Assembly (NCBI RefSeq): GCF_014268455.2
Contig: NZ_CP077085.1
Span: forward strand, 2,521,001 to 2,585,000
Source: Pseudomonas shahriarae
GTDB lineage: Bacteria > Pseudomonadota > Gammaproteobacteria > Pseudomonadales > Pseudomonadaceae
DNA length: 64,000 nt
Reading direction: 5' to 3'
This document shows, piece after piece, positions 1-64,000 of the stretch (its first letter is position 1; the number at the start of each line of letters is the position of its first letter). Position numbers and translations under genes: made by a program. A model generated the notes under the pieces. That model made no database searches. It was given only the letters and a program-made list of their open reading frames with translations, and was not told the DNA's origin.

Positions 1-639
1 CGCACCTCGGCCACCTCGGCGTTGATGGCCAGGGCCGCCTGCCCGAATGCCCGCAGTGCCCTGGTCGTCGGTACCGGCGTGCAGGGGCAGGTGGCGTTGC
101 CCATGTTGCTCGCGGCCATGCCGGACCTGGAGCGTTTGTATGTCTACGGGCACTACGCTGAAGGCCTGCGCGCGGTGCAAGACACCCTGCACAAACACTA
201 CCCGCTGCGCGATGTGGTGGTGGTCGATGACCTGCCGGCGGCGGCTGGCGAGGCCGATATCATCCTTGGCGTCGCCGGGCTTTCGGCGCGCCAGCAAGTG
301 CAGCGGGCCTGGCTCAAGCCCGGCGCCGTGGCGGTGCTGGTGGGTTATGGGATTGATGCCGACGTGTTGCATGGCGCCGACTACCGCATTGCTACCGACA
401 CCGCGCAGATGCAAGTCACCAGCGCCGACCTGGCGGCCGCCGACGGCAGCCTGCCCGCGGTGGACGCCGAGCTGCCGGACATCCTCCTGGGCCTGGCACC
501 CGCACGCCGCCATCCCGACGATGTGGTGTTCGCCTACAACAGCGGCATGGTGGTGACCGACGTCGCCCTCGGGCGCTTGATGGCCGACCGCGCCCTGACG
601 CAGAACCGTGGGCAGAGGGTCCAACTATGGTCGGCCTGA
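1..639 (+). CDS. ornithine cyclodeaminase / mu-crystallin family protein (5' partial)
   Basis: The reading frame is open from the first base, so the start lies upstream; about 212 C-terminal residues are present, against roughly 330 for a full family member. The segment RTSATSAL followed by ALVVGTGVQGQ is the NAD(P)-binding Rossmann start typical of ornithine cyclodeaminase, SbnB and related dehydrogenases. The stop overlaps the start of the MATE gene by 13 bases, suggesting coupling. With the cysteine synthase-like gene at 3192 it recalls the SbnA/SbnB pair, which makes L-2,3-diaminopropionate from O-phosphoserine and glutamate. The family call is firm; the substrate is inferred only from context. 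Confidence 0.85.
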   Translation, partial: RTSATSALMARAACPNARSALVVGTGVQGQVALPMLLAAMPDLERLYVYGHYAEGLRAVQDTLHKHYPLRDVVVVDDLPAAAGEADIILGVAGLSARQQVQRAWLKPGAVAVLVGYGIDADVLHGADYRIATDTAQMQVTSADLAAADGSLPAVDAELPDILLGLAPARRHPDDVVFAYNSGMVVTDVALGRLMADRALTQNRGQRVQLWSA

Positions 640-2018
640 CTGCCGCACAACCCGGCGCCTGGCGCGCCGACAGCCGGGCTCTGCTGTTGCTGGCGCTGCC
701 CCTGATCCTGACCAACCTGGCCTATGTGGCCCTGACCACCATCGACATCGTGGTGCTCGGCATGCTGGGTGCCAAGGAGCTGGCAGCCGGTGGCCTGGCC
801 ATCGCGCTGTTCAACCAGTTGCGCACCACCGGCACCGGGCTGGTCACCGGCGTCAGCAACCTGGTGGCCCAGGCCAATGCCCGGGGCGATGAAGCCCAGG
901 TGCGGGCGTTGCTGGTGGCGGGGCTGTTCTGGGCGACCGTCAGCGGCCTGGTGTTTATGGCAGTGTTGCTGGGGTTGCGCCAGCCGCTGACCTGGCTGGG
1001 CCAGGATGCCAGCGTGGTGGCCAATGCCATGGACTTCCTGCTGATCATTGCTCCCGGCCTGCTGCCTTGCCTGTGGTTCCAGGCGCTGCGCCACTTTACC
1101 GTGGGCCTGAAATTCCCCGGGCCGTTGCTGGCGATCACCCTGGTGTCGATCTTCCTCACGGCGGCGCTCAACTACGTGCTGGTGTTCGGCAAGTTCGGCG
1201 TCCCGGCCTATGGGCTGGCGGGGGTGGCAATCACCAGCGCCGTGGTGTTCCTGCTGTCGTTCCTGATGTTTTTCGCGGTGGTACTGACCCATCGGCGCCT
1301 GGCCGGTTATTTCAAGCTGGCGCACTTGCGCTTTTCGCCGGCGGCGATCAAGGCCGTGTGGAAGCTCGGGCTGCCGATTGCCGGGACCTATGCCAGCGAG
1401 GCCGGGTTCTTCAGCGTACTGACCCTGCTGATCGGCACCCTGGGTATGGAGGCGCTGGCGGCGCAGACCGTGCTTAACCAGATCATCTACATCGTGTTCA
1501 TGTTCTCTGCGGGCATCTCCCATGCCGCCTCGATCCATATCAGCGAGGCCTGCGGCACCGGGCAGTATCAGCGCGCGCGGCAACTGGGGCGCCTGGGCCT
1601 GGGCCTTGGGGTGCTGGTCATGCTGCTGTTTGCCATTCCTTACGCGTTGCTACCCGAACAGGTCATCGGCCTGTTTATCAGCACCGAGCACGCCAACAAC
1701 CTGGATGCGGTGCGCCTGGCCACCACCGGTTTGTTGATTGCCATCGTCCTGCAGGTGTTCGACGCCAGCCAGAACATCGGCAACGGCATCCTGCGCGGCA
1801 TCGGCGATACGGCGGGACCGCTGCGCATTTCCCTGTTCGGCTACTGGCTGGTGGGGCTGCCCGCTGCCTGGCTGCTGGGCATCGTCAGTCCTTACGGGAT
1901 CTTCGGCGTGTGGGCCGGATTGGCGATAGGCCTGGCGGCTACCGCGTTGCTGCTGATTGTCTCGTTTGAACGGCAACTCAAGGCGCTGGACCGCGCGGGC
2001 GCCGTCGCACTGTCATAA
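627..2018 (+). CDS. MATE family efflux transporter
   Basis: 463-residue integral membrane protein with about twelve hydrophobic segments in two similar halves, as in NorM/DinF-type multidrug and toxin extrusion exporters, which use a Na+ or H+ gradient at the inner membrane. The early segment ALPLILTNLAYVALTTID is the typical first MATE helix. The ATG at 627 overlaps the end of the cyclodeaminase-like gene, and an aminotransferase follows after 14 bases, so the genes form one operon. In this setting the protein probably exports the product of the neighbouring PLP enzymes. That role is inference; the family is clear. Confidence 0.9.
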   Translation: MVGLTAAQPGAWRADSRALLLLALPLILTNLAYVALTTIDIVVLGMLGAKELAAGGLAIALFNQLRTTGTGLVTGVSNLVAQANARGDEAQVRALLVAGLFWATVSGLVFMAVLLGLRQPLTWLGQDASVVANAMDFLLIIAPGLLPCLWFQALRHFTVGLKFPGPLLAITLVSIFLTAALNYVLVFGKFGVPAYGLAGVAITSAVVFLLSFLMFFAVVLTHRRLAGYFKLAHLRFSPAAIKAVWKLGLPIAGTYASEAGFFSVLTLLIGTLGMEALAAQTVLNQIIYIVFMFSAGISHAASIHISEACGTGQYQRARQLGRLGLGLGVLVMLLFAIPYALLPEQVIGLFISTEHANNLDAVRLATTGLLIAIVLQVFDASQNIGNGILRGIGDTAGPLRISLFGYWLVGLPAAWLLGIVSPYGIFGVWAGLAIGLAATALLLIVSFERQLKALDRAGAVALS

Positions 2019-2032
2019 CAAGGAGGTGTTCC

Positions 2033-3154
2033 ATGCATCAAGACGACCCTGCACACCGCGTCGAGGCGTTGGTGCGCCCCAGCGTGCGACGTTTGCCCCT
2101 GTACGACCCGGGCGCCGATCCACATCAGCTCGGTACGCCGACGGTGATCAAGCTGTCCAACTGCGAAAACCCGCTGGGCATGTCGCCGGCTGCTGCGGCG
2201 ATGCTGGCGCATCATGGCGGGGCAGGGCTGGAACGCTACCCCGACCCCAGTGGCCGGGCCCTGCGGCAGCTGATCGGCGGCCAGTTGGATGTGGACCCGG
2301 CGCGGGTCATCCTCGGCAACGGCTCGGAAAATATCCTCGAACTGTTGTGCCTGGCGCTGCTCGATCCCGAGGACCGGGTGGTGACCCAGCAGCCCTGTTT
2401 CAGCCTGCATGAAAGCCTGCCATTGATGATGGGCGCGACGGTGGACAAGGTGCCGCTCAACCCGGATTTCAGCGTTAACCTGCAGGCCTGGGCCACGGCC
2501 CTCGAGCAACCGGCGAAGCTGTTGATGCTGAGCACCCCCTGCAATCCGGTGGGCACGGCGCTGTCCAGCGCTGAACTGACGGCGCTGGTCGCCGCCGCTC
2601 ACCCCGACACCTTGTTGGTGATCGACGAGGCGTATTTTGAATTCGTCGAGGACGCGGCTGACGCCCTGGCGATCCTCGACGCGCAGTCGCGGCCGTGGAT
2701 CATCCTGCGCACGTTCTCCAAGGCGTATGGGTTGGCGGGGCTGCGGATCGGCTATGGCATCGCTTCGCACCGCAGCCTGATTGATGCGCTGCACCGGGTG
2801 CGCACGCCGTACAACGTCAATCAACCGGCCCAGGAGGCCGCCAAGGCCGCCTGGCTGGACCCGCAACACGTGATTCGCAGCCGCGAATTCGTCGCCATCG
2901 AACGCCAACGCCTGACCCAGGGGTTGCAGGCTGCGGGTTTTCGCGTGGCGCCGTCCCAGGCCAATTTCCTGTTTATCGACACCGCTTGCAACGCCCTGGA
3001 GGTGGTCGACGAATTGCTCAAGGACGGGATCATCGTCAAGGCCTGGCGCGAGCCGGGATACACCAGTTTTATCCGCGTGTCCCTGGGCCTGGCCCAGCAA
3101 AACCAGGCGTTTCTCGCCAGCCTGCAACGCGCCGTCGCGACCCTGGCCGGGTAA
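2033..3154 (+). CDS. HisC-like pyridoxal phosphate aminotransferase (class I/II)
   Basis: 373 residues, the length of histidinol-phosphate aminotransferases. N-terminal IKLSNCENPLGMSP matches the LxxNENPxGxSP substrate loop of HisC. RTFSKAYGLAGLRIGYG carries the PLP-binding lysine, and VIDEAYFEF holds the aspartate that contacts the pyridine ring. Aggagg sits just before the ATG at 2033. It is not in a his operon but lies between a MATE exporter and a cysteine synthase-like gene, so it probably transaminates a precursor or product of a specialised amino acid pathway. Some cluster members of this type act on phosphonates or other amino acids; the sequence does not settle this. Confidence 0.88.
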   Translation: MHQDDPAHRVEALVRPSVRRLPLYDPGADPHQLGTPTVIKLSNCENPLGMSPAAAAMLAHHGGAGLERYPDPSGRALRQLIGGQLDVDPARVILGNGSENILELLCLALLDPEDRVVTQQPCFSLHESLPLMMGATVDKVPLNPDFSVNLQAWATALEQPAKLLMLSTPCNPVGTALSSAELTALVAAAHPDTLLVIDEAYFEFVEDAADALAILDAQSRPWIILRTFSKAYGLAGLRIGYGIASHRSLIDALHRVRTPYNVNQPAQEAAKAAWLDPQHVIRSREFVAIERQRLTQGLQAAGFRVAPSQANFLFIDTACNALEVVDELLKDGIIVKAWREPGYTSFIRVSLGLAQQNQAFLASLQRAVATLAG

Positions 3155-3191
3155 GCGCCGCGCCGGTTTTTCATACTGCCCAGAGGTTGTC

Positions 3192-4202
3192 ATGATCAAG
3201 ACTTGCCTGTCCGAACTGATCGGCGATACACCGCTGCTCAAATTGTGCGTCACTGAAAACGGCAGCTGCGTGCTGCTCAAGCTGGAACAATTCAACCCCA
3301 CCGGCACCGCCAAGATCCGCATGGCCCGGCAGATGCTCGACGAGGCGCAGGCCTCGGGGCAGCTCAAGCCGGGTGGGCGGATTGTCGAGTCGACCTCGGG
3401 CAACACCGGATTGGGCCTGGCGCTGCTGGCCGCCGAGCGCGGCTACCGCTTCACTGCCGTGGTCGACGAACACGCCAGCCCCGACAAACTGCGGGCGATG
3501 CAGGCTTTTGGTGCGCAGTTGGTGCGGGTCGGCGACCCCGGTGGCGGGCTGTCCACCGCCGACCGCGATGCTACCGCCGAGCGTATTGCCACGGAGCAGG
3601 GCGCCTACTGGACCCGCCAGCACCACAACCCGGCCAATGCCAATGGCTACACGCAGCTGGCAGCGGAATTGCGCGCAGTGCTGGGCGATGAAATCCACTA
3701 CCTGGTGGGCGCCGTGGGCACCGGCGGCTCGTTATGCGGCACTGCGCGTGCCTTGAAACGCGATGCCCATGGCCTGCAGGTGATCGGCGTCGAACCCTGC
3801 GGCTCGGTGATCTTTGGCGGCCCCGGTGCGCCGTATCATCAGTCCGGCACCGGCACCCCGGAGGGCGCAGAAATCGGCGCCGTGGTCGACTACGCGTTGA
3901 TCGACAAAGGCCTGACTGTCAGCGACGCCCAGGCCTTCGAAACCGCGCGCTACCTGGCGCGGCATTACGGTCTGCTGCTCGGCGGCTCGGCCGGCGGGGT
4001 GATCTACCAGGCCCTTCGCGAGGCCTGGCATGCCCCGGCCCACAGCGTGATCGTGGCACTGGTGTGCGATGGCGGCGAAAAATACCTCGACACGGTGTTC
4101 AACGACCAATGGATGGCGGATCGGCAACTGCTGGCGCCCCAGGTTCATCGTGAACTCGAGCAATGGTTGAGCGCGCTGCCCCAGGTCAAACAGCAAGCCT
4201 AG
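3192..4202 (+). CDS. cysteine synthase-like PLP enzyme (SbnA/CysK family)
   Basis: 336 residues of fold type II PLP enzyme. LIGDTPLLKL is the family start. FNPTGTAKIR contains the Schiff-base lysine, STSGNTGLGLA is the substrate loop, and GAVGTGGSLCG is the glycine-rich phosphate loop. The usual GGSVKDR around the lysine is altered to TGTAKIR, so it is unlikely to be housekeeping CysK or CysM. Together with the cyclodeaminase-like gene at the window start it resembles SbnA plus SbnB, which make L-2,3-diaminopropionate. Another beta-replacement reaction on serine or phosphoserine remains possible. Confidence 0.87.
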   Translation: MIKTCLSELIGDTPLLKLCVTENGSCVLLKLEQFNPTGTAKIRMARQMLDEAQASGQLKPGGRIVESTSGNTGLGLALLAAERGYRFTAVVDEHASPDKLRAMQAFGAQLVRVGDPGGGLSTADRDATAERIATEQGAYWTRQHHNPANANGYTQLAAELRAVLGDEIHYLVGAVGTGGSLCGTARALKRDAHGLQVIGVEPCGSVIFGGPGAPYHQSGTGTPEGAEIGAVVDYALIDKGLTVSDAQAFETARYLARHYGLLLGGSAGGVIYQALREAWHAPAHSVIVALVCDGGEKYLDTVFNDQWMADRQLLAPQVHRELEQWLSALPQVKQQA

Positions 4203-4261
4203 CGGCTTGCCTGGGGCGCCGGCCTTCGCTACTGTGGCGCCCCGCCTGCGTGAGCCCCGCC

Positions 4262-4768
4262 ATGAGTGACACCACTGTCGAACTGATCCAGACCGGCCCT
4301 GAACAGGCCGAACTGATCTGCAACCTCTACCAGTTTTATGCCTATGAATCCTCCGATTGGGAGCAGGAAGACGTCGAGCAGGACGGCCGTTTCTATATCC
4401 ACGAGGAACACCTGGCGCGCTACTGGCAAGAGCCGCAATGGAGCGCCAATCTGCTGCTGGTGGACGGTTACATTGCCGGTTTCCTGCTGATCGAGCGCAG
4501 CGAACTGCCGGGGATCAATGCCCTGGAACTGGCTGACCTGTTTATCTTGAAACGCTATCGGCGCAAGGGCATAGGCCGCGCCCTGGCCACCCAGGTGTTG
4601 ACCAGCGGCGAGGCGGACTGGCTGGTGCGGTTCTATGACCAGGACGAAGCGTCCCAGGCGTTCTGGCGCAGCGTATTGGACAACCTGCCGCGGCCGGTGC
4701 AGGCCATTGAGCTGGATGACGAGCCGCAGTTGCTGAGCTTTTTGGTGACCCGGGCGGTTGTTCACTGA
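4262..4768 (+). CDS. GNAT family N-acetyltransferase
   Basis: 168 residues from the ATG at 4262; an upstream in-frame start at 4163 would overlap the previous gene by 40 bases and is less likely. The acetyl-CoA pyrophosphate loop RRKGIGRALA is clear, preceded by the beta strand LADLFILKRY, as in GNAT acetyltransferases. It ends the PLP-enzyme cluster and is 59 bases from the cysteine synthase-like stop. It may acetylate the cluster product for modification or self-protection. No substrate can be read from the sequence. Confidence 0.85.
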   Translation: MSDTTVELIQTGPEQAELICNLYQFYAYESSDWEQEDVEQDGRFYIHEEHLARYWQEPQWSANLLLVDGYIAGFLLIERSELPGINALELADLFILKRYRRKGIGRALATQVLTSGEADWLVRFYDQDEASQAFWRSVLDNLPRPVQAIELDDEPQLLSFLVTRAVVH

Positions 4769-4788
4769 CGTAATCCGTGCGGACTCGT

Positions 4789-4875
4789 GTGGGAGCGGGC
4801 TTGCCCGCGATAGCGGTGTATCAGTGGATGTGTTCGGTACTGACCCACCGCTATCGCGGGCAAGCCCGCTCCCAC
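4789..4875. repeat. REPIN (inverted REP pair)
   Basis: gtgggagcgggcttgcccgc at the left is matched in reverse complement at the right end, with about 45 bases between. This is the bipartite REP hairpin common between Pseudomonas genes and mobilised by RAYT transposases. It separates the GNAT gene from the alcohol dehydrogenase and may also end transcription. Confidence 0.9.
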
Positions 4876-4981
4876 AGAGGGTATGTGTTTGTTTGAATTA
4901 CCGCTGATTTACGTGGGTTGAACGGTTGGGCGACTATGCTGGTCAACTGACCTTCAATGTCGACGCAAAGAGGTGACCGCA

Positions 4982-6049
4982 ATGGCCAAGACTTACAGCT
5001 ACGCCGCCCGTGACGCCAAGGACGCCCTCAAACCCTTTACCTTCGAGCGCCGCGCCCCCGGGGCCGACGATGTTCAAATCGACATCCTCTACTGCGGAGT
5101 GTGCCACTCCGACCTGCACACGGCGCGCAATGAGTGGAACAACACCCTCTACCCATCGGTGCCGGGCCATGAAATCGTCGGCCGGGTGACGGCGGTGGGG
5201 GCCAATGTCAGCCGCTTCAAGGTCGGTGACCTGGCCGGCGTCGGCTGCATGGTCGACAGCTGCCAGCACTGCGCATCCTGCGCCGAGGGCGAGGAGCAGT
5301 ACTGCGAGAACGGCTTTACCGGCACTTACAACGGCCCGGTGTTTGGCGGTGAAAACACCTTTGGCGGCTATTCCGACAATATCGTGGTCAAGGAGAAGTT
5401 CGTCCTGCGCATTTCCCACGATGAGGCGCAATTGGCGGCCGTGGCGCCGCTGCTGTGTGCCGGGATCACCACCTACTCGCCGCTGCACCATTGGAAGGTC
5501 GGCCCTGGACAGAAGGTCGGCGTGGTCGGCCTCGGCGGCCTGGGCCATATGGCGGTGAAAATCGCCCATGCCATGGGCGCCCATGTGGTGTTGTTCACCA
5601 CCTCGCCGAACAAACGCGAAGACGGCCTGCGCCTGGGGGCTGACGAGGTGGTGGTGTCGAAGAACCCGGACGAAATGGCCAAGGTCGCCAATAGCCTGGA
5701 TTTCATCCTCAACACCGTGGCCGCGCCCCATGACCTGGACGCGTTCCTCAACCTGCTCAAGCGCGACGGCACCATGACCCTGGTGGGCGCGCCAGACAGC
5801 CCGCACCCGTCGCCTTCGGTGTTCAACCTGATCTTCAAACGCCGCAGCCTGGCGGGGTCATTGATTGGTGGCATCCAGGAGACCCAGGACATGCTGGACT
5901 TCTGCGCCCGGCACGGGATCGTCTCGGAGATCGAGATGATTGATATCCAGGGCATCAACGAATCCTACGAGCGCATGCTCAAGGGCGATGTGAAGTACCG
6001 TTTTGTGATCGACATGGACAGCCTCAAGCGCGAGATCCAGGCGGCCTGA
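4982..6049 (+). CDS. NAD(P)-dependent zinc alcohol dehydrogenase, YahK/CAD-like
   Basis: 355 residues. CGVCHSDLH (C41) and GHE (H63, E64) are the catalytic zinc site; C94, C97, C100 and C108 form the structural zinc lobe. VGLGGLGHMAVK is the nucleotide-binding loop. The closest family I recognise is the YahK/AdhC aldehyde reductase group, which reduces aldehydes with NADPH. The ATG at 4982 is chosen because agagg lies about eight bases upstream; the GTG at 4973 is too close to that site. It stands alone between a REPIN and a palindromic repeat. Confidence 0.92.
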   Translation: MAKTYSYAARDAKDALKPFTFERRAPGADDVQIDILYCGVCHSDLHTARNEWNNTLYPSVPGHEIVGRVTAVGANVSRFKVGDLAGVGCMVDSCQHCASCAEGEEQYCENGFTGTYNGPVFGGENTFGGYSDNIVVKEKFVLRISHDEAQLAAVAPLLCAGITTYSPLHHWKVGPGQKVGVVGLGGLGHMAVKIAHAMGAHVVLFTTSPNKREDGLRLGADEVVVSKNPDEMAKVANSLDFILNTVAAPHDLDAFLNLLKRDGTMTLVGAPDSPHPSPSVFNLIFKRRSLAGSLIGGIQETQDMLDFCARHGIVSEIEMIDIQGINESYERMLKGDVKYRFVIDMDSLKREIQAA

Positions 6050-6226
6050 CCTTAATCTGGCGGTGGGCGCTGGGTTGTTTGTGATGGTCATGAGTCTTTA
6101 CGCAGCGCTCTTTTTGGGTTGTTGGGGTTGTGTACATATCCGTTGTTGCGGTTATGGCGGCTATTGGTTCCGCCCTTACGGCGGGTCACTTTCGAAGAGC
6201 GCGAAAGTAAGCAAAGCGCTCTTGCC

Positions 6227-7529
6227 GGTATGACTCACCCACATGGGTTACAAATCAGTTCACGCACATAGGTAACAGTTATTAACTGGCAGGGTCGATT
6301 TTGTGAGGATCTGACCATGCCCTGGGAAGAGCTGAAACCTATGGACCTCAAAGTGATGTTCATCGCCGCCTATTTGGCTGAAAGAGATACCTTTAGCCAG
6401 CTGTGCCGCGACTACCAGGTCAGTCGAAAGACTGGCTACAAATGGGTCGAACGGTACGAGGCTGAAGGACCCAGAGGGCTCGAAGAACGTAGCCGGTGCC
6501 GGCACAATCAAACCTATGTTGTGCCTCTTGCTATCAGGCAAGCAATTATCGAGCTTCGTTCTATCGGGGAGACTATTCCCGGGCCGAAGAAGATTCAGAA
6601 CGACTTGCGCCAGCGTTTTCCCGGGCAGGATCCACCCTCGAAAACCACCATTTACAACATCCTCAAGGCCGCTGATCTGATTGCACCTCGACGTGTGCGT
6701 CAGCGCGTGGCTGTCTATCCAAAGCCCCTGTGCAAGGTAGAAACCCCAAATCAGCTCTTTAGCGCTGACTACAAGGGGCAGTTTCTGACAGGGGCCGGAG
6801 TGTGGTGTTATCCGCTGACGATCATGGACCATGCCAGCCGCTTTCTACTGGCCTGCCAGGGCATGCGCAATACCAACTTCAAAGAAACCCAACAAACCTT
6901 CGAGCGTGTTTTTCGCGAGTATGGCTTGCCTGAACGTATTCGGACCGACAACGGCATACCGTTTGCCAGCACGGGCCGTGCAGGGTTATCACAGCTGTCG
7001 ATCTGGTGGCTGCGGTTGGGGATTATCCCTGAGCGAATTGAGCCCGGCCGCCCAGATCAGAATGGGCGCCATGAAAGGATGCACCGAACCCTGAAAAGCA
7101 CTTTGCCCCAACCAGCGGCGATTGCTTGGGAAGCTCAGCAGAAACACTTTGATCGCTTTATGCAGCACTATAATCATGAGCGAGGGCACGAGGCGCTTGG
7201 CCAGAAAACACCAGCCTCATGTTATTTGCCCTCACCCCGCGCTTACCCGGAAAAGCTGCCTGAAATGGGGTATGCGAGCCACGTGGAGTGTTACCTGGCT
7301 GATAGTAATGGAATCATCAATCGAGCAGGTCTTAGGATCTACATAGGCAATCTGCTCAAGCATCAGACCATTGGAATGGAGCTAATTCGAGATGATGTCT
7401 GGGAGGTGATCTTCGGGCCTGTGATCCTAGGCCGTGTCGATGCTAGAGACGCAAAGAACGGGTATGTTTCAATCAAAGTGTCACCTATGTGAATGCACTT
7501 TTTTGTAACCTATGTGGTTGTCCCGTACA
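6227..7529 (+). mobile_element. IS481-type insertion sequence, 1303 bp
   Basis: The ends are imperfect inverted repeats of about 45 bases, sharing the inner block ccacat(g/a)ggttacaaa and a second cacataggtnac. The left end reads ggtatgactcac and the right end, inverted, tgtacgggacaac. TGCC flanks both sides (6223-6226 and 7530-7533). The uninterrupted sequence cttgccccacc is present in the other two copies of the host repeat (near 40640 and 48280), so the insertion site and the 4-bp target duplication are fixed by comparison. One transposase gene fills the element. Confidence 0.9.
6317..7492 (+). CDS. IS481 family transposase
   Basis: 391 residues. An N-terminal helix-turn-helix (residues about 15-50, including YQVSRKTGYKWVERYE) is followed by an rve-type integrase core. 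The DDE acidic residues are visible in FSADYKGQF, RTDNGIPFAS and NGRHERMHRTLK. Gaggat lies eight bases before the ATG. The frame is intact over the usual family length, so the element may still be active. It reads through most of the IS between its terminal repeats. Confidence 0.93.
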   Translation: MPWEELKPMDLKVMFIAAYLAERDTFSQLCRDYQVSRKTGYKWVERYEAEGPRGLEERSRCRHNQTYVVPLAIRQAIIELRSIGETIPGPKKIQNDLRQRFPGQDPPSKTTIYNILKAADLIAPRRVRQRVAVYPKPLCKVETPNQLFSADYKGQFLTGAGVWCYPLTIMDHASRFLLACQGMRNTNFKETQQTFERVFREYGLPERIRTDNGIPFASTGRAGLSQLSIWWLRLGIIPERIEPGRPDQNGRHERMHRTLKSTLPQPAAIAWEAQQKHFDRFMQHYNHERGHEALGQKTPASCYLPSPRAYPEKLPEMGYASHVECYLADSNGIINRAGLRIYIGNLLKHQTIGMELIRDDVWEVIFGPVILGRVDARDAKNGYVSIKVSPM

Positions 7530-8198
7530 TGCCCCACCACTCGGCACCTCGCCTAGGCTCGGTGTGCCCGTCATCCGACATTGATTTGGGGGGCCGCCGC
7601 GATGGGCCATCCATGGCCCAGCGCGGCTAAACCGGCGTCCTGCCGGTTTACCCCCCAAATCAATATCGGATGACGGCCAGCGTGGTTTAACGGGGCGCCT
7701 CAGATCAAAAGCAAAGCGAGGCGGCCTGACAGCCGACCTGATCGTCGAAGCGTGCGCATATACCTGTGGGAGCTGGCTTGCTGTTGCTCTGCTGTTGCTC
7801 TGCTTTTGATCTTAGGCGCCCCGTTAAACCACGATGGCCGCAGGCAGGTATTGCGCAGTGGGCACCCCGGCATGGATGCCGGGGTAGCCGCGACACGGCC
7901 ATGGATGGCCGATCGCGGCGGGCCCACGGAGCAATGCCTGACTGCGGGCATGCCGAGCCTAGGCGAGGCACCGAGTGGTGGGGCAAGAGCGTTTTGCTTA
8001 CTTTGGCGCTTCTCCAAAGTGAGCCGCCGTAAGGGCGGAACCCTAAGTGGCCGTAACCGCAGCAACGGATATGTACAAAACCCCAGAAAAGAGCTGTGTA
8101 GATACCTATGCCGCGATGGCGGTGTATCAGTCGCCGTATGTATCGGACAACCCAGCGCAATCGCCGGCAAACCAGCCCCTACAAGGTTTTTTGGCCCA

Positions 8199-8468
8199 TC
8201 AGCGGGTGGTGTAGGGCAACAGAAACACCACGCCAAGCCCAGCCAGCGAAATCAAGCCGAACCACGCCACCGGCCCCATGGCCCAGCCCCACCCCAGTAC
8301 GCTGACGGCAAAACTCGCCGCCAGCATCCCCCAGCCCAGCACTCGCAGGCCACGTCGTAGCACCGGCGAGGGCAGGCGCTGCATAAGTTGTTTGTAATGG
8401 CGCTCCAAGCCCAGGCACAACCCCGCCATCCCTGCGCAGGCCAGCAACAACGCGCCTATCAACGCCAT
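8199..8468 (-). CDS. DUF3325 domain-containing small membrane protein
   Basis: 89 residues with three hydrophobic stretches, matching the small DUF3325 proteins found after PepSY genes beside ferric siderophore receptors in Pseudomonas. It is the last gene of a minus-strand set (10292 to 8199), one base from the PepSY stop. The role is unknown, though the association with iron uptake is a known family context. An inner-membrane location is expected. Confidence 0.8.
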   Translation of the reverse strand: MALIGALLLACAGMAGLCLGLERHYKQLMQRLPSPVLRRGLRVLGWGMLAASFAVSVLGWGWAMGPVAWFGLISLAGLGVVFLLPYTTR

Positions 8469-8469
8469 C

Positions 8470-10008
8470 TCAATTGACCTCCGCTACAGCGTGCTTGGCC
8501 ACGCGCCGGGTGCTGCGTTCCTTGGGCGCCTGGTACAGCTTCCAGCACGGCCAGGCCAGCAGCAGGCCGAGGGCGACGCTGGTCAATTCCAGGTAGACGT
8601 AATCACCCAGGCTTTCCCCCAGCAGATTCAGGGCCGGCAGGCCGAGACACAGCACTGCCGCCAGGCCCAGTTGCTCGCGCCAGGCACTGCGCCAGGGGCG
8701 GACAATCGCATGGCCCAGGCTCAACAGCCACACCAGGAAAAACACCCGCACTTCCCAGCCACCGCGCTGGGCCAGTTCCACCGGGAGCAAGCGGTTGGCC
8801 CACAACAAGGCCACGCACGCCACCGTCAGCCCGGCCACCACCGCCACATTCAGGCGTTCGGCGATGTGGTAGAGCAGGGCGCCTAGAGCGCCTTCGCCAT
8901 CGTGGCGCCGGCGGCGTTTGACGGTAAACAGCACCACGCCGGTTGCCAGCATTGCGCAACTGGCCAGGCCGCAGACAAAGTACAACCAGCGCATGGAGTA
9001 GCCGCCGAACTGCGCAAAGTGCAGGCCGGCCATGACCTTCTGGGTCAACAGGCTGGGCCGACTGACCGCAGGCTGGCGCAGGACGGCACCGCTGACCCCG
9101 TCAAACAGCATGCTCTGGCCCTTGGTCAGCTCGATGCGGTTGCCCAGTACCGGCCGTACCTCGATGCGTGCGTCGCTGCGGCCGGGGTTGTGGATCGACA
9201 AGCTGGACACCGGCCCCATGGCCCGCTCGGCCTCGGCCAGCAGCGGTTCCAGTGCCGTCAGCTCGGCTGCTTCGCTGTGTTTGGGGCGTTCGCCGCGCAC
9301 TTGTTGTTCGGCGGGCGCGCCACGCAGGGCGCGGAAGAGGTTGTCGCGGTCACCGTCAAACAGCGCGTCCACCGCCGCCGGCATGTAGATCAAATAGAAG
9401 ATCACCAGCCCGGTATAGGTGATCATCAGGTGAAAGGGCAGCACCAGCACCGCTGTCGCGTTGTGCGCATCCAGCCATGAGCGCTGGCCCTTGGCGGGGC
9501 GGAAGGTGAAGAACTCCTTGAAGAATTTCTTGTGGATCACGATCCCGCTGACCAACGCGACCAGCATCGCCATGGCGGCCAGGCCGACCGTCCAGATCCC
9601 CAGGTCGCGCGGCAGGTTGAGGGTAAAGTGGAAGCGGAAGAAAAACCCGCCCCCGGCAGTTTCGCGCACGGCCAAGGGCTCGCCGGTGTGTGGGTCGAGC
9701 GCGGTGCCGCCGCCACGTCGTTGTTCGCCGGCCGATACCGTCAGGGTGTCGGAGCGTTCGCCGGGCAGGCCGATGTTCCAGGTCTTCGCCTCGGGGTGCT
9801 GGCGCGCCAGGTAGTCGAGGGCCTGCTGCGCGGCGGCGCTTTGCGACAGGGTCGCGGTGGGGATTTCCGGGCGCATCCAGCCGTCGATTTCCTTGTCGAA
9901 CACCGCCAGGGTGCCGGTCAGGAAGATTGCAAACAGCAGCCAGCCGAACACCAGCCCGCTCCAGGTATGCAGCCAGGCCATGGCCTGTGTCAGAGTCTTG
10001 TGTTTCAT
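8470..10008 (-). CDS. PepSY-associated TM domain protein (PiuB/FoxB-like)
   Basis: 512 residues from the ATG at 10008, which overlaps the stop of the DUF3649 gene by four bases. The N-terminus LTQAMAWLHTWSGLVFGWLL is the conserved first helix of PepSY_TM proteins, with later paired helices near residues 150-210, 320-360 and 390-480. Proteins of this family are thought to help reduce or release iron from ferric siderophores in the periplasm (FoxB, PiuB). No TonB receptor lies in this window segment. The function is inferred from the family. Confidence 0.87.
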   Translation of the reverse strand: MKHKTLTQAMAWLHTWSGLVFGWLLFAIFLTGTLAVFDKEIDGWMRPEIPTATLSQSAAAQQALDYLARQHPEAKTWNIGLPGERSDTLTVSAGEQRRGGGTALDPHTGEPLAVRETAGGGFFFRFHFTLNLPRDLGIWTVGLAAMAMLVALVSGIVIHKKFFKEFFTFRPAKGQRSWLDAHNATAVLVLPFHLMITYTGLVIFYLIYMPAAVDALFDGDRDNLFRALRGAPAEQQVRGERPKHSEAAELTALEPLLAEAERAMGPVSSLSIHNPGRSDARIEVRPVLGNRIELTKGQSMLFDGVSGAVLRQPAVSRPSLLTQKVMAGLHFAQFGGYSMRWLYFVCGLASCAMLATGVVLFTVKRRRRHDGEGALGALLYHIAERLNVAVVAGLTVACVALLWANRLLPVELAQRGGWEVRVFFLVWLLSLGHAIVRPWRSAWREQLGLAAVLCLGLPALNLLGESLGDYVYLELTSVALGLLLAWPCWKLYQAPKERSTRRVAKHAVAEVN

Positions 10009-10292
10009 CCCAGCACCTCGCGCCAGTGTGGCCAGAAACCGACGGCAGCCAGGGGCAGCGCCAGGGCCATCCCGGCCCACGCACGCCAGGCGTTGCGACA
10101 GGCAAAGGCCCAGAGGATCGCCAGGGTGTAGATCAAGAAGGACGGCAGGCTGGCGACCACCAGGGCATCCACCTTGTCCATGGGCAACAGGCGCGCCAGG
10201 GCGGCGGTAAACGCATAGGTAAACAGGTAACCGCCGATCAGCGCGGCGACTACCCGCGAGAGGGTCGGCCAGGCAGGGGATTTGCTTTTCAT
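10005..10292 (-). CDS. DUF3649 domain-containing membrane protein
   Basis: 95 residues from the ATG at 10292; the longer open frame to 10436 runs through a REPIN and is not a credible start. Three hydrophobic helices cover most of the chain (VVAALIGGYLFTYAFTAALA first). It is the first gene of the DUF3649-PepSY-DUF3325 set seen with iron uptake loci. A possible Fur site lies upstream at 10473-10491, with a REPIN between. Confidence 0.8.
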   Translation of the reverse strand: MKSKSPAWPTLSRVVAALIGGYLFTYAFTAALARLLPMDKVDALVVASLPSFLIYTLAILWAFACRNAWRAWAGMALALPLAAVGFWPHWREVLG

Positions 10293-10348
10293 GGAGGGCT
10301 CATCAGCATCAGGCCAGGCAACACCATTGCCCTGGGGGGCAGGTTTGT

Positions 10349-10434
10349 GTGGGAGCTGGCTTGCCTGCGATGGCATCTCCTCGGAATGACCTGCTAGACC
10401 GAGGCGTCTGCATCGCAGGCAAGCCAGCTCCCAC
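10349..10434. repeat. REPIN
   Basis: gtgggagctggcttgcctgc at the left is repeated in reverse complement (gcaggcaagccagctcccac) at the right. It lies in the 5' region of the DUF3649 gene. Confidence 0.9.
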
Positions 10435-10472
10435 ATAGACCGAGTGGGTCACAAGAAACGTATGGCTCGAAT

Positions 10473-10491
10473 GCTAGTGATTCTCATATGG
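10473..10491 (-). promoter_or_regulatory. possible Fur box upstream of the PepSY operon
   Basis: Read on the minus strand the site is ccatatgagaatcactagc, matching the 19-base Fur consensus GATAATGATAATCATTATC at 12 positions, strongest in the right half. It lies about 180 bases before the DUF3649 start, where the promoter of an iron-regulated operon would be. The match is modest. Confidence 0.35.
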
Positions 10492-10504
10492 GAGTAAACG
10501 CAAT

Positions 10505-11845
10505 TTACAACTTATACACTTTGAGCCGCAGGTGCAGGCACAGCCCGGGCGTGGTGTTCTGTGCCCACAACTGGCCGCCTTGCAACTGCACGATGCTGCG
10601 CGCAATCGACAACCCCAGGCCATAGCCGTCACCGCCGGGGCGGGCGGCGTTGAGGCGGGTGAAGGGCAGGAAGATCTGCTCCAGCTTGTCCGGCTCGATC
10701 CCTGGGCCCTGGTCCTGGATGCACAAGTGCCAGAAATCGCCCTCCAATGCTCCGGTCAAGCGCACCACACCGTGTTCGGGGGAATGGCGGATGGCATTGC
10801 GCAGGATATTTTCCAGGGCCTGGGCCAGGCCATTGAGGTTGCCCAGCACCCAACAGTTGGCGGGCAGTTCGCAGGGCAGGCGCTCCCGCGGCCAGCCGCT
10901 TTCAAAGCAGGCGTCTTCGCGCAGCAAGTCCCACAACGGTTCCATCTCGACTGCTTCCACGGGCATCGCCGGGCGTTCGGTATCCAGCCAGACCAGCTCC
11001 AGGGTGCTGCCGATCAAGCGTTCCATGCCTTGCACTTCGCGCTCCAGGCGCTGGCGCAGGGCATTTGGATCGGGCTCGCGCTCCCCGGCCACCCGCAGCC
11101 GGCTCAAGGGCGTGCGCAGTTCGTGGGACAAGTCCCGCAGCAGGCGCCGTTGCAGGACCACGGTATTTTCCAGGCGCTCGGCCATATGGTCGAAGGCCCG
11201 GGCCAATTCACCGAGTTCGTCACGGCGGTGCGTCACCTGGGGCCCGACCCGCGCCGCCAGGTCGCCGGCGCTCAGGGCATTGGCCTGGCGCCGCAGGATC
11301 ACCAGCGGCGAAATCAGCACCCGGTACAACAGCACGCCAAACAGCAGGGCCAGGCCCGTCGGCAGTCCCTGTTGCAGCAGGATGGACCAGCGGCCATTGT
11401 CCTTGCGCGGGTCCAGGTGCAGGGGCAGTTCCATCACCAGGCGCGAGGCCCCGTCGCTGAACGGGATGTAGAACGTTGGCCGGCCACCGGGGCGGCCCAC
11501 CGGCCAGTCGATGCGGCGCACGAAATCCAGCTTGCGGCGTTCGATCGTGGTCAATGCCTGGGAAGACAGCGAATGGTGCTCGTCCACCACCACTGCCCAC
11601 ACCTGCTCGCGGGCCCGCAACGTCTTCAGGAACTCATCGACCCCCGCCGCGCCGTGGGCTTGCCAGGCTGTTTCGGCTTGGCGGGCGTAATCGGTGAGGA
11701 GTTGCCGGGTAGGGGCGGGCAACCGGGCGGTGGCTTCCCGCAGGCGCTGGCTCAAATCCACTTGCAGGCTGACCACCAGCAGGCACAACACCGCCAGCAA
11801 GCCGATCAATTTCCACAACAGCGAGTGGCGGTTGGGCAGCCTCAT
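10505..11845 (-). CDS. two-component sensor histidine kinase
   Basis: 446 residues. Transmembrane helices lie near residues 10-30 and 155-180, with a periplasmic sensor domain between, then HAMP. LLRDLSHELRTPLSRLR carries the phospho-accepting histidine; ENILRNAIRHSP is the N box, DQGPGIEPDK and GLGLSIARSIVQ the G boxes. The start overlaps the response regulator stop by four bases. The arrangement is like RstB or PfeS kinases. The PepSY operon beside it suggests a metal or siderophore signal, which is inference. Confidence 0.9.
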   Translation of the reverse strand: MRLPNRHSLLWKLIGLLAVLCLLVVSLQVDLSQRLREATARLPAPTRQLLTDYARQAETAWQAHGAAGVDEFLKTLRAREQVWAVVVDEHHSLSSQALTTIERRKLDFVRRIDWPVGRPGGRPTFYIPFSDGASRLVMELPLHLDPRKDNGRWSILLQQGLPTGLALLFGVLLYRVLISPLVILRRQANALSAGDLAARVGPQVTHRRDELGELARAFDHMAERLENTVVLQRRLLRDLSHELRTPLSRLRVAGEREPDPNALRQRLEREVQGMERLIGSTLELVWLDTERPAMPVEAVEMEPLWDLLREDACFESGWPRERLPCELPANCWVLGNLNGLAQALENILRNAIRHSPEHGVVRLTGALEGDFWHLCIQDQGPGIEPDKLEQIFLPFTRLNAARPGGDGYGLGLSIARSIVQLQGGQLWAQNTTPGLCLHLRLKVYKL

Positions 11846-12561
11846 GGCTCCAGCCGGGTCAGCATATAGCCTGTGCTCCTGACCGTTTCCACGCGCCCGG
11901 CGGTGTAGCCGATGGCCTGCAACTTGCGGCGGATACGGCTGACATGCATGTCCAGGCTGCGATCATGCCGCGAATAGGCGCGGTGCATGACCTGCTGATA
12001 CAGGAATGCCTTGGTCAGCACCTCGTCGGCATGGGCCACCAGGGTTTCCAGGACGCGGTATTCGGTGGTAGTCAGGTCGGCCCACTGTTCATCCAGGTGC
12101 ACATCCGTGCGCTGTTCGTCGAACGTCAGTTGCGGATCTTCATTGCGCGCCGTGCCAGGCACCTCATGTTCATAGGCCACCCGGCGCAGGATCGCGTCGA
12201 TGCGCACATCCATCTCCAACATGCTGAACGGCTTGGGCAGGTAATCGTCGGCGCCCTGGCTGAAACCGGTGATGCGGTCCTGCTCGGCACCGAGGGCCGA
12301 CATCAGGATCACCGGTACCCGTTGATGCCGCCGCAGTTGCGCGAGCACCTCCAGGCCGCTGCTGCCGGGCAGCATGATGTCCATCAGGATCAGGTCGAAA
12401 TCCTGGGTACGCGCCAACTCGACAATCCCTCCACCATCCTGGCGCAACGTGACCTCGAAGCCACGCTGGCCCAGGTGGCTGTGCAGGTGGGCGGCGAGCA
12501 ACGGGTCATCCTCGACGGCAAGGATGCGGCGCGCAGCGGGGAGCGGGTGGGGGGCGTGCAT
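11842..12561 (-). CDS. OmpR family response regulator
   Basis: 239 residues. The receiver domain has acidic residues in AVEDDP, the phospho-accepting D61 in LILMDIMLPG and the lysine in LPKPFSM. A winged-helix Trans_reg_C domain follows (about residues 135-235; HDRSLDMHVSRIRRKL is the recognition region). It is the first gene of the pair with the kinase, divergent from the leader and hydrolase genes at 12744. Confidence 0.92.
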   Translation of the reverse strand: MHAPHPLPAARRILAVEDDPLLAAHLHSHLGQRGFEVTLRQDGGGIVELARTQDFDLILMDIMLPGSSGLEVLAQLRRHQRVPVILMSALGAEQDRITGFSQGADDYLPKPFSMLEMDVRIDAILRRVAYEHEVPGTARNEDPQLTFDEQRTDVHLDEQWADLTTTEYRVLETLVAHADEVLTKAFLYQQVMHRAYSRHDRSLDMHVSRIRRKLQAIGYTAGRVETVRSTGYMLTRLEP

Positions 12562-12743
12562 GGGAATTTCCTGCGAATGCGAATGTTTCTAAGTTGCGCA
12601 TTCTGGCAAAAGTCCCGACATATTCCTATCCACTGCGCTTTATTGCCGCATTTTCGGTTTAAGCACTGAACACGTTTGCAGCTCGGGGGGGAGCTCCAGG
12701 ATCCTGGCTTGTCAGGGCGTTGCGGTATTGCTAGTGTCGACGC

Positions 12744-12815
12744 ATGACTGCCTATTGCCTCACCTCGACGACCACCACCACGACCGCTGCAAGCGGAGCG
12801 TGCGAGGTTTCGTGA
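12744..12815 (+). CDS. candidate threonine-rich leader peptide
   Basis: A 23-codon frame from ATG to TGA with eight Thr codons, six of them consecutive (12768-12785). The start region 12748-12763 can pair with 12812-12826 over the stop codon in a 14-bp stem with one mismatch and one bulge, and a terminator hairpin follows 20 bases later. This is the architecture of amino-acid attenuators such as thrL. Weak points: no clear Shine-Dalgarno before the ATG, and the acc repeat gives a His-containing peptide in another frame (GTG at 12734). No similar leader is known to me for this hydrolase family. Confidence 0.45.
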   Translation: MTAYCLTSTTTTTTAASGACEVS

Positions 12816-12835
12816 GCCAATAGCAGACGAACTTC

Positions 12836-12868
12836 AAAGGCCCGCCAGCGATGGACAGGGCCTTTTTT
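12836..12868 (+). terminator. rho-independent terminator / attenuator upstream of the hydrolase
   Basis: Aaaggccc pairs with gggccttt across a 14-base loop and is followed by a run of six T. It lies after the Thr-rich leader frame and 43 bases before the hydrolase start, so it would end transcripts before the gene unless readthrough is allowed. Confidence 0.75.
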
Positions 12869-12910
12869 CTTGTCCTTGTGTCGCTGGCTCAAACGCAAGG
12901 AGATGCACCC

Positions 12911-13429
12911 ATGTACGCCCTGTTGATTCTCGATATGCAAGTCGGGCTAGTTCACGGCCCGGAAAAACCATGGCGCTGCGAAGCGTTGTTGGAAACACTC
13001 AATAGCCTGATGGATAAGGCCCGCCACGCCGGTGCGCCGATTTTTCTGGCGCGCCATATCGGGCCAGTGGGCTCGCCCATCGAACCCGGCAGCCCGCTGA
13101 CGAAGGTGGTACCGCAACTGAAGTTGCTCGGTGGCGAAAGGGTGTTCGAAAAGCGTCGGCCCAACGCTTTTGAGTCGACCGACCTGGCTGACCAGTTGCG
13201 CACATGCGGCGCTAGCGGTGTAGTGGTCACCGGGATGAAAACGCAATACTGCGTTGACAGCACCTGCCGTGCTGCCCGTGACCTTGGCTTCGATGCGGTA
13301 CTTATCGCCGATGGCCATACCTGTTCGGACACTCCCGTGATGAAAGCCGAGCATATCGTCGCTCATCACAATGCCACGCTGGATGGGCCGTTCTGCCAAC
13401 TGGTTAGGGCCGAGGAGTGGCGCTTCTAG
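12911..13429 (+). CDS. isochorismatase-like cysteine hydrolase
   Basis: 172 residues from the ATG at 12911, with aaggag eight bases upstream. LLILDMQVGL holds the catalytic aspartate D8; K81 and C114 (GMKTQYCVDSTC) complete the Asp-Lys-Cys triad of the nicotinamidase/isochorismatase superfamily. Members hydrolyse amide or ureide bonds in small molecules, and the substrate cannot be read here. The Thr-rich leader and terminator immediately upstream suggest attenuation control, unusual for this family. Confidence 0.88.
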   Translation: MYALLILDMQVGLVHGPEKPWRCEALLETLNSLMDKARHAGAPIFLARHIGPVGSPIEPGSPLTKVVPQLKLLGGERVFEKRRPNAFESTDLADQLRTCGASGVVVTGMKTQYCVDSTCRAARDLGFDAVLIADGHTCSDTPVMKAEHIVAHHNATLDGPFCQLVRAEEWRF

Positions 13430-13441
13430 CAGGCCCCCAGA

Positions 13442-13729
13442 TCACGGCCGCTGCGGCTTTACCCCCGTACCGAACGTATTGCCCATCCGCACACTGGTCG
13501 CCGCCGGCGTCGACAAGCCCATCTGGTTCGGCGGCCGCTGGTGCACCGGTTTTTCCCGCGCCTCGCGGTTTTTCTGCGCTGCCTTAGCGCCCATCTGCTG
13601 GCTCAGGCATCCATAGTCAGGCGCTTTGTACCCATCCACCCTGGCCTCGACACAACCGCCCGGCGTTTCCTCGGCGTGCACGGTCGACGCCAGGCCCGCG
13701 CATAACAACAGCATCAACAACCGCTTCAT
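13442..13729 (-). CDS. small secreted hypothetical protein
   Basis: 95 residues from the ATG at 13729, with aggaggct just upstream on the minus strand. Residues 1-20 form a signal peptide (KRLLMLLLCAGLASTVHA, cut before EETP). The mature part has two cysteines (GGC, YGC) that may form a disulfide, and a basic, Asn/Gln-rich tail. The stop is 12 bases from the hydrolase stop, so the two genes converge. I do not recognise a family. Confidence 0.65.
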   Translation of the reverse strand: MKRLLMLLLCAGLASTVHAEETPGGCVEARVDGYKAPDYGCLSQQMGAKAAQKNREAREKPVHQRPPNQMGLSTPAATSVRMGNTFGTGVKPQRP

Positions 13730-13835
13730 CAGAGCCTCCTGGCAGGCCCTGGGGAGTGGGCCGTTAGTGCCTGCCAGTCTAGCCCGGTGGCGCTGGCGAA
13801 ACCGTGATGTTTTTTTTGCCATCACCGTAACATCA

Positions 13836-13852
13836 GGTTCATAAATTGGCCT
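13836..13852 (+). promoter_or_regulatory. weak Pho-box-like sequence upstream of vreA
   Basis: ggttcataaattggcct shares tcataaat with the PhoB consensus CTGTCATAAATCTGTCA but lacks a good second half-site. The vre and hxc genes respond to phosphate limitation in P. aeruginosa, so a PhoB site is expected in this 155-base gap. The match alone is weak. Confidence 0.25.
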
Positions 13853-13884
13853 CAGGATGACGCTTTTCCCAGGACACGGCAGCC

Positions 13885-14601
13885 GTGCAACAAGGCAGAG
13901 CAGGGGTCGAACGGTGGGCTTGGAGGCGCACGCACTGCTGCCTGGTCTTGCTGTTGGCCTGGATGTGGCTGCCACTGCCCGGGGTGCAAGCGGGGGAGCC
14001 GCCGTTGTTGCGCCTGGATCTGCCTGCGCAAGACCTGGCGCCCGCCCTGGAAGCTTTCAGCCGGGCCACCGGGATGGCTGTGCTGGTGGACCGCGAGTTG
14101 AGCGATGGACGACGTTCGATGAGTGTGCACGGGCACTACAGCGCCCAGCAGGCCCTGGGCCTGTTACTGACAGGGAGTGGCCTGATGGCACGTTACGCAC
14201 GCAGTGATGCATTCACCCTGCAGGTGCCTGAAGTCAGCCAACCGCTGGCCAGTCGCGGGGTGTCGCCACGTAACGCCGCACGGCTCAACCGCAGTTATGC
14301 CAGCGCCGTGCAGCAGGCCGTCGAAGCCAGCCTGTGCCGTTCACCCTTGACCCGCCCCGGCAGTTTTCGGGCGCTGGTGCAGGTCTGGGTCAACCGTGAC
14401 GGATTGATTGAACACAGCCGCCTGGTCAGCTCCACCGGCGATGTACTGCGTGATGAAGCGCTGGTGCGCAGCCTCGGCAGCACCTGGATAGAGCGCCCGG
14501 CACCCAGCTCGATGCGGTTGCCGTTGACCCTGCTTTTAATGCCCGATACCACAGGAAAACGCATGGAATGCACAGCACGGCAAGGAGCTTCCGGGGCATG
14601 A
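13885..14601 (+). CDS. vreA: VreA-like signalling protein: STN domain plus TonB-like C-terminus
   Basis: 238 residues. A signal peptide ends near GVQA/GEPP. Residues about 40-105 are a secretin/TonB short N-terminal (STN) domain, as in FecA-type transducers (LDLPAQDLAPALEAFS). Residues 130-225 resemble a TonB C-terminal domain (VQVWVNRDGLIEHSRLV). There is no beta-barrel, as in P. aeruginosa VreA, which signals to VreR and VreI. The GTG at 13885 follows agga. The stop overlaps the sigma factor ATG by four bases. The order vreA-vreI-vreR before hxc genes matches P. aeruginosa. Confidence 0.82.
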   Translation: MQQGRAGVERWAWRRTHCCLVLLLAWMWLPLPGVQAGEPPLLRLDLPAQDLAPALEAFSRATGMAVLVDRELSDGRRSMSVHGHYSAQQALGLLLTGSGLMARYARSDAFTLQVPEVSQPLASRGVSPRNAARLNRSYASAVQQAVEASLCRSPLTRPGSFRALVQVWVNRDGLIEHSRLVSSTGDVLRDEALVRSLGSTWIERPAPSSMRLPLTLLLMPDTTGKRMECTARQGASGA

Positions 14602-15143
14602 AGGATACCGGGCACACGCCAATGGTCAGGTTGTTCCTGGCCTCCTACGAGGACTTCAAGGTGCGTTTGCGCAAGCGCCTGGGGTCGGAGGATCTGGCCA
14701 ATGACGTCCTGCATGAAACCTACCTGCGGGTCGACCGCATGGACATGCCGGCGAACCTGCAACAACCCAATGCCTATCTGTACCGCATGGCCCTGAACAT
14801 TGCGGCCGACCGGCGCCAGGCCGATGCCCGCCTGCTGACCGGCAGCGAAGTCGAGGAGTTGCTCAATATCAGCGATGAAGCCCTGGACCCCTCGCGGGTG
14901 GTGGGTGGCCAGAAAGAAATCCAGTCCCTGCTCAAAGCCCTCTACGAACTGCCTGCCCGGCGGCGCAAGATCCTTATCGCCGCGCGCCTGGAGGAAGCGC
15001 CACACCTGGAAATCTCCCAGCGTTTCGGCATTTCCACACGCATGGTCGAGAAGGAAATCAAGGCCGCCCTGGGGCATTGCGCCCAGCGTCTGGAAAGAAA
15101 AGTCATCCAGCGGTTCGGTCCCGGCGCCGGAAAACCGTCTTAG
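14598..15143 (+). CDS. vreI: ECF RNA polymerase sigma factor (VreI-like, FecI family)
   Basis: 181 residues. Region 2 includes LANDVLHETYLRVDRM; region 4 includes the helix-turn-helix APHLEISQRFGISTRMVEKEI. The ATG at 14598 forms an ATGA overlap with vreA and has aaggag ten bases upstream; a further in-frame ATG at 14568 is possible but has worse spacing. In P. aeruginosa VreI drives the hxc, pdt and exbBD-tonB genes under phosphate limitation. The same targets follow here. Confidence 0.87.
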   Translation: MKDTGHTPMVRLFLASYEDFKVRLRKRLGSEDLANDVLHETYLRVDRMDMPANLQQPNAYLYRMALNIAADRRQADARLLTGSEVEELLNISDEALDPSRVVGGQKEIQSLLKALYELPARRRKILIAARLEEAPHLEISQRFGISTRMVEKEIKAALGHCAQRLERKVIQRFGPGAGKPS

Positions 15144-15179
15144 TGTTGAGTCCCTGATAATCCGTGAGTACCTGCGCGC

Positions 15180-16100
15180 TTGAATATTTTTAGCTTTCCC
15201 ACTGCCCGGGATACGCCCGACAGCCGATTGCACGGTGAAGCGCGCGACTGGCTGGTCCTCCTGACCTCGGGCCAGGCAACCGTGGCCGATGCCAAGGCCC
15301 TGCGCCAGTGGTGCGCCCAGAGCCCCGAGCATGCCCAGGCCTTCGAACAGGCCAAGCGACTGTGGCAACAATTGACCCCGGCGCTGACCGAGGCCCAGGC
15401 CCCCCGGCACTTTGGCCGAAGGGCGTTCCTCGGCGGGGCGCTTGCGGCCTCGGCGGCCCTGGTGATGGTGCACATCAGCGTGCCCGGTGGTTTTGCCGGC
15501 TTGGGCGCCGACTACCACACCGCAGTGGGCGAGCAGCGGCGGGTGGACTTGCGCGAGGGCATCAGCCTGGAGCTCAACACCCAGACCCGCATCAGCCGGC
15601 GCGAGCAGGGCATCGAATTGCTTGAAGGCGAGGTCGAGGTGCAGGTGGCACAGCCGCTGACCGTACAGGCAGGGGCGGGCTGGCTGAGCGCGAGCCAGGC
15701 GCGCTTCAATGTGCGCAACACCGACCACAGTGTGTGCGTGACCTGCATTGAAGGCTGGCTGGCGGTTGAAGTGCAGGGGCGCAGCGTGCGCCTGGACAGC
15801 GGGCGCCAGTTGACCTACGACGCGGCCGGGCTGGGCCCCGTGGTGACGGTGGACACCGACGCCGTGATCGCCTGGCGGGAACAGGTGCTGGTATTTAATA
15901 ACGCCACACTGGATACGGTGATCGACGAGATCAACCGCTACCGCCCAGGGATGTTGGTATTGCTCAACCGCGAACTGGGCAAGCGCCGGGTGCAGGCGCG
16001 CTTCAGTCTCGAACAACTGCCGGGCGTGGCGTTGCTGATCCGCGATGCCTATGGGGCCAAATGCACGGAACTGCCGGGCGGGGTGGTGTTGCTCAGCTAG
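15180..16100 (+). CDS. vreR: FecR family anti-sigma regulator (VreR-like)
   Basis: 306 residues. The cytoplasmic anti-sigma part (about 15-70) includes ARDWLVLLTSGQ and a WCAQSPEHAQAFEQA segment typical of FecR. A single transmembrane helix sits near 82-105 after FGRRAF, then a periplasmic FecR domain (110-230) and a C-terminal STN-binding-like region. An in-frame stop at 15165 restricts the start; TTG at 15180 is the first option and has only a poor ribosome site. It should hold VreI at the membrane until VreA signals. Confidence 0.85.
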   Translation: MNIFSFPTARDTPDSRLHGEARDWLVLLTSGQATVADAKALRQWCAQSPEHAQAFEQAKRLWQQLTPALTEAQAPRHFGRRAFLGGALAASAALVMVHISVPGGFAGLGADYHTAVGEQRRVDLREGISLELNTQTRISRREQGIELLEGEVEVQVAQPLTVQAGAGWLSASQARFNVRNTDHSVCVTCIEGWLAVEVQGRSVRLDSGRQLTYDAAGLGPVVTVDTDAVIAWREQVLVFNNATLDTVIDEINRYRPGMLVLLNRELGKRRVQARFSLEQLPGVALLIRDAYGAKCTELPGGVVLLS

Positions 16101-16131
16101 CCCTGGAGACGGGGGCCCGCTCGCCACAGGT

Positions 16132-16740
16132 TCAGTCCAACGGCCCCAGCACCTGGCGATAGCGCTCCACCCCCTGGGGCGTCTGGCGCACCAGGGTGAT
16201 TTCCATCCCCAATGGATTGTCCTGGCGATTGCCGCTCAACTGCCGCCAGCCTTTCTCGTTGTCCCACACCCGCACTTGCAGGTCGCTGACCTGGCTCAAC
16301 ACCGCCACCGCCTCCTTGGGCGCCGGCAGCGGATAGCGATCCCGCGCCGGTGCGGCAGCGCGGTACAAGGTGTCGCCCTTGAGCCACCACCGCACCCGTT
16401 GCAGGCCGTCGCCGGGGGTTGGCGCGCTGCGGATCAGCTCCAGACGAAAGCCCTGGCTGTCGGAGCTGCGCACGGTCACCGCCGGCAAGGCGTCGGCGGC
16501 GGGAGGCTGGTCCTCGGTGGGTGGCGCAGCCAGTTCCACCCCGGCGCGCAGGCTGACGTCCAGTTGCAGCTGGTTCAGGGCGCGCAGCAGGCCCTGGGTC
16601 TGTTCGGTGCTGGCCTGCAAGTGGGCGTCGGCGCGGGTTACGCTGTCCAGGCCGCGCCAGGCAATCAGGCTGACCACCGCCATCAGCATGATCGCCACCA
16701 TCACTTCGATCAGGGTAAAGCCTTGCTGCTCGCGGTTCAT
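16132..16740 (-). CDS. gspJ: type II secretion minor pseudopilin GspJ (HxcW-like)
   Basis: 202 residues. The type IV prepilin leader EQQG/FTLIEVMVAIMLM has glycine before the cut and glutamate at +5. The body is about 180 residues, as expected for GspJ, a component of the pseudopilus tip complex with GspI and GspK. The ATG overlaps the gspH stop by four bases on the minus strand. It converges on vreR with 31 bases between. Confidence 0.85.
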   Translation of the reverse strand: MNREQQGFTLIEVMVAIMLMAVVSLIAWRGLDSVTRADAHLQASTEQTQGLLRALNQLQLDVSLRAGVELAAPPTEDQPPAADALPAVTVRSSDSQGFRLELIRSAPTPGDGLQRVRWWLKGDTLYRAAAPARDRYPLPAPKEAVAVLSQVSDLQVRVWDNEKGWRQLSGNRQDNPLGMEITLVRQTPQGVERYRQVLGPLD

Positions 16741-17198
16741 GGCTGGCTCACCACGCGCAAGGTGCCGGCTGCATCACGTTGCAGGCTGAGGCCGTGTTGC
16801 CCGTCCGAGAACCACACCTGCAGCGGCGGAGTGATCCATTCTGCATTCAGCACCAGGGTCTGCCGGGGTTCGATCCGCACCAGCATCGGCGTGGTATCCC
16901 AGGCCCGTGGGCGCAGTTGTGGGTCATCCTTGAAGTCCTCCAGCCCCCGGCCATCGTCGCGGCGGCGGCTCAAACGGTAGCCCTTGGCATCGGCACGCCA
17001 GGTGATCGTGCGGCCATCGGCACGGGCTTCGGCCTGGGCGATCTGCAGCACCTGGCTCAGGCGCTCGGCGTCCTTGCGCAAGCGGTGCAAGGGGTCGGGC
17101 TTGATGCTCAGGCTGATGGCCGCGCTGGCAATGCCGATGATCACCAGCACCACCATCAACTCGATCAAGGTGAACCCCTGTTGCCGGCGATTCGTCAT
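16737..17198 (-). CDS. gspH: type II secretion minor pseudopilin GspH (HxcU-like)
   Basis: 153 residues from the ATG at 17198; the longer upstream frame overlaps gspC and is rejected. The leader RQQG/FTLIELMVVLVIIG is a prepilin peptidase site with Glu at +5. GspH bridges the tip complex and the GspG shaft. It is divergent from gspC across a 90-base gap that must hold both promoters. Confidence 0.85.
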   Translation of the reverse strand: MTNRRQQGFTLIELMVVLVIIGIASAAISLSIKPDPLHRLRKDAERLSQVLQIAQAEARADGRTITWRADAKGYRLSRRRDDGRGLEDFKDDPQLRPRAWDTTPMLVRIEPRQTLVLNAEWITPPLQVWFSDGQHGLSLQRDAAGTLRVVSQP

Positions 17199-17288
17199 GG
17201 GTGTGCCCTCAACGGGATCTGCCACTGAAATAAAACCGTGAGAATTGCCCTGTAGGCTGTCTGCACGGACAAACAGGAGGTCCCGCCC

Positions 17289-17720
17289 ATGGCATTCATC
17301 CATCGCGTATCTGCCGCCCACGGCATCCAGGCCCTGGCCGTGCTGGCGACGCTGGCCGGGGTCGCTACATGGACACCGTTGTTGCTGACGTCTGCCGAGT
17401 CCCATACCCCGGCGCTTGCCCCCCAGGCATTGGCGGCGCGCAGTGATAACCCGGCGCTGCAATGGTTTGCCGACATGCCGGCGGCCCTGCAGATCAAGGT
17501 CTCCGGGGTGCTGGCCGGCGCCCAGGGCGCGGTGGCGATTCTCAGCCTCAACGACGGGCCGCCGCGCAGTTTTCTAGCGGGGGAGCGCCTCAGCCCCGGC
17601 GTGCGCCTGGCGGCCATCGAGGGCGACGGGGTGGTGATCGAGCGCGGCGCTGAAAAGGTCCGGGTCAACCTCGACAAGTTGCCCGATGCCCCGGCCTTGC
17701 CCCGGCTCACTCGGCCGTAA
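17289..17720 (+). CDS. gspC: type II secretion inner-membrane protein GspC (HxcP-like)
   Basis: 143 residues, short as in HxcP. An N-terminal membrane helix lies near 13-35, a linker follows, and the homology region (GVLAGAQGAVAILSLNDGP to the VVIERGAEKVRV strand) normally contacts the secretin N0 domain. There is no PDZ or coiled-coil extension. Aggaggt precedes the ATG. The 3' end overlaps the opposite-strand gspI end by 14 bases. Confidence 0.82.
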   Translation: MAFIHRVSAAHGIQALAVLATLAGVATWTPLLLTSAESHTPALAPQALAARSDNPALQWFADMPAALQIKVSGVLAGAQGAVAILSLNDGPPRSFLAGERLSPGVRLAAIEGDGVVIERGAEKVRVNLDKLPDAPALPRLTRP

Positions 17721-18099
17721 CCTGCTTTAACGCCGGCGCGCGGCCCACCAGGGTCTCAAGGCGCGCCAGGGGCGGCGCCTCGCGTGTGGCGTCCAGCACT
17801 TGCACGCTGACTTTCCACAGGTCGCCAGCGCCTGCCACCACCTGTTCACAGCGCAGTTTCAAGCGGCCCTGGTCGCACTCGAACGTCTTGCGCCCGGGGC
17901 CGGCGCGGCCCTCCAGGCGCAGTTGCGCCAGGCGACTCTGGGCCGCCAGCATGGCGATGGACTTGTCGCGCAACAGGCCATTGCTCTGGGTCATCAACCC
18001 CGCCACCCGCACCGCCGCCGCCATGGCCACGGCGATAATCGCCAGGGCCACCAGCACCTCGATCAGGGTGAAACCTTGGTTCCTATTGCGGGCGCGCAT
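17707..18099 (-). CDS. gspI: type II secretion minor pseudopilin GspI (HxcV-like)
   Basis: 130 residues. The leader RNQG/FTLIEVLVALAIIA has Glu at +5, and the size and position match GspI, which starts pseudopilus tip assembly. It lies alone on the minus strand between gspC and gspG and shares its last 14 bases with the end of gspC, so the two transcripts overlap in antisense. Confidence 0.83.
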   Translation of the reverse strand: MRARNRNQGFTLIEVLVALAIIAVAMAAAVRVAGLMTQSNGLLRDKSIAMLAAQSRLAQLRLEGRAGPGRKTFECDQGRLKLRCEQVVAGAGDLWKVSVQVLDATREAPPLARLETLVGRAPALKQVTAE

Positions 18100-18247
18100 G
18101 GCTTGCTCAATGCCGGGAAACAGGCCCGCAGACTAGCCCCTGCACTTGACCGATTGGCGACCAAAGCTCCCGAGGATTTTCAATACGCCTGACATGTTGT
18201 CTTGCAACACTGCGCGACGAAAAGCACTCAAGCCAAGGAATGTCGAG

Positions 18248-18697
18248 ATGGATATCGCGCACTTCACATCCACCCCGCAAGGCGCTCGTGGCCAGCGTGG
18301 CTTTACCCTGATCGAGATCATGGTGGTGGTGGTCATTCTCGGGATCCTCGCCGCCATGGTGGTGCCCAAGGTGCTCGACCGCCCCGACCAGGCGCGAGCC
18401 ACGGCCGCCCGGCAAGACATCGGTGGCCTGATGCAGGCGCTGAAACTCTATCGCCTGGACCACGGCAGCTATCCGAACCAGACCCAGGGCCTCAAGGTCC
18501 TGGTCGAGCGCCCGGCCGATGGGAAGAACAGCAATTGGCGCGCCTACCTCGAACGCTTGCCCAACGACCCCTGGGGCCGCCCGTATCAGTACCTCAACCC
18601 TGGCGCCAACGGTGAAGTCGATGTGTTCTCCCTGGGCGCCGACGGCCAACCGGACGGTGAGGGCGTGAATGCCGATATCGGCTCCTGGCAGTTGTAA
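18248..18697 (+). CDS. gspG: type II secretion major pseudopilin GspG (HxcT-like)
   Basis: 149 residues from the ATG at 18248 with aagga upstream; the longer frame from 18146 covers the promoter gap. GQRG/FTLIEIMVVVVILGI is the prepilin leader with Glu at +5. YPNQTQGLKVLVERP and LPNDPWGRPYQYLNPG are GspG signatures, including the calcium-binding loop region. It begins the plus-strand run gspG-K-L-M-D-E-F. Confidence 0.92.
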   Translation: MDIAHFTSTPQGARGQRGFTLIEIMVVVVILGILAAMVVPKVLDRPDQARATAARQDIGGLMQALKLYRLDHGSYPNQTQGLKVLVERPADGKNSNWRAYLERLPNDPWGRPYQYLNPGANGEVDVFSLGADGQPDGEGVNADIGSWQL

Positions 18698-18705
18698 GGC
18701 GCGCC

Positions 18706-19629
18706 ATGAACAGCCATTTGCCCAGAGCGGCGAAGCAGCGCGGCATGGCGATTATCAGCGCGTTGCTGATCGCCGCCGTGGTGGCGGTGCTTGCCGGGGC
18801 CATGCTCACCCGCCAGAGCGTGTTCACCCGCAGCCTTGAGGCCGAACAACTGCGGGTCCAGGGCAGTTGGTTGTTGCAGGGCGCGCTGCAGGCCAGCCGG
18901 CAACAGTTGTGGGACGCGCGGCGCAAAGAGGTGCTGACCCGTCTCGACCAGCCCTGGGCGCGCCCCTTTGCCGGGGTGGTCGAAGGGCGCCTGGATGACG
19001 AGCAGGGCAAGTTCAACCTGCGCAATCTGGTCAGCCAGCAGCAGCCGGATGTGGCGCAGTTGCAGAGTTTCCAGCGTCTGTGCCAGTTGCTCGGCATCGA
19101 CCCCAACACCAGCCAGCGCATCAGCCAACGGGTGCTTGCCTCCTATGCGCAGCGCGCGGGTGGCAGTGACGTGAGCAGCCTGCGCAGCACCTCGCCCGAG
19201 GCCGCGCAGACCTTGCTGCCGGCCAGGGCGCCGATGTTGCGCAGCCTTGACGACCTTGCCCTTGAGCCGGGGGTGCAGCAACGCCTGGCGGCCTATGTCA
19301 GCGTGTTGCCCGACAACACCTGGGTCAATGGCAATACGGCCAGCGCCGAAGTGCTCAGTGCGGTGGTGCCGGGGCTCAGCCTGTCCCAGGCCCAGGGGCT
19401 GGTGGCCGAGCGGGACAGCGGGCGCTGGTTTATCAACCGCGGGGATTTCGTCAACCGCCTGCGCATGCCGCAGTTGCTGGTGGACTCGGTGCAGGTGGGA
19501 ATCACCAGTGAGTGGTTCCGCTGGCACGGCCGCGCGCGGCGCGAGCAGCGGCGGGTGGCGGTCGAAGCGTTGTTGTATCGCCCTGAAGACCGGCAACCCC
19601 AAGTGATTTGGTGGCGGGTGGGCGCATGA
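18706..19629 (+). CDS. gspK: type II secretion minor pseudopilin GspK (HxcX-like)
   Basis: 307 residues, the largest pseudopilin. The leader KQRG/MAIISALLIAAVV lacks the +5 glutamate, as is usual for GspK. VVEGRLDDEQGKFNLRNLV is the conserved stretch after the helix. It caps the pseudopilus tip with GspI and GspJ. The start is eight bases after gspG and the stop overlaps the gspL start as ATGA. Confidence 0.88.
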   Translation: MNSHLPRAAKQRGMAIISALLIAAVVAVLAGAMLTRQSVFTRSLEAEQLRVQGSWLLQGALQASRQQLWDARRKEVLTRLDQPWARPFAGVVEGRLDDEQGKFNLRNLVSQQQPDVAQLQSFQRLCQLLGIDPNTSQRISQRVLASYAQRAGGSDVSSLRSTSPEAAQTLLPARAPMLRSLDDLALEPGVQQRLAAYVSVLPDNTWVNGNTASAEVLSAVVPGLSLSQAQGLVAERDSGRWFINRGDFVNRLRMPQLLVDSVQVGITSEWFRWHGRARREQRRVAVEALLYRPEDRQPQVIWWRVGA

Positions 19630-20738
19630 CGCGCTTGCGCATTGCCTTGCCGCCGCTGGCCCAACTGAGCGCCGAAAGCCTGGTGCACTACGCCTGGTTG
19701 GACCGCGCCGGGCAGGTCAGCCGGCAAGGTCAGGCCAGCCTTGGGCAGTTGGCGCAACCGCGCAAGAGCCTGGCGGCCGAGTGTTTCCTGCATCCCCGGG
19801 ACAGTTTGCTGAGCAGCCTGGAGTTGCCGCAACTGCCGCCCGCTAAAGTGGCGGCAGCCGTGGCCTGCGCGGCCCAGGCGCTGATCCTCGGCCCGGTCGC
19901 GCAAATGCAGGTGGTCCACAGCCCACGGCAGAGCAACGGTCAGGTGCAAGTGGGCTGGCTGCCGACGGCTGGCCTGGAACACCTGCAGCGGGTCCTGGCT
20001 CAGGTGCCTATCAGTTTGCGCGGCCTGTACCCGGCGCCCTATGCCTTGCCTGTGCCGCCGTCGGGGCATTTGAGCGTGGCCTGCGTCGACGGGCATCTGC
20101 TGCTGCGCCAGAGTCTGCACCAGAGCGCCTTGCACCCCCTGGGACCACAGGCCCTGGCGGAACTGGTGCAGGCTGGCGCGCAGTTGCATCAGGTCGATGA
20201 ACACACGCCCGCGCGCTGGCAGGGTGTGGTCCCCGCCTGGGGCTTGCATGGCTACCTCAAGCGCGCCAGCAGCGGTGGCTGGGGCCGGGCGCTGGGGCTC
20301 AGTGCCCTGGCGGTGGTGGTCTGGACCCTGGGCCTGAACCTGTATGCCGCGCGCCAGGTGGACGAAGGGCAACAGCTCAAGGCGCGGATGATTGCCCAGG
20401 TCAAGCAGGCCTTCCCGCACTTGCCGGTGATCCTCAATCCGCTGCAACAGGCCCGGCAGCAACTGGCCGCCGGTCAAGGCGCCACCGCCGATCCCGGCCA
20501 GCGTTTCAGCAGCCTGTTGCAACTGGCGGGCAACCACCTGCCGTTTATGGTCGGCAGCGTCCAGGCGTTGGCATTTGATCAAGGCCGGTTGCACCTGGAG
20601 CTGTTGCCCGACAGTCGCAGCCCGGCCGCCCCAGGGGAGTGGCAGGCGGCGTTGACCGAGGCGGGTTTCGCTGCCACCCGCGATGAGCACGGCTGGACCC
20701 TCGGGCCGCTCGACAACACGGGAGGCGCCGATGAGTAA
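19626..20738 (+). CDS. gspL: type II secretion protein GspL (HxcY-like)
   Basis: 370 residues from the ATG at 19626 (ATGA overlap with gspK). An N-terminal cytoplasmic actin-like domain (to about 215) would bind GspE. One transmembrane helix lies near 222-242 (GRALGLSALAVVVWTLGLNL), then a periplasmic ferredoxin-like domain. The N-terminal similarity is weak, as is common for Hxc-type GspL; position between K and M supports the call. Confidence 0.8.
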   Translation: MTRLRIALPPLAQLSAESLVHYAWLDRAGQVSRQGQASLGQLAQPRKSLAAECFLHPRDSLLSSLELPQLPPAKVAAAVACAAQALILGPVAQMQVVHSPRQSNGQVQVGWLPTAGLEHLQRVLAQVPISLRGLYPAPYALPVPPSGHLSVACVDGHLLLRQSLHQSALHPLGPQALAELVQAGAQLHQVDEHTPARWQGVVPAWGLHGYLKRASSGGWGRALGLSALAVVVWTLGLNLYAARQVDEGQQLKARMIAQVKQAFPHLPVILNPLQQARQQLAAGQGATADPGQRFSSLLQLAGNHLPFMVGSVQALAFDQGRLHLELLPDSRSPAAPGEWQAALTEAGFAATRDEHGWTLGPLDNTGGADE

Positions 20739-21258
20739 GTTCGGCTATCCGTACCTGCGCGGCCAGCTCCAGGGATTCTGGAGCGGCCTGGCCCTGCGCG
20801 AAAAGCGCCTGCTGGGCGGCAGCGGGGCGGTACTGGCGGGCTTTTTGGTGTGGTTGCTGCTGATTGAGCCGCCCTTGCAGCAGATTGATTTCTGGCAGGC
20901 CGAAACCCCCAAGCTGCGCACCCAGGCCGCCACCTTGCAGGTGCTGCTGCAGGGCGCCAGTGCCGGTGCGCGCGCCGGGCAAGACCTGGAAGGCGCGCTG
21001 CGCCAGGCGCTCGACGCTGCCGGACTTAAAGACCGCTATCAGTTGCAGGGCGTGGCGCCTGCCGGTTGGCGCCTGACTTTTACCGACGCGCCGGCGGATG
21101 CGCTGGTCGGTTGGCTGCTGGCCAGCCCGCGCGCATTTTCCCTGGAGGTGTCCCACGCGCGCTTGCAGCGTGTGGGCGATACCCCAGAAAACCCGGCCGG
21201 TAGCGTGTCCGGGACCGTTCGCATGGATCAGGCGCCTGGCGCTAAGGAAGCTTCATGA
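20731..21258 (+). CDS. gspM: type II secretion protein GspM (HxcZ-like)
   Basis: 175 residues from the ATG at 20731, overlapping gspL by eight bases. A transmembrane helix at about 31-47 (VLAGFLVWLLLIEPPL) follows LALREKRLLGG, the typical GspM start, with a periplasmic domain after it. It pairs with GspL in the inner-membrane platform. The stop overlaps the gspD start as ATGA. Confidence 0.8.
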   Translation: MSKFGYPYLRGQLQGFWSGLALREKRLLGGSGAVLAGFLVWLLLIEPPLQQIDFWQAETPKLRTQAATLQVLLQGASAGARAGQDLEGALRQALDAAGLKDRYQLQGVAPAGWRLTFTDAPADALVGWLLASPRAFSLEVSHARLQRVGDTPENPAGSVSGTVRMDQAPGAKEAS

Positions 21259-23537
21259 AGTGGTCACTTCCCCGTTCAGCGCCGTTTCGCCAGGTGGCGC
21301 CGCTGCTGTTGCTGGCGCTCAGTGCCTGCAGCCACACCCCGGCGCCCACACCTGCGCCCTTGCTGGTGGACAGCGAACTCGGCCAGCCCCTGGCCGACAC
21401 CCGGCGCAATGGCGTGCCGTTGCCCGATCGCCAGCGCGAAATCAGCCCCCAGCCGCGGGTCCAGCACCCGCTGAGCAACCGCGCCCGTGGCCCGGTCGCC
21501 GCGCCGGCCAAGGTGCGCAACCCGCTGGGTGACCAGCCGGTGCAATTGAATTTCGTCGACGCCGAGATCCAGGCGGTGGTACGCGCCTTGTCCCGCGCCA
21601 CCGGCCAGCAGTTCCTGGTAGACCCCCGGGTCAAGGGCAACCTGACCCTGGTCAGCGAAGGCCAGGTCCCGGCGCACCAGGCCTACGACATGCTGCTGGC
21701 GGCGCTGCGCATGCAGGGCTTCAGTGTGGTGGACGTGGGGGGCGTGGCCCGGGTGGTCCCGGAAGCCGACGCCAAACTGCTGGGCGGGCCGATCTACAAC
21801 GCCGCCAGCCCCAGTGGCAATGGCATGCAGACCCGCACCTTCCGCCTGCAATACGAAAACGCGGTGAACCTGATCCCGGTGTTGCGCCCCATCGTTTCGC
21901 CGAACAACCCGATCAACGCCTACCCCGGCAACAACAGCATCGTCATCACCGACTACGCGGAAAACCTCGCACGGGTAGGGCAAATCATCGCCGGCATCGA
22001 CACCCCAAGCGCCATCGACACCGACGTGGTGCCGGTACAAAACGGCATCGCCGTGGATATCGCGGCAATGGTCGCCGAGTTGCTGGAAACCCAGGGCAAC
22101 GACCAGACCCAGAAAATCGCCGTGATCGGCGACCCGCGTTCCAACTCGATCATCATTCGTGCCGGCAGCCCCGAGCGCACGGAGCTGGCGCGCAACCTGA
22201 TCTACAAACTCGACAATGCCCAGAGCAACCCCAGCAACATGCACGTGGTGTACCTGCGCAACGCCCAGGCAGGCAAGCTGGCCCAATCCCTGCGCGGCAT
22301 GCTGACCGGAGAGAGCGAAAGTGGCGTCAGTGACGAGGCCCGCTCCAAGTTGAGTGCGATGGGCGGCGCGGGTAGCACCAGCCAGGGCAGCACCCAGAAC
22401 AGCAGCGGCACGCCGACCGCCAGCGCGGCGCCATCCAGCGGTTATGCCAAGGACAGCACCGGCGCAAGCACTGCCGGCAGTGAGCAGAACACTGCCTTCA
22501 GTGCCGGCGGTGTGACGATCCAGGCCGATGCGACCACCAACACCCTGCTGATATCCGCCCCGGATCCGCTGTACCGCAACCTGCGCGAAGTCATCGACAT
22601 GCTCGACCAGCGCCGCGCCCAGGTGGTGATCGAAAGCCTGATCGTCGAAGTCAACGAAGACGATGCCAGCGAATTCGGCGTGCAGTGGCAGGCCGGCAAC
22701 CTGGGGGGCAAGGGTGGTTTTGGCGGGGTCAACCTGGGCGGCAGCGGGATCAACGGCACCCCCACCAGCAAGACCAGCATTGACGTGCTGCCCAAGGGCC
22801 TGAACATCGGCCTGGTGGACGGTACCGTGGATATTCCAGGGATCGGCCGGGTGCTGGACCTCAAAGTCCTGGCGCGGGCGTTGAAGAGCAAGGGCGGGAC
22901 CAATGTGTTATCCACGCCGAACCTGCTGACCCTGGACAATGAGGCGGCGAGTATCTTCGTCGGCCAGACCATTCCCTTCATCACCGGCAGCTACGTGACC
23001 GGCGGGGGCGGCACCAGCAATAACCCGTTCCAGACCGTGCAGCGTGAGGAAGTGGGGCTCAAGTTGAACGTACGGCCACAGATTTCCGAGGGCGGTACGG
23101 TGAAGCTGGATATCTACCAGGAAGTCAGCAGCGTCGATACCCGGGCGTCGGGGGATGCGCGCACGGTGACCAACAAGCGCGCGATTGATACCAGCATCTT
23201 GCTGGATGACGGGCAGATCATGGTGCTGGGCGGGCTGTTGCAGGATGGCTATACCCAGAGCAACGACGCAGTGCCGTGGCTATCAGACATCCCGGGATTG
23301 GGCGCGCTGTTTCGCAACGAGTCGCGCAGTGTGAACAAGACCAACCTGATGGTGTTCCTGCGGCCCTACATCATTCGCGACAGCGGCGCGGGCCGCAGCA
23401 TTACGCGCAATCGCTACGACTTTATGCGCCGCGCCCAGGGTGGCTTGCAGCCGCAGCACAGCTGGGCACTGCCGGATGTGCAGGCGCCGCAGTTGCCGGC
23501 GGTGGAGAAGGCGATGCCGGGGAGTACACGCCCGTGA
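21255..23537 (+). CDS. gspD: type II secretion liposecretin GspD (HxcQ-like)
   Basis: 760 residues. The N-terminus ends in the lipobox LSAC with cysteine at residue 25, so it should be acylated and pilot itself to the outer membrane, as shown for HxcQ of P. aeruginosa. N0-N3 domains follow (LNFVDAEIQAVVRALSRATG is N0), with a Ser/Gly-rich insert near 355-415 in N3, then the secretin core (VPWLSDIPGLGALFRNES). No S-domain or pilotin gene is seen. Aaggaag precedes the ATG. Confidence 0.93.
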   Translation: MKWSLPRSAPFRQVAPLLLLALSACSHTPAPTPAPLLVDSELGQPLADTRRNGVPLPDRQREISPQPRVQHPLSNRARGPVAAPAKVRNPLGDQPVQLNFVDAEIQAVVRALSRATGQQFLVDPRVKGNLTLVSEGQVPAHQAYDMLLAALRMQGFSVVDVGGVARVVPEADAKLLGGPIYNAASPSGNGMQTRTFRLQYENAVNLIPVLRPIVSPNNPINAYPGNNSIVITDYAENLARVGQIIAGIDTPSAIDTDVVPVQNGIAVDIAAMVAELLETQGNDQTQKIAVIGDPRSNSIIIRAGSPERTELARNLIYKLDNAQSNPSNMHVVYLRNAQAGKLAQSLRGMLTGESESGVSDEARSKLSAMGGAGSTSQGSTQNSSGTPTASAAPSSGYAKDSTGASTAGSEQNTAFSAGGVTIQADATTNTLLISAPDPLYRNLREVIDMLDQRRAQVVIESLIVEVNEDDASEFGVQWQAGNLGGKGGFGGVNLGGSGINGTPTSKTSIDVLPKGLNIGLVDGTVDIPGIGRVLDLKVLARALKSKGGTNVLSTPNLLTLDNEAASIFVGQTIPFITGSYVTGGGGTSNNPFQTVQREEVGLKLNVRPQISEGGTVKLDIYQEVSSVDTRASGDARTVTNKRAIDTSILLDDGQIMVLGGLLQDGYTQSNDAVPWLSDIPGLGALFRNESRSVNKTNLMVFLRPYIIRDSGAGRSITRNRYDFMRRAQGGLQPQHSWALPDVQAPQLPAVEKAMPGSTRP

Positions 23538-23545
23538 GTCGCACC

Positions 23546-23667
23546 CATTCCCCCTGTGGGGCTCGACAGCTCCCACAGGGGGATGCGGTCGCCTCGAGAA
23601 TCGGGCTGCCGAGCATGGGCGCAGCCCTGGCTTACTGTGCGCTGAGCCGCCGCAAGGGCGGGTCCCT
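23546..23667. repeat. REP-like hairpin and decayed arm of the large palindromic element
   Basis: The 130-base gap between gspD and gspE holds an inverted repeat (23546-23585, ccccctgtggg against cccacaggggg) and a stretch 23614-23667 resembling the right arm of the large element: cttactgtgcgc, then tgagccgccgcaagggcgg, then ccct. In the intact copies the same arm reads tgagccgccgtaagggcgg. The hairpin ccgcc-gcaag-ggcgg includes the probable gspE ribosome site. Confidence 0.6.
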
Positions 23668-25086
23668 ATGAGCCTGCTCCCCTACGCCTGGGCCAAATCC
23701 CAACGCATCCTCTTGCAGCCCACCCCCGAAGGCCCACGCCTGACCATCTGCCCCTCGACCCCCGGCTGGTCGATCAGCGAGGTCCACCGGCAATTCGGCG
23801 AGGCCGCCATCGAGCAGGTGCGCGACGATGAGCTCGACGGCCTGCTGGCCAGTGCCTACGCCGATACCGGCAGCGCCGCCGCCGTGGTCGGCGCCGCCGA
23901 AAACGAAGTCGACCTCGACCGCCTGATGCAGGACATCCCGGAAATCACCGACCTGCTCGACACCCAGGACGGCGCCCCGGTGATTCGCATGATCAACGCC
24001 TTGCTGACCCAGGCCGCCCGCGACGAGGCCAGTGACATCCATATCGAACCCTTCGAAACCCACTCCGTGGTGCGCTACCGCGTCGACGGCACCCTGCGCG
24101 ATGTGGTGTCGCCGCGCAAAGCCCTGCATGGCGCGCTGGTGTCGCGGATCAAGATCATGGCCCAGCTCGATATCGCCGAAAAACGCCTGCCCCAGGATGG
24201 ACGCATCGCCCTGCGGGTTGCCGGGCGGCCGATTGATATACGGGTGTCGACGGTGCCCACCGGCCATGGCGAACGGGTGGTGATGCGCCTGCTCGACAAA
24301 CAGGCCGGGCGCCTGCAACTGGAAACCCTGGGTATGGACCCGCAGCTGCTGGCGCGTCTCGATGGCCTGATTCGCCAGCCCCACGGCATCGTGCTGGTCA
24401 CCGGGCCCACTGGCAGCGGCAAGACCACCAGCCTCTACGCCGCCCTGGCGCGGCTGGATGCCAGCACGAGCAATATCCTCACCGTGGAAGACCCGGTGGA
24501 ATACGACCTGCCGGGGATCAGCCAGATCCAGGTCAACGCCAAGATCGACATGACCTTTGCCCTGGCCCTGCGTGCGATCCTGCGCCAGGACCCGGACATC
24601 ATCATGATCGGCGAAATCCGCGACCTGGAGACCGCGCAGATCGCCGTGCAGGCTTCCCTCACCGGGCACCTGGTGCTGGCCACGTTGCACACCAATGACG
24701 CGGTGTCGGCGGTTAATCGCCTGATCGACATGGGGGTCGAGCCGTTCCTGCTGGCCTCGTCGCTGCTCGGTGTATTGGCCCAGCGCCTGGTGCGCCGCCT
24801 GTGCCCGCACTGCAAACAGCCTGACCCGGCGGCCCCCGGCACCTGGCGCCCGGTGGGGTGTGGCCAGTGCAACCAGGTCGGGTACAGCGGCCGCACCGGC
24901 ATCCATGAATTGTTCTGCGTCGATGACGCGGTGCGCGGCCTGATCCACCAGGGGGCCGGCGAGCAGCAGATACGCGTCGCGGCACGCCACGCCGGAATGT
25001 TCAGCATGCGTGAAGACGGCGAGCGTTGGGTGCGCAGCGGTGCCACTGCGCCGGAAGAAATCTTGCGTGTAACACGGGACGCCTGA
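23668..25086 (+). CDS. gspE: type II secretion ATPase GspE (HxcR-like)
   Basis: 472 residues from the ATG at 23668. Walker A is GPTGSGKTT (near residue 248), Walker B follows in DPDIIMIGEIRD, and a tetracysteine zinc motif (CPHC then CGQC) lies near 378-400. The N1 domain is short. It drives pseudopilus assembly from the cytoplasm through GspL. The upstream open frame from 23440 runs over the gspD end and a hairpin and is rejected. The stop overlaps the gspF ATG by one base. Confidence 0.93.
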   Translation: MSLLPYAWAKSQRILLQPTPEGPRLTICPSTPGWSISEVHRQFGEAAIEQVRDDELDGLLASAYADTGSAAAVVGAAENEVDLDRLMQDIPEITDLLDTQDGAPVIRMINALLTQAARDEASDIHIEPFETHSVVRYRVDGTLRDVVSPRKALHGALVSRIKIMAQLDIAEKRLPQDGRIALRVAGRPIDIRVSTVPTGHGERVVMRLLDKQAGRLQLETLGMDPQLLARLDGLIRQPHGIVLVTGPTGSGKTTSLYAALARLDASTSNILTVEDPVEYDLPGISQIQVNAKIDMTFALALRAILRQDPDIIMIGEIRDLETAQIAVQASLTGHLVLATLHTNDAVSAVNRLIDMGVEPFLLASSLLGVLAQRLVRRLCPHCKQPDPAAPGTWRPVGCGQCNQVGYSGRTGIHELFCVDDAVRGLIHQGAGEQQIRVAARHAGMFSMREDGERWVRSGATAPEEILRVTRDA

Positions 25087-26294
25087 TGAATCGCTATCGC
25101 TATGAGGCCGCCGATGCCAGCGGCAAACTGGAAGCCGGGCACCTCGAGGCCGAGAGCCAGGGCGCGGCCTTTGCCAGCCTGCGCAGTCGTGGTCTGACCG
25201 CGTTGCTGGTGCAGCTCGAAGGCAACGCCAACGTGGCAGGCAGCAGCCTGTTCAGTGCCAAGCTGTCGGACAACGACCTGGCCTGGGCCACCCGCCAACT
25301 GGCCAGCCTGCTCGGTGCTAGCCTGCCCCTGGAGGCGGCGCTGAGTGCCACAGTGGAGCAGGCGGAAAAAAAGCATATCGCCCAGACCCTCAGCGCAGTG
25401 CGCGCCGATGTGCGCAGCGGCATGCGCCTGGCCGATGCATTGGCTGCGCGGCCACGGGACTTCCCATCGATTTACCGGGCGTTGATTGCGGCGGGGGAGG
25501 AGTCCGGCGACCTGGCCCAGGTCATGGAGCGCCTGGCCGACTACATCGAAGAGCGCAACAACCTGCGGGGCAAGATTCTCACGGCCTTTATCTATCCAGG
25601 GGTGGTGGGGTTGGTATCCATCGGCATTGTGATTTTCCTCCTGAGCTACGTGGTGCCGCAGGTGGTCAGCGCCTTTTCCCAGGCGCGCCAGGACCTGCCG
25701 GGGCTGACCCTGGCAATGCTCAACGCCAGTGACTTTATCCGCGCCTGGGGCTGGCTGTGTTTTACCGGGCTGGTCGCGGGCTTCTGGAGTTGGCGCCTGT
25801 ACCTGCGCAACCCCGTGGCGCGCTTGAACTGGCACAGCCGGGTCTTGCGCCTGCCGCTGCTCGGGCGGTTTGTGCTGGGGCTCAACACCGCGCGTTTCGC
25901 CTCGACCCTGGCCATCCTCGGCGGTGCCGGCGTGCCCTTGCTGCGCGCCCTGGAAGCGGCGCGCCAGACCCTGTCCAACGACCGTCTGAGCCAGTGTGTC
26001 AGCGATGCCACGGCCAAGGTTCGCGAAGGGGTTAACCTGGCGCCGGCCCTGGCGGTGGAAAAGGTCTTCCCGCCGGTACTGATCCACCTGATCGCCAGCG
26101 GCGAAAAAACCGGCGCCCTGCCGCCGATGCTGGAGCGGGCGGCGCAGACCCTGTCGCGGGATATCGAACGGCGGGCCATGGGCATGACTGCATTGCTGGA
26201 GCCGTTGATGATCGTGGTGATGGGCGCGGTGGTGCTGGTGATCGTGATGGCGGTGCTGTTGCCGATCATCGAGATCAACCAATTGGTTACCTGA
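25086..26294 (+). CDS. gspF: type II secretion inner-membrane platform protein GspF (HxcS-like)
   Basis: 402 residues with the two T2SSF cytoplasmic domains (about 70-195 and 275-395). Transmembrane segments lie near 175-195, 220-240 and 375-398. LAWATRQLASLLGASLPLEAAL is the usual start of the first domain. It is the last hxc gene and is followed by a REPIN, which may end the operon transcript. Confidence 0.92.
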   Translation: MNRYRYEAADASGKLEAGHLEAESQGAAFASLRSRGLTALLVQLEGNANVAGSSLFSAKLSDNDLAWATRQLASLLGASLPLEAALSATVEQAEKKHIAQTLSAVRADVRSGMRLADALAARPRDFPSIYRALIAAGEESGDLAQVMERLADYIEERNNLRGKILTAFIYPGVVGLVSIGIVIFLLSYVVPQVVSAFSQARQDLPGLTLAMLNASDFIRAWGWLCFTGLVAGFWSWRLYLRNPVARLNWHSRVLRLPLLGRFVLGLNTARFASTLAILGGAGVPLLRALEAARQTLSNDRLSQCVSDATAKVREGVNLAPALAVEKVFPPVLIHLIASGEKTGALPPMLERAAQTLSRDIERRAMGMTALLEPLMIVVMGAVVLVIVMAVLLPIIEINQLVT

Positions 26295-26320
26295 CCTGTG
26301 AAGACTGCGCCGGTGCAAAT

Positions 26321-26408
26321 GTGGGCGCTGGCTTGCCTGCGATGGCGGCGTATCAGCCGGCAGAAACAGTGACTGAACCACCGCTATCGCAGGCAAGCCA
26401 GCTCCCAC
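26321..26408. repeat. REPIN between gspF and the DING gene
   Basis: gtgggcgctggcttgcctgc and its reverse complement bound about 45 bases. It lies in a 484-base gap. The rest of that gap, 26409-26778, is the 5' region of the DING gene. A single Pho half-site ctgtcat at 26640 is present, without a properly phased second half. I see nothing else there. Confidence 0.88.
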
Positions 26409-26778
26409 ATTTGTATCGGTGGTGACTGGCTGCAAGTCAATTACCCGACCCGCCCATCACCTCGCCTCGGGTTCGTCATTGCGTCATCTTTGCCCCCCTG
26501 CGCACGGCCCGCCCGCCATCGTCGAAACACTCCCTGAAACCTCGCTGTCACCCACCCCGATAAAAGCCACAATCATTGCCAAAACACCCGAGAATCTTTT
26601 TAAAAATCAAGCTGTTCCTCCCGAGGTTTTTTCCCTTATCTGTCATCGGAAACTGCGACCTTCGTGTCCATGGCCTCGCCCCGCAAGCCCGCTGGATCAC
26701 GGCGTGTGAACCGAGTGCCATGGCGTCATGCAAGAGCCATCTACCTCAACGTATGAATACGACGAAAGGAGCTTCTTC

Positions 26779-27969
26779 ATGTTTAAGCGCAACGTTCTCG
26801 CGGTATCCATGACCCTCGCGGCCCTCTGCTCGGCCCAGGCTGCATTCGCTGATGTCAACGGCGGTGGCGCAACCCTGCCACAGCCGCTGTACCAGACGCC
26901 CGGCGTACTGACTGCCGGTTTCGCCGCCTACATCGGTGTCGGCAGCGGCAACGGCAAGGCCGCGTTCCTGGAAAACAAATACGACAAGCTCGTACCCGGC
27001 GTGACCACCAAGAACGTGCACTGGGCCGGCAGCGACTCCAAGCTCAGCGCCACTGAATTGTCCACCTATGCCTCTGCCAAGCAGCCAGGCTGGGGCAAGC
27101 TGATCCAGGTGCCGTCGGTGGCCACTTCGGTGGCCATTCCTTTCCGCAAGAGCGGTGCCAATGCGGTTGACCTGAGCGTCAACGAGCTGTGCGGTGTGTT
27201 CTCCGGGCGTATCAACAACTGGAGCCAGATCACCGGCGCTGGCCGTAGCGGTGCAATCACCGTGGTTTACCGCAGCGAAAGCAGCGGCACCACCGAACTG
27301 TTCACGCGCTTCCTGAACGCCAAGTGCGCTGAAACCGGCAGCTTCGCCGTTACCACCACCTTTGCCAACAGCTACAGCGGTGGCCTGCCGGCCGGTGCCG
27401 TTGCGGCTGCCGGCAGCCAGGGCGTGATGAATGCCTTGAACGATACGACTGTCGCCGAAGGCCGTATCACCTACATGAGCCCTGACTACGCGGCCACCAC
27501 CCTGGAAGGCCTGGACGACGCGACCAAGGTCGCTCGCGTCGGCAAGGACGTGGCAAGCAACACCGAAGGTGTATCGCCTGCTCCGGATAACGTTTCCGAG
27601 GCGATTGATAACGTTTCGGTGCCCGCCGTGGCTGACCGTGGCAACCCGGACAAGTGGGTACCTGTGTTCGGTAAAAACGGCGTGGCCGGCGTGGTGCCTT
27701 ACCCAACGTCGGGCTACCCGATCCTGGGCTTCACCAACCTGATCTTCAGCCAGTGCTATATCAACGGCACCCAGTCCAACCAGGTCCGTGACTTCTTTGC
27801 CCAGCACTACGGCGAGACCGTGAACAACGATGACGCCATCCGCGCCAACCGTTTCGTGCCACTGCCAGACTCCTGGAAAAGCGCGATCCGCAGCAGCTTC
27901 CTGACCGCCAGCAACCCGCTGAGCATCGGTAAGACCGACGTCTGCAACGGTATCGGTCGTCCGCTGTAA
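26779..27969 (+). CDS. DING family phosphate-binding / alkaline phosphatase-like protein
   Basis: 396 residues from the ATG at 26779 with aaggag upstream. The signal peptide ends at AAFA, and the mature protein starts DVNGGGATLPQ instead of DINGGG. HWAGSDSKL, the ESSGTTELFTRFLN phosphate loop and GYPILGFTNLIFSQCY are DING/PstS-superfamily signatures. DING proteins bind phosphate tightly, and LapA-type members act as alkaline phosphatases secreted by Hxc. Position straight after the hxc genes matches lapA in P. aeruginosa, so it is the likely cargo. It is close to the DING protein studied in P. fluorescens SBW25. Confidence 0.92.
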   Translation: MFKRNVLAVSMTLAALCSAQAAFADVNGGGATLPQPLYQTPGVLTAGFAAYIGVGSGNGKAAFLENKYDKLVPGVTTKNVHWAGSDSKLSATELSTYASAKQPGWGKLIQVPSVATSVAIPFRKSGANAVDLSVNELCGVFSGRINNWSQITGAGRSGAITVVYRSESSGTTELFTRFLNAKCAETGSFAVTTTFANSYSGGLPAGAVAAAGSQGVMNALNDTTVAEGRITYMSPDYAATTLEGLDDATKVARVGKDVASNTEGVSPAPDNVSEAIDNVSVPAVADRGNPDKWVPVFGKNGVAGVVPYPTSGYPILGFTNLIFSQCYINGTQSNQVRDFFAQHYGETVNNDDAIRANRFVPLPDSWKSAIRSSFLTASNPLSIGKTDVCNGIGRPL

Positions 27970-27998
27970 CGCCCGCGTTCCTCGACCTGCAACCCCTG

Positions 27999-28032
27999 AT
28001 CAGCAACGGCCTATGCCGTTGCTGATTTTTTA
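27999..28032 (+). terminator. rho-independent terminator after the DING gene
   Basis: Atcagcaacggc pairs perfectly with gccgttgctgat across a four-base loop, followed by ttttttatt. It separates the DING transcript from pdtA. Confidence 0.92.
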
Positions 28033-28076
28033 TTGGCTCACCCCGTAGCCGCTGCCGAGCCTCAGATGAATTTTCC

Positions 28077-28113
28077 ATGACAGAAGTTCAGTGCTGCCCC
28101 TCGCCAACCGCCT
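28077..28113 (+). promoter_or_regulatory. candidate shared promoter/operator upstream of pdtA
   Basis: Atgacagaagttcagt at 28077-28092, then ccgcct at 28108-28113. The same 16-mer with two changes and ccgtct at identical spacing occurs before phdA (49093-49129). Both lie about 68-71 bases from the start codon. A sigma-factor (VreI) or PhoB target is plausible. Confidence 0.5.
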
Positions 28114-28159
28114 ACCTCCCATACGTGATGTGCATCTCCACACAGAAGGATGATTCCAG

Positions 28160-31100
28160 ATGGTCCGCTGCAAACCACCGGTAAACCTGAATGCCCGCGG
28201 CCCGAGCGGCCAGACTGTCTTGCGCCTCAAGCCGCTGGCCCATGCCATTGCCTTGTTGCTGGTGGCGGGCAGTGCCCAGGGGGCTACGGCGTTCAGTTCC
28301 GGCTGGTTTGCCGCCAAGGGCGCGTCCCAGGCAGCCACGGCGGCGCGGCCGGGGGCGCAGGTACCGGGGATGCCGCCGCCGTTGTCCCAGCAGGCGCGGG
28401 TCAACCAGCAGATGCAGCGCTCACTGAGCACCCTCAACAACAGCGTCGCGGCGATTGCTGCCCAGCAGGCTGCCCAGGCGGCCGGGCGCCAGGCCGCGTT
28501 GGGCCAGGTCTCGACGATTCCCGACGGCTTGGGCAAGGGCGGTTTGCAGGTCGATAACAGCCTGACCCAAGGCTGGATCAACGCCAAGGGCCCGACCCAA
28601 AGCCAGGCCGGTGGCCAGACCACGGTGAGCATCGAACAGACCGCCGACAAGGCCATCCTCAATTGGGAGACCTTTAACGTCGGGCGCAACACCACCGTCG
28701 ACTTCCAGCAGCAGTCCAACTGGGCCTTGCTCAACCGCGTCAATGACCCCAACGCGCGCCCCAGTGAAATCCAGGGCCAGATCAAGGGCGCTGGCACCGT
28801 GATGATCATCAACCGCAATGGCGTGGTGTTCAGCGGCAGCAGCCAGGTCAACGTGCGCAACCTGGTGGCGGCGGCGGCGGCGATCACCGACGAGCAATTC
28901 ACCCAGCGCGGGATCTACTTCGACGCCACTGGCACCCAGCCAACGTTCACCGATGCCGCGGGCAAGGTCCAGGTGCAGCGGGGGGCGCTGATCCAGACCC
29001 ATGACGCGGCGACGTCCACCGATGCCGGTGGCTATGCCTTGCTGTTGGGTACGGAAGTGGAAAACGCCGGCACCCTCATCACCGCCAAAGGCCAGACGAC
29101 CCTGGCCGCCGGCGACAGTTTTTACATCCGCAAGGGCGTGGGTACCGCCGGCAATGCCCGTTCCACCACACGCGGCAATGAAGTCGCCAGCAGCCTCAAG
29201 GCCGGCAGCAGCGCGGGCAGCGTGACCAACAGCGGGCTGATCATGGCCGCTACCGGCGACATCACCCTGACCGGGCACACCGTGCAGCAAAACGGCGTAG
29301 CCCTGGCCAGCACGTCGGTGGACACCCGTGGCACCCTTCACTTACTCAACTCGGCCAGCGACACCACCGGCAGCGTCAGCCTGGGCGAAGGCAGCACCAC
29401 TGCGATCCTGCTCGACAGCAGCGGCACCACCGCGCTCAACAACCAGCGCGAAAATGGCCTGGTCAATCTCGACGGTCTGGTGAACCCCCAGGCCAGCGGG
29501 CAGTTCAATAACCTGGGCAGGGTGGCCGACCGTACCGATCAGTCGCGCATCGAGATCGTCAGCGGCGGCACCGTGGACTTCCAGAAAGGCTCGATAACCC
29601 TCGCCACCGGTGGCCAGGTCGCGGTCAGCGCCGGTCAGCGCAGCCTGGTGCGCGAGGGGGCGATGATCGACGTGTCCGGCGCCATCGGCGTCAAGGTGGC
29701 GATGCAAGCCAACAACATCAAGATCAACGTGCAGGGCAACGAGCAGCGCGATGCGCCGGTCAACCGCGATGGCGGGCAATTGATCAACAACGATGTGTGG
29801 ATCGATCTGCGCGAATTGGTGTTTGTGCCGGCGGGTACCAATGGCTACGCGACGGACCGCTGGTACACCGCCGGCGGCCTGCTGGAAGTCGGTGGCTATC
29901 TGGGCACGCAAGGGCACTCGGTGGGCGAGTGGATGGCCCAGGGCGGTAGCGTGACGTTCACGGGGGATGAGGTGGTAACCCAGCAGGGCGCGCAGATCAA
30001 TCTGTCGGGCGGCACCGTGGATGTGCAGGGCGGTTATGTCCAGCAAACCTGGCTCAAGGGCCCGGACGGGCGCTTGTATGAGCTGTCGAAGGCACCGGGC
30101 GATATTCTCTACACCGGGCTTTACAAAGGCTTTGCAGACACCAGCGAACGCTGGGGCCGTACCGACCTGTACTACAACCCGCTGATCGCCCCCCAGCGAC
30201 GTTTCGAGGCCGGTTATACCGTGGGCCGCGATGCCGGCAAGCTGGTGATCGGTACCGGCAATGCGGTGCTTGAAGGGCAGTTGATCAGTGATGTGTTCCA
30301 GGGTGAGCGCCAGACCCAGGCGCCGAACATCAACCTCGACGGTTACCAACAGTCGCAGAAGGCCCAGGCCCAACGTGCGCAACTGATCATTGGCCAGTAC
30401 ACGCCGATCTTCAACAAAAGCACCGGCACCCTGCGTTACGCCCTGACGCCGGGTATGGAGCAGGTGCTGATCGAAGGCGGAACACAAAAAATCGCCGCCG
30501 GCCTCGACCTGGGCACCGCGCTGCCGGCCGGGCGCCAGGGCACGCTGGTGCTCGACAGCGAGCAACTCAATGGCTTTCAGTTGGGGGCGATCAAGGTCGG
30601 CGCCAAGCAGCAGATTACGGTCAATGGTGGGTTGTCGGTGGCCGACGGTGGCGATATCACCCTGTACGGGCCCCAGGTGGCGGTCAACGCCAATCTGACC
30701 GCCCACGGTGGCAGCCTCCACGCCGGCAACGTGCTCAGTCAGGTCAACCTCGATCGGCAGAATGCCGTTGAAGAGGTGATTCTGGCGGGCAGCGGGCACG
30801 TCGCGGTGGCCGCCGGGGTGGTGCTGGATGCGTCCGGGCGTTGGAACAACCTGGCCCTGCAGCCGTCGCTCACCGAGGGTGTGGCTTACGCCAATGGCGG
30901 CAAGGTGGCGCTGCGTGGCACCGGCGATGTGAGCCTGGGGGCACAGAGCCTGGTGCAGGTGTCTTCGGGCGCTACGGTCGGCCAGGATGGCAAGGTCAGC
31001 GGTGGCAAGGGCGGCAGCGTGACGTTGGGCGCGCAGGGCGCCCTGGTGTTGGGCGGTGAGATTCGCGGTTATGGCGTCAGCGGTGGCGGCACTCTGGCGT

Positions 31101-34100
31101 TGCAGTCGCGCCAGGTACTGATCGGCGATGCAGGCAGCCTGGACGCGGGCACCCTGCACCTGGCGGGGGACTTTTTCAAGAAAGGGTTCTCGGCGTATGA
31201 CATCACCGGCAACGAAGGGTTGATTGTTGCTGACGGCACCCAGGTCGGGGTCGAGGTGCCGGTGTACCGGGTTGGCGAGCAGGTGCAGACGCTGCCGAGC
31301 GGCACTGATCCGGCGAGTCTGATGCAGGTGTGGACACCTGAGTTGTATCAGCAGGACGCGCTCAAGAGCGTGCTGAGCCAGCGGCGCGGTGCCAGCTTGA
31401 GCCTCACGGCCGGGCACCTCGACTCCAGCGCTGCGCAATTGGCCAGCACCGCGCTGAGCGTCGGCCAGGGCGCGGTTATCACGGTCGATCCGGGCCAGGC
31501 CATCAATTTGCGCAGCGTCGGCCAGTTGACCGTCAACGGTACGCTCAACGCCTGGGGCGGTAGCGTCAGCCTGGGCGGGCTGAACGTGGCCAGTTCCGAG
31601 GCGGTGAATGCCGCAGGTCATGGGCGTTCGATCTGGGTCGGCGAGCAGGCGCTGATCGACGTGGCGGCGCGGGCGGTGAGCGCCGTGGACAATCGTGGCC
31701 GCCACTATGGCCTGGTGCGCAACGGCGGCAATATCAGCCTCGGTGGCACGATCAACCTCGCCACTGGCATTGCCCAGGCCAGTGATGTGTTTGTGGTGGT
31801 GCGTGACGGTGCGCGCCTGGAGGCGTCCGGGGCCCAGGCGGACCTGGACCTGCCGGGCCAGGGCCGGGTACCGGTGGCCAGCAATGGCGGCAGTATCAGC
31901 CTTGCCTCCAACAATGGCCTGTACCTGGACGGGCGCTTTGTGGCCCAGGCCGGTGGTGCCGGAGCGTCGGGCGGTAGCCTGGTCGTGGCCCTGGAAAGCC
32001 CTTACTACCTCAAGAGCGCGGTCAGCGACCGCGTGCTCAAGGCGCGGGAACTGTTACTCAGCCAGACCCACCAGCCCAGCACGCTGGCGGGCACTGCGGA
32101 GGCTGCGACCGCGGAACTGGAGTACGGGCATGCTCGCCTGGGCGTGGACCAGGTCAGCGCCGGCGGGTTCGACAACCTGGCCTTGCTGAGCAATGGCCTG
32201 CTGAGTGTTGACGGTGATCTGTCGCTGCACATGGGCCAGAGCCTGCGTCTGTACAGTGGCGCTCTGGGGCTGAGTGAGCAGGCTGCGCAGAATGCCCGGG
32301 TCAATCTGTCGGCACCGCACCTGCTGCTGGCGGGCATCCTTGCGCCCTTGGAGGCCAAGGACCAATACCAGCATCCGGTGTTGACCAGCGCCATGTCGCA
32401 ACGCGCCAGTCAGGCGCAGTTCACTGCCAGTGCCAATCTGTTGGAGGTGCGCGGCAATGTGTTGTTCGGCAACAAGAGCAACCTGACCCAGGCCGACAAC
32501 AGCCAGTTGAGCGTCGACCGCCGTGGTTTCGATGACGTGCAACTGAGCAGCCAGGGCGACCTGCGTTTTCTCGCGGGGGCCAACGCCGATGCGGTCGCCC
32601 AGGGGATCAGTACGCAGATCATGACCCGGGGCGACATGACCCTGCAGGCCGCGCAGTTGTACCCGGCCACCGAAGTCGGCGCGCGGGTGCTGGCCGGTTA
32701 CCTGGATGGGGTTGACGGTTACGACCCGACGCGCACCCTGACCATCGCCCGTGCCGGCAACGAGACGGGCGCGGTGCCTTACTCGGCCTTCGGTCGCCTG
32801 CAACTGGGCGGCCCGAGCATCAGGCAGGGCGGGGTGGTGCGTGCGCCCCTGGGGTTGATCGAGGTCGGCATCCTGGGCACCCACAAGGTCGAACTGCTGC
32901 CCGGCAGCCTGACTTCGGTGAGCGGCAAGGGCCTGGTGCTGCCCTACGGCGGCACGGTGGATGGCCAGGTCTACCAGTACAACGGCAAGACCGTGTCGTT
33001 CCTCGGCCAGGGGGCGATTGCCAACCTCAATGGCGATCTCAGCGTGGGGGTAATCCTCGGTGGGCAATCGGTGGCGGTGCTGCCAGAGGCCACGCTGGAC
33101 CTGTCCGGCGGCGGCGAACTGCTCGGTGCCGGGTTTATTTCCGGCCGTGGCGGCTCCACCGATGCGCGCTATAACCCACTGATGCAGGTCGGCACCCACG
33201 GCGGCTTTGTCCTGCCGGGCCTGGGCAGTAACCCGGTGTACGCCATCGTGCCCGGCGCGCAACCGGGTTATGCCCCGGTGGCCCCGGAGGGGGGCGCCGT
33301 CGATCCGTTGCTCGGCCAGCAAATCACCCTGGACGCTGGCGTCCCGGGGCTGGCCGCAGGCACCTATACCCTGATGCCCTCCACCTATGCGCTGATGCCG
33401 GGGGCGTTCCGTGTCGAAATCAACGGCCTCGCGGGGCGCGGCACCGAAGAGGTGCCACAGGCGCTGCGCAATGGCTCCTGGTCGGCTGCCGGGCGCTTGT
33501 CCATCGTCAACACCGGGATCAGTAACCGGGTCGCCAGCCAGGTAATCCTGACCTCGGCCGACACCCTGCGCCGCTACTCCCAGTACAACGAAACCGGCTA
33601 TGCGCAGTTCGCCGTGGCTGATGCGGCCAAGCTCGGCGTGCCACGGGCGTTGCTGCCGGTGGATGCCAAGACCCTGAAACTGGCGTTGCACCCCGGTGGT
33701 GGGGCGAACGCCTTTTCGTTCGCCGGTATCGGCCGCTTTGAGGCGGCCACCGACGGTTTTGCCGGCACTGTTGCAGTGATGAACATGGGAACCGGCGGGA
33801 TCGAAGTAATGGCGCCAGGCAAGGCCGCCACGGAGGGGTTCGAGGGCGTCAGCGTGGGGGCAGCCAGCCTCAATGCGCTGGGCGCGGCACGCCTGATGAT
33901 TGGCGGGATGACCCAGGTTTCGTATGGCCAGAGCGGCAACTACATCAACGTGGTCGGTGCCAACAGTAGCTCTATTACCTTGCGTGAAGGGGCGAGCCTG
34001 GCCGCACCGGAAGTGTTCCTGGTGAGCTCCACCGGCGAGATCGTCATGGAGCAGGGCGCCTCGATCAATACCCTTGGCCGGGGCAAGGCCAGTTATGACG

Positions 34101-37100
34101 CACGAGACGGTTTCGTCTACCAGGTGGCGAATATGCTGGCGGTCTCCAACGGTTTGCTCAACGTGGTCAACGCCGTGCAAGCCGGCGGCGCAGCCAGTGG
34201 CGGGATCAATCTGGGGGCGTGCAACAGCGCGCCCTGTAGCGGCCAGACTGCCCTGTATTCCGAGGGCAGTATCGTCGCCCTGACCGACAAGACGTTGCAG
34301 ATGGGGGATGAGGTGCGCTACGGCACCCGTCACCTCAACCTGGGGCTGGCGAGCATTAACGTCGGCAGCCCTGAAGCCCTGGCTGCGGCCGCCGCCGGCA
34401 ATCGCCTGCCGGCCGGCATGACCCTGACCCAGCAGGTGCTGGACCGCTTGTTGCGTGGTGACACGCAGTTCGGCGCGCCGGCCCTGGAAACCCTGCAACT
34501 CTCGGCCCGCGACAGCTTCAACTTCTATGGCTCCAGTGCCCTCGACACCTATGACGCGGTGACCGGCAAGTCGTTGCTCAGCCGCCTGATGCTGTCTGCC
34601 CCGGCGATCTACGGCGCCGGCAGCGCCAGTGATGTGGCGAGCATCCACACCGCCAACCTGATCTGGCTCGGCGCTGAAACGCCGGCCGTTGCCGCCATCG
34701 ACGGCGGCGCTGGCAGCGGTAATGGGCGCCTGGATATCCAGGCCGAACGCATCGAATTCGGCTATGGCGACTTTGCCCAGCCGAGCACGACCAAGCGCTT
34801 CGATCGCCTGGCGCTGGGGTTTGCCCACGTCAACCTCAGTGCCAGCGAGCGCATCACCGCCAACCACAAGGGCAGCCTGTCGGTCTATCAGCGCCAGGGG
34901 GCCTATGATCCGCTCAAGGGTTTTGCCTATACCGGCGGCGACTTGAGCATTCTCACGCCACTGCTGACCGGCGAGGCGGGCTCGGTAAACCGCATCACCG
35001 CCGGCGGCACCCTGGATATCGGCGCCTCGGCGGGGGCCCGGGGCAAGGTCGAGGGCCTGGGCGGCGAGCTGTCGCTGCAGGGCGACAGCATTCGCCTGGC
35101 CAGCGCGGTGGTGCTGCCCAGCGGCAAGGTCACCCTCGACGCCCGTGGCGACGTGGTGTTGACCGATGACTCACTGATTGATGTGGCCGGTCGCGCCATC
35201 GTCTTCAACGACCTGACCAAATATGGCGCGGGGGGTGAGGTATCGCTGCAAAGCCGCGAAGGCAATGTGCTGCAGGCCACCGGCTCAACCATCGACCTGT
35301 CGGCGCAGCATAACCAGGCGGGCACGCTGCGGGCAGTGGCCGTGGGGGACACAGGCGGTGTGGTTGACCTGGCAGGCAAGCTTCTGGCCGGCAGCAGCGG
35401 TTATTACGATGCCGGTGGCACTCGGGTGCCGTACCTGGCCGGTGCGGTGGAGATCCAGGCCCAGCGCCTGGGCACCAGCGGCATCCTGGACGAACAGTTT
35501 GCCGCCCTCAACCAACGGCTCAACCAGGGCCAGGTGTTTGGGGCGCGCAGCTTCCAGCTCAAGCAGGGCGACCTGAGCATCGGCAATGAGGTCAAGGCCA
35601 ACAGCGTCAGTGTCTCGCTGGACAACGGCAGCCTGCGCGTCACCGGGCGGGTGGATGCCAGTGGCGAGCGGGTGGGTAGCATCAACCTGACGGCCAAGAC
35701 CGGCCTGACCCTGGACGGCAGCGCCGTGCTCGATGCCCATGGCAGCCAGTTGCGGGTGGACAGCCATGGCCAGATCATCGACGCGCCGAACCGCGCCATG
35801 GTGGTGCTGGGTTCGGGCCAGGGCCAGTTGACCCTGGCCGATGGCGCGCGTATCGACCTGCGTCACGGGACCGATGGGGGCGTGGGCCATGACGGTCGCA
35901 GCCGTGGCACCCTGGAGCTCAATGCTCCGCGCCTGAACAGTGATGACATTGCCATTGATGCCCGTGGCCGCCTGGATATCCAGGGCGCGCGCTCGATTGC
36001 CCTCAACGGCATGATCAGCTACGACGATGCGCCGACCAAGACCGATGCCACGGCCAGTGGGCGTCCGTACCAGGTGATCGACCAGAAGTACCTGGACAAA
36101 AAACATGAGCTGAGCGTGCTGTTTATCAACGCAGCCCTCAGCAACCACGACCTACTGAATAACAAGCTCGCGGGCCTGAATAACGCCACGTACGCCGACG
36201 CCTTGCATCTGCGGCCGGGGGTAGAGATTGTCAGCAAGACGCCCCAGGGTGACCTGGTGGTGCAGGGCGACCTGGACCTGTCCGGTTATCGCTACGCCAG
36301 CCTCAACCCACATACCCAGAAAAACCCGGATGTGTATGGTTCCGGCGAAGTCGGCCGCCTGACCCTGCGCGCCGGCGGCGACTTGAATATCTACGGCAGC
36401 ATCAACGACGGCTTTACCCCGCCACCGCCGAGCGACGATGACAACGGCTGGGTGCTGCTCCCCGGGATCAATTACACCGGCGGCACCCAAGTAGTGCCGG
36501 GCACGGGCGTGACCCTGGCCGACGGCACCAGGTTTCCGGCGGGCGCGATCCTCAACTTCGATGTGTCGATCAAGGCCCTGAGCCTGGCGAACGGTACGCG
36601 GTTGCCGGTGCCGGTGACCCTCAGCCAGCCCCTGGTACTGCCTGCCGGTACGGTACTGGCGGCGGCGATACTCGACGGCTCGGGCACGCAGCTGTTCGCG
36701 GCAGGGACGCTGCTGAGCCAGAGCCAGACCCTGGAGGCCGGCACGGTTCTGGGGGCCGGTACCCTGTTGACCAGCAACACCAGTGTCAGGGCGATGATCT
36801 GGCCCAAGGGCGTGCCATTGCCCGGGCGTCTGGGCAGCACTGCGTTCGTGACCCTCAATGGCAGCAAGGCACTGCCCCGTGGCGCCTTGTTGCCGGCCGG
36901 CACCAATGTGAAGTTGGCAGGCAATGCGAAGTCGGTGAAATTGCGGGTCGAGGAGGCCGGCCGCCAGGGCAAGAACTGGGGCGTTGCGCCGATGCTGACG
37001 GAAGGCTCCCAGGCGTGGGCGATCCGCCTGGTGGCCGGGGCCGACACCCAGGCGGCCGACAGTAGCAGGCTGCAAGTTTCTCCAGTGACCGGCAACCTGC

Positions 37101-40100
37101 GTCTGGCCGACAGCCATTACGGCATGTTCGCCCAGGGCGTGCTGGTCTGGACCGAGCAGGGCTCCATCGACAATTACGGCGACACCAGCATGGTCGGCGA
37201 GCCCGTGAGCCCTGGCAACCTTGGAACCTGCACGGACTACCCCGGTTCCTGTGAGTCGGGCGGCGATGCCTACAGCCTGGTGGCGGGGGGCAGTAGCCGT
37301 TTCAGTGTGGTGCGCACCGGGGCCGCTGACCTGGACTTGTTGGCCGCTGGCAATCTGAGCATGGAGTCGCTGTACGGGGTCTACACCGCTGGCAGTTCTT
37401 CCACGGGTACCTCGGCCAACGACCCCTACAACCTGCCGCGGGCGCTTGGCGAAAACGCCAAGGTGCTGGGCAATAGCGTGGGTGGCAACGAGAAACTGGT
37501 CAATGGCGGCGCAGACAGTGTGTACCGCGCCTGGTATCCGGAGGCGGGCGGCAACCTGTTGTTGAAAGTGGGTGGGAACCTGACCGGTGACATCACCAGC
37601 CCGTCACTCAGTGCCTCGGGGCGTCCGGTCCGCAACGATCTTGGCCAGGATTCGGCGAATGTCGGCAACTGGTTATGGCGCCAGGGTAATGGCTTGAGTG
37701 GTTCGGCGGCACAAGCGACGGCCTGGTGGATCAATTTTGGTACCTACGCCAGCAACCTCGCCCTGGCGGGGGGGGCCGACCAGATGGTGGGCTTCACCGG
37801 CTTCGGTACGTTGGGCGGTGGCAACCTGAATGTCGACGTGGGCGGCGATGCCGGGATCATCCGGCCATTGGCTGCCGGTTATGTGCCCCAGGCGGTGAAC
37901 TTGCACAGCCAGGGGGTGGTGTTGGCGGTGGGCAGCACCGGGCGCGTGGCGGCTGACGGCAGCCTGCAACTGACCGGCGGTGGTGACTTGAACCTGCGGG
38001 TCGGCGGTGCCGTGAATCCAGGCAGTCAGATTACCCAGGACCACCTCAACGGCACGCTGGTGAACCTGCGTGGGCACGTGCAACTGACCGGCGGCGCCCT
38101 GGGCAGCCTGGCCTTGCGTTATGGCAGCCGGGTGATCGACCAGAGCCCCGGCGAAGTCCGCGCCTATGATCCACTGCGCGCCACGTCAGCCGCGGCGGCC
38201 GGTGGCTTGAGCCTGTTACCCGGTGATGCCACCTTCAACCTGGCCACCCGTGGCGACCTGGTGCTGCAGGATGTGGCCGATCCAGGGCGCGTCGCGCAGA
38301 CAAATGCCTTGGCCTACGTTAACGACGGGGTCAACGGCGTAGGGCAGAGCTGGTTCAGCCTGTGGACCCGCAACACGGCAGTGGACCTGTTTTCGGCCGG
38401 TGGCAACCTTACGCCGCTGACACAAACGCTGGAGACGGATATGGCGGCGGTCTATCCCGCCACATTGCGCGCGGTGGCCGCCAGCGGCAGCCTGTATTAC
38501 GGGCGTGCCGCGACCGCCAACCCTGGCTCGCTGCCACCGCTGGCGGCACTGGTGCTGGCGCCATCGGCCAACGGTCAATTGCAATTGCTGGCTGGGGATT
38601 CGATCTATGGCGGCGACCTCACCGTCAGCCGTTCCAGCGCCGCGCCGGACAGCATGGCGACGATCCTCAACCCGGCGTTCCTGGGCTTCGTCAACTCCCT
38701 GCCCATCGCGGGCAGCGGCAACCTTTCCGGCGATAGCAACATTGCACGCCTGGGGCTTTCCCCGCTGTTCACCTTCGGTGCCAACACGGCCAGCACGTCG
38801 TGGGGCGATACCCTGGAACCTGCGCGTTTTTATGCGTTGAGCGGTGACCTGCTGGGCGTCAACAGTGGGCGTGCCCTGACCATCACCAGCGCCGGAGACC
38901 CGCGTGTGGGGCAAACGTTTTATGAGGGCGCAGGCCCGGTCTGGATGCGGGCGGGGCGTGACATCGTCAGCAGCGGCACGCGCCTGGGGGGCGCCAGCGG
39001 TGGCGAAGTGGATACCGGTGAATATGCCTTCGACGCCAACCTGTTCGTGCATAACGGCCTGACTGACATCTCCATTGTCAGTGCCGGGCGCGACATGCTC
39101 TACAGCAGCTTCAATGTCGCAGGGCCCGGCACCCTGGAGTTGACGGCAGGGCGCAACCTCCTTATGGAGGACAAGGTCAGCGTCAACAGCCTTGGCGCCG
39201 TGGCCGCAGGTGACAGCCGTCCCGGCGCGAGCATCGTCATGCTGGCGGGTGTTGGCCCCAACGGTCCGGACTACCGGCGCTTTGTCGAGACTTACCTGAA
39301 TCCTGAGAACCAACTGCAGACGGGCGAGCCTTTGACGCTGCTGGGAGGCAAAGTCGCCAAGACCTACGAACGCGAACTGGCCGGGTGGCTGGCCGAGCGC
39401 TTCGGGTTTGTCGGTGACAGTGAACAGGCCCGCGCCTACTACGCGGCGCTGTCGGCGCAGCAGCAGCGGGTGTTTGCCCGTGAGGTGTACTTTGCCGAAC
39501 TCAAGGCCGCCGGTCGCGAATACAACCAGGCTGGCGGCGTGCGCGAGGGCAGCTATGTGCGGGGGCGGGCGGCGATTGCCGGGTTGTTCCCGGACAAGGA
39601 CGTGGCCGGCAATGCCATCGCCTACAAGGGCGATATCACCCTGTTCGGCGGTGCCGGGGTGCACACCAATTTCGGTGGCTCGATCCAGATGCTCACCCCG
39701 GGTGGTGGCCAGACATTCGGCATCGAGGGGGCGGCACCGCCGTCCACCGCCGGGGTCATTACCCAGGGCGCGGGGGATATCCAGCTGTATTCCCTGGACA
39801 GCATCCTGCTGGGCCAGAGCCGGATTATGACCACCTTTGGCGGCTCGATCATGGGCTGGTCCGCCGCAGGCGATATCAACGCCGGGCGGGGTTCCAAGAC
39901 CACCGTGGTCTACACCCCGCCACGGCGTGTGTATGACAACTGGGGCAACGTCAGCCTGTCGCCGTCGGTGCCGAGTACCGGTGCGGGGATCGCCACGCTT
40001 AACCCGATCCCGGAAGTGCCGGCAGGGGACATCGACCTGATTGCGCCGTTGGGCACCATCGACGCCGGTGAAGCGGGGATTCGTGTGTCGGGCAATATCA

Positions 40101-40471
40101 ACATTGCCGCGCTGCGGGTGGTCAACGCGGCGAATATCCAGACCCAGGGTAAATCGTCCGGGGTGCCGGTGTCGGCGGCGGTCAACACCGCGGCCATGAG
40201 CTCAGCCAGCGCGGCGGGGGCAGCGGCATCCCAGGCCGCCGAAGACGCGGCCCGCAACCAACAGGCTGCAGCGCGCCAGGGCCGGGCGTCGATCGTCACG
40301 GTGGAAGTGCTGGGGTTTGGCACCGAGCCGGTGCAACGCCGGGAGGAAGAAGCACGCCGGGCGCCGACCTACAACCCCGACAGCCCGGTGCAGGTGCTGG
40401 GTGCGGGGCCGTTGAGCGAACAGGCCAAGGCACGGCTGACGGATGAGGAGCGGGGGCAGATCAGTTTGTAA
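28160..40471 (+). CDS. pdtA: giant TpsA-type filamentous hemagglutinin family exoprotein (PdtA-like)
   Basis: 4103 residues, close to P. aeruginosa PdtA. It has an extended signal peptide (1-41, basic start then IALLLVAGSAQG). The TPS secretion domain spans about 125-300 (LNWETFNVGRNTTVDFQQ and the NRNGVVFSG turn). A very long beta-helical repeat region follows, and a DUF3739-like C-terminus (about 3860-4000, TFGGSIMGWSAAGDINAGRG). Residues about 2750-2930 differ: a Pro/Asp linker then LPAGTVL/LEAGTVL-type repeats. Cysteine pairs occur near 2018 and 3022. It should be exported by the TpsB at 49853. No frameshift is seen over 12.3 kb. Likely a surface adhesin. Confidence 0.93.
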   Translation: MVRCKPPVNLNARGPSGQTVLRLKPLAHAIALLLVAGSAQGATAFSSGWFAAKGASQAATAARPGAQVPGMPPPLSQQARVNQQMQRSLSTLNNSVAAIAAQQAAQAAGRQAALGQVSTIPDGLGKGGLQVDNSLTQGWINAKGPTQSQAGGQTTVSIEQTADKAILNWETFNVGRNTTVDFQQQSNWALLNRVNDPNARPSEIQGQIKGAGTVMIINRNGVVFSGSSQVNVRNLVAAAAAITDEQFTQRGIYFDATGTQPTFTDAAGKVQVQRGALIQTHDAATSTDAGGYALLLGTEVENAGTLITAKGQTTLAAGDSFYIRKGVGTAGNARSTTRGNEVASSLKAGSSAGSVTNSGLIMAATGDITLTGHTVQQNGVALASTSVDTRGTLHLLNSASDTTGSVSLGEGSTTAILLDSSGTTALNNQRENGLVNLDGLVNPQASGQFNNLGRVADRTDQSRIEIVSGGTVDFQKGSITLATGGQVAVSAGQRSLVREGAMIDVSGAIGVKVAMQANNIKINVQGNEQRDAPVNRDGGQLINNDVWIDLRELVFVPAGTNGYATDRWYTAGGLLEVGGYLGTQGHSVGEWMAQGGSVTFTGDEVVTQQGAQINLSGGTVDVQGGYVQQTWLKGPDGRLYELSKAPGDILYTGLYKGFADTSERWGRTDLYYNPLIAPQRRFEAGYTVGRDAGKLVIGTGNAVLEGQLISDVFQGERQTQAPNINLDGYQQSQKAQAQRAQLIIGQYTPIFNKSTGTLRYALTPGMEQVLIEGGTQKIAAGLDLGTALPAGRQGTLVLDSEQLNGFQLGAIKVGAKQQITVNGGLSVADGGDITLYGPQVAVNANLTAHGGSLHAGNVLSQVNLDRQNAVEEVILAGSGHVAVAAGVVLDASGRWNNLALQPSLTEGVAYANGGKVALRGTGDVSLGAQSLVQVSSGATVGQDGKVSGGKGGSVTLGAQGALVLGGEIRGYGVSGGGTLALQSRQVLIGDAGSLDAGTLHLAGDFFKKGFSAYDITGNEGLIVADGTQVGVEVPVYRVGEQVQTLPSGTDPASLMQVWTPELYQQDALKSVLSQRRGASLSLTAGHLDSSAAQLASTALSVGQGAVITVDPGQAINLRSVGQLTVNGTLNAWGGSVSLGGLNVASSEAVNAAGHGRSIWVGEQALIDVAARAVSAVDNRGRHYGLVRNGGNISLGGTINLATGIAQASDVFVVVRDGARLEASGAQADLDLPGQGRVPVASNGGSISLASNNGLYLDGRFVAQAGGAGASGGSLVVALESPYYLKSAVSDRVLKARELLLSQTHQPSTLAGTAEAATAELEYGHARLGVDQVSAGGFDNLALLSNGLLSVDGDLSLHMGQSLRLYSGALGLSEQAAQNARVNLSAPHLLLAGILAPLEAKDQYQHPVLTSAMSQRASQAQFTASANLLEVRGNVLFGNKSNLTQADNSQLSVDRRGFDDVQLSSQGDLRFLAGANADAVAQGISTQIMTRGDMTLQAAQLYPATEVGARVLAGYLDGVDGYDPTRTLTIARAGNETGAVPYSAFGRLQLGGPSIRQGGVVRAPLGLIEVGILGTHKVELLPGSLTSVSGKGLVLPYGGTVDGQVYQYNGKTVSFLGQGAIANLNGDLSVGVILGGQSVAVLPEATLDLSGGGELLGAGFISGRGGSTDARYNPLMQVGTHGGFVLPGLGSNPVYAIVPGAQPGYAPVAPEGGAVDPLLGQQITLDAGVPGLAAGTYTLMPSTYALMPGAFRVEINGLAGRGTEEVPQALRNGSWSAAGRLSIVNTGISNRVASQVILTSADTLRRYSQYNETGYAQFAVADAAKLGVPRALLPVDAKTLKLALHPGGGANAFSFAGIGRFEAATDGFAGTVAVMNMGTGGIEVMAPGKAATEGFEGVSVGAASLNALGAARLMIGGMTQVSYGQSGNYINVVGANSSSITLREGASLAAPEVFLVSSTGEIVMEQGASINTLGRGKASYDARDGFVYQVANMLAVSNGLLNVVNAVQAGGAASGGINLGACNSAPCSGQTALYSEGSIVALTDKTLQMGDEVRYGTRHLNLGLASINVGSPEALAAAAAGNRLPAGMTLTQQVLDRLLRGDTQFGAPALETLQLSARDSFNFYGSSALDTYDAVTGKSLLSRLMLSAPAIYGAGSASDVASIHTANLIWLGAETPAVAAIDGGAGSGNGRLDIQAERIEFGYGDFAQPSTTKRFDRLALGFAHVNLSASERITANHKGSLSVYQRQGAYDPLKGFAYTGGDLSILTPLLTGEAGSVNRITAGGTLDIGASAGARGKVEGLGGELSLQGDSIRLASAVVLPSGKVTLDARGDVVLTDDSLIDVAGRAIVFNDLTKYGAGGEVSLQSREGNVLQATGSTIDLSAQHNQAGTLRAVAVGDTGGVVDLAGKLLAGSSGYYDAGGTRVPYLAGAVEIQAQRLGTSGILDEQFAALNQRLNQGQVFGARSFQLKQGDLSIGNEVKANSVSVSLDNGSLRVTGRVDASGERVGSINLTAKTGLTLDGSAVLDAHGSQLRVDSHGQIIDAPNRAMVVLGSGQGQLTLADGARIDLRHGTDGGVGHDGRSRGTLELNAPRLNSDDIAIDARGRLDIQGARSIALNGMISYDDAPTKTDATASGRPYQVIDQKYLDKKHELSVLFINAALSNHDLLNNKLAGLNNATYADALHLRPGVEIVSKTPQGDLVVQGDLDLSGYRYASLNPHTQKNPDVYGSGEVGRLTLRAGGDLNIYGSINDGFTPPPPSDDDNGWVLLPGINYTGGTQVVPGTGVTLADGTRFPAGAILNFDVSIKALSLANGTRLPVPVTLSQPLVLPAGTVLAAAILDGSGTQLFAAGTLLSQSQTLEAGTVLGAGTLLTSNTSVRAMIWPKGVPLPGRLGSTAFVTLNGSKALPRGALLPAGTNVKLAGNAKSVKLRVEEAGRQGKNWGVAPMLTEGSQAWAIRLVAGADTQAADSSRLQVSPVTGNLRLADSHYGMFAQGVLVWTEQGSIDNYGDTSMVGEPVSPGNLGTCTDYPGSCESGGDAYSLVAGGSSRFSVVRTGAADLDLLAAGNLSMESLYGVYTAGSSSTGTSANDPYNLPRALGENAKVLGNSVGGNEKLVNGGADSVYRAWYPEAGGNLLLKVGGNLTGDITSPSLSASGRPVRNDLGQDSANVGNWLWRQGNGLSGSAAQATAWWINFGTYASNLALAGGADQMVGFTGFGTLGGGNLNVDVGGDAGIIRPLAAGYVPQAVNLHSQGVVLAVGSTGRVAADGSLQLTGGGDLNLRVGGAVNPGSQITQDHLNGTLVNLRGHVQLTGGALGSLALRYGSRVIDQSPGEVRAYDPLRATSAAAAGGLSLLPGDATFNLATRGDLVLQDVADPGRVAQTNALAYVNDGVNGVGQSWFSLWTRNTAVDLFSAGGNLTPLTQTLETDMAAVYPATLRAVAASGSLYYGRAATANPGSLPPLAALVLAPSANGQLQLLAGDSIYGGDLTVSRSSAAPDSMATILNPAFLGFVNSLPIAGSGNLSGDSNIARLGLSPLFTFGANTASTSWGDTLEPARFYALSGDLLGVNSGRALTITSAGDPRVGQTFYEGAGPVWMRAGRDIVSSGTRLGGASGGEVDTGEYAFDANLFVHNGLTDISIVSAGRDMLYSSFNVAGPGTLELTAGRNLLMEDKVSVNSLGAVAAGDSRPGASIVMLAGVGPNGPDYRRFVETYLNPENQLQTGEPLTLLGGKVAKTYERELAGWLAERFGFVGDSEQARAYYAALSAQQQRVFAREVYFAELKAAGREYNQAGGVREGSYVRGRAAIAGLFPDKDVAGNAIAYKGDITLFGGAGVHTNFGGSIQMLTPGGGQTFGIEGAAPPSTAGVITQGAGDIQLYSLDSILLGQSRIMTTFGGSIMGWSAAGDINAGRGSKTTVVYTPPRRVYDNWGNVSLSPSVPSTGAGIATLNPIPEVPAGDIDLIAPLGTIDAGEAGIRVSGNINIAALRVVNAANIQTQGKSSGVPVSAAVNTAAMSSASAAGAAASQAAEDAARNQQAAARQGRASIVTVEVLGFGTEPVQRREEEARRAPTYNPDSPVQVLGAGPLSEQAKARLTDEERGQISL

Positions 40472-40499
40472 GGTTCACACGGTGGGCTTGTCTGCGATG

Positions 40500-41345
40500 G
40501 GCATAGGTAGCTACACAACCTTCTAGGTTTGTGTACATATCCGTTGCTGCGGTTATGGCGGCTATTGGTTCCGCTCTTACAGCGGGTCACTTTTGGAAAA
40601 GAGCCCGGAGTGCCGGCCCAGCCAAAAGTAACCAAAAGGGCTCTTGCCCCACCACTCGGCACCTCGCCCAGGCTCGGTGTGCCCGTCATCCGACATTGAT
40701 TTGGGGGGCCGCCGCGATGGGCCATCCATGGCCCAGCGCGGCTAAACCGGCGTCCTGCCGGTTTACCCCCCAAATCAATATCGGATGACGGCCAGCGTGG
40801 TTTAACGGGGCGCCTCAGATCAAAATCAAAAGCAAAGCGAGGCGGCCTGACAGCCGACCTGATCGTCGAGGCGTACGCGTACCCCTGTGGGAGCTGGCTT
40901 GCCTGCGATGACGGTGCATCAGCCAATACATTTATCGACTGATACACCGTCATCGCAGGCAAGCCAGCTCCCACAGGGGGGAATGCAGCTTCGCGCCCCG
41001 GCTTTGCTGTTGCTCTGCTTTTGATCTGGCTTTTGATCTTGATCTCAGGCGCCCCGTTAAACCACGCTGGCCGCAGGCAGGTATTGCGCAGTGGGCACCC
41101 CGGCATGGATGCCGGGGTAGCCGCGACACGGCCATGGATGGCCGATCGCGGCGGGCCCACGGAGCAATGCCTGACTGCGGGCATGCCGAGCCTAGGCGAG
41201 GCACCGAGTGGTGGGGCAAGAGCGCTTTGCTTACTTTGGCGCTCTTCCAAAGTGAGCCGCCGTAAGGGCGGAACCCTAAGTGGCCGTGACCGCAGCAACG
41301 GATATGTACACAACCCCAGAAAAGAGCTGTGTAGATACCTATGCC
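40500..41345. repeat. Large palindromic intergenic element, copy 2 (intact, 846 bp)
   Basis: Ends ggcataggtagctacacaac and gtgtagatacctatgcc are inverted repeats. Left half: arm 40525-40683, three-way junction X 40684-40790. Centre: full REPIN 40887-40974. Right half: three-way junction Y 41072-41179, arm 41180-41330. REP halves also touch both outer ends (40482-40500 and 41363-41390). It begins 28 bases after the pdtA stop and is opposite in orientation to copy 3 at 48147. Outside the element, 41391-41460 shows nothing else. Confidence 0.88.
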
Positions 41346-41460
41346 GCGATGCCGCTGACCCACCGCCATCGCGGTCAAGCCCGCTCCCACCGCGACCCGG
41401 GCGAAGCAGAAAAACCCCGGCCACATCACACATCAAATGTCGAAGCTGCCTTATACCCAC

Positions 41461-42282
41461 TCAAGGCTGGCAAGGATCGGTCCTGTTCAACAAATTCCCC
41501 GTCGAATACCACACACGCTGCGCCGCCGGCCCCAGGTCCAGCGCCACCGGCGCATCCGCACGCCCCTCCAGCAAGGTCGGATAAACCCCAGGCTTGAGCG
41601 GCGACTGACACACAATCGGCAACGACTGCACCGTGGTGAAATTCAAATCCACCGTAGACACCAATTGCGCCGCCGAAAACGGCGCCGGTGGCCCAGGCAG
41701 GGTGATGATTTCCTGGAAGTCCGGATCCTGGGCGATGTAGTGCGTCAGGTGCGCCTCATTACCCCGGCCAAACAGGGTGTACACCATCTGCTTGGGCCGC
41801 TCGATCCCCAGGTTGAACGGCCGGTAGATCACCACCGCCTCGACCGTCACCGGCACGTTGTCAAACAGCACCGGCCCCGGGGTGCCGCCGCCATCATTGG
41901 AGTAGCCGTCATAGATCGTCGCCTTGAACGCGGTCACTTCGCCGGCCTTGAGTTGGGGCAGGGTGAAGGTGTCGTTATCGACGTTGATCAGGTTATACGG
42001 CTTGCTCGGGTTGGCTGCGCGCAGGGCCTGGTACTTGGCCATTACGTCAGCCGGCAGGCTGGCCTGCAGGACGATCTGGTACATGTGCTTTTCCGTGGTG
42101 AACATCGGCATGTGCACCAGGAACAGGGTCTGCGATCCGACCATGAACATGCCGTGGTTGCCCGGTGCATCGGCATCGGCGCCGTTGTTCAGGGCGTGCA
42201 GTTCATGGGCCGAATGGGCAAAGGCCTGGGGGGCGAGGGCCATTGACAGGGCGAGCAGCAGGGTGGCGAGGGAGCGTTTCAT
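41461..42282 (-). CDS. secreted His-rich protein of unknown family
   Basis: 273 residues. The signal peptide ends at QAFA. The mature N-terminus is rich in histidine and methionine (HSAHELH, GNHGMFM, HMPMF, EKHMYQ), suggesting copper or other metal binding. Two cysteines lie near the C-terminus. Its start overlaps the cytochrome stop by four bases, so it is translated with it. It is the last gene of the minus-strand tyrosinase block. No family recognised; a metal-handling role for the tyrosinase or cytochrome is inference. Confidence 0.7.
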   Translation of the reverse strand: MKRSLATLLLALSMALAPQAFAHSAHELHALNNGADADAPGNHGMFMVGSQTLFLVHMPMFTTEKHMYQIVLQASLPADVMAKYQALRAANPSKPYNLINVDNDTFTLPQLKAGEVTAFKATIYDGYSNDGGGTPGPVLFDNVPVTVEAVVIYRPFNLGIERPKQMVYTLFGRGNEAHLTHYIAQDPDFQEIITLPGPPAPFSAAQLVSTVDLNFTTVQSLPIVCQSPLKPGVYPTLLEGRADAPVALDLGPAAQRVWYSTGNLLNRTDPCQP

Positions 42283-43880
42283 GGTTGGCCGTCCTTGAGG
42301 GTTTCGAAGGCATGTACGCGTTTGATCAGGCTCGTTTGCTTGGCCGAATCGGCGTTGTTGAACAGGAACGAGAAGTCCGAGGCCAGGGTGGTGCTGCCGG
42401 CAATGGTCGCTTGCTGATGGCAGTCATTGCAGTTCATGCCCTGGACGTAGGTCTCCAGGGTGGTATTGGCCACGGGTACGTTGCTGTCGCTGATAAAAGC
42501 ACCGTAGGACAGGGGAACCTTCGCCTTCGGGCCCGGCTCGGGGTCGGGCGGCGTCGGGGCGGTGATCCACAGTACATTGATCAGCTTGTAGTACTGGAAC
42601 ACCGACTGGCCGTTGGTCTGTTGGGCGAAGCTGGCCTGCACTGCGCCGTTGAGCGCCTGCATGTCCGACGACAGTGGGTGTTCGCGGGTGGTCTGCACCG
42701 GTTGGTCCCGTGGATAGGGTTCGGTGCATTCGCGATCCGGGTGGTGCTGTTTGCACTGGATGCGCGCCACGTTCGGCGTACACACATCGGGGCCGCCGGT
42801 GCAGTTGGGATTGTTGAAGGTGTAGCCGTCCGGGGGCAGCTGTTGCGCGGGCACCTGGCCCGGTTCCGGTACGTTGTCCACGTGCTCGAAGGTGGTCCAG
42901 ATAAAGTTCGGTGAGCTCTGGGTCTTGTTGATGATATGCAGGCCCACCAGGCCCACCACCTGTTGGGTGCATTGCAGGGTGGCGGGGTTCTTGAGCCAGG
43001 CCACAGTGGTCAGGTAGCGCCCGTAGAGTTGGGGTTGGCCGGTGAGGATGCGCCAGGCGGCCTTGAGTTCCAGGGCGCCCAGTTGTTCCTGGGGTAGCGG
43101 GGTGGTGGGCATCGAGCGCATCAGCTCACCGGCGGGCAGCGACAGGCCGGCTGGGTGTTTGCCATCGCTGTTTTGCGCGACGATCAGTTGATTGGCGGCA
43201 TCGTACAGACCGTTGTCGACGATGTAGTCGAACTCGGCCTTACCGACCTTGCGTTCGAAATACACCAGGTTGCCGGTCTGGTCCGTGAGCCAGCCACCGG
43301 CGGCTTCCATGATCGGGTCGGGAATCGACGCCAGGGTGCCGCTGGACAAGTGGAAGCGATGCCTGGCGTTGGTCGCGCTTTCCGAGGTGGCATTCATGAA
43401 TTTACGCGCCCCTACCGACAGGGCCTGGAGGCTGTCCTGGCTGCTGCAATTGGGCGGCACCAGGGTTTGCACCCCCCAACCGCTGGGCTTGGGTGCGCCG
43501 GGCAGGAAAATCTCATTGGCGTCTTTGTAGCTGGCCCATACCGGCGCCACGCTCATGGGCTGTCCGGCGGTGGTGGGCACGCCGAATTGCGCGACGGTGA
43601 TGGTTCTGTCCGGCTCGCCCGCCAGGCTGGCATTGGCCGGCCAGCCGGGGTCCACCGGCCAGTTCAGGGCGATGAACAATTGCCAGCCAAAGCAATTCAT
43701 AAAGCTCTGGCCGGTGGTGTTGAAGTTGTTGACCGGCATAAACCCGCCGCTCTTGGGGTTGAACACCAGTTGCTGCTGGACGCAGTTATCGGCATCGGAC
43801 GCGTGGGCCAAGGGCAGGATAAACAGTGACAGCAGGGTGCTGACCAGCAGCAGACGACTCAAGCGAAACCTGGACATCAT
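42279..43880 (-). CDS. periplasmic c-type cytochrome-like protein
   Basis: 533 residues from ATG 43880 (a second ATG at 43877 has better spacing from aaggag). The signal peptide ends at AHAS. One CxxCH haem motif, CNDCH, lies at residues 484-488 near the C-terminus, with no second motif. The long N-terminal 430 residues contain several cysteines and match no family I can name. Coupled to the His-rich gene and 68 bases after the 577-residue gene. It may accept or deliver electrons for the oxidative enzymes of this block. Confidence 0.75.
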   Translation of the reverse strand: MMSRFRLSRLLLVSTLLSLFILPLAHASDADNCVQQQLVFNPKSGGFMPVNNFNTTGQSFMNCFGWQLFIALNWPVDPGWPANASLAGEPDRTITVAQFGVPTTAGQPMSVAPVWASYKDANEIFLPGAPKPSGWGVQTLVPPNCSSQDSLQALSVGARKFMNATSESATNARHRFHLSSGTLASIPDPIMEAAGGWLTDQTGNLVYFERKVGKAEFDYIVDNGLYDAANQLIVAQNSDGKHPAGLSLPAGELMRSMPTTPLPQEQLGALELKAAWRILTGQPQLYGRYLTTVAWLKNPATLQCTQQVVGLVGLHIINKTQSSPNFIWTTFEHVDNVPEPGQVPAQQLPPDGYTFNNPNCTGGPDVCTPNVARIQCKQHHPDRECTEPYPRDQPVQTTREHPLSSDMQALNGAVQASFAQQTNGQSVFQYYKLINVLWITAPTPPDPEPGPKAKVPLSYGAFISDSNVPVANTTLETYVQGMNCNDCHQQATIAGSTTLASDFSFLFNNADSAKQTSLIKRVHAFETLKDGQP

Positions 43881-43912
43881 CGCGCTCCTTGCAGAAATGA
43901 GGGGGGCTTGTT

Positions 43913-43938
43913 GTGGCGAGGGGCTTGCACCCTCGCCA
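43913..43938. repeat. single REP hairpin
   Basis: gtggcgagggg and ccctcgccac form a short hairpin in the 68-base gap between the cytochrome-like gene and the 577-residue gene. It may modulate messenger stability within the operon. Confidence 0.7.
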
Positions 43939-43948
43939 CAGGGGGGGC

Positions 43949-45682
43949 TTAGGTGGATGGCACCAGCGCCAGCCCGGATTCCCACGGGTGGTCCGCCGCG
44001 CTGACGTTATCCGCCTCGCCCGGGTTGAGCGCGCGTACCGTCACCAGCCCCGGCGCCGCGTTCGCCGCGACGCTGATGGTCATGATGTAACCCTGGGTGC
44101 CGCCCGCGTTGGTCTGGCCGGGAATGGCCGAGGCGTCGGGCATGAACTTCGTGACCTGTGCCGTCACCCCGGGATTGCTGAACTGGATCCTCGCCGTGGC
44201 GGCGGTGGTCTGCAGATCGGCGCCTTGCACCACCAGGACAAACTGCCCGCTGCTGCCAGGGGCCAGCCAGGCCGGCAGGTCGGTAGGCGACTGGCCGTAG
44301 AACAGGTCCAGCGGCAATAACTGCACCGGCCAGGGTTGCAGGCCATTGACCCGGTCTTGTACGCAAGGAGACGGCGCCGCCGTGGTGCTCGGCATGACGG
44401 TCACACTCAGGCCCACCAGCAGTTGCTGGGCAATCACCCACACATAGTCCACGGCCTGGCCGTTGATGGTGATGTCATTGATCGAGAACCCCGCGCTTTG
44501 CGGCACCTCGAACACCGCCTGGAGGATCTGGTCGGAGCCGTTGATCGCCGATTTGGCGGTGCCGCGGGTAATGCGCCAGTACTGACTCACATCCTGGCCC
44601 TGCGGGCCTTTCCACGCGCTGAAGTTGGTCGGTTGCTGCAGGTACAGGGCGATGGGATTGGTCAGGGAGATACGGTTGCTGATGGCCGCCTCATTGGCCG
44701 CAAAACCGATATGCGGGTCGGAGTTGCGATAGTTCTGCCCATATTGCGCGCAGCAGATCAGCGACTGAGGGTTCTGGCTGCTTTTCAGGGGCCGCATGAT
44801 CGTGGCCGCCGCCGCCAGGTACACCTCGGCGCTGAGGGTGTTGGGGCCGGACGTCAGGTGCATCGCGCCACCGAACTGGCCGGGCGTACAGGCGGTGCCG
44901 GCGTTCCATTTGTTGACAGTGTCGTAGGCGGGCAGGCCCGTGGTCGGGTCAATCACCGGATCCCCGGCATTGCCGGTCGGGCAGTTGGTGGCGTAGCGCA
45001 GGTAGAGGTCTTCGAGTTGGACGTTCGGGTCGATGTAGTCGCGATACAGCCCCAGCACGGCATTCGGGTCGATGCGCCACATGGCCAGGAAGTACGCCGG
45101 GTTTTCGCTGGTGAAGGTGATTTTGCGCATGTCGCCATTGGCATCGCGGACAATCGACCACTCGCAATACTCGTCCAGCCAGCCCCGTGGGCCCGAGGGT
45201 GAGAAGTCCTTGTACTTGCCGTTCCAGTCGATACTCGGGCAACGGGTCACCGGCAGTTGCAGCAGGGTGCCTTTTTTGTCCGGGTCGTACAGGGTGTACA
45301 GGGTGTCGTTGATGGTGATCTGGCCATTGTCGGTCAGTTCCATGACCTGTTGCAGGGTCATGGCCTTGCCGCCCAGTTGCGGAATCACCGCCGTGCCGTT
45401 GCTATAAAAAAACGTCCACAGCCGGTTGGGAAAGGGTTGCCAGGTAATCGCCGGCGGGGTGGTGTCGCCATAGCCCTCGACCAGCGGGTTGTAATAGCCC
45501 GAGCGTGGCGCGTCGTACAGGCCCGACCATGGGTTGCCGATGATCGCCGCTTCGGTCCAGCCGGTGACGTCGTTGTTCCAGTCGGTTTCAAATTGCGGCA
45601 ACTGGTCTTCCAGGCCCAGCTTGTTGTAGTCCTTTGGCGCTTGCCCGGCGGGGGAGGTGAATTGCTTGAAGGGCGTGCTCAT
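43949..45682 (-). CDS. hypothetical protein, 577 residues, in tyrosinase cluster
   Basis: From the ATG at 45682, overlapping the tyrosinase stop by four bases. No signal peptide or membrane helix. The sequence is rich in Trp, Tyr and Pro, with cysteines in TRCPSIDW, DEYCEWS, ATNCPTG and SLICCAQYGQ, and a C-terminal Ig-like or IPT-like beta section (after residue 430). I do not recognise the family. Some quinone-cofactor oxidases of the LodA type are Cys/Trp-rich and travel with helper genes, but I see no motif that proves it. Tight coupling to the tyrosinase implies a joint function. Confidence 0.72.
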   Translation of the reverse strand: MSTPFKQFTSPAGQAPKDYNKLGLEDQLPQFETDWNNDVTGWTEAAIIGNPWSGLYDAPRSGYYNPLVEGYGDTTPPAITWQPFPNRLWTFFYSNGTAVIPQLGGKAMTLQQVMELTDNGQITINDTLYTLYDPDKKGTLLQLPVTRCPSIDWNGKYKDFSPSGPRGWLDEYCEWSIVRDANGDMRKITFTSENPAYFLAMWRIDPNAVLGLYRDYIDPNVQLEDLYLRYATNCPTGNAGDPVIDPTTGLPAYDTVNKWNAGTACTPGQFGGAMHLTSGPNTLSAEVYLAAAATIMRPLKSSQNPQSLICCAQYGQNYRNSDPHIGFAANEAAISNRISLTNPIALYLQQPTNFSAWKGPQGQDVSQYWRITRGTAKSAINGSDQILQAVFEVPQSAGFSINDITINGQAVDYVWVIAQQLLVGLSVTVMPSTTAAPSPCVQDRVNGLQPWPVQLLPLDLFYGQSPTDLPAWLAPGSSGQFVLVVQGADLQTTAATARIQFSNPGVTAQVTKFMPDASAIPGQTNAGGTQGYIMTISVAANAAPGLVTVRALNPGEADNVSAADHPWESGLALVPST

Positions 45683-47493
45683 GTCAGATCTCCATGGGGG
45701 GTAGAAACGGAGCAGCAACCGGCACTCGGGGGAGGGTCGGCAACGGTCTGGCGCGGGTCGTCCCACACCAGTTGGGCGATAAAGCCAGGCAGCGGCGCAT
45801 ACTCTTGCGGCGCCAATACCCGGCCACTATCGAGATGGGTGACCAGCAGGCTCAACTGCAGCTCGTCCGTGGGGCCAAGGTGCAATGCCGTGACACTGCG
45901 CGCGGCATTCAGCGCGCGGCACACGCCATGGGGGATGCAGCGCCCCTTGTCATCCACCAGGCCCATGCCGATCCGGCTGAAGCGCCCGACGTAGTGCGGG
46001 TTCTCAGCGCTGACCTGCTGGGGCGTGGCGTCGGCCTGGTTGAGGAAAACGTCGATCAGGTAGGTGTCGTGGGTGCAGCGCACATGGTCGAACACTACCC
46101 ACGGGCCGCTGGCCTGGGCCTGCTCCTGGGCAGGCGCGGCACTGTGCGGGCAGCACGCTTTTGCGCTGGCGCGTCGTGCACCGAACGGCGGCGCCACCGG
46201 GGTGCCGTAGTCGTAGCCGATGTGCCGGCTGTCCTGGGCCATATCGCCCAGGGTGGTGTAGCGCCAGGCATCGGCACTGGTGAACGTGACCGTCTCGGCC
46301 TGGTTGCCGGCAAACGGCTGGAGCAGGCACTGGGTGGTGTACTGCGCCGCCGGGTTGGCGCGGATCCAGATCTCCAGCACGCGGTCGATATTGGCGTGGT
46401 AAGAGCAGAACAGTGGGTCAAACGCGGTGTAGGCGTTATCGGCCATATCGCCGCCGATCCAGCCGTGATAGTTGTCGTGGGGCTGCTCGTACAGGCCATC
46501 GAAATTCAGTGTGCGATTGGGGTACAACTCGTCTTTTTGCGGCGGATCGAACTCGGTGATATTGGCCCAGGGATACCCCGGCACGCCCTGGGGCTGGCTG
46601 AAGGTCTTGAACGTCAAGGCATCCACCACCTGCTGCTGGAAAATCCGGCTCATGCCATACAACTGGGTGCGTTTGACGCGTTGTGAGTCGCCCTGGGTGT
46701 AGAACAGCGGGTTGCGTTGCACAAAGCGGCAATCCACGCCCTCGACATTGCCCGAGGCACACACCTTCGAGCGCCCATCCTTGGCCGCCGCATAACGCAA
46801 TGGGTTGGGCCGTACTTCGCCGCTGCGGGGATGCACATAGGTTTCATCGAGAAACGCCTGGGGCAAACCGGCCTGGGGGCTGCCATCGACACTGGCGTCT
46901 TCGGCCATCCAGTCCCAGTACGGGATCGGGTAGTCAATCAAGGCTTCCAGGTACAGCAGGTAAGCGCGATGCCACAGGGCAAAGGCCTCCTGATAATGCA
47001 GGCACCAGTTGCTGTGGATATAGGCATAGCGCTGCCACGGCGAGCCACTGTCCGGGTTGCCGATCTGCATCACGTCATCGAGCCGCGCGCGGTACAGATC
47101 CAGTTGTTCCTGGCTCAACGCGCGGATGTCCTGGCGCACGCGCCTGACCGGGTGCGGCAGGTCTGGCGGCGGGATGCGCTCGGCGATATCGAACGGCGAA
47201 AAACTGTTCAGGCGCCAGCCCTGGTTGACCCACAACCGGAAGGTTTCCAGGGCGTCGATCGGCCAGAACTGCCGGTCATCCAGGGTCAGCGGCATGTTGC
47301 GTGAGGCCAGGTGCTGGTAGATGGTTTCGGACCAGGTCTTGACCGAATCGGGGTCTTCCAGGAACACGTCGTAGGCATTCATGCAACGCACCCACGAGCC
47401 TGCGACCTGGCCGCGCTCGGCGGGCGGTATCCAGTAAGGCGCGGTGAAAAGCCCTTGGATATCAGCGGTCCATGTCGGTTTCGCAACTATCAT
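45679..47493 (-). CDS. tyrosinase family copper oxidase
   Basis: 604 residues from the ATG at 47493. CuA ligands are H160, H166 and H175 (HYQEAFALWHR). CuB ligands are H339 and H343 (QPHDNYH) and H366 (FCSYHANIDR). The usual W/H before the last CuB histidine is C-S-Y here. A C-terminal extension of about 180 residues contains CC pairs (KACCPH, GCCSV) and looks like the domain that shields the site in polyphenol oxidases. No signal peptide. It should oxidise phenols to quinones. Divergent from the Lrp-type regulator, which probably controls it. Confidence 0.9.
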   Translation of the reverse strand: MIVAKPTWTADIQGLFTAPYWIPPAERGQVAGSWVRCMNAYDVFLEDPDSVKTWSETIYQHLASRNMPLTLDDRQFWPIDALETFRLWVNQGWRLNSFSPFDIAERIPPPDLPHPVRRVRQDIRALSQEQLDLYRARLDDVMQIGNPDSGSPWQRYAYIHSNWCLHYQEAFALWHRAYLLYLEALIDYPIPYWDWMAEDASVDGSPQAGLPQAFLDETYVHPRSGEVRPNPLRYAAAKDGRSKVCASGNVEGVDCRFVQRNPLFYTQGDSQRVKRTQLYGMSRIFQQQVVDALTFKTFSQPQGVPGYPWANITEFDPPQKDELYPNRTLNFDGLYEQPHDNYHGWIGGDMADNAYTAFDPLFCSYHANIDRVLEIWIRANPAAQYTTQCLLQPFAGNQAETVTFTSADAWRYTTLGDMAQDSRHIGYDYGTPVAPPFGARRASAKACCPHSAAPAQEQAQASGPWVVFDHVRCTHDTYLIDVFLNQADATPQQVSAENPHYVGRFSRIGMGLVDDKGRCIPHGVCRALNAARSVTALHLGPTDELQLSLLVTHLDSGRVLAPQEYAPLPGFIAQLVWDDPRQTVADPPPSAGCCSVSTPHGDLT

Positions 47494-47641
47494 AAGATCC
47501 CTCTCACGCCGCCCCATGCTGGATCTTTCGGGGCTGCTAAGCTGGAATTGATAGTAACGGGCCACTGTGCAGTGATTTGTGCAAATTGGCCGCCCGTTAC
47601 GGCGGATTCATTGCAGTTTTCTCAAGGAAGAAGTGGAAATA

Positions 47642-48133
47642 ATGACAGACGCCATGGATTTGAAAATTCTCGGCAAATTGCAGAAGGATTGTACCCAGAG
47701 CCTGGACCTGCTCAGCGACAGCGTGGGGCTATCCTCGACCAGTTGTTACCGGCGCATCCGGCGCCTGGAGAGCGCGGGGATCATCAAGGCGAAAGTCGCG
47801 GTGCTGGATGAAAAAAAGCTGGGGATCCAGGTCACGGCGTTCTTTTTGATCAAGCTCGACAAGGACAGCAACGACATTGATCGCAAGATGCAACACATCC
47901 TGGCCACCCGCCCGGAGATTCAGGACTGCTACCTGATGACCGGGGAGTTCGATTTTGTGATGGTGGCCAAGTTTCGCGATGCCACGGAGTACACCGAATA
48001 TATCTATCGGTTTCTCGACACTTACCGCGATATTCCGATTCGCACTTATTCGTCGACGCTGGTGGTGCGTACGGTGAAGAAGTCTTATGAGCTGCCGCTG
48101 CAGGGTGTGCAGCATTTGCCTCCGGATCTGTAG
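47642..48133 (+). CDS. Lrp/AsnC family transcriptional regulator
   Basis: 163 residues from the ATG at 47642 with aaggaag upstream. An N-terminal winged helix (DLKILGKLQKDCTQSLDLLS, recognition helix in SSTSCYRRIRRLESAG) precedes the RAM ligand domain (about 75-150). It faces the tyrosinase gene across a 148-base gap, so it likely regulates that operon in response to an amino acid, possibly an aromatic one. The stop lies 13 bases before the palindromic element. Confidence 0.9.
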   Translation: MTDAMDLKILGKLQKDCTQSLDLLSDSVGLSSTSCYRRIRRLESAGIIKAKVAVLDEKKLGIQVTAFFLIKLDKDSNDIDRKMQHILATRPEIQDCYLMTGEFDFVMVAKFRDATEYTEYIYRFLDTYRDIPIRTYSSTLVVRTVKKSYELPLQGVQHLPPDL

Positions 48134-48146
48134 ACGCGCGGTTTGT

Positions 48147-49018
48147 GGCATAGGTATCTACATAAACTCTTTCGTGGTTCTTGGGGGGTGTGTACATATC
48201 CGTTGCTGCGGTTACGGCCACTTAGGGTTCCGCCCTTACGGCGGCTCACTTTGAAGAGCGCCAAAGTAAGCAAAACGCTCTTGCCCCACCACTCGGTGCC
48301 TCGCCTAGGCTCGGCATGCCCGCAGTCAGGCATTGCTCCGTGGGCCCGCCGCGATCGGCCATCCCTGGCCGTGTCGCGGCTACCCCGGCATCCATGCCGG
48401 GGTGCCCACTGCGCAATACCTGCCTGCGGCCATCGTGGTTTAACGGGGCGCCTAAGATCAAAAGCCAGATCAAAAGCAGAGCAACAGCAAAGCCAGAGCG
48501 CGAAGCTGCATTCCCCTGTGGGAGCTGGCTTGTCGGGTCGCCGCATCGCTGCGATGGCGGTTCATCAGCCAATACATTTATCGACTGATACACCGTCATC
48601 GCAGGCAAGCCAGCTCCCACAGAGGTACGCGTACGCCTCGACGATCAGGTCGGCTGTCAGGCCGCCTCGCTTTGCTTGTGATTTTGATCTTAGGCGCCCC
48701 GTTAAACCACGCTGGCCGTCATCCGATATTGATTTGGGGGGTAACCCGGCAGGACGCCGGGTTAGCCGCGCTGGGCCATGGATGGCCCATCGCGGCGGCC
48801 CCCCAAATCAATGTCGGATGACGGGCACACCGAGCCTGGGCGAGGTGCCGAGTGGTGGGGCAAGAGCCCTTTTGGTTACTTTTGGCTGGGCCGGCACTCC
48901 GGGCTCTTTTCCAAAAGTGACCCGCTGTAAGAGCGGAACCAATAGCCGCCATGACCGCAGCAACGGATATGTACACAACCCCAAAGAACCACCAAAGAGC
49001 TGTGTAGCGACCTACGCC
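48147..49018. repeat. Large palindromic intergenic element, copy 3 (872 bp, inverted)
   Basis: It starts ggcataggtatctacata and ends gtgtagcgacctacgcc. Junction Y' lies at 48321-48428, a REPIN with a small insertion at 48518-48620, and X' at 48717-48823; the order is the reverse of copy 2. The arm near 48890-48930 contains the longer form with ttacttttggctgggccggc. A REP half (49017-49042) touches the right end. The gap 49043-49178 is the 5' region of phdA. No gene is supported inside. Confidence 0.88.
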
Positions 49019-49092
49019 CATCGCGAACAAGCCCTCTCCCACATTAGGTTGCTGACGACGCCCGACAATCAGCCCTGCGGAATGAAGCTTTT

Positions 49093-49129
49093 ATGACAAA
49101 AGTTCGGTAGTCCCCCCGTCCCTCCGTCT
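49093..49129 (+). promoter_or_regulatory. candidate shared promoter/operator upstream of phdA
   Basis: Atgacaaaagttcggt at 49093-49108, followed by ccgtct at 49124-49129. It matches the site before pdtA in sequence and in distance to the start codon. Read on the other strand, ttgtcataaaag resembles a Pho half-site. Confidence 0.5.
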
Positions 49130-49178
49130 TGCCTATGTAACGCGCTCAAGCACGCGAAACAGGCCAGGAGTGGGGCGG

Positions 49179-49790
49179 ATGGGAACTATGGAACGCTACT
49201 CGAAAGTAGGCATGCAGGAACTCGATCAGCGCCTGTCGAAGATCGTCGAAGCCGCCCGCAAGAAGCCGGTGTCGGTCTATCGCTATGGCGCGCCCTGGGT
49301 CTGGATCGTGTCCCAGGAGGACTGGCAAGGCGCTTTGAAAGAGGTGTCCAGCTATATACCTGCCGGTCACTCCCTGGTGTTGCTGCGCCCGCAGATCGAC
49401 GAGGTGCTGGAGCAGCACCACGACTTGCTGCAGGCCCTGAATGCCGAGCCTGGCATGCTTATCGCCCCGCGCACGGTGCTGCAGATTCTGCTGCTGCAAC
49501 TGCTCTATTCGGTGCCCAGCGAACAGCAACTGCACGAGCAACTCAACTACAACCTGCTGTTCCGCTGGTTCGTCGGCCTCGACCTGACCCAGCGGGTGTG
49601 GGGCATCCACGTTCTGCAGCGCGATATCGCCACGCTCCTGGGCAACCCACGGGCGGTGCAGTTGATCCAGAAAATCATCGGTGAAGTGTTCTGTGGCGCC
49701 TTGCTGCACATGCCGGAGTTCTCCTTGAACTTCGCGCTGCTGCATACCTGGCTGGCACGGCATGCCAATACCTCGACATCCAGCAATTGA
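49179..49790 (+). CDS. phdA: PhdA-like protein: Phd/YefM-type N-terminus with transposase-like DUF772 segment
   Basis: 203 residues from the ATG at 49179, eight bases after aggag. Residues 1-55 resemble the Phd/YefM antitoxin fold (KVGMQELDQRLSKIVEAARK). Residues about 90-150 resemble DUF772, the N-terminal helical part of IS5-type transposases (LNYNLLFRWFVGLDLTQRVWG). No toxin gene is adjacent. The same position, between the TpsA and TpsB genes, is held by PA0691 (PhdA, prevent-host-death) in P. aeruginosa. A regulatory or DNA-binding role is inference. Confidence 0.8.
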   Translation: MGTMERYSKVGMQELDQRLSKIVEAARKKPVSVYRYGAPWVWIVSQEDWQGALKEVSSYIPAGHSLVLLRPQIDEVLEQHHDLLQALNAEPGMLIAPRTVLQILLLQLLYSVPSEQQLHEQLNYNLLFRWFVGLDLTQRVWGIHVLQRDIATLLGNPRAVQLIQKIIGEVFCGALLHMPEFSLNFALLHTWLARHANTSTSSN

Positions 49791-49852
49791 GTCGGCCGAA
49801 CGTGGTGCCAACAACCGTGAAGGCCAGCCATTCGAGTAATCCAGGGGGCGGT

Positions 49853-51442
49853 GTGACGCATCTGTTCAAATCAACGCTGGCGCTGTGCTGGCTGACACTG
49901 GCGCTGCCGGTGTCAGCCGATGAGCCAGGTGGCGCGTCCGAGGCCGCGGTGCGGCGGGTGGACGTCAATGAGTACTTTGTGCGCGGCAATACGGTGCTCG
50001 ACGCTCGGGCGATCGAAGAGGCGGTGTACCCGTTCCTGGGCCCGCAAAAGACCTTGAGCGATATCGAAGGCGCCCGCGATGCCTTGCAGAAGATCTACCA
50101 GGCGCGCGGTTATCAGTCGGTGTTTGTCGAGTTGCCCGAGCAGAAGGTCGATGACGGCATCGTCTACCTGCAAGTCAGCGAGACCAAGGTCGGCCGAGTG
50201 CGGGTGGTGGGGGCCAAGCACTATTCGCCGGTAGAGATCCGCGAAGAAGTTTCGGCGCTGAAGGAGGGGGCGGTGCCGGATTTTGCCACGGTGCAGACCC
50301 AGCTCGCCGGCCTCAATCGCGGGGCAGGGCGCCAGGTCACGCCGCTGGTGCGCGAGGGCCAGCGCCCCGGCACCATGGATGTGGACCTGCAAGTGGAGGA
50401 CCAGAACCCCTGGCACGCCAGCCTCGGCCTGAACAACGACTACAGTGCCGACACCGAGAAGCTGCGCAGTGTCGCGACCCTGGGCTACGACAACCTCTGG
50501 CAACTGGGCCACAGCGTGTCCCTGACCTTCTTTACTGCGCCCCAGGACAGCGAAAACGCCAAGGTCTGGTCCGGCGCCTACAGCGCGCCGCTCAACGAGC
50601 GCTGGACCGTGCAGTTCTCCGGTTATCAGTCCGACAGCAATATCGCCACCATCGGCGGCAGCAACGTGCTGGGCAAGGGGCACTCCTACGGCGTCTCGGC
50701 GATCTACAACCTGCCGGCCAGTGGTGTCTGGGCCAACTCGTTATCGGTGGGGGTGGACTTCAAGGACTTCGAGGAGCAGATGCAGTTCGGCGCCAGCCGC
50801 GACCAGATCCCGCTCAAGTACGCGCCGCTGACCTTCGGCTACAACGGCTACCGCTACACCGAGCAGGCGCAACTGGGCCTGGGCCTGAACCTGGTGGTCG
50901 GCACCCGTGCGTTTTTTGGCTACGGCAGCGACGCCGAAGAATTCCAGTACAAACGCGACCAGGCCAGCCCCAGCTTTGCCGTGCTCAAGGGCGACCTGAA
51001 TTACACCTACACCTTCACCGGCGACTGGCAGTCGGCGACCAAGACCGCGTTCCAACTGGCGTCTGGCCCGCTGGTCTCCAACGAGCAGTATTCGGCCGGT
51101 GGCGCCACGTCGATCCGTGGCTACCTGGCCGCCGAACGCACCGGGGATGAGGGCTACTTGCTCTCCCAGGAATTGCGTACGCCATCCCTGGCCAAGTTCC
51201 TCGGCAGCTATGTGCAGGAGTGGCGCTTCTACGCGTTTGCCGAAGGCGCGCGCCTGCGCCTGCATGACCCGCTGCCCGAGCAGGAAGACGAATACAGCCT
51301 GGCCAGCGTCGGCCTCGGCACCCGTGCCAGTTTGAGCAAGTGGTTGTCCGGCAGCCTGGATTGGGGCTACCCGCTGCTCGATGGACCGAACACCCAGAAA
51401 CAGGACTCGCGACTGCACTTCAGTGTGCAGGCGACTTTCTGA
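49853..51442 (+). CDS. pdtB: TpsB/FhaC-family outer-membrane transporter (PdtB-like)
   Basis: 529 residues from GTG 49853, preceded by agggggc. That start gives a clean signal peptide ending PVSA/DEPG, whereas TTG 49787 adds 22 unlikely residues. Two POTRA domains (about 40-190) are followed by a 16-strand barrel with the L6 motif SIRGY and the final strand LHFSVQATF. It should export the TpsA at 28160. The partners are 9.4 kb apart here because of the intervening tyrosinase block. Confidence 0.9.
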   Translation: MTHLFKSTLALCWLTLALPVSADEPGGASEAAVRRVDVNEYFVRGNTVLDARAIEEAVYPFLGPQKTLSDIEGARDALQKIYQARGYQSVFVELPEQKVDDGIVYLQVSETKVGRVRVVGAKHYSPVEIREEVSALKEGAVPDFATVQTQLAGLNRGAGRQVTPLVREGQRPGTMDVDLQVEDQNPWHASLGLNNDYSADTEKLRSVATLGYDNLWQLGHSVSLTFFTAPQDSENAKVWSGAYSAPLNERWTVQFSGYQSDSNIATIGGSNVLGKGHSYGVSAIYNLPASGVWANSLSVGVDFKDFEEQMQFGASRDQIPLKYAPLTFGYNGYRYTEQAQLGLGLNLVVGTRAFFGYGSDAEEFQYKRDQASPSFAVLKGDLNYTYTFTGDWQSATKTAFQLASGPLVSNEQYSAGGATSIRGYLAAERTGDEGYLLSQELRTPSLAKFLGSYVQEWRFYAFAEGARLRLHDPLPEQEDEYSLASVGLGTRASLSKWLSGSLDWGYPLLDGPNTQKQDSRLHFSVQATF

Positions 51443-51467
51443 CCCTTTTTTCCGGAGAACCCTTCAC

Positions 51468-53267
51468 ATGCAACGCCTATTTCTGAGCCTGTTGATCTGC
51501 CTGGGCTTCGTGCTCCCGGCCACCGCCCAAGCCTGGTGGCAGGACGACTGGCACTACCGTAAACAGATCTCGCTGGACACCACCCCCCAAGGCGCCGCGA
51601 TCAATCAGGCGCTGGGCCGTACTGCCTTGCTGGTGCGCTTGCACACCGGCAACTTCACCTTCGACGGGGTCAAGGAAGACGGCGCCGACCTGCGTTTTGT
51701 CAGCGCCGACGACAAGACCGTGTTCAATCACCAGATCGAGAGCTTCGACCCGCTGATGGGCATGGCGTTGATCTGGGTCGATGTGCCCAAGATCGAGGGC
51801 GGCCAGCGTCAGGACCTGTGGATGTACTACGGCAACGACAAGGCCCCGGCGACCGGCAACGGCCAACTGACGTTCGATCCGAGCTACACCGCGCTCTACC
51901 ATTTCGAGGGCGCCAACGGCACGCCGGCCCGTGACACCACGGCCTATGGCAACACCGCGCTGAACGCCACCGGTGCGAGCATCGACGGCGTGATCGGGCG
52001 GGCCTTGCAGTTCAGCGGCCAGCCGTTGCTGTTGCCGGCCAGTCCGTCGTTGCAACACACCGCCAGCGGCGCCTTTACTTTCAGTGCCTGGCTGCGCCTG
52101 GACCAGGCCGCCGGTGAGCAAGTGGTGCTGGCCCGCCGTGAAGGCAGCAGCAGCCTGGTGCTGGGCCTGAACCAGGGCATGCCGTTTGTCGAGATCGACG
52201 GCCAGCGTGCGGTATCGACCCAGCCGCTGAACCCCGGCCAATGGCAACACCTGGCCTTTACGGCCGCTGGCAACGCCGTGACCCTGTATGTCAACGGCCG
52301 CGAAACCGCGACCCTGGCGCTGGCGATGCCGGCGTTCAATTCCCAGCTGGCCATTGGCGCCGACCTGCCGGAGTCCACCGGCGGCCTGCTGCCCTTTGCC
52401 GGGGCGATGGATGAGCTGCGCCTGTCCAAAGTCGCACGCCCGGCGGGGGCGTTGTTGGCCGATGCCAGCGCCCAGGGTTCTGAGTCGAAACTGCTGGCCT
52501 ATGGCGTGGATGAAGAACAGTCGGGCTTTGGTTTCGGCAGCCTGGGCTTTTTGCTCAAGGCCGTGCCTATCGACGCCTGGGTGATCATCCTGGTGCTGGT
52601 GGCGATGATGGTCCAGTCGTGGGTCATCATGCTCCGCAAGAACCGCATGGTCAGCCGCGTCAGCAGTGCCAACGAGATCTTCCGCGAGCAGTTCGCGCAG
52701 ATCGGCACCCGCCTGGAGATGTACTACGACGACCAGATCCTGGCCGAGCGCCTCAGCCACTCGTCGTTATGGCGCCTGTACCGCGTCGCCGTCCAGGAAA
52801 TCCGCACCCGCCGCGCCCAGGGCGCCGACACCAGCTCGGTCTCGGCAGCCACCATCGAAGCCATCCGTTGCTCCATGGACGGCGTGCGCACCCGGGAAAA
52901 CCAGCAGCTCAGCGCCAAGCTCTCGACCCTGTCCAACGCCATTGCCGGCGGCCCGTATATCGGCCTGCTCGGTACGGTGCTGGGGATCATGGTGGTGTTC
53001 CTCGGCACGGCCATGGCCGGCGACGTGAACATCAATGCGATCGCCCCGGGCATGGCTGCTGCGTTGCTGGCCACCGCCATGGGCCTGTTTGTCGCGATCC
53101 CCGCACTGTTTGGCTACAACCGCCTGATCACCCGCAACAAGGAGGTCAGTGCCGACATGCGGGTGTTCGTCGATGAGTTCATCACCCGCCTGGCCGAGAT
53201 GCACGGCGAGAGCCAGTCCAGCGAAGCCGGGCATCGGCGCGCCCAGCCAGCCCACGTACCGGCCTGA
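51468..53267 (+). CDS. exbB: ExbB/TolQ family proton-channel protein with periplasmic DUF2341 and LamG-like domains
   Basis: 599 residues, more than twice a usual ExbB. The signal peptide ends near TAQA. Residues 24-130 are DUF2341-like (WWQDDWHYRKQISLD). Residues 150-335 are a concanavalin/LamG-like fold (GAFTFSAWLRLDQAAGEQ, GQWQHLAFTAAGNAVTLYVNG). A transmembrane helix lies near 367-387. The MotA/TolQ/ExbB core follows (GGPYIGLLGTVLGIMVVFLG). It forms an energy module with the next two genes. The periplasmic domain probably binds a carbohydrate or cell-wall ligand, which is inference. Confidence 0.88.
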   Translation: MQRLFLSLLICLGFVLPATAQAWWQDDWHYRKQISLDTTPQGAAINQALGRTALLVRLHTGNFTFDGVKEDGADLRFVSADDKTVFNHQIESFDPLMGMALIWVDVPKIEGGQRQDLWMYYGNDKAPATGNGQLTFDPSYTALYHFEGANGTPARDTTAYGNTALNATGASIDGVIGRALQFSGQPLLLPASPSLQHTASGAFTFSAWLRLDQAAGEQVVLARREGSSSLVLGLNQGMPFVEIDGQRAVSTQPLNPGQWQHLAFTAAGNAVTLYVNGRETATLALAMPAFNSQLAIGADLPESTGGLLPFAGAMDELRLSKVARPAGALLADASAQGSESKLLAYGVDEEQSGFGFGSLGFLLKAVPIDAWVIILVLVAMMVQSWVIMLRKNRMVSRVSSANEIFREQFAQIGTRLEMYYDDQILAERLSHSSLWRLYRVAVQEIRTRRAQGADTSSVSAATIEAIRCSMDGVRTRENQQLSAKLSTLSNAIAGGPYIGLLGTVLGIMVVFLGTAMAGDVNINAIAPGMAAALLATAMGLFVAIPALFGYNRLITRNKEVSADMRVFVDEFITRLAEMHGESQSSEAGHRRAQPAHVPA

Positions 53268-53278
53268 GGAGAATCAGC

Positions 53279-53698
53279 ATGGCTTCTGTGAATGCCTCCC
53301 ACGACGATGACGAAGACGCCGCCGTCGACAACATCAACATCACGCCCCTGGTGGACGTGCTGATGGTGGTGCTGGTGATGTTTATCCTCACCGCCACGGC
53401 CCAGGTCTCGGGGATCCAGATCCACTTGCCCAAGGCCAGCGCCTCGGTGTCGTTGTCCGAGGCCAAGACCAAGGCGATTTCGGTGAATGACGGCGGCCAG
53501 GTATTCCTCGACGCCTACCCGGTAACCCTGGGGGAACTGGAAGAACGCCTGCGTATCGAGAAGGCCCTGAACCCGGAGTTTCCGGTGATTGTGCGCGGCG
53601 ATGCCACGGTGCAGTACCAGAAGGTCATCGAGGTGCTTGATTTGCTGCGCCGCCTGGAGCTGTCCCAGGTCGGCCTGGTCACTGGCAAACCATCATGA
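53279..53698 (+). CDS. exbD: ExbD family biopolymer transport protein
   Basis: 139 residues. The single transmembrane helix contains the conserved aspartate (NINITPLVDVLMVVLVMFIL), followed by a periplasmic domain (IRGDATVQYQKVIEVLDLL-type pattern). It starts 11 bases after exbB and its stop overlaps the tonB-like start by four bases. It carries the proton path with the ExbB above. Confidence 0.93.
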   Translation: MASVNASHDDDEDAAVDNINITPLVDVLMVVLVMFILTATAQVSGIQIHLPKASASVSLSEAKTKAISVNDGGQVFLDAYPVTLGELEERLRIEKALNPEFPVIVRGDATVQYQKVIEVLDLLRRLELSQVGLVTGKPS

Positions 53699-54399
53699 CC
53701 GCACAGATGCCGATCCCACCCACGCCCGTGAAGAAGTCGCCGCTGCGCCCGCTGAAGTGGGGCGCCGGCCTGCTGGTGGGCGCCGTGGCCGCGTGGTTCC
53801 TGTGGCAGTGGGCCAATGACATGAGCGGCGTGCGCCGCGAAGCGCCCAAGGTGCCGATGATTATCCCGTTGCCGCCACCACCGCCGCCGCCCCCGGAACC
53901 GCCCAAGGAGCCCGAGCCCCAGGTCGAGGAAAAGATCCCCGAGCCTGAGCCCACACCTGCGCCGGAGGAGATCAAGCCGGAGCAAGAGGCACCCCCGAGT
54001 CCCGCCGACGACCTGGCCAACCCGATGCAGATCGACGGTGATGCCCAGGCCGGTAACGACGGTTTCAACGTGGGGGCCGGCAAGGGCGGCGGCATGGCCG
54101 GCTCCGGTGGGGGCGGCCTGGGCACGGGCACGTTCAAGCAGTACCTGGCCGGGGTGTTCCAGCGCCTGCTGCGCGAAGACCCGGAGTTGCGCAAGAAGGC
54201 CTATGCGGTGCAGGCCGACCTGTGGCTGAGCGGCGATGGCGAGGTCACGCGTGTAGAGCTGGCCCAGTCCAGCGGCGATGCCGACACCGACGCCCAGGTA
54301 CTGGCGGCACTGCGGGCCACGCCCCGTTTGAAAGAACGCACACCGGCCTCCCTGACGTTGCCGGTGCGCCTGTCCCTCAAGGGCCGACGCCCGGAGTGA
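53695..54399 (+). CDS. TonB family energy transducer
   Basis: 234 residues. An N-terminal membrane helix (about 19-38, LKWGAGLLVGAVAAWFLWQW) is followed by a Pro/Glu-rich spacer (55-105) and a Gly-rich hinge. The TonB C-terminal domain (145-232) is read from VQADLWLSGDGEVTRVELAQ. It completes an ExbB-ExbD-TonB trio. The outer-membrane partner may be the porin-like protein just downstream, or the VreA/TPS system. PA0695 holds this place in P. aeruginosa. Confidence 0.88.
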   Translation: MTAQMPIPPTPVKKSPLRPLKWGAGLLVGAVAAWFLWQWANDMSGVRREAPKVPMIIPLPPPPPPPPEPPKEPEPQVEEKIPEPEPTPAPEEIKPEQEAPPSPADDLANPMQIDGDAQAGNDGFNVGAGKGGGMAGSGGGGLGTGTFKQYLAGVFQRLLREDPELRKKAYAVQADLWLSGDGEVTRVELAQSSGDADTDAQVLAALRATPRLKERTPASLTLPVRLSLKGRRPE

Positions 54400-54439
54400 G
54401 CCAACCTTTTTTGCAGTTTTCTACAGGAGTTGTGTGCAG

Positions 54440-56131
54440 ATGATTTCCCACGTGAATCGAGTGACCCTGGCGGTCGGCATGGTCATCGCGACCCTGGTCG
54501 GCCAGGCAACGGCCGCCCCGGCCGGGCCTTCGGAAAACGCCACGATCAACCTGATCCGCCTGCTGGTGCAGCAAGGTGTGCTCAAGCAGGAACAGGCCGA
54601 GGGGCTGATCGCCCAGGCCGAGAAAGAGGCGGTGCAGGCGCGCCAGACCGCAGTGGCCGCCACCGGGCCTGCGGCGGCCCCTGGGGATGTGCGGGTGCAG
54701 TACGTGCCGGCCGCCGTGCGTGATCAGATCCGCGACCAGGTCAAGGCCGAAGTCATGGCCACTGCCAAGCAGGAAAACTGGGCCCAGCCCAACACCTTCC
54801 CGGATTGGGTCTCGCGTATCAGCTTCGATGGCGATATCCGCCTGCGTGACGAGTCGCGGTTCTTCTCTGGCAACAACAGCAACGAAATCGTCGATTACGC
54901 CAAGCTCAACGAGAACGGTCCCTACGACGTTAACAAAGACACCAACACCCGCCTGCCGCCATTGCTCAACACCCGTGAAGACCGCGAGAACCTGTTCCGC
55001 CTACGCGCACGCCTGGGGATGAAGGCGATCATTTCGCCGGAATGGACCGCAGGCATCCGCATCGGCACCGGCTCCGACAACAACCCGGTGTCCACCACCC
55101 AGACCCTGGGCGGCGGCTTTGGCAAGAAAGATATCTGGCTCGACCAGGGCTACCTGACCTGGAAGGCCACCCAGGACCTGACCCTGACGGGCGGGCGGAT
55201 CGCCAACCCGTTCTATTCCACCGACCTGATGTACTCCAGCGACCTCAACTTCGACGGCGTGGCGGCGATCTTCAACCACAGCCTCAACAACGAATGGGGC
55301 CTGTTCGGCACGCTGGGCGCGTTCCCGGTGGAGTACACCTCCGACACCGCCAGCAGCAACGGTTTCGACAAGGAAGACAGCGACACCAAATGGCTGTTCG
55401 GCGGGCAGATCGGCGCCAACTGGAAGATCAACCGCAGCAACAGCCTCAAGGGCGCATTGGCCTACTACCGCTTCGACGACATCGAAGGCCAGCGCTCCAG
55501 CCCTTGCTCGCCATGGGCCGGCGCGCCGGGCTGCGACACCGACGGCTCGCGCGTGGCCTTTATGCAAAAGGGCAACAGCGTATTCCTGCTGCGCAATATC
55601 AACGCCAACCCGGCAACCCCGGGCCTGACCCCGCAACCGCAATACGTGGGCCTGGCCTCCAAGTTCGATGTGCTGGACCTGAACCTGGTGTGGGACAGCG
55701 AACTGCCTCAAGACTTCAGGCTGCGCAGCCAGGCCAACTTCATTCACAACCTAGCCTACGACAAGGGCGAAATGCTCAAGCGCAGCGAAGGCGAGATCGT
55801 CAACAACATCAACAGCAAGGGCCAGTTTGAAAGTGGCGGCAATGCGCTGATGGTTCAGTTCACCCTCGGCAGTGCCCTGGAGATGAAAAAGGCCGGCGAC
55901 TGGAACCTGTTGGCTGGCTACAAGTACATCCAGCCGGATGCCTTGCCGGATGGCTTCAACGACTCGTCCTTCCACCTCGGCGGCACCAACGCCAAGGGCT
56001 ACTTCATTGGCGGCAACTACGGCATCGACAAGAACATCTACGCCAGCGCCCGTTGGCTGAGCGCCTCAGAGGTGTATGGCGCGCCGTTTGAAGTCGATGT
56101 GATGCAACTGGAACTGAATACGCGCTTCTGA
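54440..56131 (+). CDS. putative outer-membrane porin with N-terminal coiled coil
   Basis: 563 residues from the ATG at 54440, ten bases after aggag; GTG 54434 is too close to it. A signal peptide ends near QATA. A helical segment follows (about 35-75, LIRLLVQQGVLKQEQAEGLI) that resembles the SLH-like/coiled start of Porin_5-type proteins, then a long beta barrel closing with DVMQLELNTRF (terminal Phe). It lies between tonB and a coiled-coil protein in the same operon. The ligand is unknown. Confidence 0.82.
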   Translation: MISHVNRVTLAVGMVIATLVGQATAAPAGPSENATINLIRLLVQQGVLKQEQAEGLIAQAEKEAVQARQTAVAATGPAAAPGDVRVQYVPAAVRDQIRDQVKAEVMATAKQENWAQPNTFPDWVSRISFDGDIRLRDESRFFSGNNSNEIVDYAKLNENGPYDVNKDTNTRLPPLLNTREDRENLFRLRARLGMKAIISPEWTAGIRIGTGSDNNPVSTTQTLGGGFGKKDIWLDQGYLTWKATQDLTLTGGRIANPFYSTDLMYSSDLNFDGVAAIFNHSLNNEWGLFGTLGAFPVEYTSDTASSNGFDKEDSDTKWLFGGQIGANWKINRSNSLKGALAYYRFDDIEGQRSSPCSPWAGAPGCDTDGSRVAFMQKGNSVFLLRNINANPATPGLTPQPQYVGLASKFDVLDLNLVWDSELPQDFRLRSQANFIHNLAYDKGEMLKRSEGEIVNNINSKGQFESGGNALMVQFTLGSALEMKKAGDWNLLAGYKYIQPDALPDGFNDSSFHLGGTNAKGYFIGGNYGIDKNIYASARWLSASEVYGAPFEVDVMQLELNTRF

Positions 56132-56148
56132 CGCGCCGGGAGATACCC

Positions 56149-56775
56149 ATGAACATGCGAATTTGCGGACTGGTCCTGGCCCTGGTCGCCACCGGCGCCT
56201 CGGCCGAAGGCATGGAGGAGCGCCTGCGCACCCAGTTGCGCAGCACCACCGCGCAGCTGCAGGCACTGCAAAGCGAACAGGCCCAGGCCGCCGCTGCACG
56301 GATTGCCGCCGAAAACCAGGCCAAGCAGGCCCAGGTGCAGATCAAGCAGTTGAGCCTGGAGCTGGACAAGGCCCGAGGCGTGGCCGAGCAACTGGCCGGC
56401 CAGCAGCAGAGCCTGCACAGCCAAGCCCAGGCGCAAGTGGCGGCGAGTGCCGAGCAGACCGGCAAGTTCAAGAAGGCGTATGACGACCTGCTGGTGCTGG
56501 CCCGTGGCAAAGAAACCGAGCGCGCGCGCCTGCAGGCGCAACTGGCTGAACGTGACACACAAGTGCAGCAATGTTCAGCCAAGAATCAACAGATGTATGG
56601 CGTGGCCCAAGCGTTGCTCGCGGCCTACGAAAAAATCGACGTGGCCGAGGTCATGAGCATTCGCCAACCGTTCGCCAGCGGCGCGCGGGTCAAGTTCGAA
56701 GAACTGGCCCAGGGTTTTGGCGATGGCCTGTACAACAGCCGTTTCGATGCGCCCCAGGCGGCGCTTAATCACTGA
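56149..56775 (+). CDS. secreted coiled-coil protein
   Basis: 208 residues. The signal peptide ends at GASA. Residues 22-150 are an almost unbroken coiled coil rich in Gln, Ala, Glu and Lys (EERLRTQLRSTTAQLQALQS). A C-terminal globular part of about 55 residues follows one cysteine near 143. It occupies the place of PA0697. It may bridge periplasm and outer membrane for the porin or TPS system; that is inference. Confidence 0.72.
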   Translation: MNMRICGLVLALVATGASAEGMEERLRTQLRSTTAQLQALQSEQAQAAAARIAAENQAKQAQVQIKQLSLELDKARGVAEQLAGQQQSLHSQAQAQVAASAEQTGKFKKAYDDLLVLARGKETERARLQAQLAERDTQVQQCSAKNQQMYGVAQALLAAYEKIDVAEVMSIRQPFASGARVKFEELAQGFGDGLYNSRFDAPQAALNH

Positions 56776-56797
56776 TCAACCAAGGAAGAAGTTAACC

Positions 56798-57274
56798 ATG
56801 AGCGAATTGATGAGCAGCGTGACCCCCCAGCGCCTGACCGAGTTGCTGCAAGAGGCCGGCTACCGGGTCAACCAGAGCGAGCAGAACGGCATCGTGCAAC
56901 TGCTCAGCGCCAGCCAGGGCATCGGTTTTGCCGTGCGCTTCGGCAACCCGGCGGCGGAGCAGGGCGCCTATGTGGATTTCACCTACAGTTGCGCGCTGCG
57001 GGTCCAGGGCGAGTTGCCCGCAGGCCTGGCCCCGGTCTGGAACACCTCGCGGCGCTTTGCCCGGCTGTCGGTGCAGGGGGAGTTCCTGCTGATGGAGATG
57101 GACGTGATGGTGGCTGGCGTCGGTGCCCTGTACCTGCGCAGCCAATTGGAGTTGTGGGATCGGCTGTTGCAGGAATTTATCGTCTACCTGCGTGAATACA
57201 GCCAGACCGCCGCGCACCTGCAAGCCCAGGGTGTACCTGAGGTTGAAACCCGCGAAGAGGCGCCGGCGCTGTGA
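56798..57274 (+). CDS. YbjN domain-containing protein
   Basis: 158 residues from the ATG at 56798 with aaggaag upstream. The pattern LTELLQEAGYRVN followed by FAVRFGNP and WNTSRRFARLSVQGEFLLMEMD is that of YbjN-type bacterial sensory-chaperone-like proteins. No signal peptide, so it should be cytoplasmic, unlike its neighbours. The stop overlaps the isomerase start as a four-base overlap. Confidence 0.78.
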   Translation: MSELMSSVTPQRLTELLQEAGYRVNQSEQNGIVQLLSASQGIGFAVRFGNPAAEQGAYVDFTYSCALRVQGELPAGLAPVWNTSRRFARLSVQGEFLLMEMDVMVAGVGALYLRSQLELWDRLLQEFIVYLREYSQTAAHLQAQGVPEVETREEAPAL

Positions 57275-58200
57275 AAAAACCAACCCTGGTGGTAGCTGCG
57301 CTGGCCCTGTTGGGGGTGGCGGTGGGCTTGGGCCTGCGCTCGGGCAGCGACCCGGTCGCGGCCCAGCAACCGGCCCCGGTGATCGGCGCAGAGGGCCCGG
57401 CGGTGGCACGCCTGGGCAATCAACAGGTGGCCGTGACGGAACTGCAGGCATTGCTGGCCACCTTGCCGGCCGAATCGCGCGAGCAGTTGCGCGCCAATCG
57501 GGGTGCCCTGGAAACCTGGATCCGCTCGCGCCTGGCGCAAAAGGCCGTGCTCGAACAGGCCGATGCCCAGGGCTGGCGGCAACGCCCGGACGTCGAGCAA
57601 CAGACCCGCGCCGCCACCGAGCAGATCGTGTTTCGCGACTACCTGCTGTCGGTCAGCCAGGTGCCGGCCGACTACCCCAGCGCCGCCGAGTTGCAGCAGG
57701 CCTATGACAGCGGCAAGGCCCAGTGGATGACACCGCCGCTGTACCGGGTCAGCCAGATCTTCCTCGCCGTGGACAACCCGCAAAATGCCGAGGCCGTGCG
57801 GCGCCAGGCCCAGGAACTGAGCCGCCGGGCCCAGGCGGCCCCGGCGGAGTTTGCCGAGCTGGCCAGCCAGCACTCCCAGGACGCCGGCAGCGCCGGGCGC
57901 GGCGGTGATTCGGGCCTGCAACCCTTGCAGCAACTGGTACCAGAGGTGCGCAACGTGGTCGCGCGGCTCAAGCCGGGTGCGGTATCGGATGCGGTGCACA
58001 GCGCGGCGGGGTTTCATGTGCTCAAGTTGACCGAGCACCAACCGGCGCGCACCGCCAGCCTCGACGAACTGCGCCCACGCCTGACCGAGGCCCTGCGCGC
58101 CCAGCGCCAGGAGCAGATCGCCAAGGCCTATCTGGAGGGCATGCTCAACACCGCGACCTTGAGCATCGACGGGGCGCAACTGAACAAAGTACTGGAATAA
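57271..58200 (+). CDS. PpiC-type periplasmic peptidyl-prolyl isomerase
   Basis: 309 residues. An N-terminal membrane anchor (4-22) is followed by a SurA-like helical part (about 45-150) and a parvulin domain (155-250) marked by YRVSQIFLAV, LASQHSQD and AGFHVLKLTEH. It is anchored in the inner membrane facing the periplasm. As the last gene of the pdtB-exbBD-tonB operon, it probably helps fold the giant exoprotein or the outer-membrane proteins. It corresponds in position to PA0699. Confidence 0.87.
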   Translation: MKKPTLVVAALALLGVAVGLGLRSGSDPVAAQQPAPVIGAEGPAVARLGNQQVAVTELQALLATLPAESREQLRANRGALETWIRSRLAQKAVLEQADAQGWRQRPDVEQQTRAATEQIVFRDYLLSVSQVPADYPSAAELQQAYDSGKAQWMTPPLYRVSQIFLAVDNPQNAEAVRRQAQELSRRAQAAPAEFAELASQHSQDAGSAGRGGDSGLQPLQQLVPEVRNVVARLKPGAVSDAVHSAAGFHVLKLTEHQPARTASLDELRPRLTEALRAQRQEQIAKAYLEGMLNTATLSIDGAQLNKVLE

Positions 58201-58251
58201 ACAGGCTGTACGCATGGATGCACAGACCCAATAAGACAGGGAGTTCCCCCC

Positions 58252-59229
58252 ATGGACTATCTAGAACCTGCAGCACCCCACGGCATGACGCCTTACCGCG
58301 CGCCCGGCGAACCCCGGGAAGCCTGGCTGGCCCTGGCTGCGGGCATCGACCCGGAGGTGGCGCGCTACTTCCTGATCAGCGCCCGCTGCGGCTGTTTCAT
58401 GCAGGCGGCCCGCAGCCTGAACATCAAGGCCACATTGCTGCGCAAACGCCTGGCGCTACTGGAAGCACAGATGCGCCGTTCACTGTTCAGCTACCAGGGC
58501 AATGTCCTGGCGCTGAGCCGTGACGGCCTGCAGCTCCAGGCGCGGCTGGTGACCCTGGCCAATGAACGGCGGGTGCCGGTGCAGGAACAACCGTTGATTC
58601 GGCTGGCAGTGGCCGAGACCATCCTGCATGACATCCTCGGGCGCGACCTGATCTCCCTGCTGCGCCGCAATGCCAGTGTGCGCCTGGAGATTGTCTGTAT
58701 CGACAGTCCGCAGGCCGTGCAGACAGTGGAAGCCGACGTGGTGCTGTGGCTGGCGGGCGTCGACTCGCCGCAGCCGGGGCCGGGCTTTGCGACCCATCCA
58801 CCGCAGGCACTGGCCTGCCTGGATTACCTGCCGCATATCGCCAAACGCTACTCACGCCTGGCCGCACGCCCGGACAGTGTGGATGACTTGGCGGACTACA
58901 TGCTGGTGCAATGGCAGCCTGACGGCTTGGTCGAGGCATTGGCGCCGTGGAACCGAGTGGTGCAACAGCGCTTGGCGGGGGTGGTGCAGGTGCAGGCGTA
59001 TCCGCTGATGCTGGAGATGATCCGCTGCAGCGCGTGCATTGGCTTGCTGCCGCGTTACATGAGTTGTTTCGACCGGGGCTTGATGGCGTTGCCGGGCTTG
59101 TTTGCCCAGGACATGCAGCGCCAGGTGTGGATGGCGGTCAATGCCGCGGCGGCGTATCCACAGGAGGTGCAGATGATTGTGGCAATGGTGGTCAACACCT
59201 TTGAGGAGCGGCGGGAGTGGTTTGGCTGA
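58252..59229 (+). CDS. LysR-type transcriptional regulator, divergent member
   Basis: 325 residues. A 30-residue N-terminal extension precedes the helix-turn-helix (about 33-90, FMQAARSLNIKATLLRKRLALLE). The effector domain is of LysR type but has low similarity to well-known members. It starts 51 bases after the isomerase with cagggag upstream and ends at a clear terminator. In P. aeruginosa a regulator sits at the same end of this locus (PA0701). Confidence 0.75.
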   Translation: MDYLEPAAPHGMTPYRAPGEPREAWLALAAGIDPEVARYFLISARCGCFMQAARSLNIKATLLRKRLALLEAQMRRSLFSYQGNVLALSRDGLQLQARLVTLANERRVPVQEQPLIRLAVAETILHDILGRDLISLLRRNASVRLEIVCIDSPQAVQTVEADVVLWLAGVDSPQPGPGFATHPPQALACLDYLPHIAKRYSRLAARPDSVDDLADYMLVQWQPDGLVEALAPWNRVVQQRLAGVVQVQAYPLMLEMIRCSACIGLLPRYMSCFDRGLMALPGLFAQDMQRQVWMAVNAAAAYPQEVQMIVAMVVNTFEERREWFG

Positions 59230-59252
59230 CGCCGCTCAATGGCGCGAACAAT

Positions 59253-59287
59253 AAAAAGGGCAAGCGCTAATAAGCGCAGCCCTTTTT
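59253..59287. terminator. bidirectional rho-independent terminator
   Basis: Aaaaagggc pairs with gcccttttt around an inner aagcgc/gcgc hairpin, giving T runs on both strands. It lies between the LysR-type gene and the convergent gene at 59334-59777. Confidence 0.88.
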
Positions 59288-59333
59288 ACAAATGGGATAT
59301 TCCAGCGATAGACAGACTTGGGCGCTCATAGTG

Positions 59334-59777
59334 TTATTGAGTCTTGTATTGCACCGTACCTTGTTGCGAGGCGCCTTCGAACTTCGCGACGCCGATAATT
59401 CTTTTACGCTGTTGCGTGTCCGCAGAATTGACCGCAAAAAACTTGAAAGAAATTTCTAATGAAGGCTCGGCTGTCAATGAAACAGAGATAACCTCCATCT
59501 TGTCCTCATCGTTGTTGTCAGCGTACCAGCTATTCTGATTCTGCCCTGGGTTGTACCAGGCACCTACAAGGGTATCCCTGTTCATTTCGTATGTGCCCGG
59601 CTTGATGTGGTCCGGGAAAGTAAAGAAAATCCCCTCTTTCAAGATACCTTCAACCGGACCGCCGGCAATAATGGATGAACTATAAAGGTTAAGTGAAACA
59701 GACTCGGCGGTGTAGGCGCGGCCATCAATGTCCGCTGTTAAATGGCCGGTTGTATTGTGCGGTTGGGGGGTTGGCAT
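59334..59777 (-). CDS. hypothetical protein, 147 residues
   Basis: ATG at 59777 with gaggat six bases upstream. No signal peptide or membrane helix. The pattern of alternating polar and hydrophobic residues (GHLTADIDGRAYTAESVSLN, then ISVSLTAEPSLEISFKFFAV) suggests an all-beta fold. The gene and its upstream gap are clearly more AT-rich than the neighbours, hinting at acquisition. I do not recognise the family. Confidence 0.7.
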   Translation of the reverse strand: MPTPQPHNTTGHLTADIDGRAYTAESVSLNLYSSSIIAGGPVEGILKEGIFFTFPDHIKPGTYEMNRDTLVGAWYNPGQNQNSWYADNNDEDKMEVISVSLTAEPSLEISFKFFAVNSADTQQRKRIIGVAKFEGASQQGTVQYKTQ

Positions 59778-59855
59778 TAGTGAATCCTCAGAGTTGATTT
59801 AAACCGTTCGTAGAGGCTTTACGGTTAATTAATAACTTGAGGAGTACCAGGGATC

Positions 59856-59875
59856 TACTGTCACTATTAACAGTA
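59856..59875. promoter_or_regulatory. possible operator upstream of the 147-residue gene
   Basis: tactgt and acagta form a 6-bp inverted repeat eight bases apart, in an AT-rich stretch about 80 bases before the start. No regulator can be named. Confidence 0.3.
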
Positions 59876-59928
59876 AATCGTTTCAGTGGTCTGGTGTCGT
59901 TCCGGGCGCGTGTATCCCGGGTCGGTCC

Positions 59929-60357
59929 CTAGGCGACTACAGGCTGAATGTGCAACCCACCCTCGACATCCTTGACCAACCCGCTGGCCAGCAACAACGG
60001 CAGCAGACGCTTGTGCAACTGCGGTTCGACAAACTCCTTTACCGTGTCCAACGCCAGCTCGCCGTGACCCGGCAGTTCCGCCTTGGTGTACGACAGCCAG
60101 GCTTTCTTCAGCATCTGCAACACATCGCTGCCAGCGGTCAGCGCAAAGCGGCGGTGGGTTACCTGGCCCTGGAAGTCGAAGCTGTGCTGATACTCGTAGC
60201 CTTTCTCGTCACCCGCGCTGGCCACGCAGCGCGTGCAGGTGCAAGGGCCATCACCAAAAGCCGCCTGCAGGTAGCTATTGAAGTCCACCACGGGTTTGAG
60301 CGACAGGCGCTTGTCCACTTCGAACAGGTCGCCGGTCATTTTTGCGTCGTTACTCAA
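59929..60357 (-). CDS. hypothetical protein with CxCxxC motif
   Basis: 142 residues from TTG 60357, which has agga nine bases upstream; ATG 60339 is the alternative. CTCTRC near residues 39-44 may bind a metal. The C-terminal half is helical (MLKKAWLSYTKAEL, HKRLLPLLLASGLV). No signal peptide. I do not recognise the family. A regulatory or adaptor role is possible. Confidence 0.65.
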   Translation of the reverse strand: MSNDAKMTGDLFEVDKRLSLKPVVDFNSYLQAAFGDGPCTCTRCVASAGDEKGYEYQHSFDFQGQVTHRRFALTAGSDVLQMLKKAWLSYTKAELPGHGELALDTVKEFVEPQLHKRLLPLLLASGLVKDVEGGLHIQPVVA

Positions 60358-60424
60358 GGTGCATTTCCTCGCAGGTCTACAGCTGGTTTTTCAAAGCGCG
60401 GCATCATACCAGCACGATCCGTAC

Positions 60425-60877
60425 TCATCGCGGGGTTTTCAAGAAGCGTTGCGCATGATCAGGATCGGGCAGCAGGCAGCTGTCGTACCGGCCAAAAAGC
60501 CGATAGCGGTTACGTGCGATGCGGTCATAGGCCCAGTCACGAAGTACCCGTGGCAGTACCCGCAGCAACTGTAGCGGCCGCCAGGCCATGGGCAGCAGGG
60601 CGATGATCTGCAGGACTGCGTTGGAGCGGACCCAGTAGTGCTGGTCGCGAATCACCGCCAGGGTGTCGAATTGATCCAGGGGCAAGCCGGCCCAGGCGAG
60701 CAGTGCCTGGCCTTCGGGCGACTGGACGGCCGCCAGGCGAATACGCCGGTGGCGGTCATGGCGGATCAGGAACCTGACCCAGCCATTGCACAGTTTGCAG
60801 ACCCCGTCGAACAGCACCACCGTCTCGCCCTGGCTGAGCAAGGGGGCGGGAGTGGGGCGGGTAAAGGCGCCGGGCAT
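60425..60877 (-). CDS. DCC family thiol-disulfide oxidoreductase (DUF393)
   Basis: 150 residues from the ATG at 60877. VVLFDGVCKLCNGWV carries the DxxCxxC signature (D24, C27, C30), followed by FLIRHDRHRRI, typical of DUF393/YuxK proteins with a thioredoxin-like fold. The C-terminal DWAYDRIARNRYRLFGRYDSC is also characteristic. The physiological role of the family is poorly known. Confidence 0.88.
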   Translation of the reverse strand: MPGAFTRPTPAPLLSQGETVVLFDGVCKLCNGWVRFLIRHDRHRRIRLAAVQSPEGQALLAWAGLPLDQFDTLAVIRDQHYWVRSNAVLQIIALLPMAWRPLQLLRVLPRVLRDWAYDRIARNRYRLFGRYDSCLLPDPDHAQRFLKTPR

Positions 60878-60988
60878 AAGGGTGGGTCCAATGAGGCTCT
60901 GGAGCCTCGGATCATACCGGCGAGCCCGCACTGATGATACACGGGCCGGAAAACGCGATGCTGTTCAGTTGGTAAGCACAAATAAAGT

Positions 60989-61078
60989 GTGGCGAGCGGG
61001 CTTGCCCGCGTTGGACTGCGCAGCAGTCCCATTTTTAGGGCCGCTACGCGACCCAGCGCGAGCAAGCCCGCTCGCCAC
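60989..61078. repeat. REPIN
   Basis: gtggcgagcgggcttgcccg and the reverse complement cgggc-aagcccgctcgccac type end bound a loop of about 50 bases. It lies between the DCC gene and the LysR gene. Confidence 0.85.
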
Positions 61079-61106
61079 AGGGATGCCGTTCGTGCATGAG
61101 GTGCTC

Positions 61107-62012
61107 CTACACGGGGCTATGGCCCAAGCGGTCCTTGATCCAGTCATACAGGTTATTGCCCTCGCTCGACAGCTCGCTGGTGGCTCGGCGGCACAGGTAA
61201 TACTGGCGACCGTCATCCACCTGCAGGTCAAACAATTGCACCAGCTCACCCGTAGCCACCAGTGGCGCCACCAACGGCGCGCGCAGCAGCGAGCAGCCCA
61301 GGCCGGTGCGGGTGGCGACCAGGGTCAACTGGCCGTCCTCCAGCAGCAGGCCGTTGTGTGTGTTGCTGTGGCTGATCGCGGCGGCATCGAACCATTGGCC
61401 CCAGGTACCACGCTCTTCGTCGTGCAGCAGGGGCAGTTCGCTGAGGGCCTGGGGGCTGTCGATAGGGCCGTGGCGCTGGAGGAATTCGCGGCTGCAGAAC
61501 GGCGTGACCGCGCCGCTGATCAGGGGCTCGCTGTGATAACCCGGCCAGTGCCCGGTGCCGAAGCGGATCGACAGGTCGGCGGCATCGCTGGGGTAGCTGC
61601 GGTGGTTGGCGTAGGTGATGTTGATATCCAGCGCCGGGTTGGCGCTCAAAAACTGCGCCAGGCTCGGGATGAACAGGTTGGTCGCGAACATCGGGATCAG
61701 GCTGATGGTGACCTGGCGTGTCGCGCTTTTCTCGCGCACGTGTTCGGTGGCGCTGCGCAGTACCGCGAATGCCGAGCGAATCGCCCGGTAGTACTCGCGG
61801 CCTTCTTCGGTCAGGCCCAGGTTGCGGCCTTGGCGCATCGTCAGCGGCTGTTGCAGGAAGCTCTCGAGCAAGTGCAACTGATGGCTGACAGCCGAGGGCG
61901 ACACCCCCAGCTCGCGGGCGGCGGCATTGACACCACCGTGGCGGGCAAAGGCCTCGAAAGTACGCACGGCCCGTAGAGGCGGATCGTTGGCTAACTGTTC
62001 TAAATTATTCAT
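61107..62012 (-). CDS. LysR family transcriptional regulator (GcvA-like)
   Basis: 301 residues. The helix-turn-helix is at about 14-70 (FARHGGVNAAARELGVSPSAVSHQLHLLE), with a periplasmic-binding-like effector domain after residue 95. DLSIRFGTGHWPG resembles the GcvA/AmpR group. Divergent from the liv permease genes across 189 AT-rich bases, so these are its likely targets. A near-perfect palindrome touches its start codon. Confidence 0.9.
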   Translation of the reverse strand: MNNLEQLANDPPLRAVRTFEAFARHGGVNAAARELGVSPSAVSHQLHLLESFLQQPLTMRQGRNLGLTEEGREYYRAIRSAFAVLRSATEHVREKSATRQVTISLIPMFATNLFIPSLAQFLSANPALDINITYANHRSYPSDAADLSIRFGTGHWPGYHSEPLISGAVTPFCSREFLQRHGPIDSPQALSELPLLHDEERGTWGQWFDAAAISHSNTHNGLLLEDGQLTLVATRTGLGCSLLRAPLVAPLVATGELVQLFDLQVDDGRQYYLCRRATSELSSEGNNLYDWIKDRLGHSPV

Positions 62013-62028
62013 GTATTGAATTAAATAC
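62013..62028. promoter_or_regulatory. palindrome at the LysR start, probable operator
   Basis: gtattgaattaaatac is a 16-base near-perfect palindrome directly upstream of the LysR ATG. LysR-type regulators often bind such sites and repress their own gene. The remaining 62029-62201 is AT-rich promoter region for livH. Confidence 0.4.
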
Positions 62029-62201
62029 TAAGTAAAAAGATAAATAAAGCGCAAAAAGGTCCCGTGTATAGGGGCTTTTGTAGTTGGTATAACCATATTC
62101 CCTTCAGATATTTGATAAAAACAGAATAAATAACTAGTGTTCCGCGCTCGGGCTTTTTAGTCGGCGCGCCTTGGCCACGACGTTTTTTGTAAAGGGAGTT
62201 G

Positions 62202-63154
62202 ATGGTTCTCATGGATGCGTTTATCCAGCAACTGCTTAACGGCTTGCTGTCGGGCAGTCTCTACGCGTTGGTCGCCTTGGGTTACACCATGGTCTACGGC
62301 ATTTTGCGCATCATCAACTTTGCCCATGGCGATGTGTTGATGATCGGCGCACTGGTGGGCCTGTCGGTGATCCGCGTGCTGCAGGCAGCCTGGCCGGATA
62401 TGCCGCCGGTGCTGTTGCTGCTGACGGCGGCGATGATCGCCATGGCCTTTTGTGCGGTGCTGGCGGTGGTGATCGAGCGTGTTGCCTATCGGCGCTTGCG
62501 CAACGCGCCGCGCCTGGCACCGTTGATCAGTGGTATCGGCGTGTCGCTGTTGTTGCAGACCGTGGCGATGCTGGTCTGGACCCGTAACCCGCAGATGTTC
62601 CCGCAATTGCTGCCCCTGGAACCTATCGAAGTACTCGCTGGCGATGCCACCCACGCTGCCGTGACCAATGCCACCGCATTGACCACCATTGGCGTGGCGT
62701 TAAGCCTGATGCTCGGGTTGTTGCTGTTGGTAGAGCGCACGCGCTTTGGCCGGGCCATGCGCGCCGTGGCCGAGAACCCGCAAGTGGCGAGCCTGATGGG
62801 CATCAACCCGAACCGCATCATCGTCATGACCTTCGCCATCGGCGGCGCCCTGGCCGCGCTGGCGGGCATCATGATGGCCAGCAACTATGGCAGCGCGCAT
62901 TTCTACATGGGCTTTTTGCCCGGGATCAAAGCGTTTACCGCGGCGGTGCTGGGCGGCATCGGCAACCTCAAGGGCGCGATGCTCGGCGGCCTGCTGCTGG
63001 GGCTGATCGAAGCCCTCGGCACCGGCTACCTGGGGGCTGCCACCAACGGTGTGTTCGGCAGCAACTACCAGGACGTGTTCGCGTTTATCGTGTTGATCGC
63101 GGTGCTGGTGTTGCGGCCCCAGGGGTTGTTGGGCGAACGATTGGCGACCCGCGC

Positions 63155-63158
<4 letters not shown>
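62202..63158 (+). CDS. livH: branched-chain amino acid ABC transporter permease LivH
   Basis: 318 residues with about eight membrane helices. INFAHGDVLMIGA is the LivH signature, and RAVAENPQVASLMGINPNR includes the EAA loop that contacts the ATPases. Two starts are possible: ATG 62202, close to aaaggg, and ATG 62211 (MDAFIQQ), which fits homologues better. The stop overlaps livM by four bases. No binding protein is seen upstream, so it may follow livM outside the window. Confidence 0.9.

Positions 63159-64000
<842 letters not shown>

What the first reader, a model, noticed from the sequence alone, without database searches (positions are those of the whole stretch)
40500..49018. A 0.85-kb palindromic element in three copies, two of them in opposite orientation
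Copies at about 6083-8112, 40500-41345 and 48147-49018 share terminal inverted repeats (ggcatagg...cctatgcc), two arms, two inner hairpins and a central REPIN. Order and orientation show that copy 3 is copy 2 flipped as a unit. The element is far larger and more structured than a REPIN and has no credible gene. I know of no described mechanism for such a unit. It could be a non-autonomous mobile element, a nested REPIN derivative or a structured RNA/DNA locus.
Basis: seen in the sequence. Interest (0 to 1): 0.85.

Follow-up and report, generated by a model that had tools for sequence, protein, structure and literature searches.

The report
REP-targeting mobile element carrying RNA hairpins
The repeat is a small, gene-less jumping element that inserts into existing bacterial repeat sequences and carries two mirror-image copies of a known structured-RNA motif thought to bind a global regulator, so it may scatter regulatory RNA across Pseudomonas genomes.

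Summary
In detail: three ~0.85-kb palindromic copies at the stated places (copy 1 split by an insertion sequence, IS). The genome has about 35 copies. The unit is a MITE-like, non-autonomous transposable element: ~20-bp terminal inverted repeat (GCATAGGTATCTACACA), 8-bp target duplication, and many orthologous sites in relatives without it. Insertions fall preferentially inside REP sequences. The same terminal repeat bounds ISs (complete or decayed) of one IS4-superfamily, Tn5-related transposase lineage in Acinetobacter, Arsenophonus, Aeromonas and Serratia. One Pseudomonas genome keeps a fossil of that transposase between such repeats; no intact partner was found in 398 Pseudomonas genomes. 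The two 'inner hairpins' are the orphan Rfam RNA TwoAYGGAY, in opposite orientation, each read outwards. Compensatory changes, a G-U over A-C excess on the outward strand and near-invariant GGA loops point to selection on RNA. Others proposed that TwoAYGGAY binds CsrA; binding and expression were not testable here. The RNA arm also occurs without the terminal repeat, so the mobile unit probably captured an existing module. 'Copy 3 is copy 2 flipped' is over-read: it is another copy in opposite orientation. New variant of a known kind.

The parts
40501..41344 (+). Copy 2, whole element (terminal repeat to terminal repeat, GCATAGG...CCTATGC)
   Evidence: reference copy for the genome searches
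40493..40500 (+). Left target-site copy TGCGATGG (inside a REP)
   Evidence: 6 of 8 identical to the right copy
41345..41352 (+). Right target-site copy CGCGATGC (inside a REP)
40501..40519 (+). Left terminal inverted repeat of copy 2
41326..41344 (-). Right terminal inverted repeat of copy 2
40674..40800 (-). TwoAYGGAY RNA module, left arm of copy 2 (read outwards)
   Evidence: RF01731, 60.4 bits (gathering 43)
41055..41193 (+). TwoAYGGAY RNA module, right arm of copy 2 (read outwards)
   Evidence: 53 bits
40884..40980 (.). Central REPIN of copy 2 (two REPs facing each other)
48148..49017 (-). Copy 3, whole element, opposite orientation; no target duplication left (3 of 8)
   Evidence: absent from the orthologous site of relative G374
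48707..48833 (+). TwoAYGGAY module, right side of copy 3
   Evidence: 60.9 bits
48342..48407 (-). TwoAYGGAY module, left side of copy 3 (partial model match 45-113)
   Evidence: 48.2 bits
48515..48625 (.). Central REPIN of copy 3
6083..8112 (+). Copy 1, split by an IS; left terminal repeat degenerate, right one intact
6227..7529 (+). IS inserted in the left arm of copy 1 (1303 bp; 99.6% and 100% identical to stretches inserted in two other copies, L051 and L060)
6317..7492 (+). Transposase of that IS (391 aa; rve and HTH domains, IS481 leucine-zipper model)
7559..7685 (-). TwoAYGGAY module, left arm of copy 1
   Evidence: 60.4 bits
7860..7925 (+). TwoAYGGAY module, right arm of copy 1 (partial model match 45-113)
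   Evidence: 52.8 bits

Best explanation
The unit is a non-autonomous transposable element (MITE type). Shown: ~20-bp terminal inverted repeats GCATAGGTATCTACACA, an 8-bp target duplication, occupied and empty sites between close relatives, and strong preference for the GCGATGG part of REP sequences. Shown: the same terminal repeat bounds ISs that encode one IS4-superfamily (Tn5-like DDE) transposase lineage, and a Pseudomonas fossil has pieces of that transposase between such repeats. Inferred: the element was moved in trans by that transposase (cut-and-paste, DDE), probably in bursts after which the transposase was lost. Its cargo is a pair of TwoAYGGAY RNA modules in inverted orientation, each read outwards, around a central REPIN. 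Shown: the arm's local structure is kept at RNA level on the outward strand, with conserved GGA loops. Inferred: the hairpin pairs bind CsrA-family proteins (RsmA/RsmE). Because the element is a palindrome, a transcript crossing it from either side carries exactly one sense-oriented GGA pair, so each insertion would add an Rsm-binding site to the RNA of a neighbouring gene whatever its orientation.
For: Mobility: search with 14 joined flank pairs in 5 relatives (12 of 14 loci informative): by my tally, of 41 locus-genome pairs with both flanks on one contig, 29 have at most 180 bp between the flanks, 9 have 219-558 bp, 2 are occupied by large copies (gaps 746 and 951) and 1 has its flanks 15 kb apart. 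Empty sites read at base level: at L033 relative G374 has GCCCGCGATGAGGCC against CGCGATGA[element]CGCGATGAGG; also L046, L057 and the 120-bp mini copy L122. Target duplication: 41 of 54 non-Gallionella elements with both terminal repeats have 7 or 8 of 8 matching bases (32 perfect) against about 10% (1.9% perfect) with swapped right flanks; 34 of these 41 rejoined sites hold a REP motif (14 bases, up to 3 mismatches) against 4.6% of random 52-mers. Partner: Acinetobacter plasmid IS L247 (terminal repeats with 2 and 1 mismatches of 22, 409-aa ORF); the same repeat at the transposase ends in Arsenophonus, Aeromonas, Serratia (left end degraded) and, one end, Methylotuvimicrobium; Pfam DDE_Tnp_1; Tn5 transposase E 8e-10 by profile; fossil L253 in G071. 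RNA: Rfam hits above gathering score; 50 non-redundant arms: on the 56 pairs found in the folds of both strands 26 have Watson-Crick double changes, and G-U occurs in 13 pairs, A-C in 1 (22 against 1 cells) on the outward strand; GGA in 49 of 50 arms for each loop.
Against: No intact partner in Pseudomonas: 0 of 398 genomes by tblastn (the tool warns that an empty answer without a known positive shows nothing), 1 of 398 by profile, and that one is a fossil whose left end matches only in its first 13 bases. 20 DDE_Tnp_1 matches in five genomes have no pair of such ends within 1.5 kb (two isolated matches with 6-7 mismatches of 22), and no reading frame over 150 aa in them matches the partner profile. 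Most of the TwoAYGGAY or arm loci I fetched from other Pseudomonas genomes lack the terminal repeat (3 of 13 have a weak one, 1 of 13 shuffles; two of the 13 lie at contig ends and were scanned only in part), so the RNA module also travels or persists without this MITE. Of the three window copies none has a perfect duplication: copy 2 has 6 of 8, copy 3 has 3 of 8, copy 1 about 6 of 8 by eye; and G374 has a decayed remnant at copy 2's site, not an empty site. A sigma-70 pattern scan found no promoter-like site (0 against 0.3 in shuffles). Expression and Rsm binding were not tested. Double changes in inverted repeats can also arise by template switching; the G-U/A-C asymmetry and the loops do not follow from that. 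The arms are related sequences, so the counts are not independent events.
Confidence: 0.8

Rival explanations
1. Pure selfish or DNA-level element: the hairpins serve transposition or cruciform formation, and TwoAYGGAY in Rfam is, in Pseudomonas, a repeat of mobile DNA mistaken for an RNA.
For: The Rfam family is met many times per genome, inside repeats; whole-element palindrome, z -33.9 as one strand; no promoter-like site; mini copies of 110-250 bp with the same ends and duplications do without the RNA module.
Against: On pairs common to both strand folds, G-U occurs in 13 pairs and A-C in 1 on the outward strand; GGA loops kept in 49 of 50 arms; a DNA cruciform would not favour one strand.
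Confidence: 0.3
2. REPIN-type element moved by a RAYT (IS200-like tyrosine transposase): the outer REP pair are the ends, the arms are a long spacer.
For: REPs flank many copies and a REPIN lies in the centre; at several loci of other species REPs followed by GGCGGCC..GCCGACC border TIR-less arms.
Against: 8-bp duplication and a terminal repeat inside the REPs; empty sites keep the whole REP; the 120-bp mini copy with the same terminal repeat sits at TTAAGAG, not in a REP.
Confidence: 0.07
3. Ancestral intergenic repeat lost by deletion in relatives, amplified by recombination and not by transposition.
For: Copy 2's site in G374 holds a decayed remnant; intermediate gap lengths at 9 of 41 locus-genome pairs.
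Against: Single-copy target at empty sites and perfect 8-bp duplications at unrelated places and in several species.
Confidence: 0.04

Closest known systems
MITEs of bacteria, e.g. MITEPsy1 of Pseudomonas syringae (PMC3189936, passages seen)
   Same: No gene of their own, terminal inverted repeats shared with an IS, target duplication, movement in trans
   Different: MITEPsy1 is 100 nt, probably from ISPsy2 (listed as IS5?), with a 4-nt duplication; here up to 0.9 kb, IS4-type ends, 8-bp duplication, REP target, structured RNA cargo in inverted pairs
IS4 superfamily transposases (Tn5/IS50 relatives); ISRm22 (IS4 family) of Sinorhizobium inserts into REPs (PMC1525189, passages seen)
   Same: Same catalytic family by profile; an IS4-family element with REP targeting is known
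   Different: ISRm22 carries its transposase and gives a 6-bp duplication; no resident partner is known here
TwoAYGGAY RNA (Rfam RF01731; table row seen in PMC2864571; proposed CsrA binding, PMC4333381, passages seen)
   Same: Hits above gathering score; paired GGA hairpins
   Different: Listed there for human gut, gamma-Proteobacteria and Clostridiales; in the passages I saw no link to a mobile element or to inverted pairs is made
REPINs/RAYTs (PMC3116915, passages seen)
   Same: REP sequences inside and outside the unit
   Different: REPs are the target and an internal part, not the ends
Intergenic repeat families R200 (320 bp), R26 (352 bp), R178, R30 of P. fluorescens (PMC2718517, passages seen)
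   Same: R200 and R26 have the size of single arms and are intergenic
   Different: Consensus sequences are in a supplement I could not read; identity untested

Membership tests
MITE | No transposase gene of its own | tested here: inconclusive
   Only mechanical reading frames overlap copies 2 and 3; I did not scan them against protein families. Copy 1's transposase belongs to an inserted IS. The RNA-structured palindrome makes a gene unlikely
MITE | Terminal inverted repeats with target duplication | tested here: met
   41 of 54 with 7-8 of 8; base-level empty sites
MITE | Ends shared with an autonomous IS | tested here: met
   IS L247 and others; the IS is in other genera
MITE | A resident transposase that can move it | tested here: not met
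   No intact copy in 398 Pseudomonas genomes; part of the mechanism, not of the definition
MITE | Observed movement | not testable with these tools
   needs a trap assay
IS4 superfamily (partner) | DDE_Tnp_1 domain and Y..R...E......K signature | tested here: met
   Pfam 36.2 bits, cut-off 23; YYWRWxIESFFKLLK in the alignment consensus (signature recalled); NCBIfam IS4 models match only below their cut-offs (68.2 of 160, run on the related protein of L244)
TwoAYGGAY RF01731 | Score at or above the gathering threshold | tested here: met
   6 hits in the window, 48.2-60.9 bits against 43
CsrA/RsmA-binding RNA | GGA in the loops of paired hairpins | tested here: met
   49 of 50 arms for each loop
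CsrA/RsmA-binding RNA | Expression and protein binding | not testable with these tools
   no RNA or binding data
REPIN | REPs form the mobile ends | tested here: not met
   REPs are intact in empty sites; terminal repeat and duplication lie within
REPIN | A RAYT gene in the genome | not tested
   no RAYT search was run

The most novel reading that the evidence does not exclude
A transposable element family that spreads binding sites for the global post-transcriptional regulator RsmA/RsmE: by being a palindrome of two outward-read GGA-hairpin modules, each insertion, in either orientation and for transcription from either side, adds one sense-oriented Rsm-binding pair to a neighbouring transcript. 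Tens of copies per genome would form a dispersed, evolvable decoy for the Gac/Rsm network.
Probability: 0.25. Interest if true: 0.85.

Novelty: new variant of a known kind. Interest (0 to 1): 0.62.

Why it matters
It ties an orphan RNA family of 2010 to a mobile carrier, which would help explain its many copies per genome, and makes its proposed CsrA/RsmA binding testable. It identifies the IS lineage (IS4 superfamily) whose ends these Pseudomonas and Gallionella repeats share, and REPs as their main target in Pseudomonas. If the RNA layer is functional, transposition would be a way to rewire a global regulatory network.

Tried and rejected
IS256 as partner (the 8-bp duplication suggested it): no PF00872 match in 9 genomes, while the control rang in 6 of 14. 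A 7-bp duplication was my first reading (note); with ends GCATAGG...CCTATGC the 8-bp reading fits better. In some (Gallionella, L247) one C can belong to either the end or the target, so 7 and 8 cannot be separated there; one search takes the better of the two placements. RAYT/REPIN as mover: see rivals; no RAYT search was run. Plasmid and phage collections: the element itself matches 2 plasmid and 4 phage records, none over 34% of its length. The scan of viral contigs gave no relative of the partner transposase. Single terminal repeats with open reading frames beside them gave no autonomous copy by their ends; their ORFs were not scanned against Pfam because searches failed. Text search for six sequence strings in the paper library found none, but strings broken by layout would be missed; a search for Pseudomonas, MITE, RsmA, small RNA, repeat element, REPIN (5 of 6) found no paper. 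That I found no description of this element in print rests alone.

Rows dropped: one search kept only near-full arms (84, then 50 at 95% identity); one search dropped elements nearer than 30 bp to a locus end and duplicates by flank, and needs at most 4 mismatches of 19 at both ends; its loci outside the window's genome were fetched by an exact or one-mismatch terminal-repeat pattern, which favours young copies. Two of the 14 flank pairs (L062, L041) were uninformative because a flank is repetitive or an IS; pairs with flanks on different contigs were left out of the tally.
Full report
OBSERVATION. The three copies are real. Copies 2 and 3 are near-complete and in opposite orientation; copy 1 is cut by a 1303-bp IS with an rve-type transposase. 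Searching the window's own genome (G000, one 6.05-Mb contig) with copy 2 gave 112 pieces, which I merged by hand into about 35 places. By position 30 of the 35 lie between 1.30 and 3.92 Mb; I did not locate the origin or terminus. Further pieces of the family came from a terminal-repeat pattern search: a 120-bp copy at 3521448, a palindrome of about 235 bp without the RNA arms at 712290 and a lone end at 110483.

ENDS AND TARGET. The terminal repeat is GCATAGGTATCTACACA(ACTTT). Over 69 elements with both ends (own genome, other Pseudomonas, Gallionella), 32 of 54 non-Gallionella elements have a perfect 8-bp duplication and 9 more have 7 of 8; with right flanks swapped among loci the figures are 1.9% and 8%. 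Of these 41, the rejoined site contains a REP motif (14 bases, up to 3 mismatches) in 34, against 4.6% of random 52-mers from the same loci. Of 15 Gallionella elements 8 are perfect and 2 have 7 of 8; several share another palindromic target, CTCCCCTTCAAGGGGAG. A few elements (L029, L044, L061, L062, L184) have inverted, not direct, REP flanks: the element sits between two REP pieces in opposite orientation; at L061 (sprT locus) six close relatives carry a plain REPIN at that place. I have no tested explanation for these.

PRESENCE AND ABSENCE. G204, G374, G065, G403 and G045 were chosen after a search of 398 genomes at the sprT locus; G403 is Pseudomonas proteolytica DSM 15321 by two contig lengths. 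With 14 joined flank pairs, 29 of 41 locus-genome pairs with both flanks on one contig have at most 180 bp between them (about 120 expected when empty, about 240-1000 when filled, by locus), 9 have 219-558 bp (partial copies or other repeats), 2 are filled by large copies and 1 has its flanks 15 kb apart; this is my own tally from the table. Base-level reading of fetched sites shows one target copy in relatives and two in G000 at L033, L046, L057 and the mini copy L122; L045 is consistent with decay. At L033, G403 carries the remnant of a different, mini-type member at the same place. At L032, L036, L054 and L055 relatives also lack the element, but the flanking sequences differ and no exact junction can be read. 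For the window itself, G156 is 98-100% identical around copies 2 and 3 with its contigs ending inside both copies; G374 lacks copy 3 and has a decayed remnant at copy 2's site.

PARTNER. A 41-bp terminal-repeat query against plasmids gave chance-level E-values (2 and above), but several hits lie beside a ~410-aa transposase. In Acinetobacter plasmid pANC7924.1 both ends and one intact ORF form a 1.37-kb IS. A protein search on plasmids found 13 records; at four further lineages I looked for ends and found matching repeats at both ends in Arsenophonus and Aeromonas, a good right and a degraded left end in Serratia, and one end in Methylotuvimicrobium. The family has 579 homologs at E <= 1e-3 (120 listed). 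The profile of 30 members finds Tn5 transposase at E 8e-10. In 398 Pseudomonas genomes the single sequence finds nothing and the profile finds one fossil: 287 bp in G071, with a right end of 3 mismatches in 22, a left end matching in its first 13 bases, and fragments of the transposase (MHDWSRL.YMHRHSKADRLQM), at a CCATCGCG site. So the ends belong to this IS lineage, and the movers are absent, missed or lost in the sampled Pseudomonas genomes.

RNA CARGO. Rfam finds TwoAYGGAY six times in the window, two per copy in opposite orientation and read outwards, and in 211 of 298 Pseudomonas genomes (185 over the family's cut-off; at most 9 candidates scored per genome; 0 of 14 control genomes). I aligned 50 non-redundant arms from 84. 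The consensus fold of the outward strand is -111.9 kcal/mol against -89.1 for the other strand; single sequences fold better outward in 42 of 50. On the 56 pairs predicted on both strands, 26 show Watson-Crick double changes, G-U appears in 13 pairs (22 cells) and A-C in 1 pair (1 cell); in pairs predicted on one strand only, the excess follows the strand folded (outward-only 58 G-U to 5 A-C, inward-only 0 to 58), as expected, so I rest on the common pairs alone. The sequences are related, so these counts are not independent events. Loop 1 contains GGA in 49 of 50 and loop 2 in 49 of 50 (one gap). PMC4333381 (passages) proposed CsrA binding for TwoAYGGAY; that CAUGGAUG fits the RsmA/RsmE consensus is my recollection.

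LIMIT OF THE MITE READING. Of 13 arm or TwoAYGGAY loci fetched from other Pseudomonas genomes, 3 have a weak terminal-repeat match within 900 bp (1 of 13 shuffles; two loci at contig ends scanned in part); at several, a REP followed by GGCGGCC..GCCGACC borders the arm instead. In the window's genome 8 of the 35 loci (L031, L034, L035, L050, L052, L053, L054, L056) also show no terminal repeat at up to 5 mismatches in the stretch held. One-arm elements of about 490-560 bp with both terminal repeats exist, most with target duplications (L155, L164, L166, L210, L223). The RNA arm is therefore probably older or wider than the MITE that carries it here.

HOW IT PROBABLY WORKS. Shown: ends, duplication, target, polymorphism, RNA-level conservation. 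Inferred: DDE cut-and-paste in trans; landing in REPs, often between convergent genes (16 of 30 by a rough ORF call; five IS-neighboured loci left out, no genome-wide expectation computed); readthrough RNA from either side carries one sense GGA pair and folds strongly. RsmA/RsmE titration or marking of the neighbour's mRNA is a proposal.

PAPERS. Seen as passages: PMC2718517, PMC3116915, PMC2864571, PMC4333381, PMC11701678, PMC4666352, PMC3189936, PMC8450116, PMC1525189, PMC4383904, PMC10969869. All others only in search listings.

Noticed in passing
window 6227-7529; L029, L035, L051, L058, L059, L060, L061: Eight copies carry an insert in the same outer-hairpin region of an arm or its mirror: a 1303-bp and a 1258-bp rve-type IS (the latter in three copies), a 1340-bp one whose near-identical copy in L060 has an IS110 transposase, and an untyped 1637-bp insert. 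The element is itself a preferred IS target.
   Followed up: partly
L029, L044, L061, L062, L184: Elements flanked by inverted instead of direct REP pieces; at L061 relatives have an intact REPIN at that spot.
   Followed up: partly
L181-L238 (Gallionella MAG loci among them): Elements of 276-292 bp with the same terminal repeat, several in a CCTTCAAG palindrome; the MITE ends occur in a beta-proteobacterium.
   Followed up: partly
G000 copies: 30 of about 35 copies lie within 1.30-3.92 Mb of a 6.05-Mb chromosome.
   Followed up: no
L207 (Photorhabdus bodei): A single exact 23-bp terminal repeat just upstream of a reading frame; no convincing partner end found.
   Followed up: no
window 28160-40471: A 4103-aa open reading frame ends just before copy 2; its last 4.5 kb matched in 2 of 6 relatives among the matches listed.
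   Followed up: no
L066-L076: TIR-less TwoAYGGAY arms in other Pseudomonas are often bordered by a REP followed by GGCGGCC..GCCGACC, a possible second kind of carrier.
   Followed up: partly
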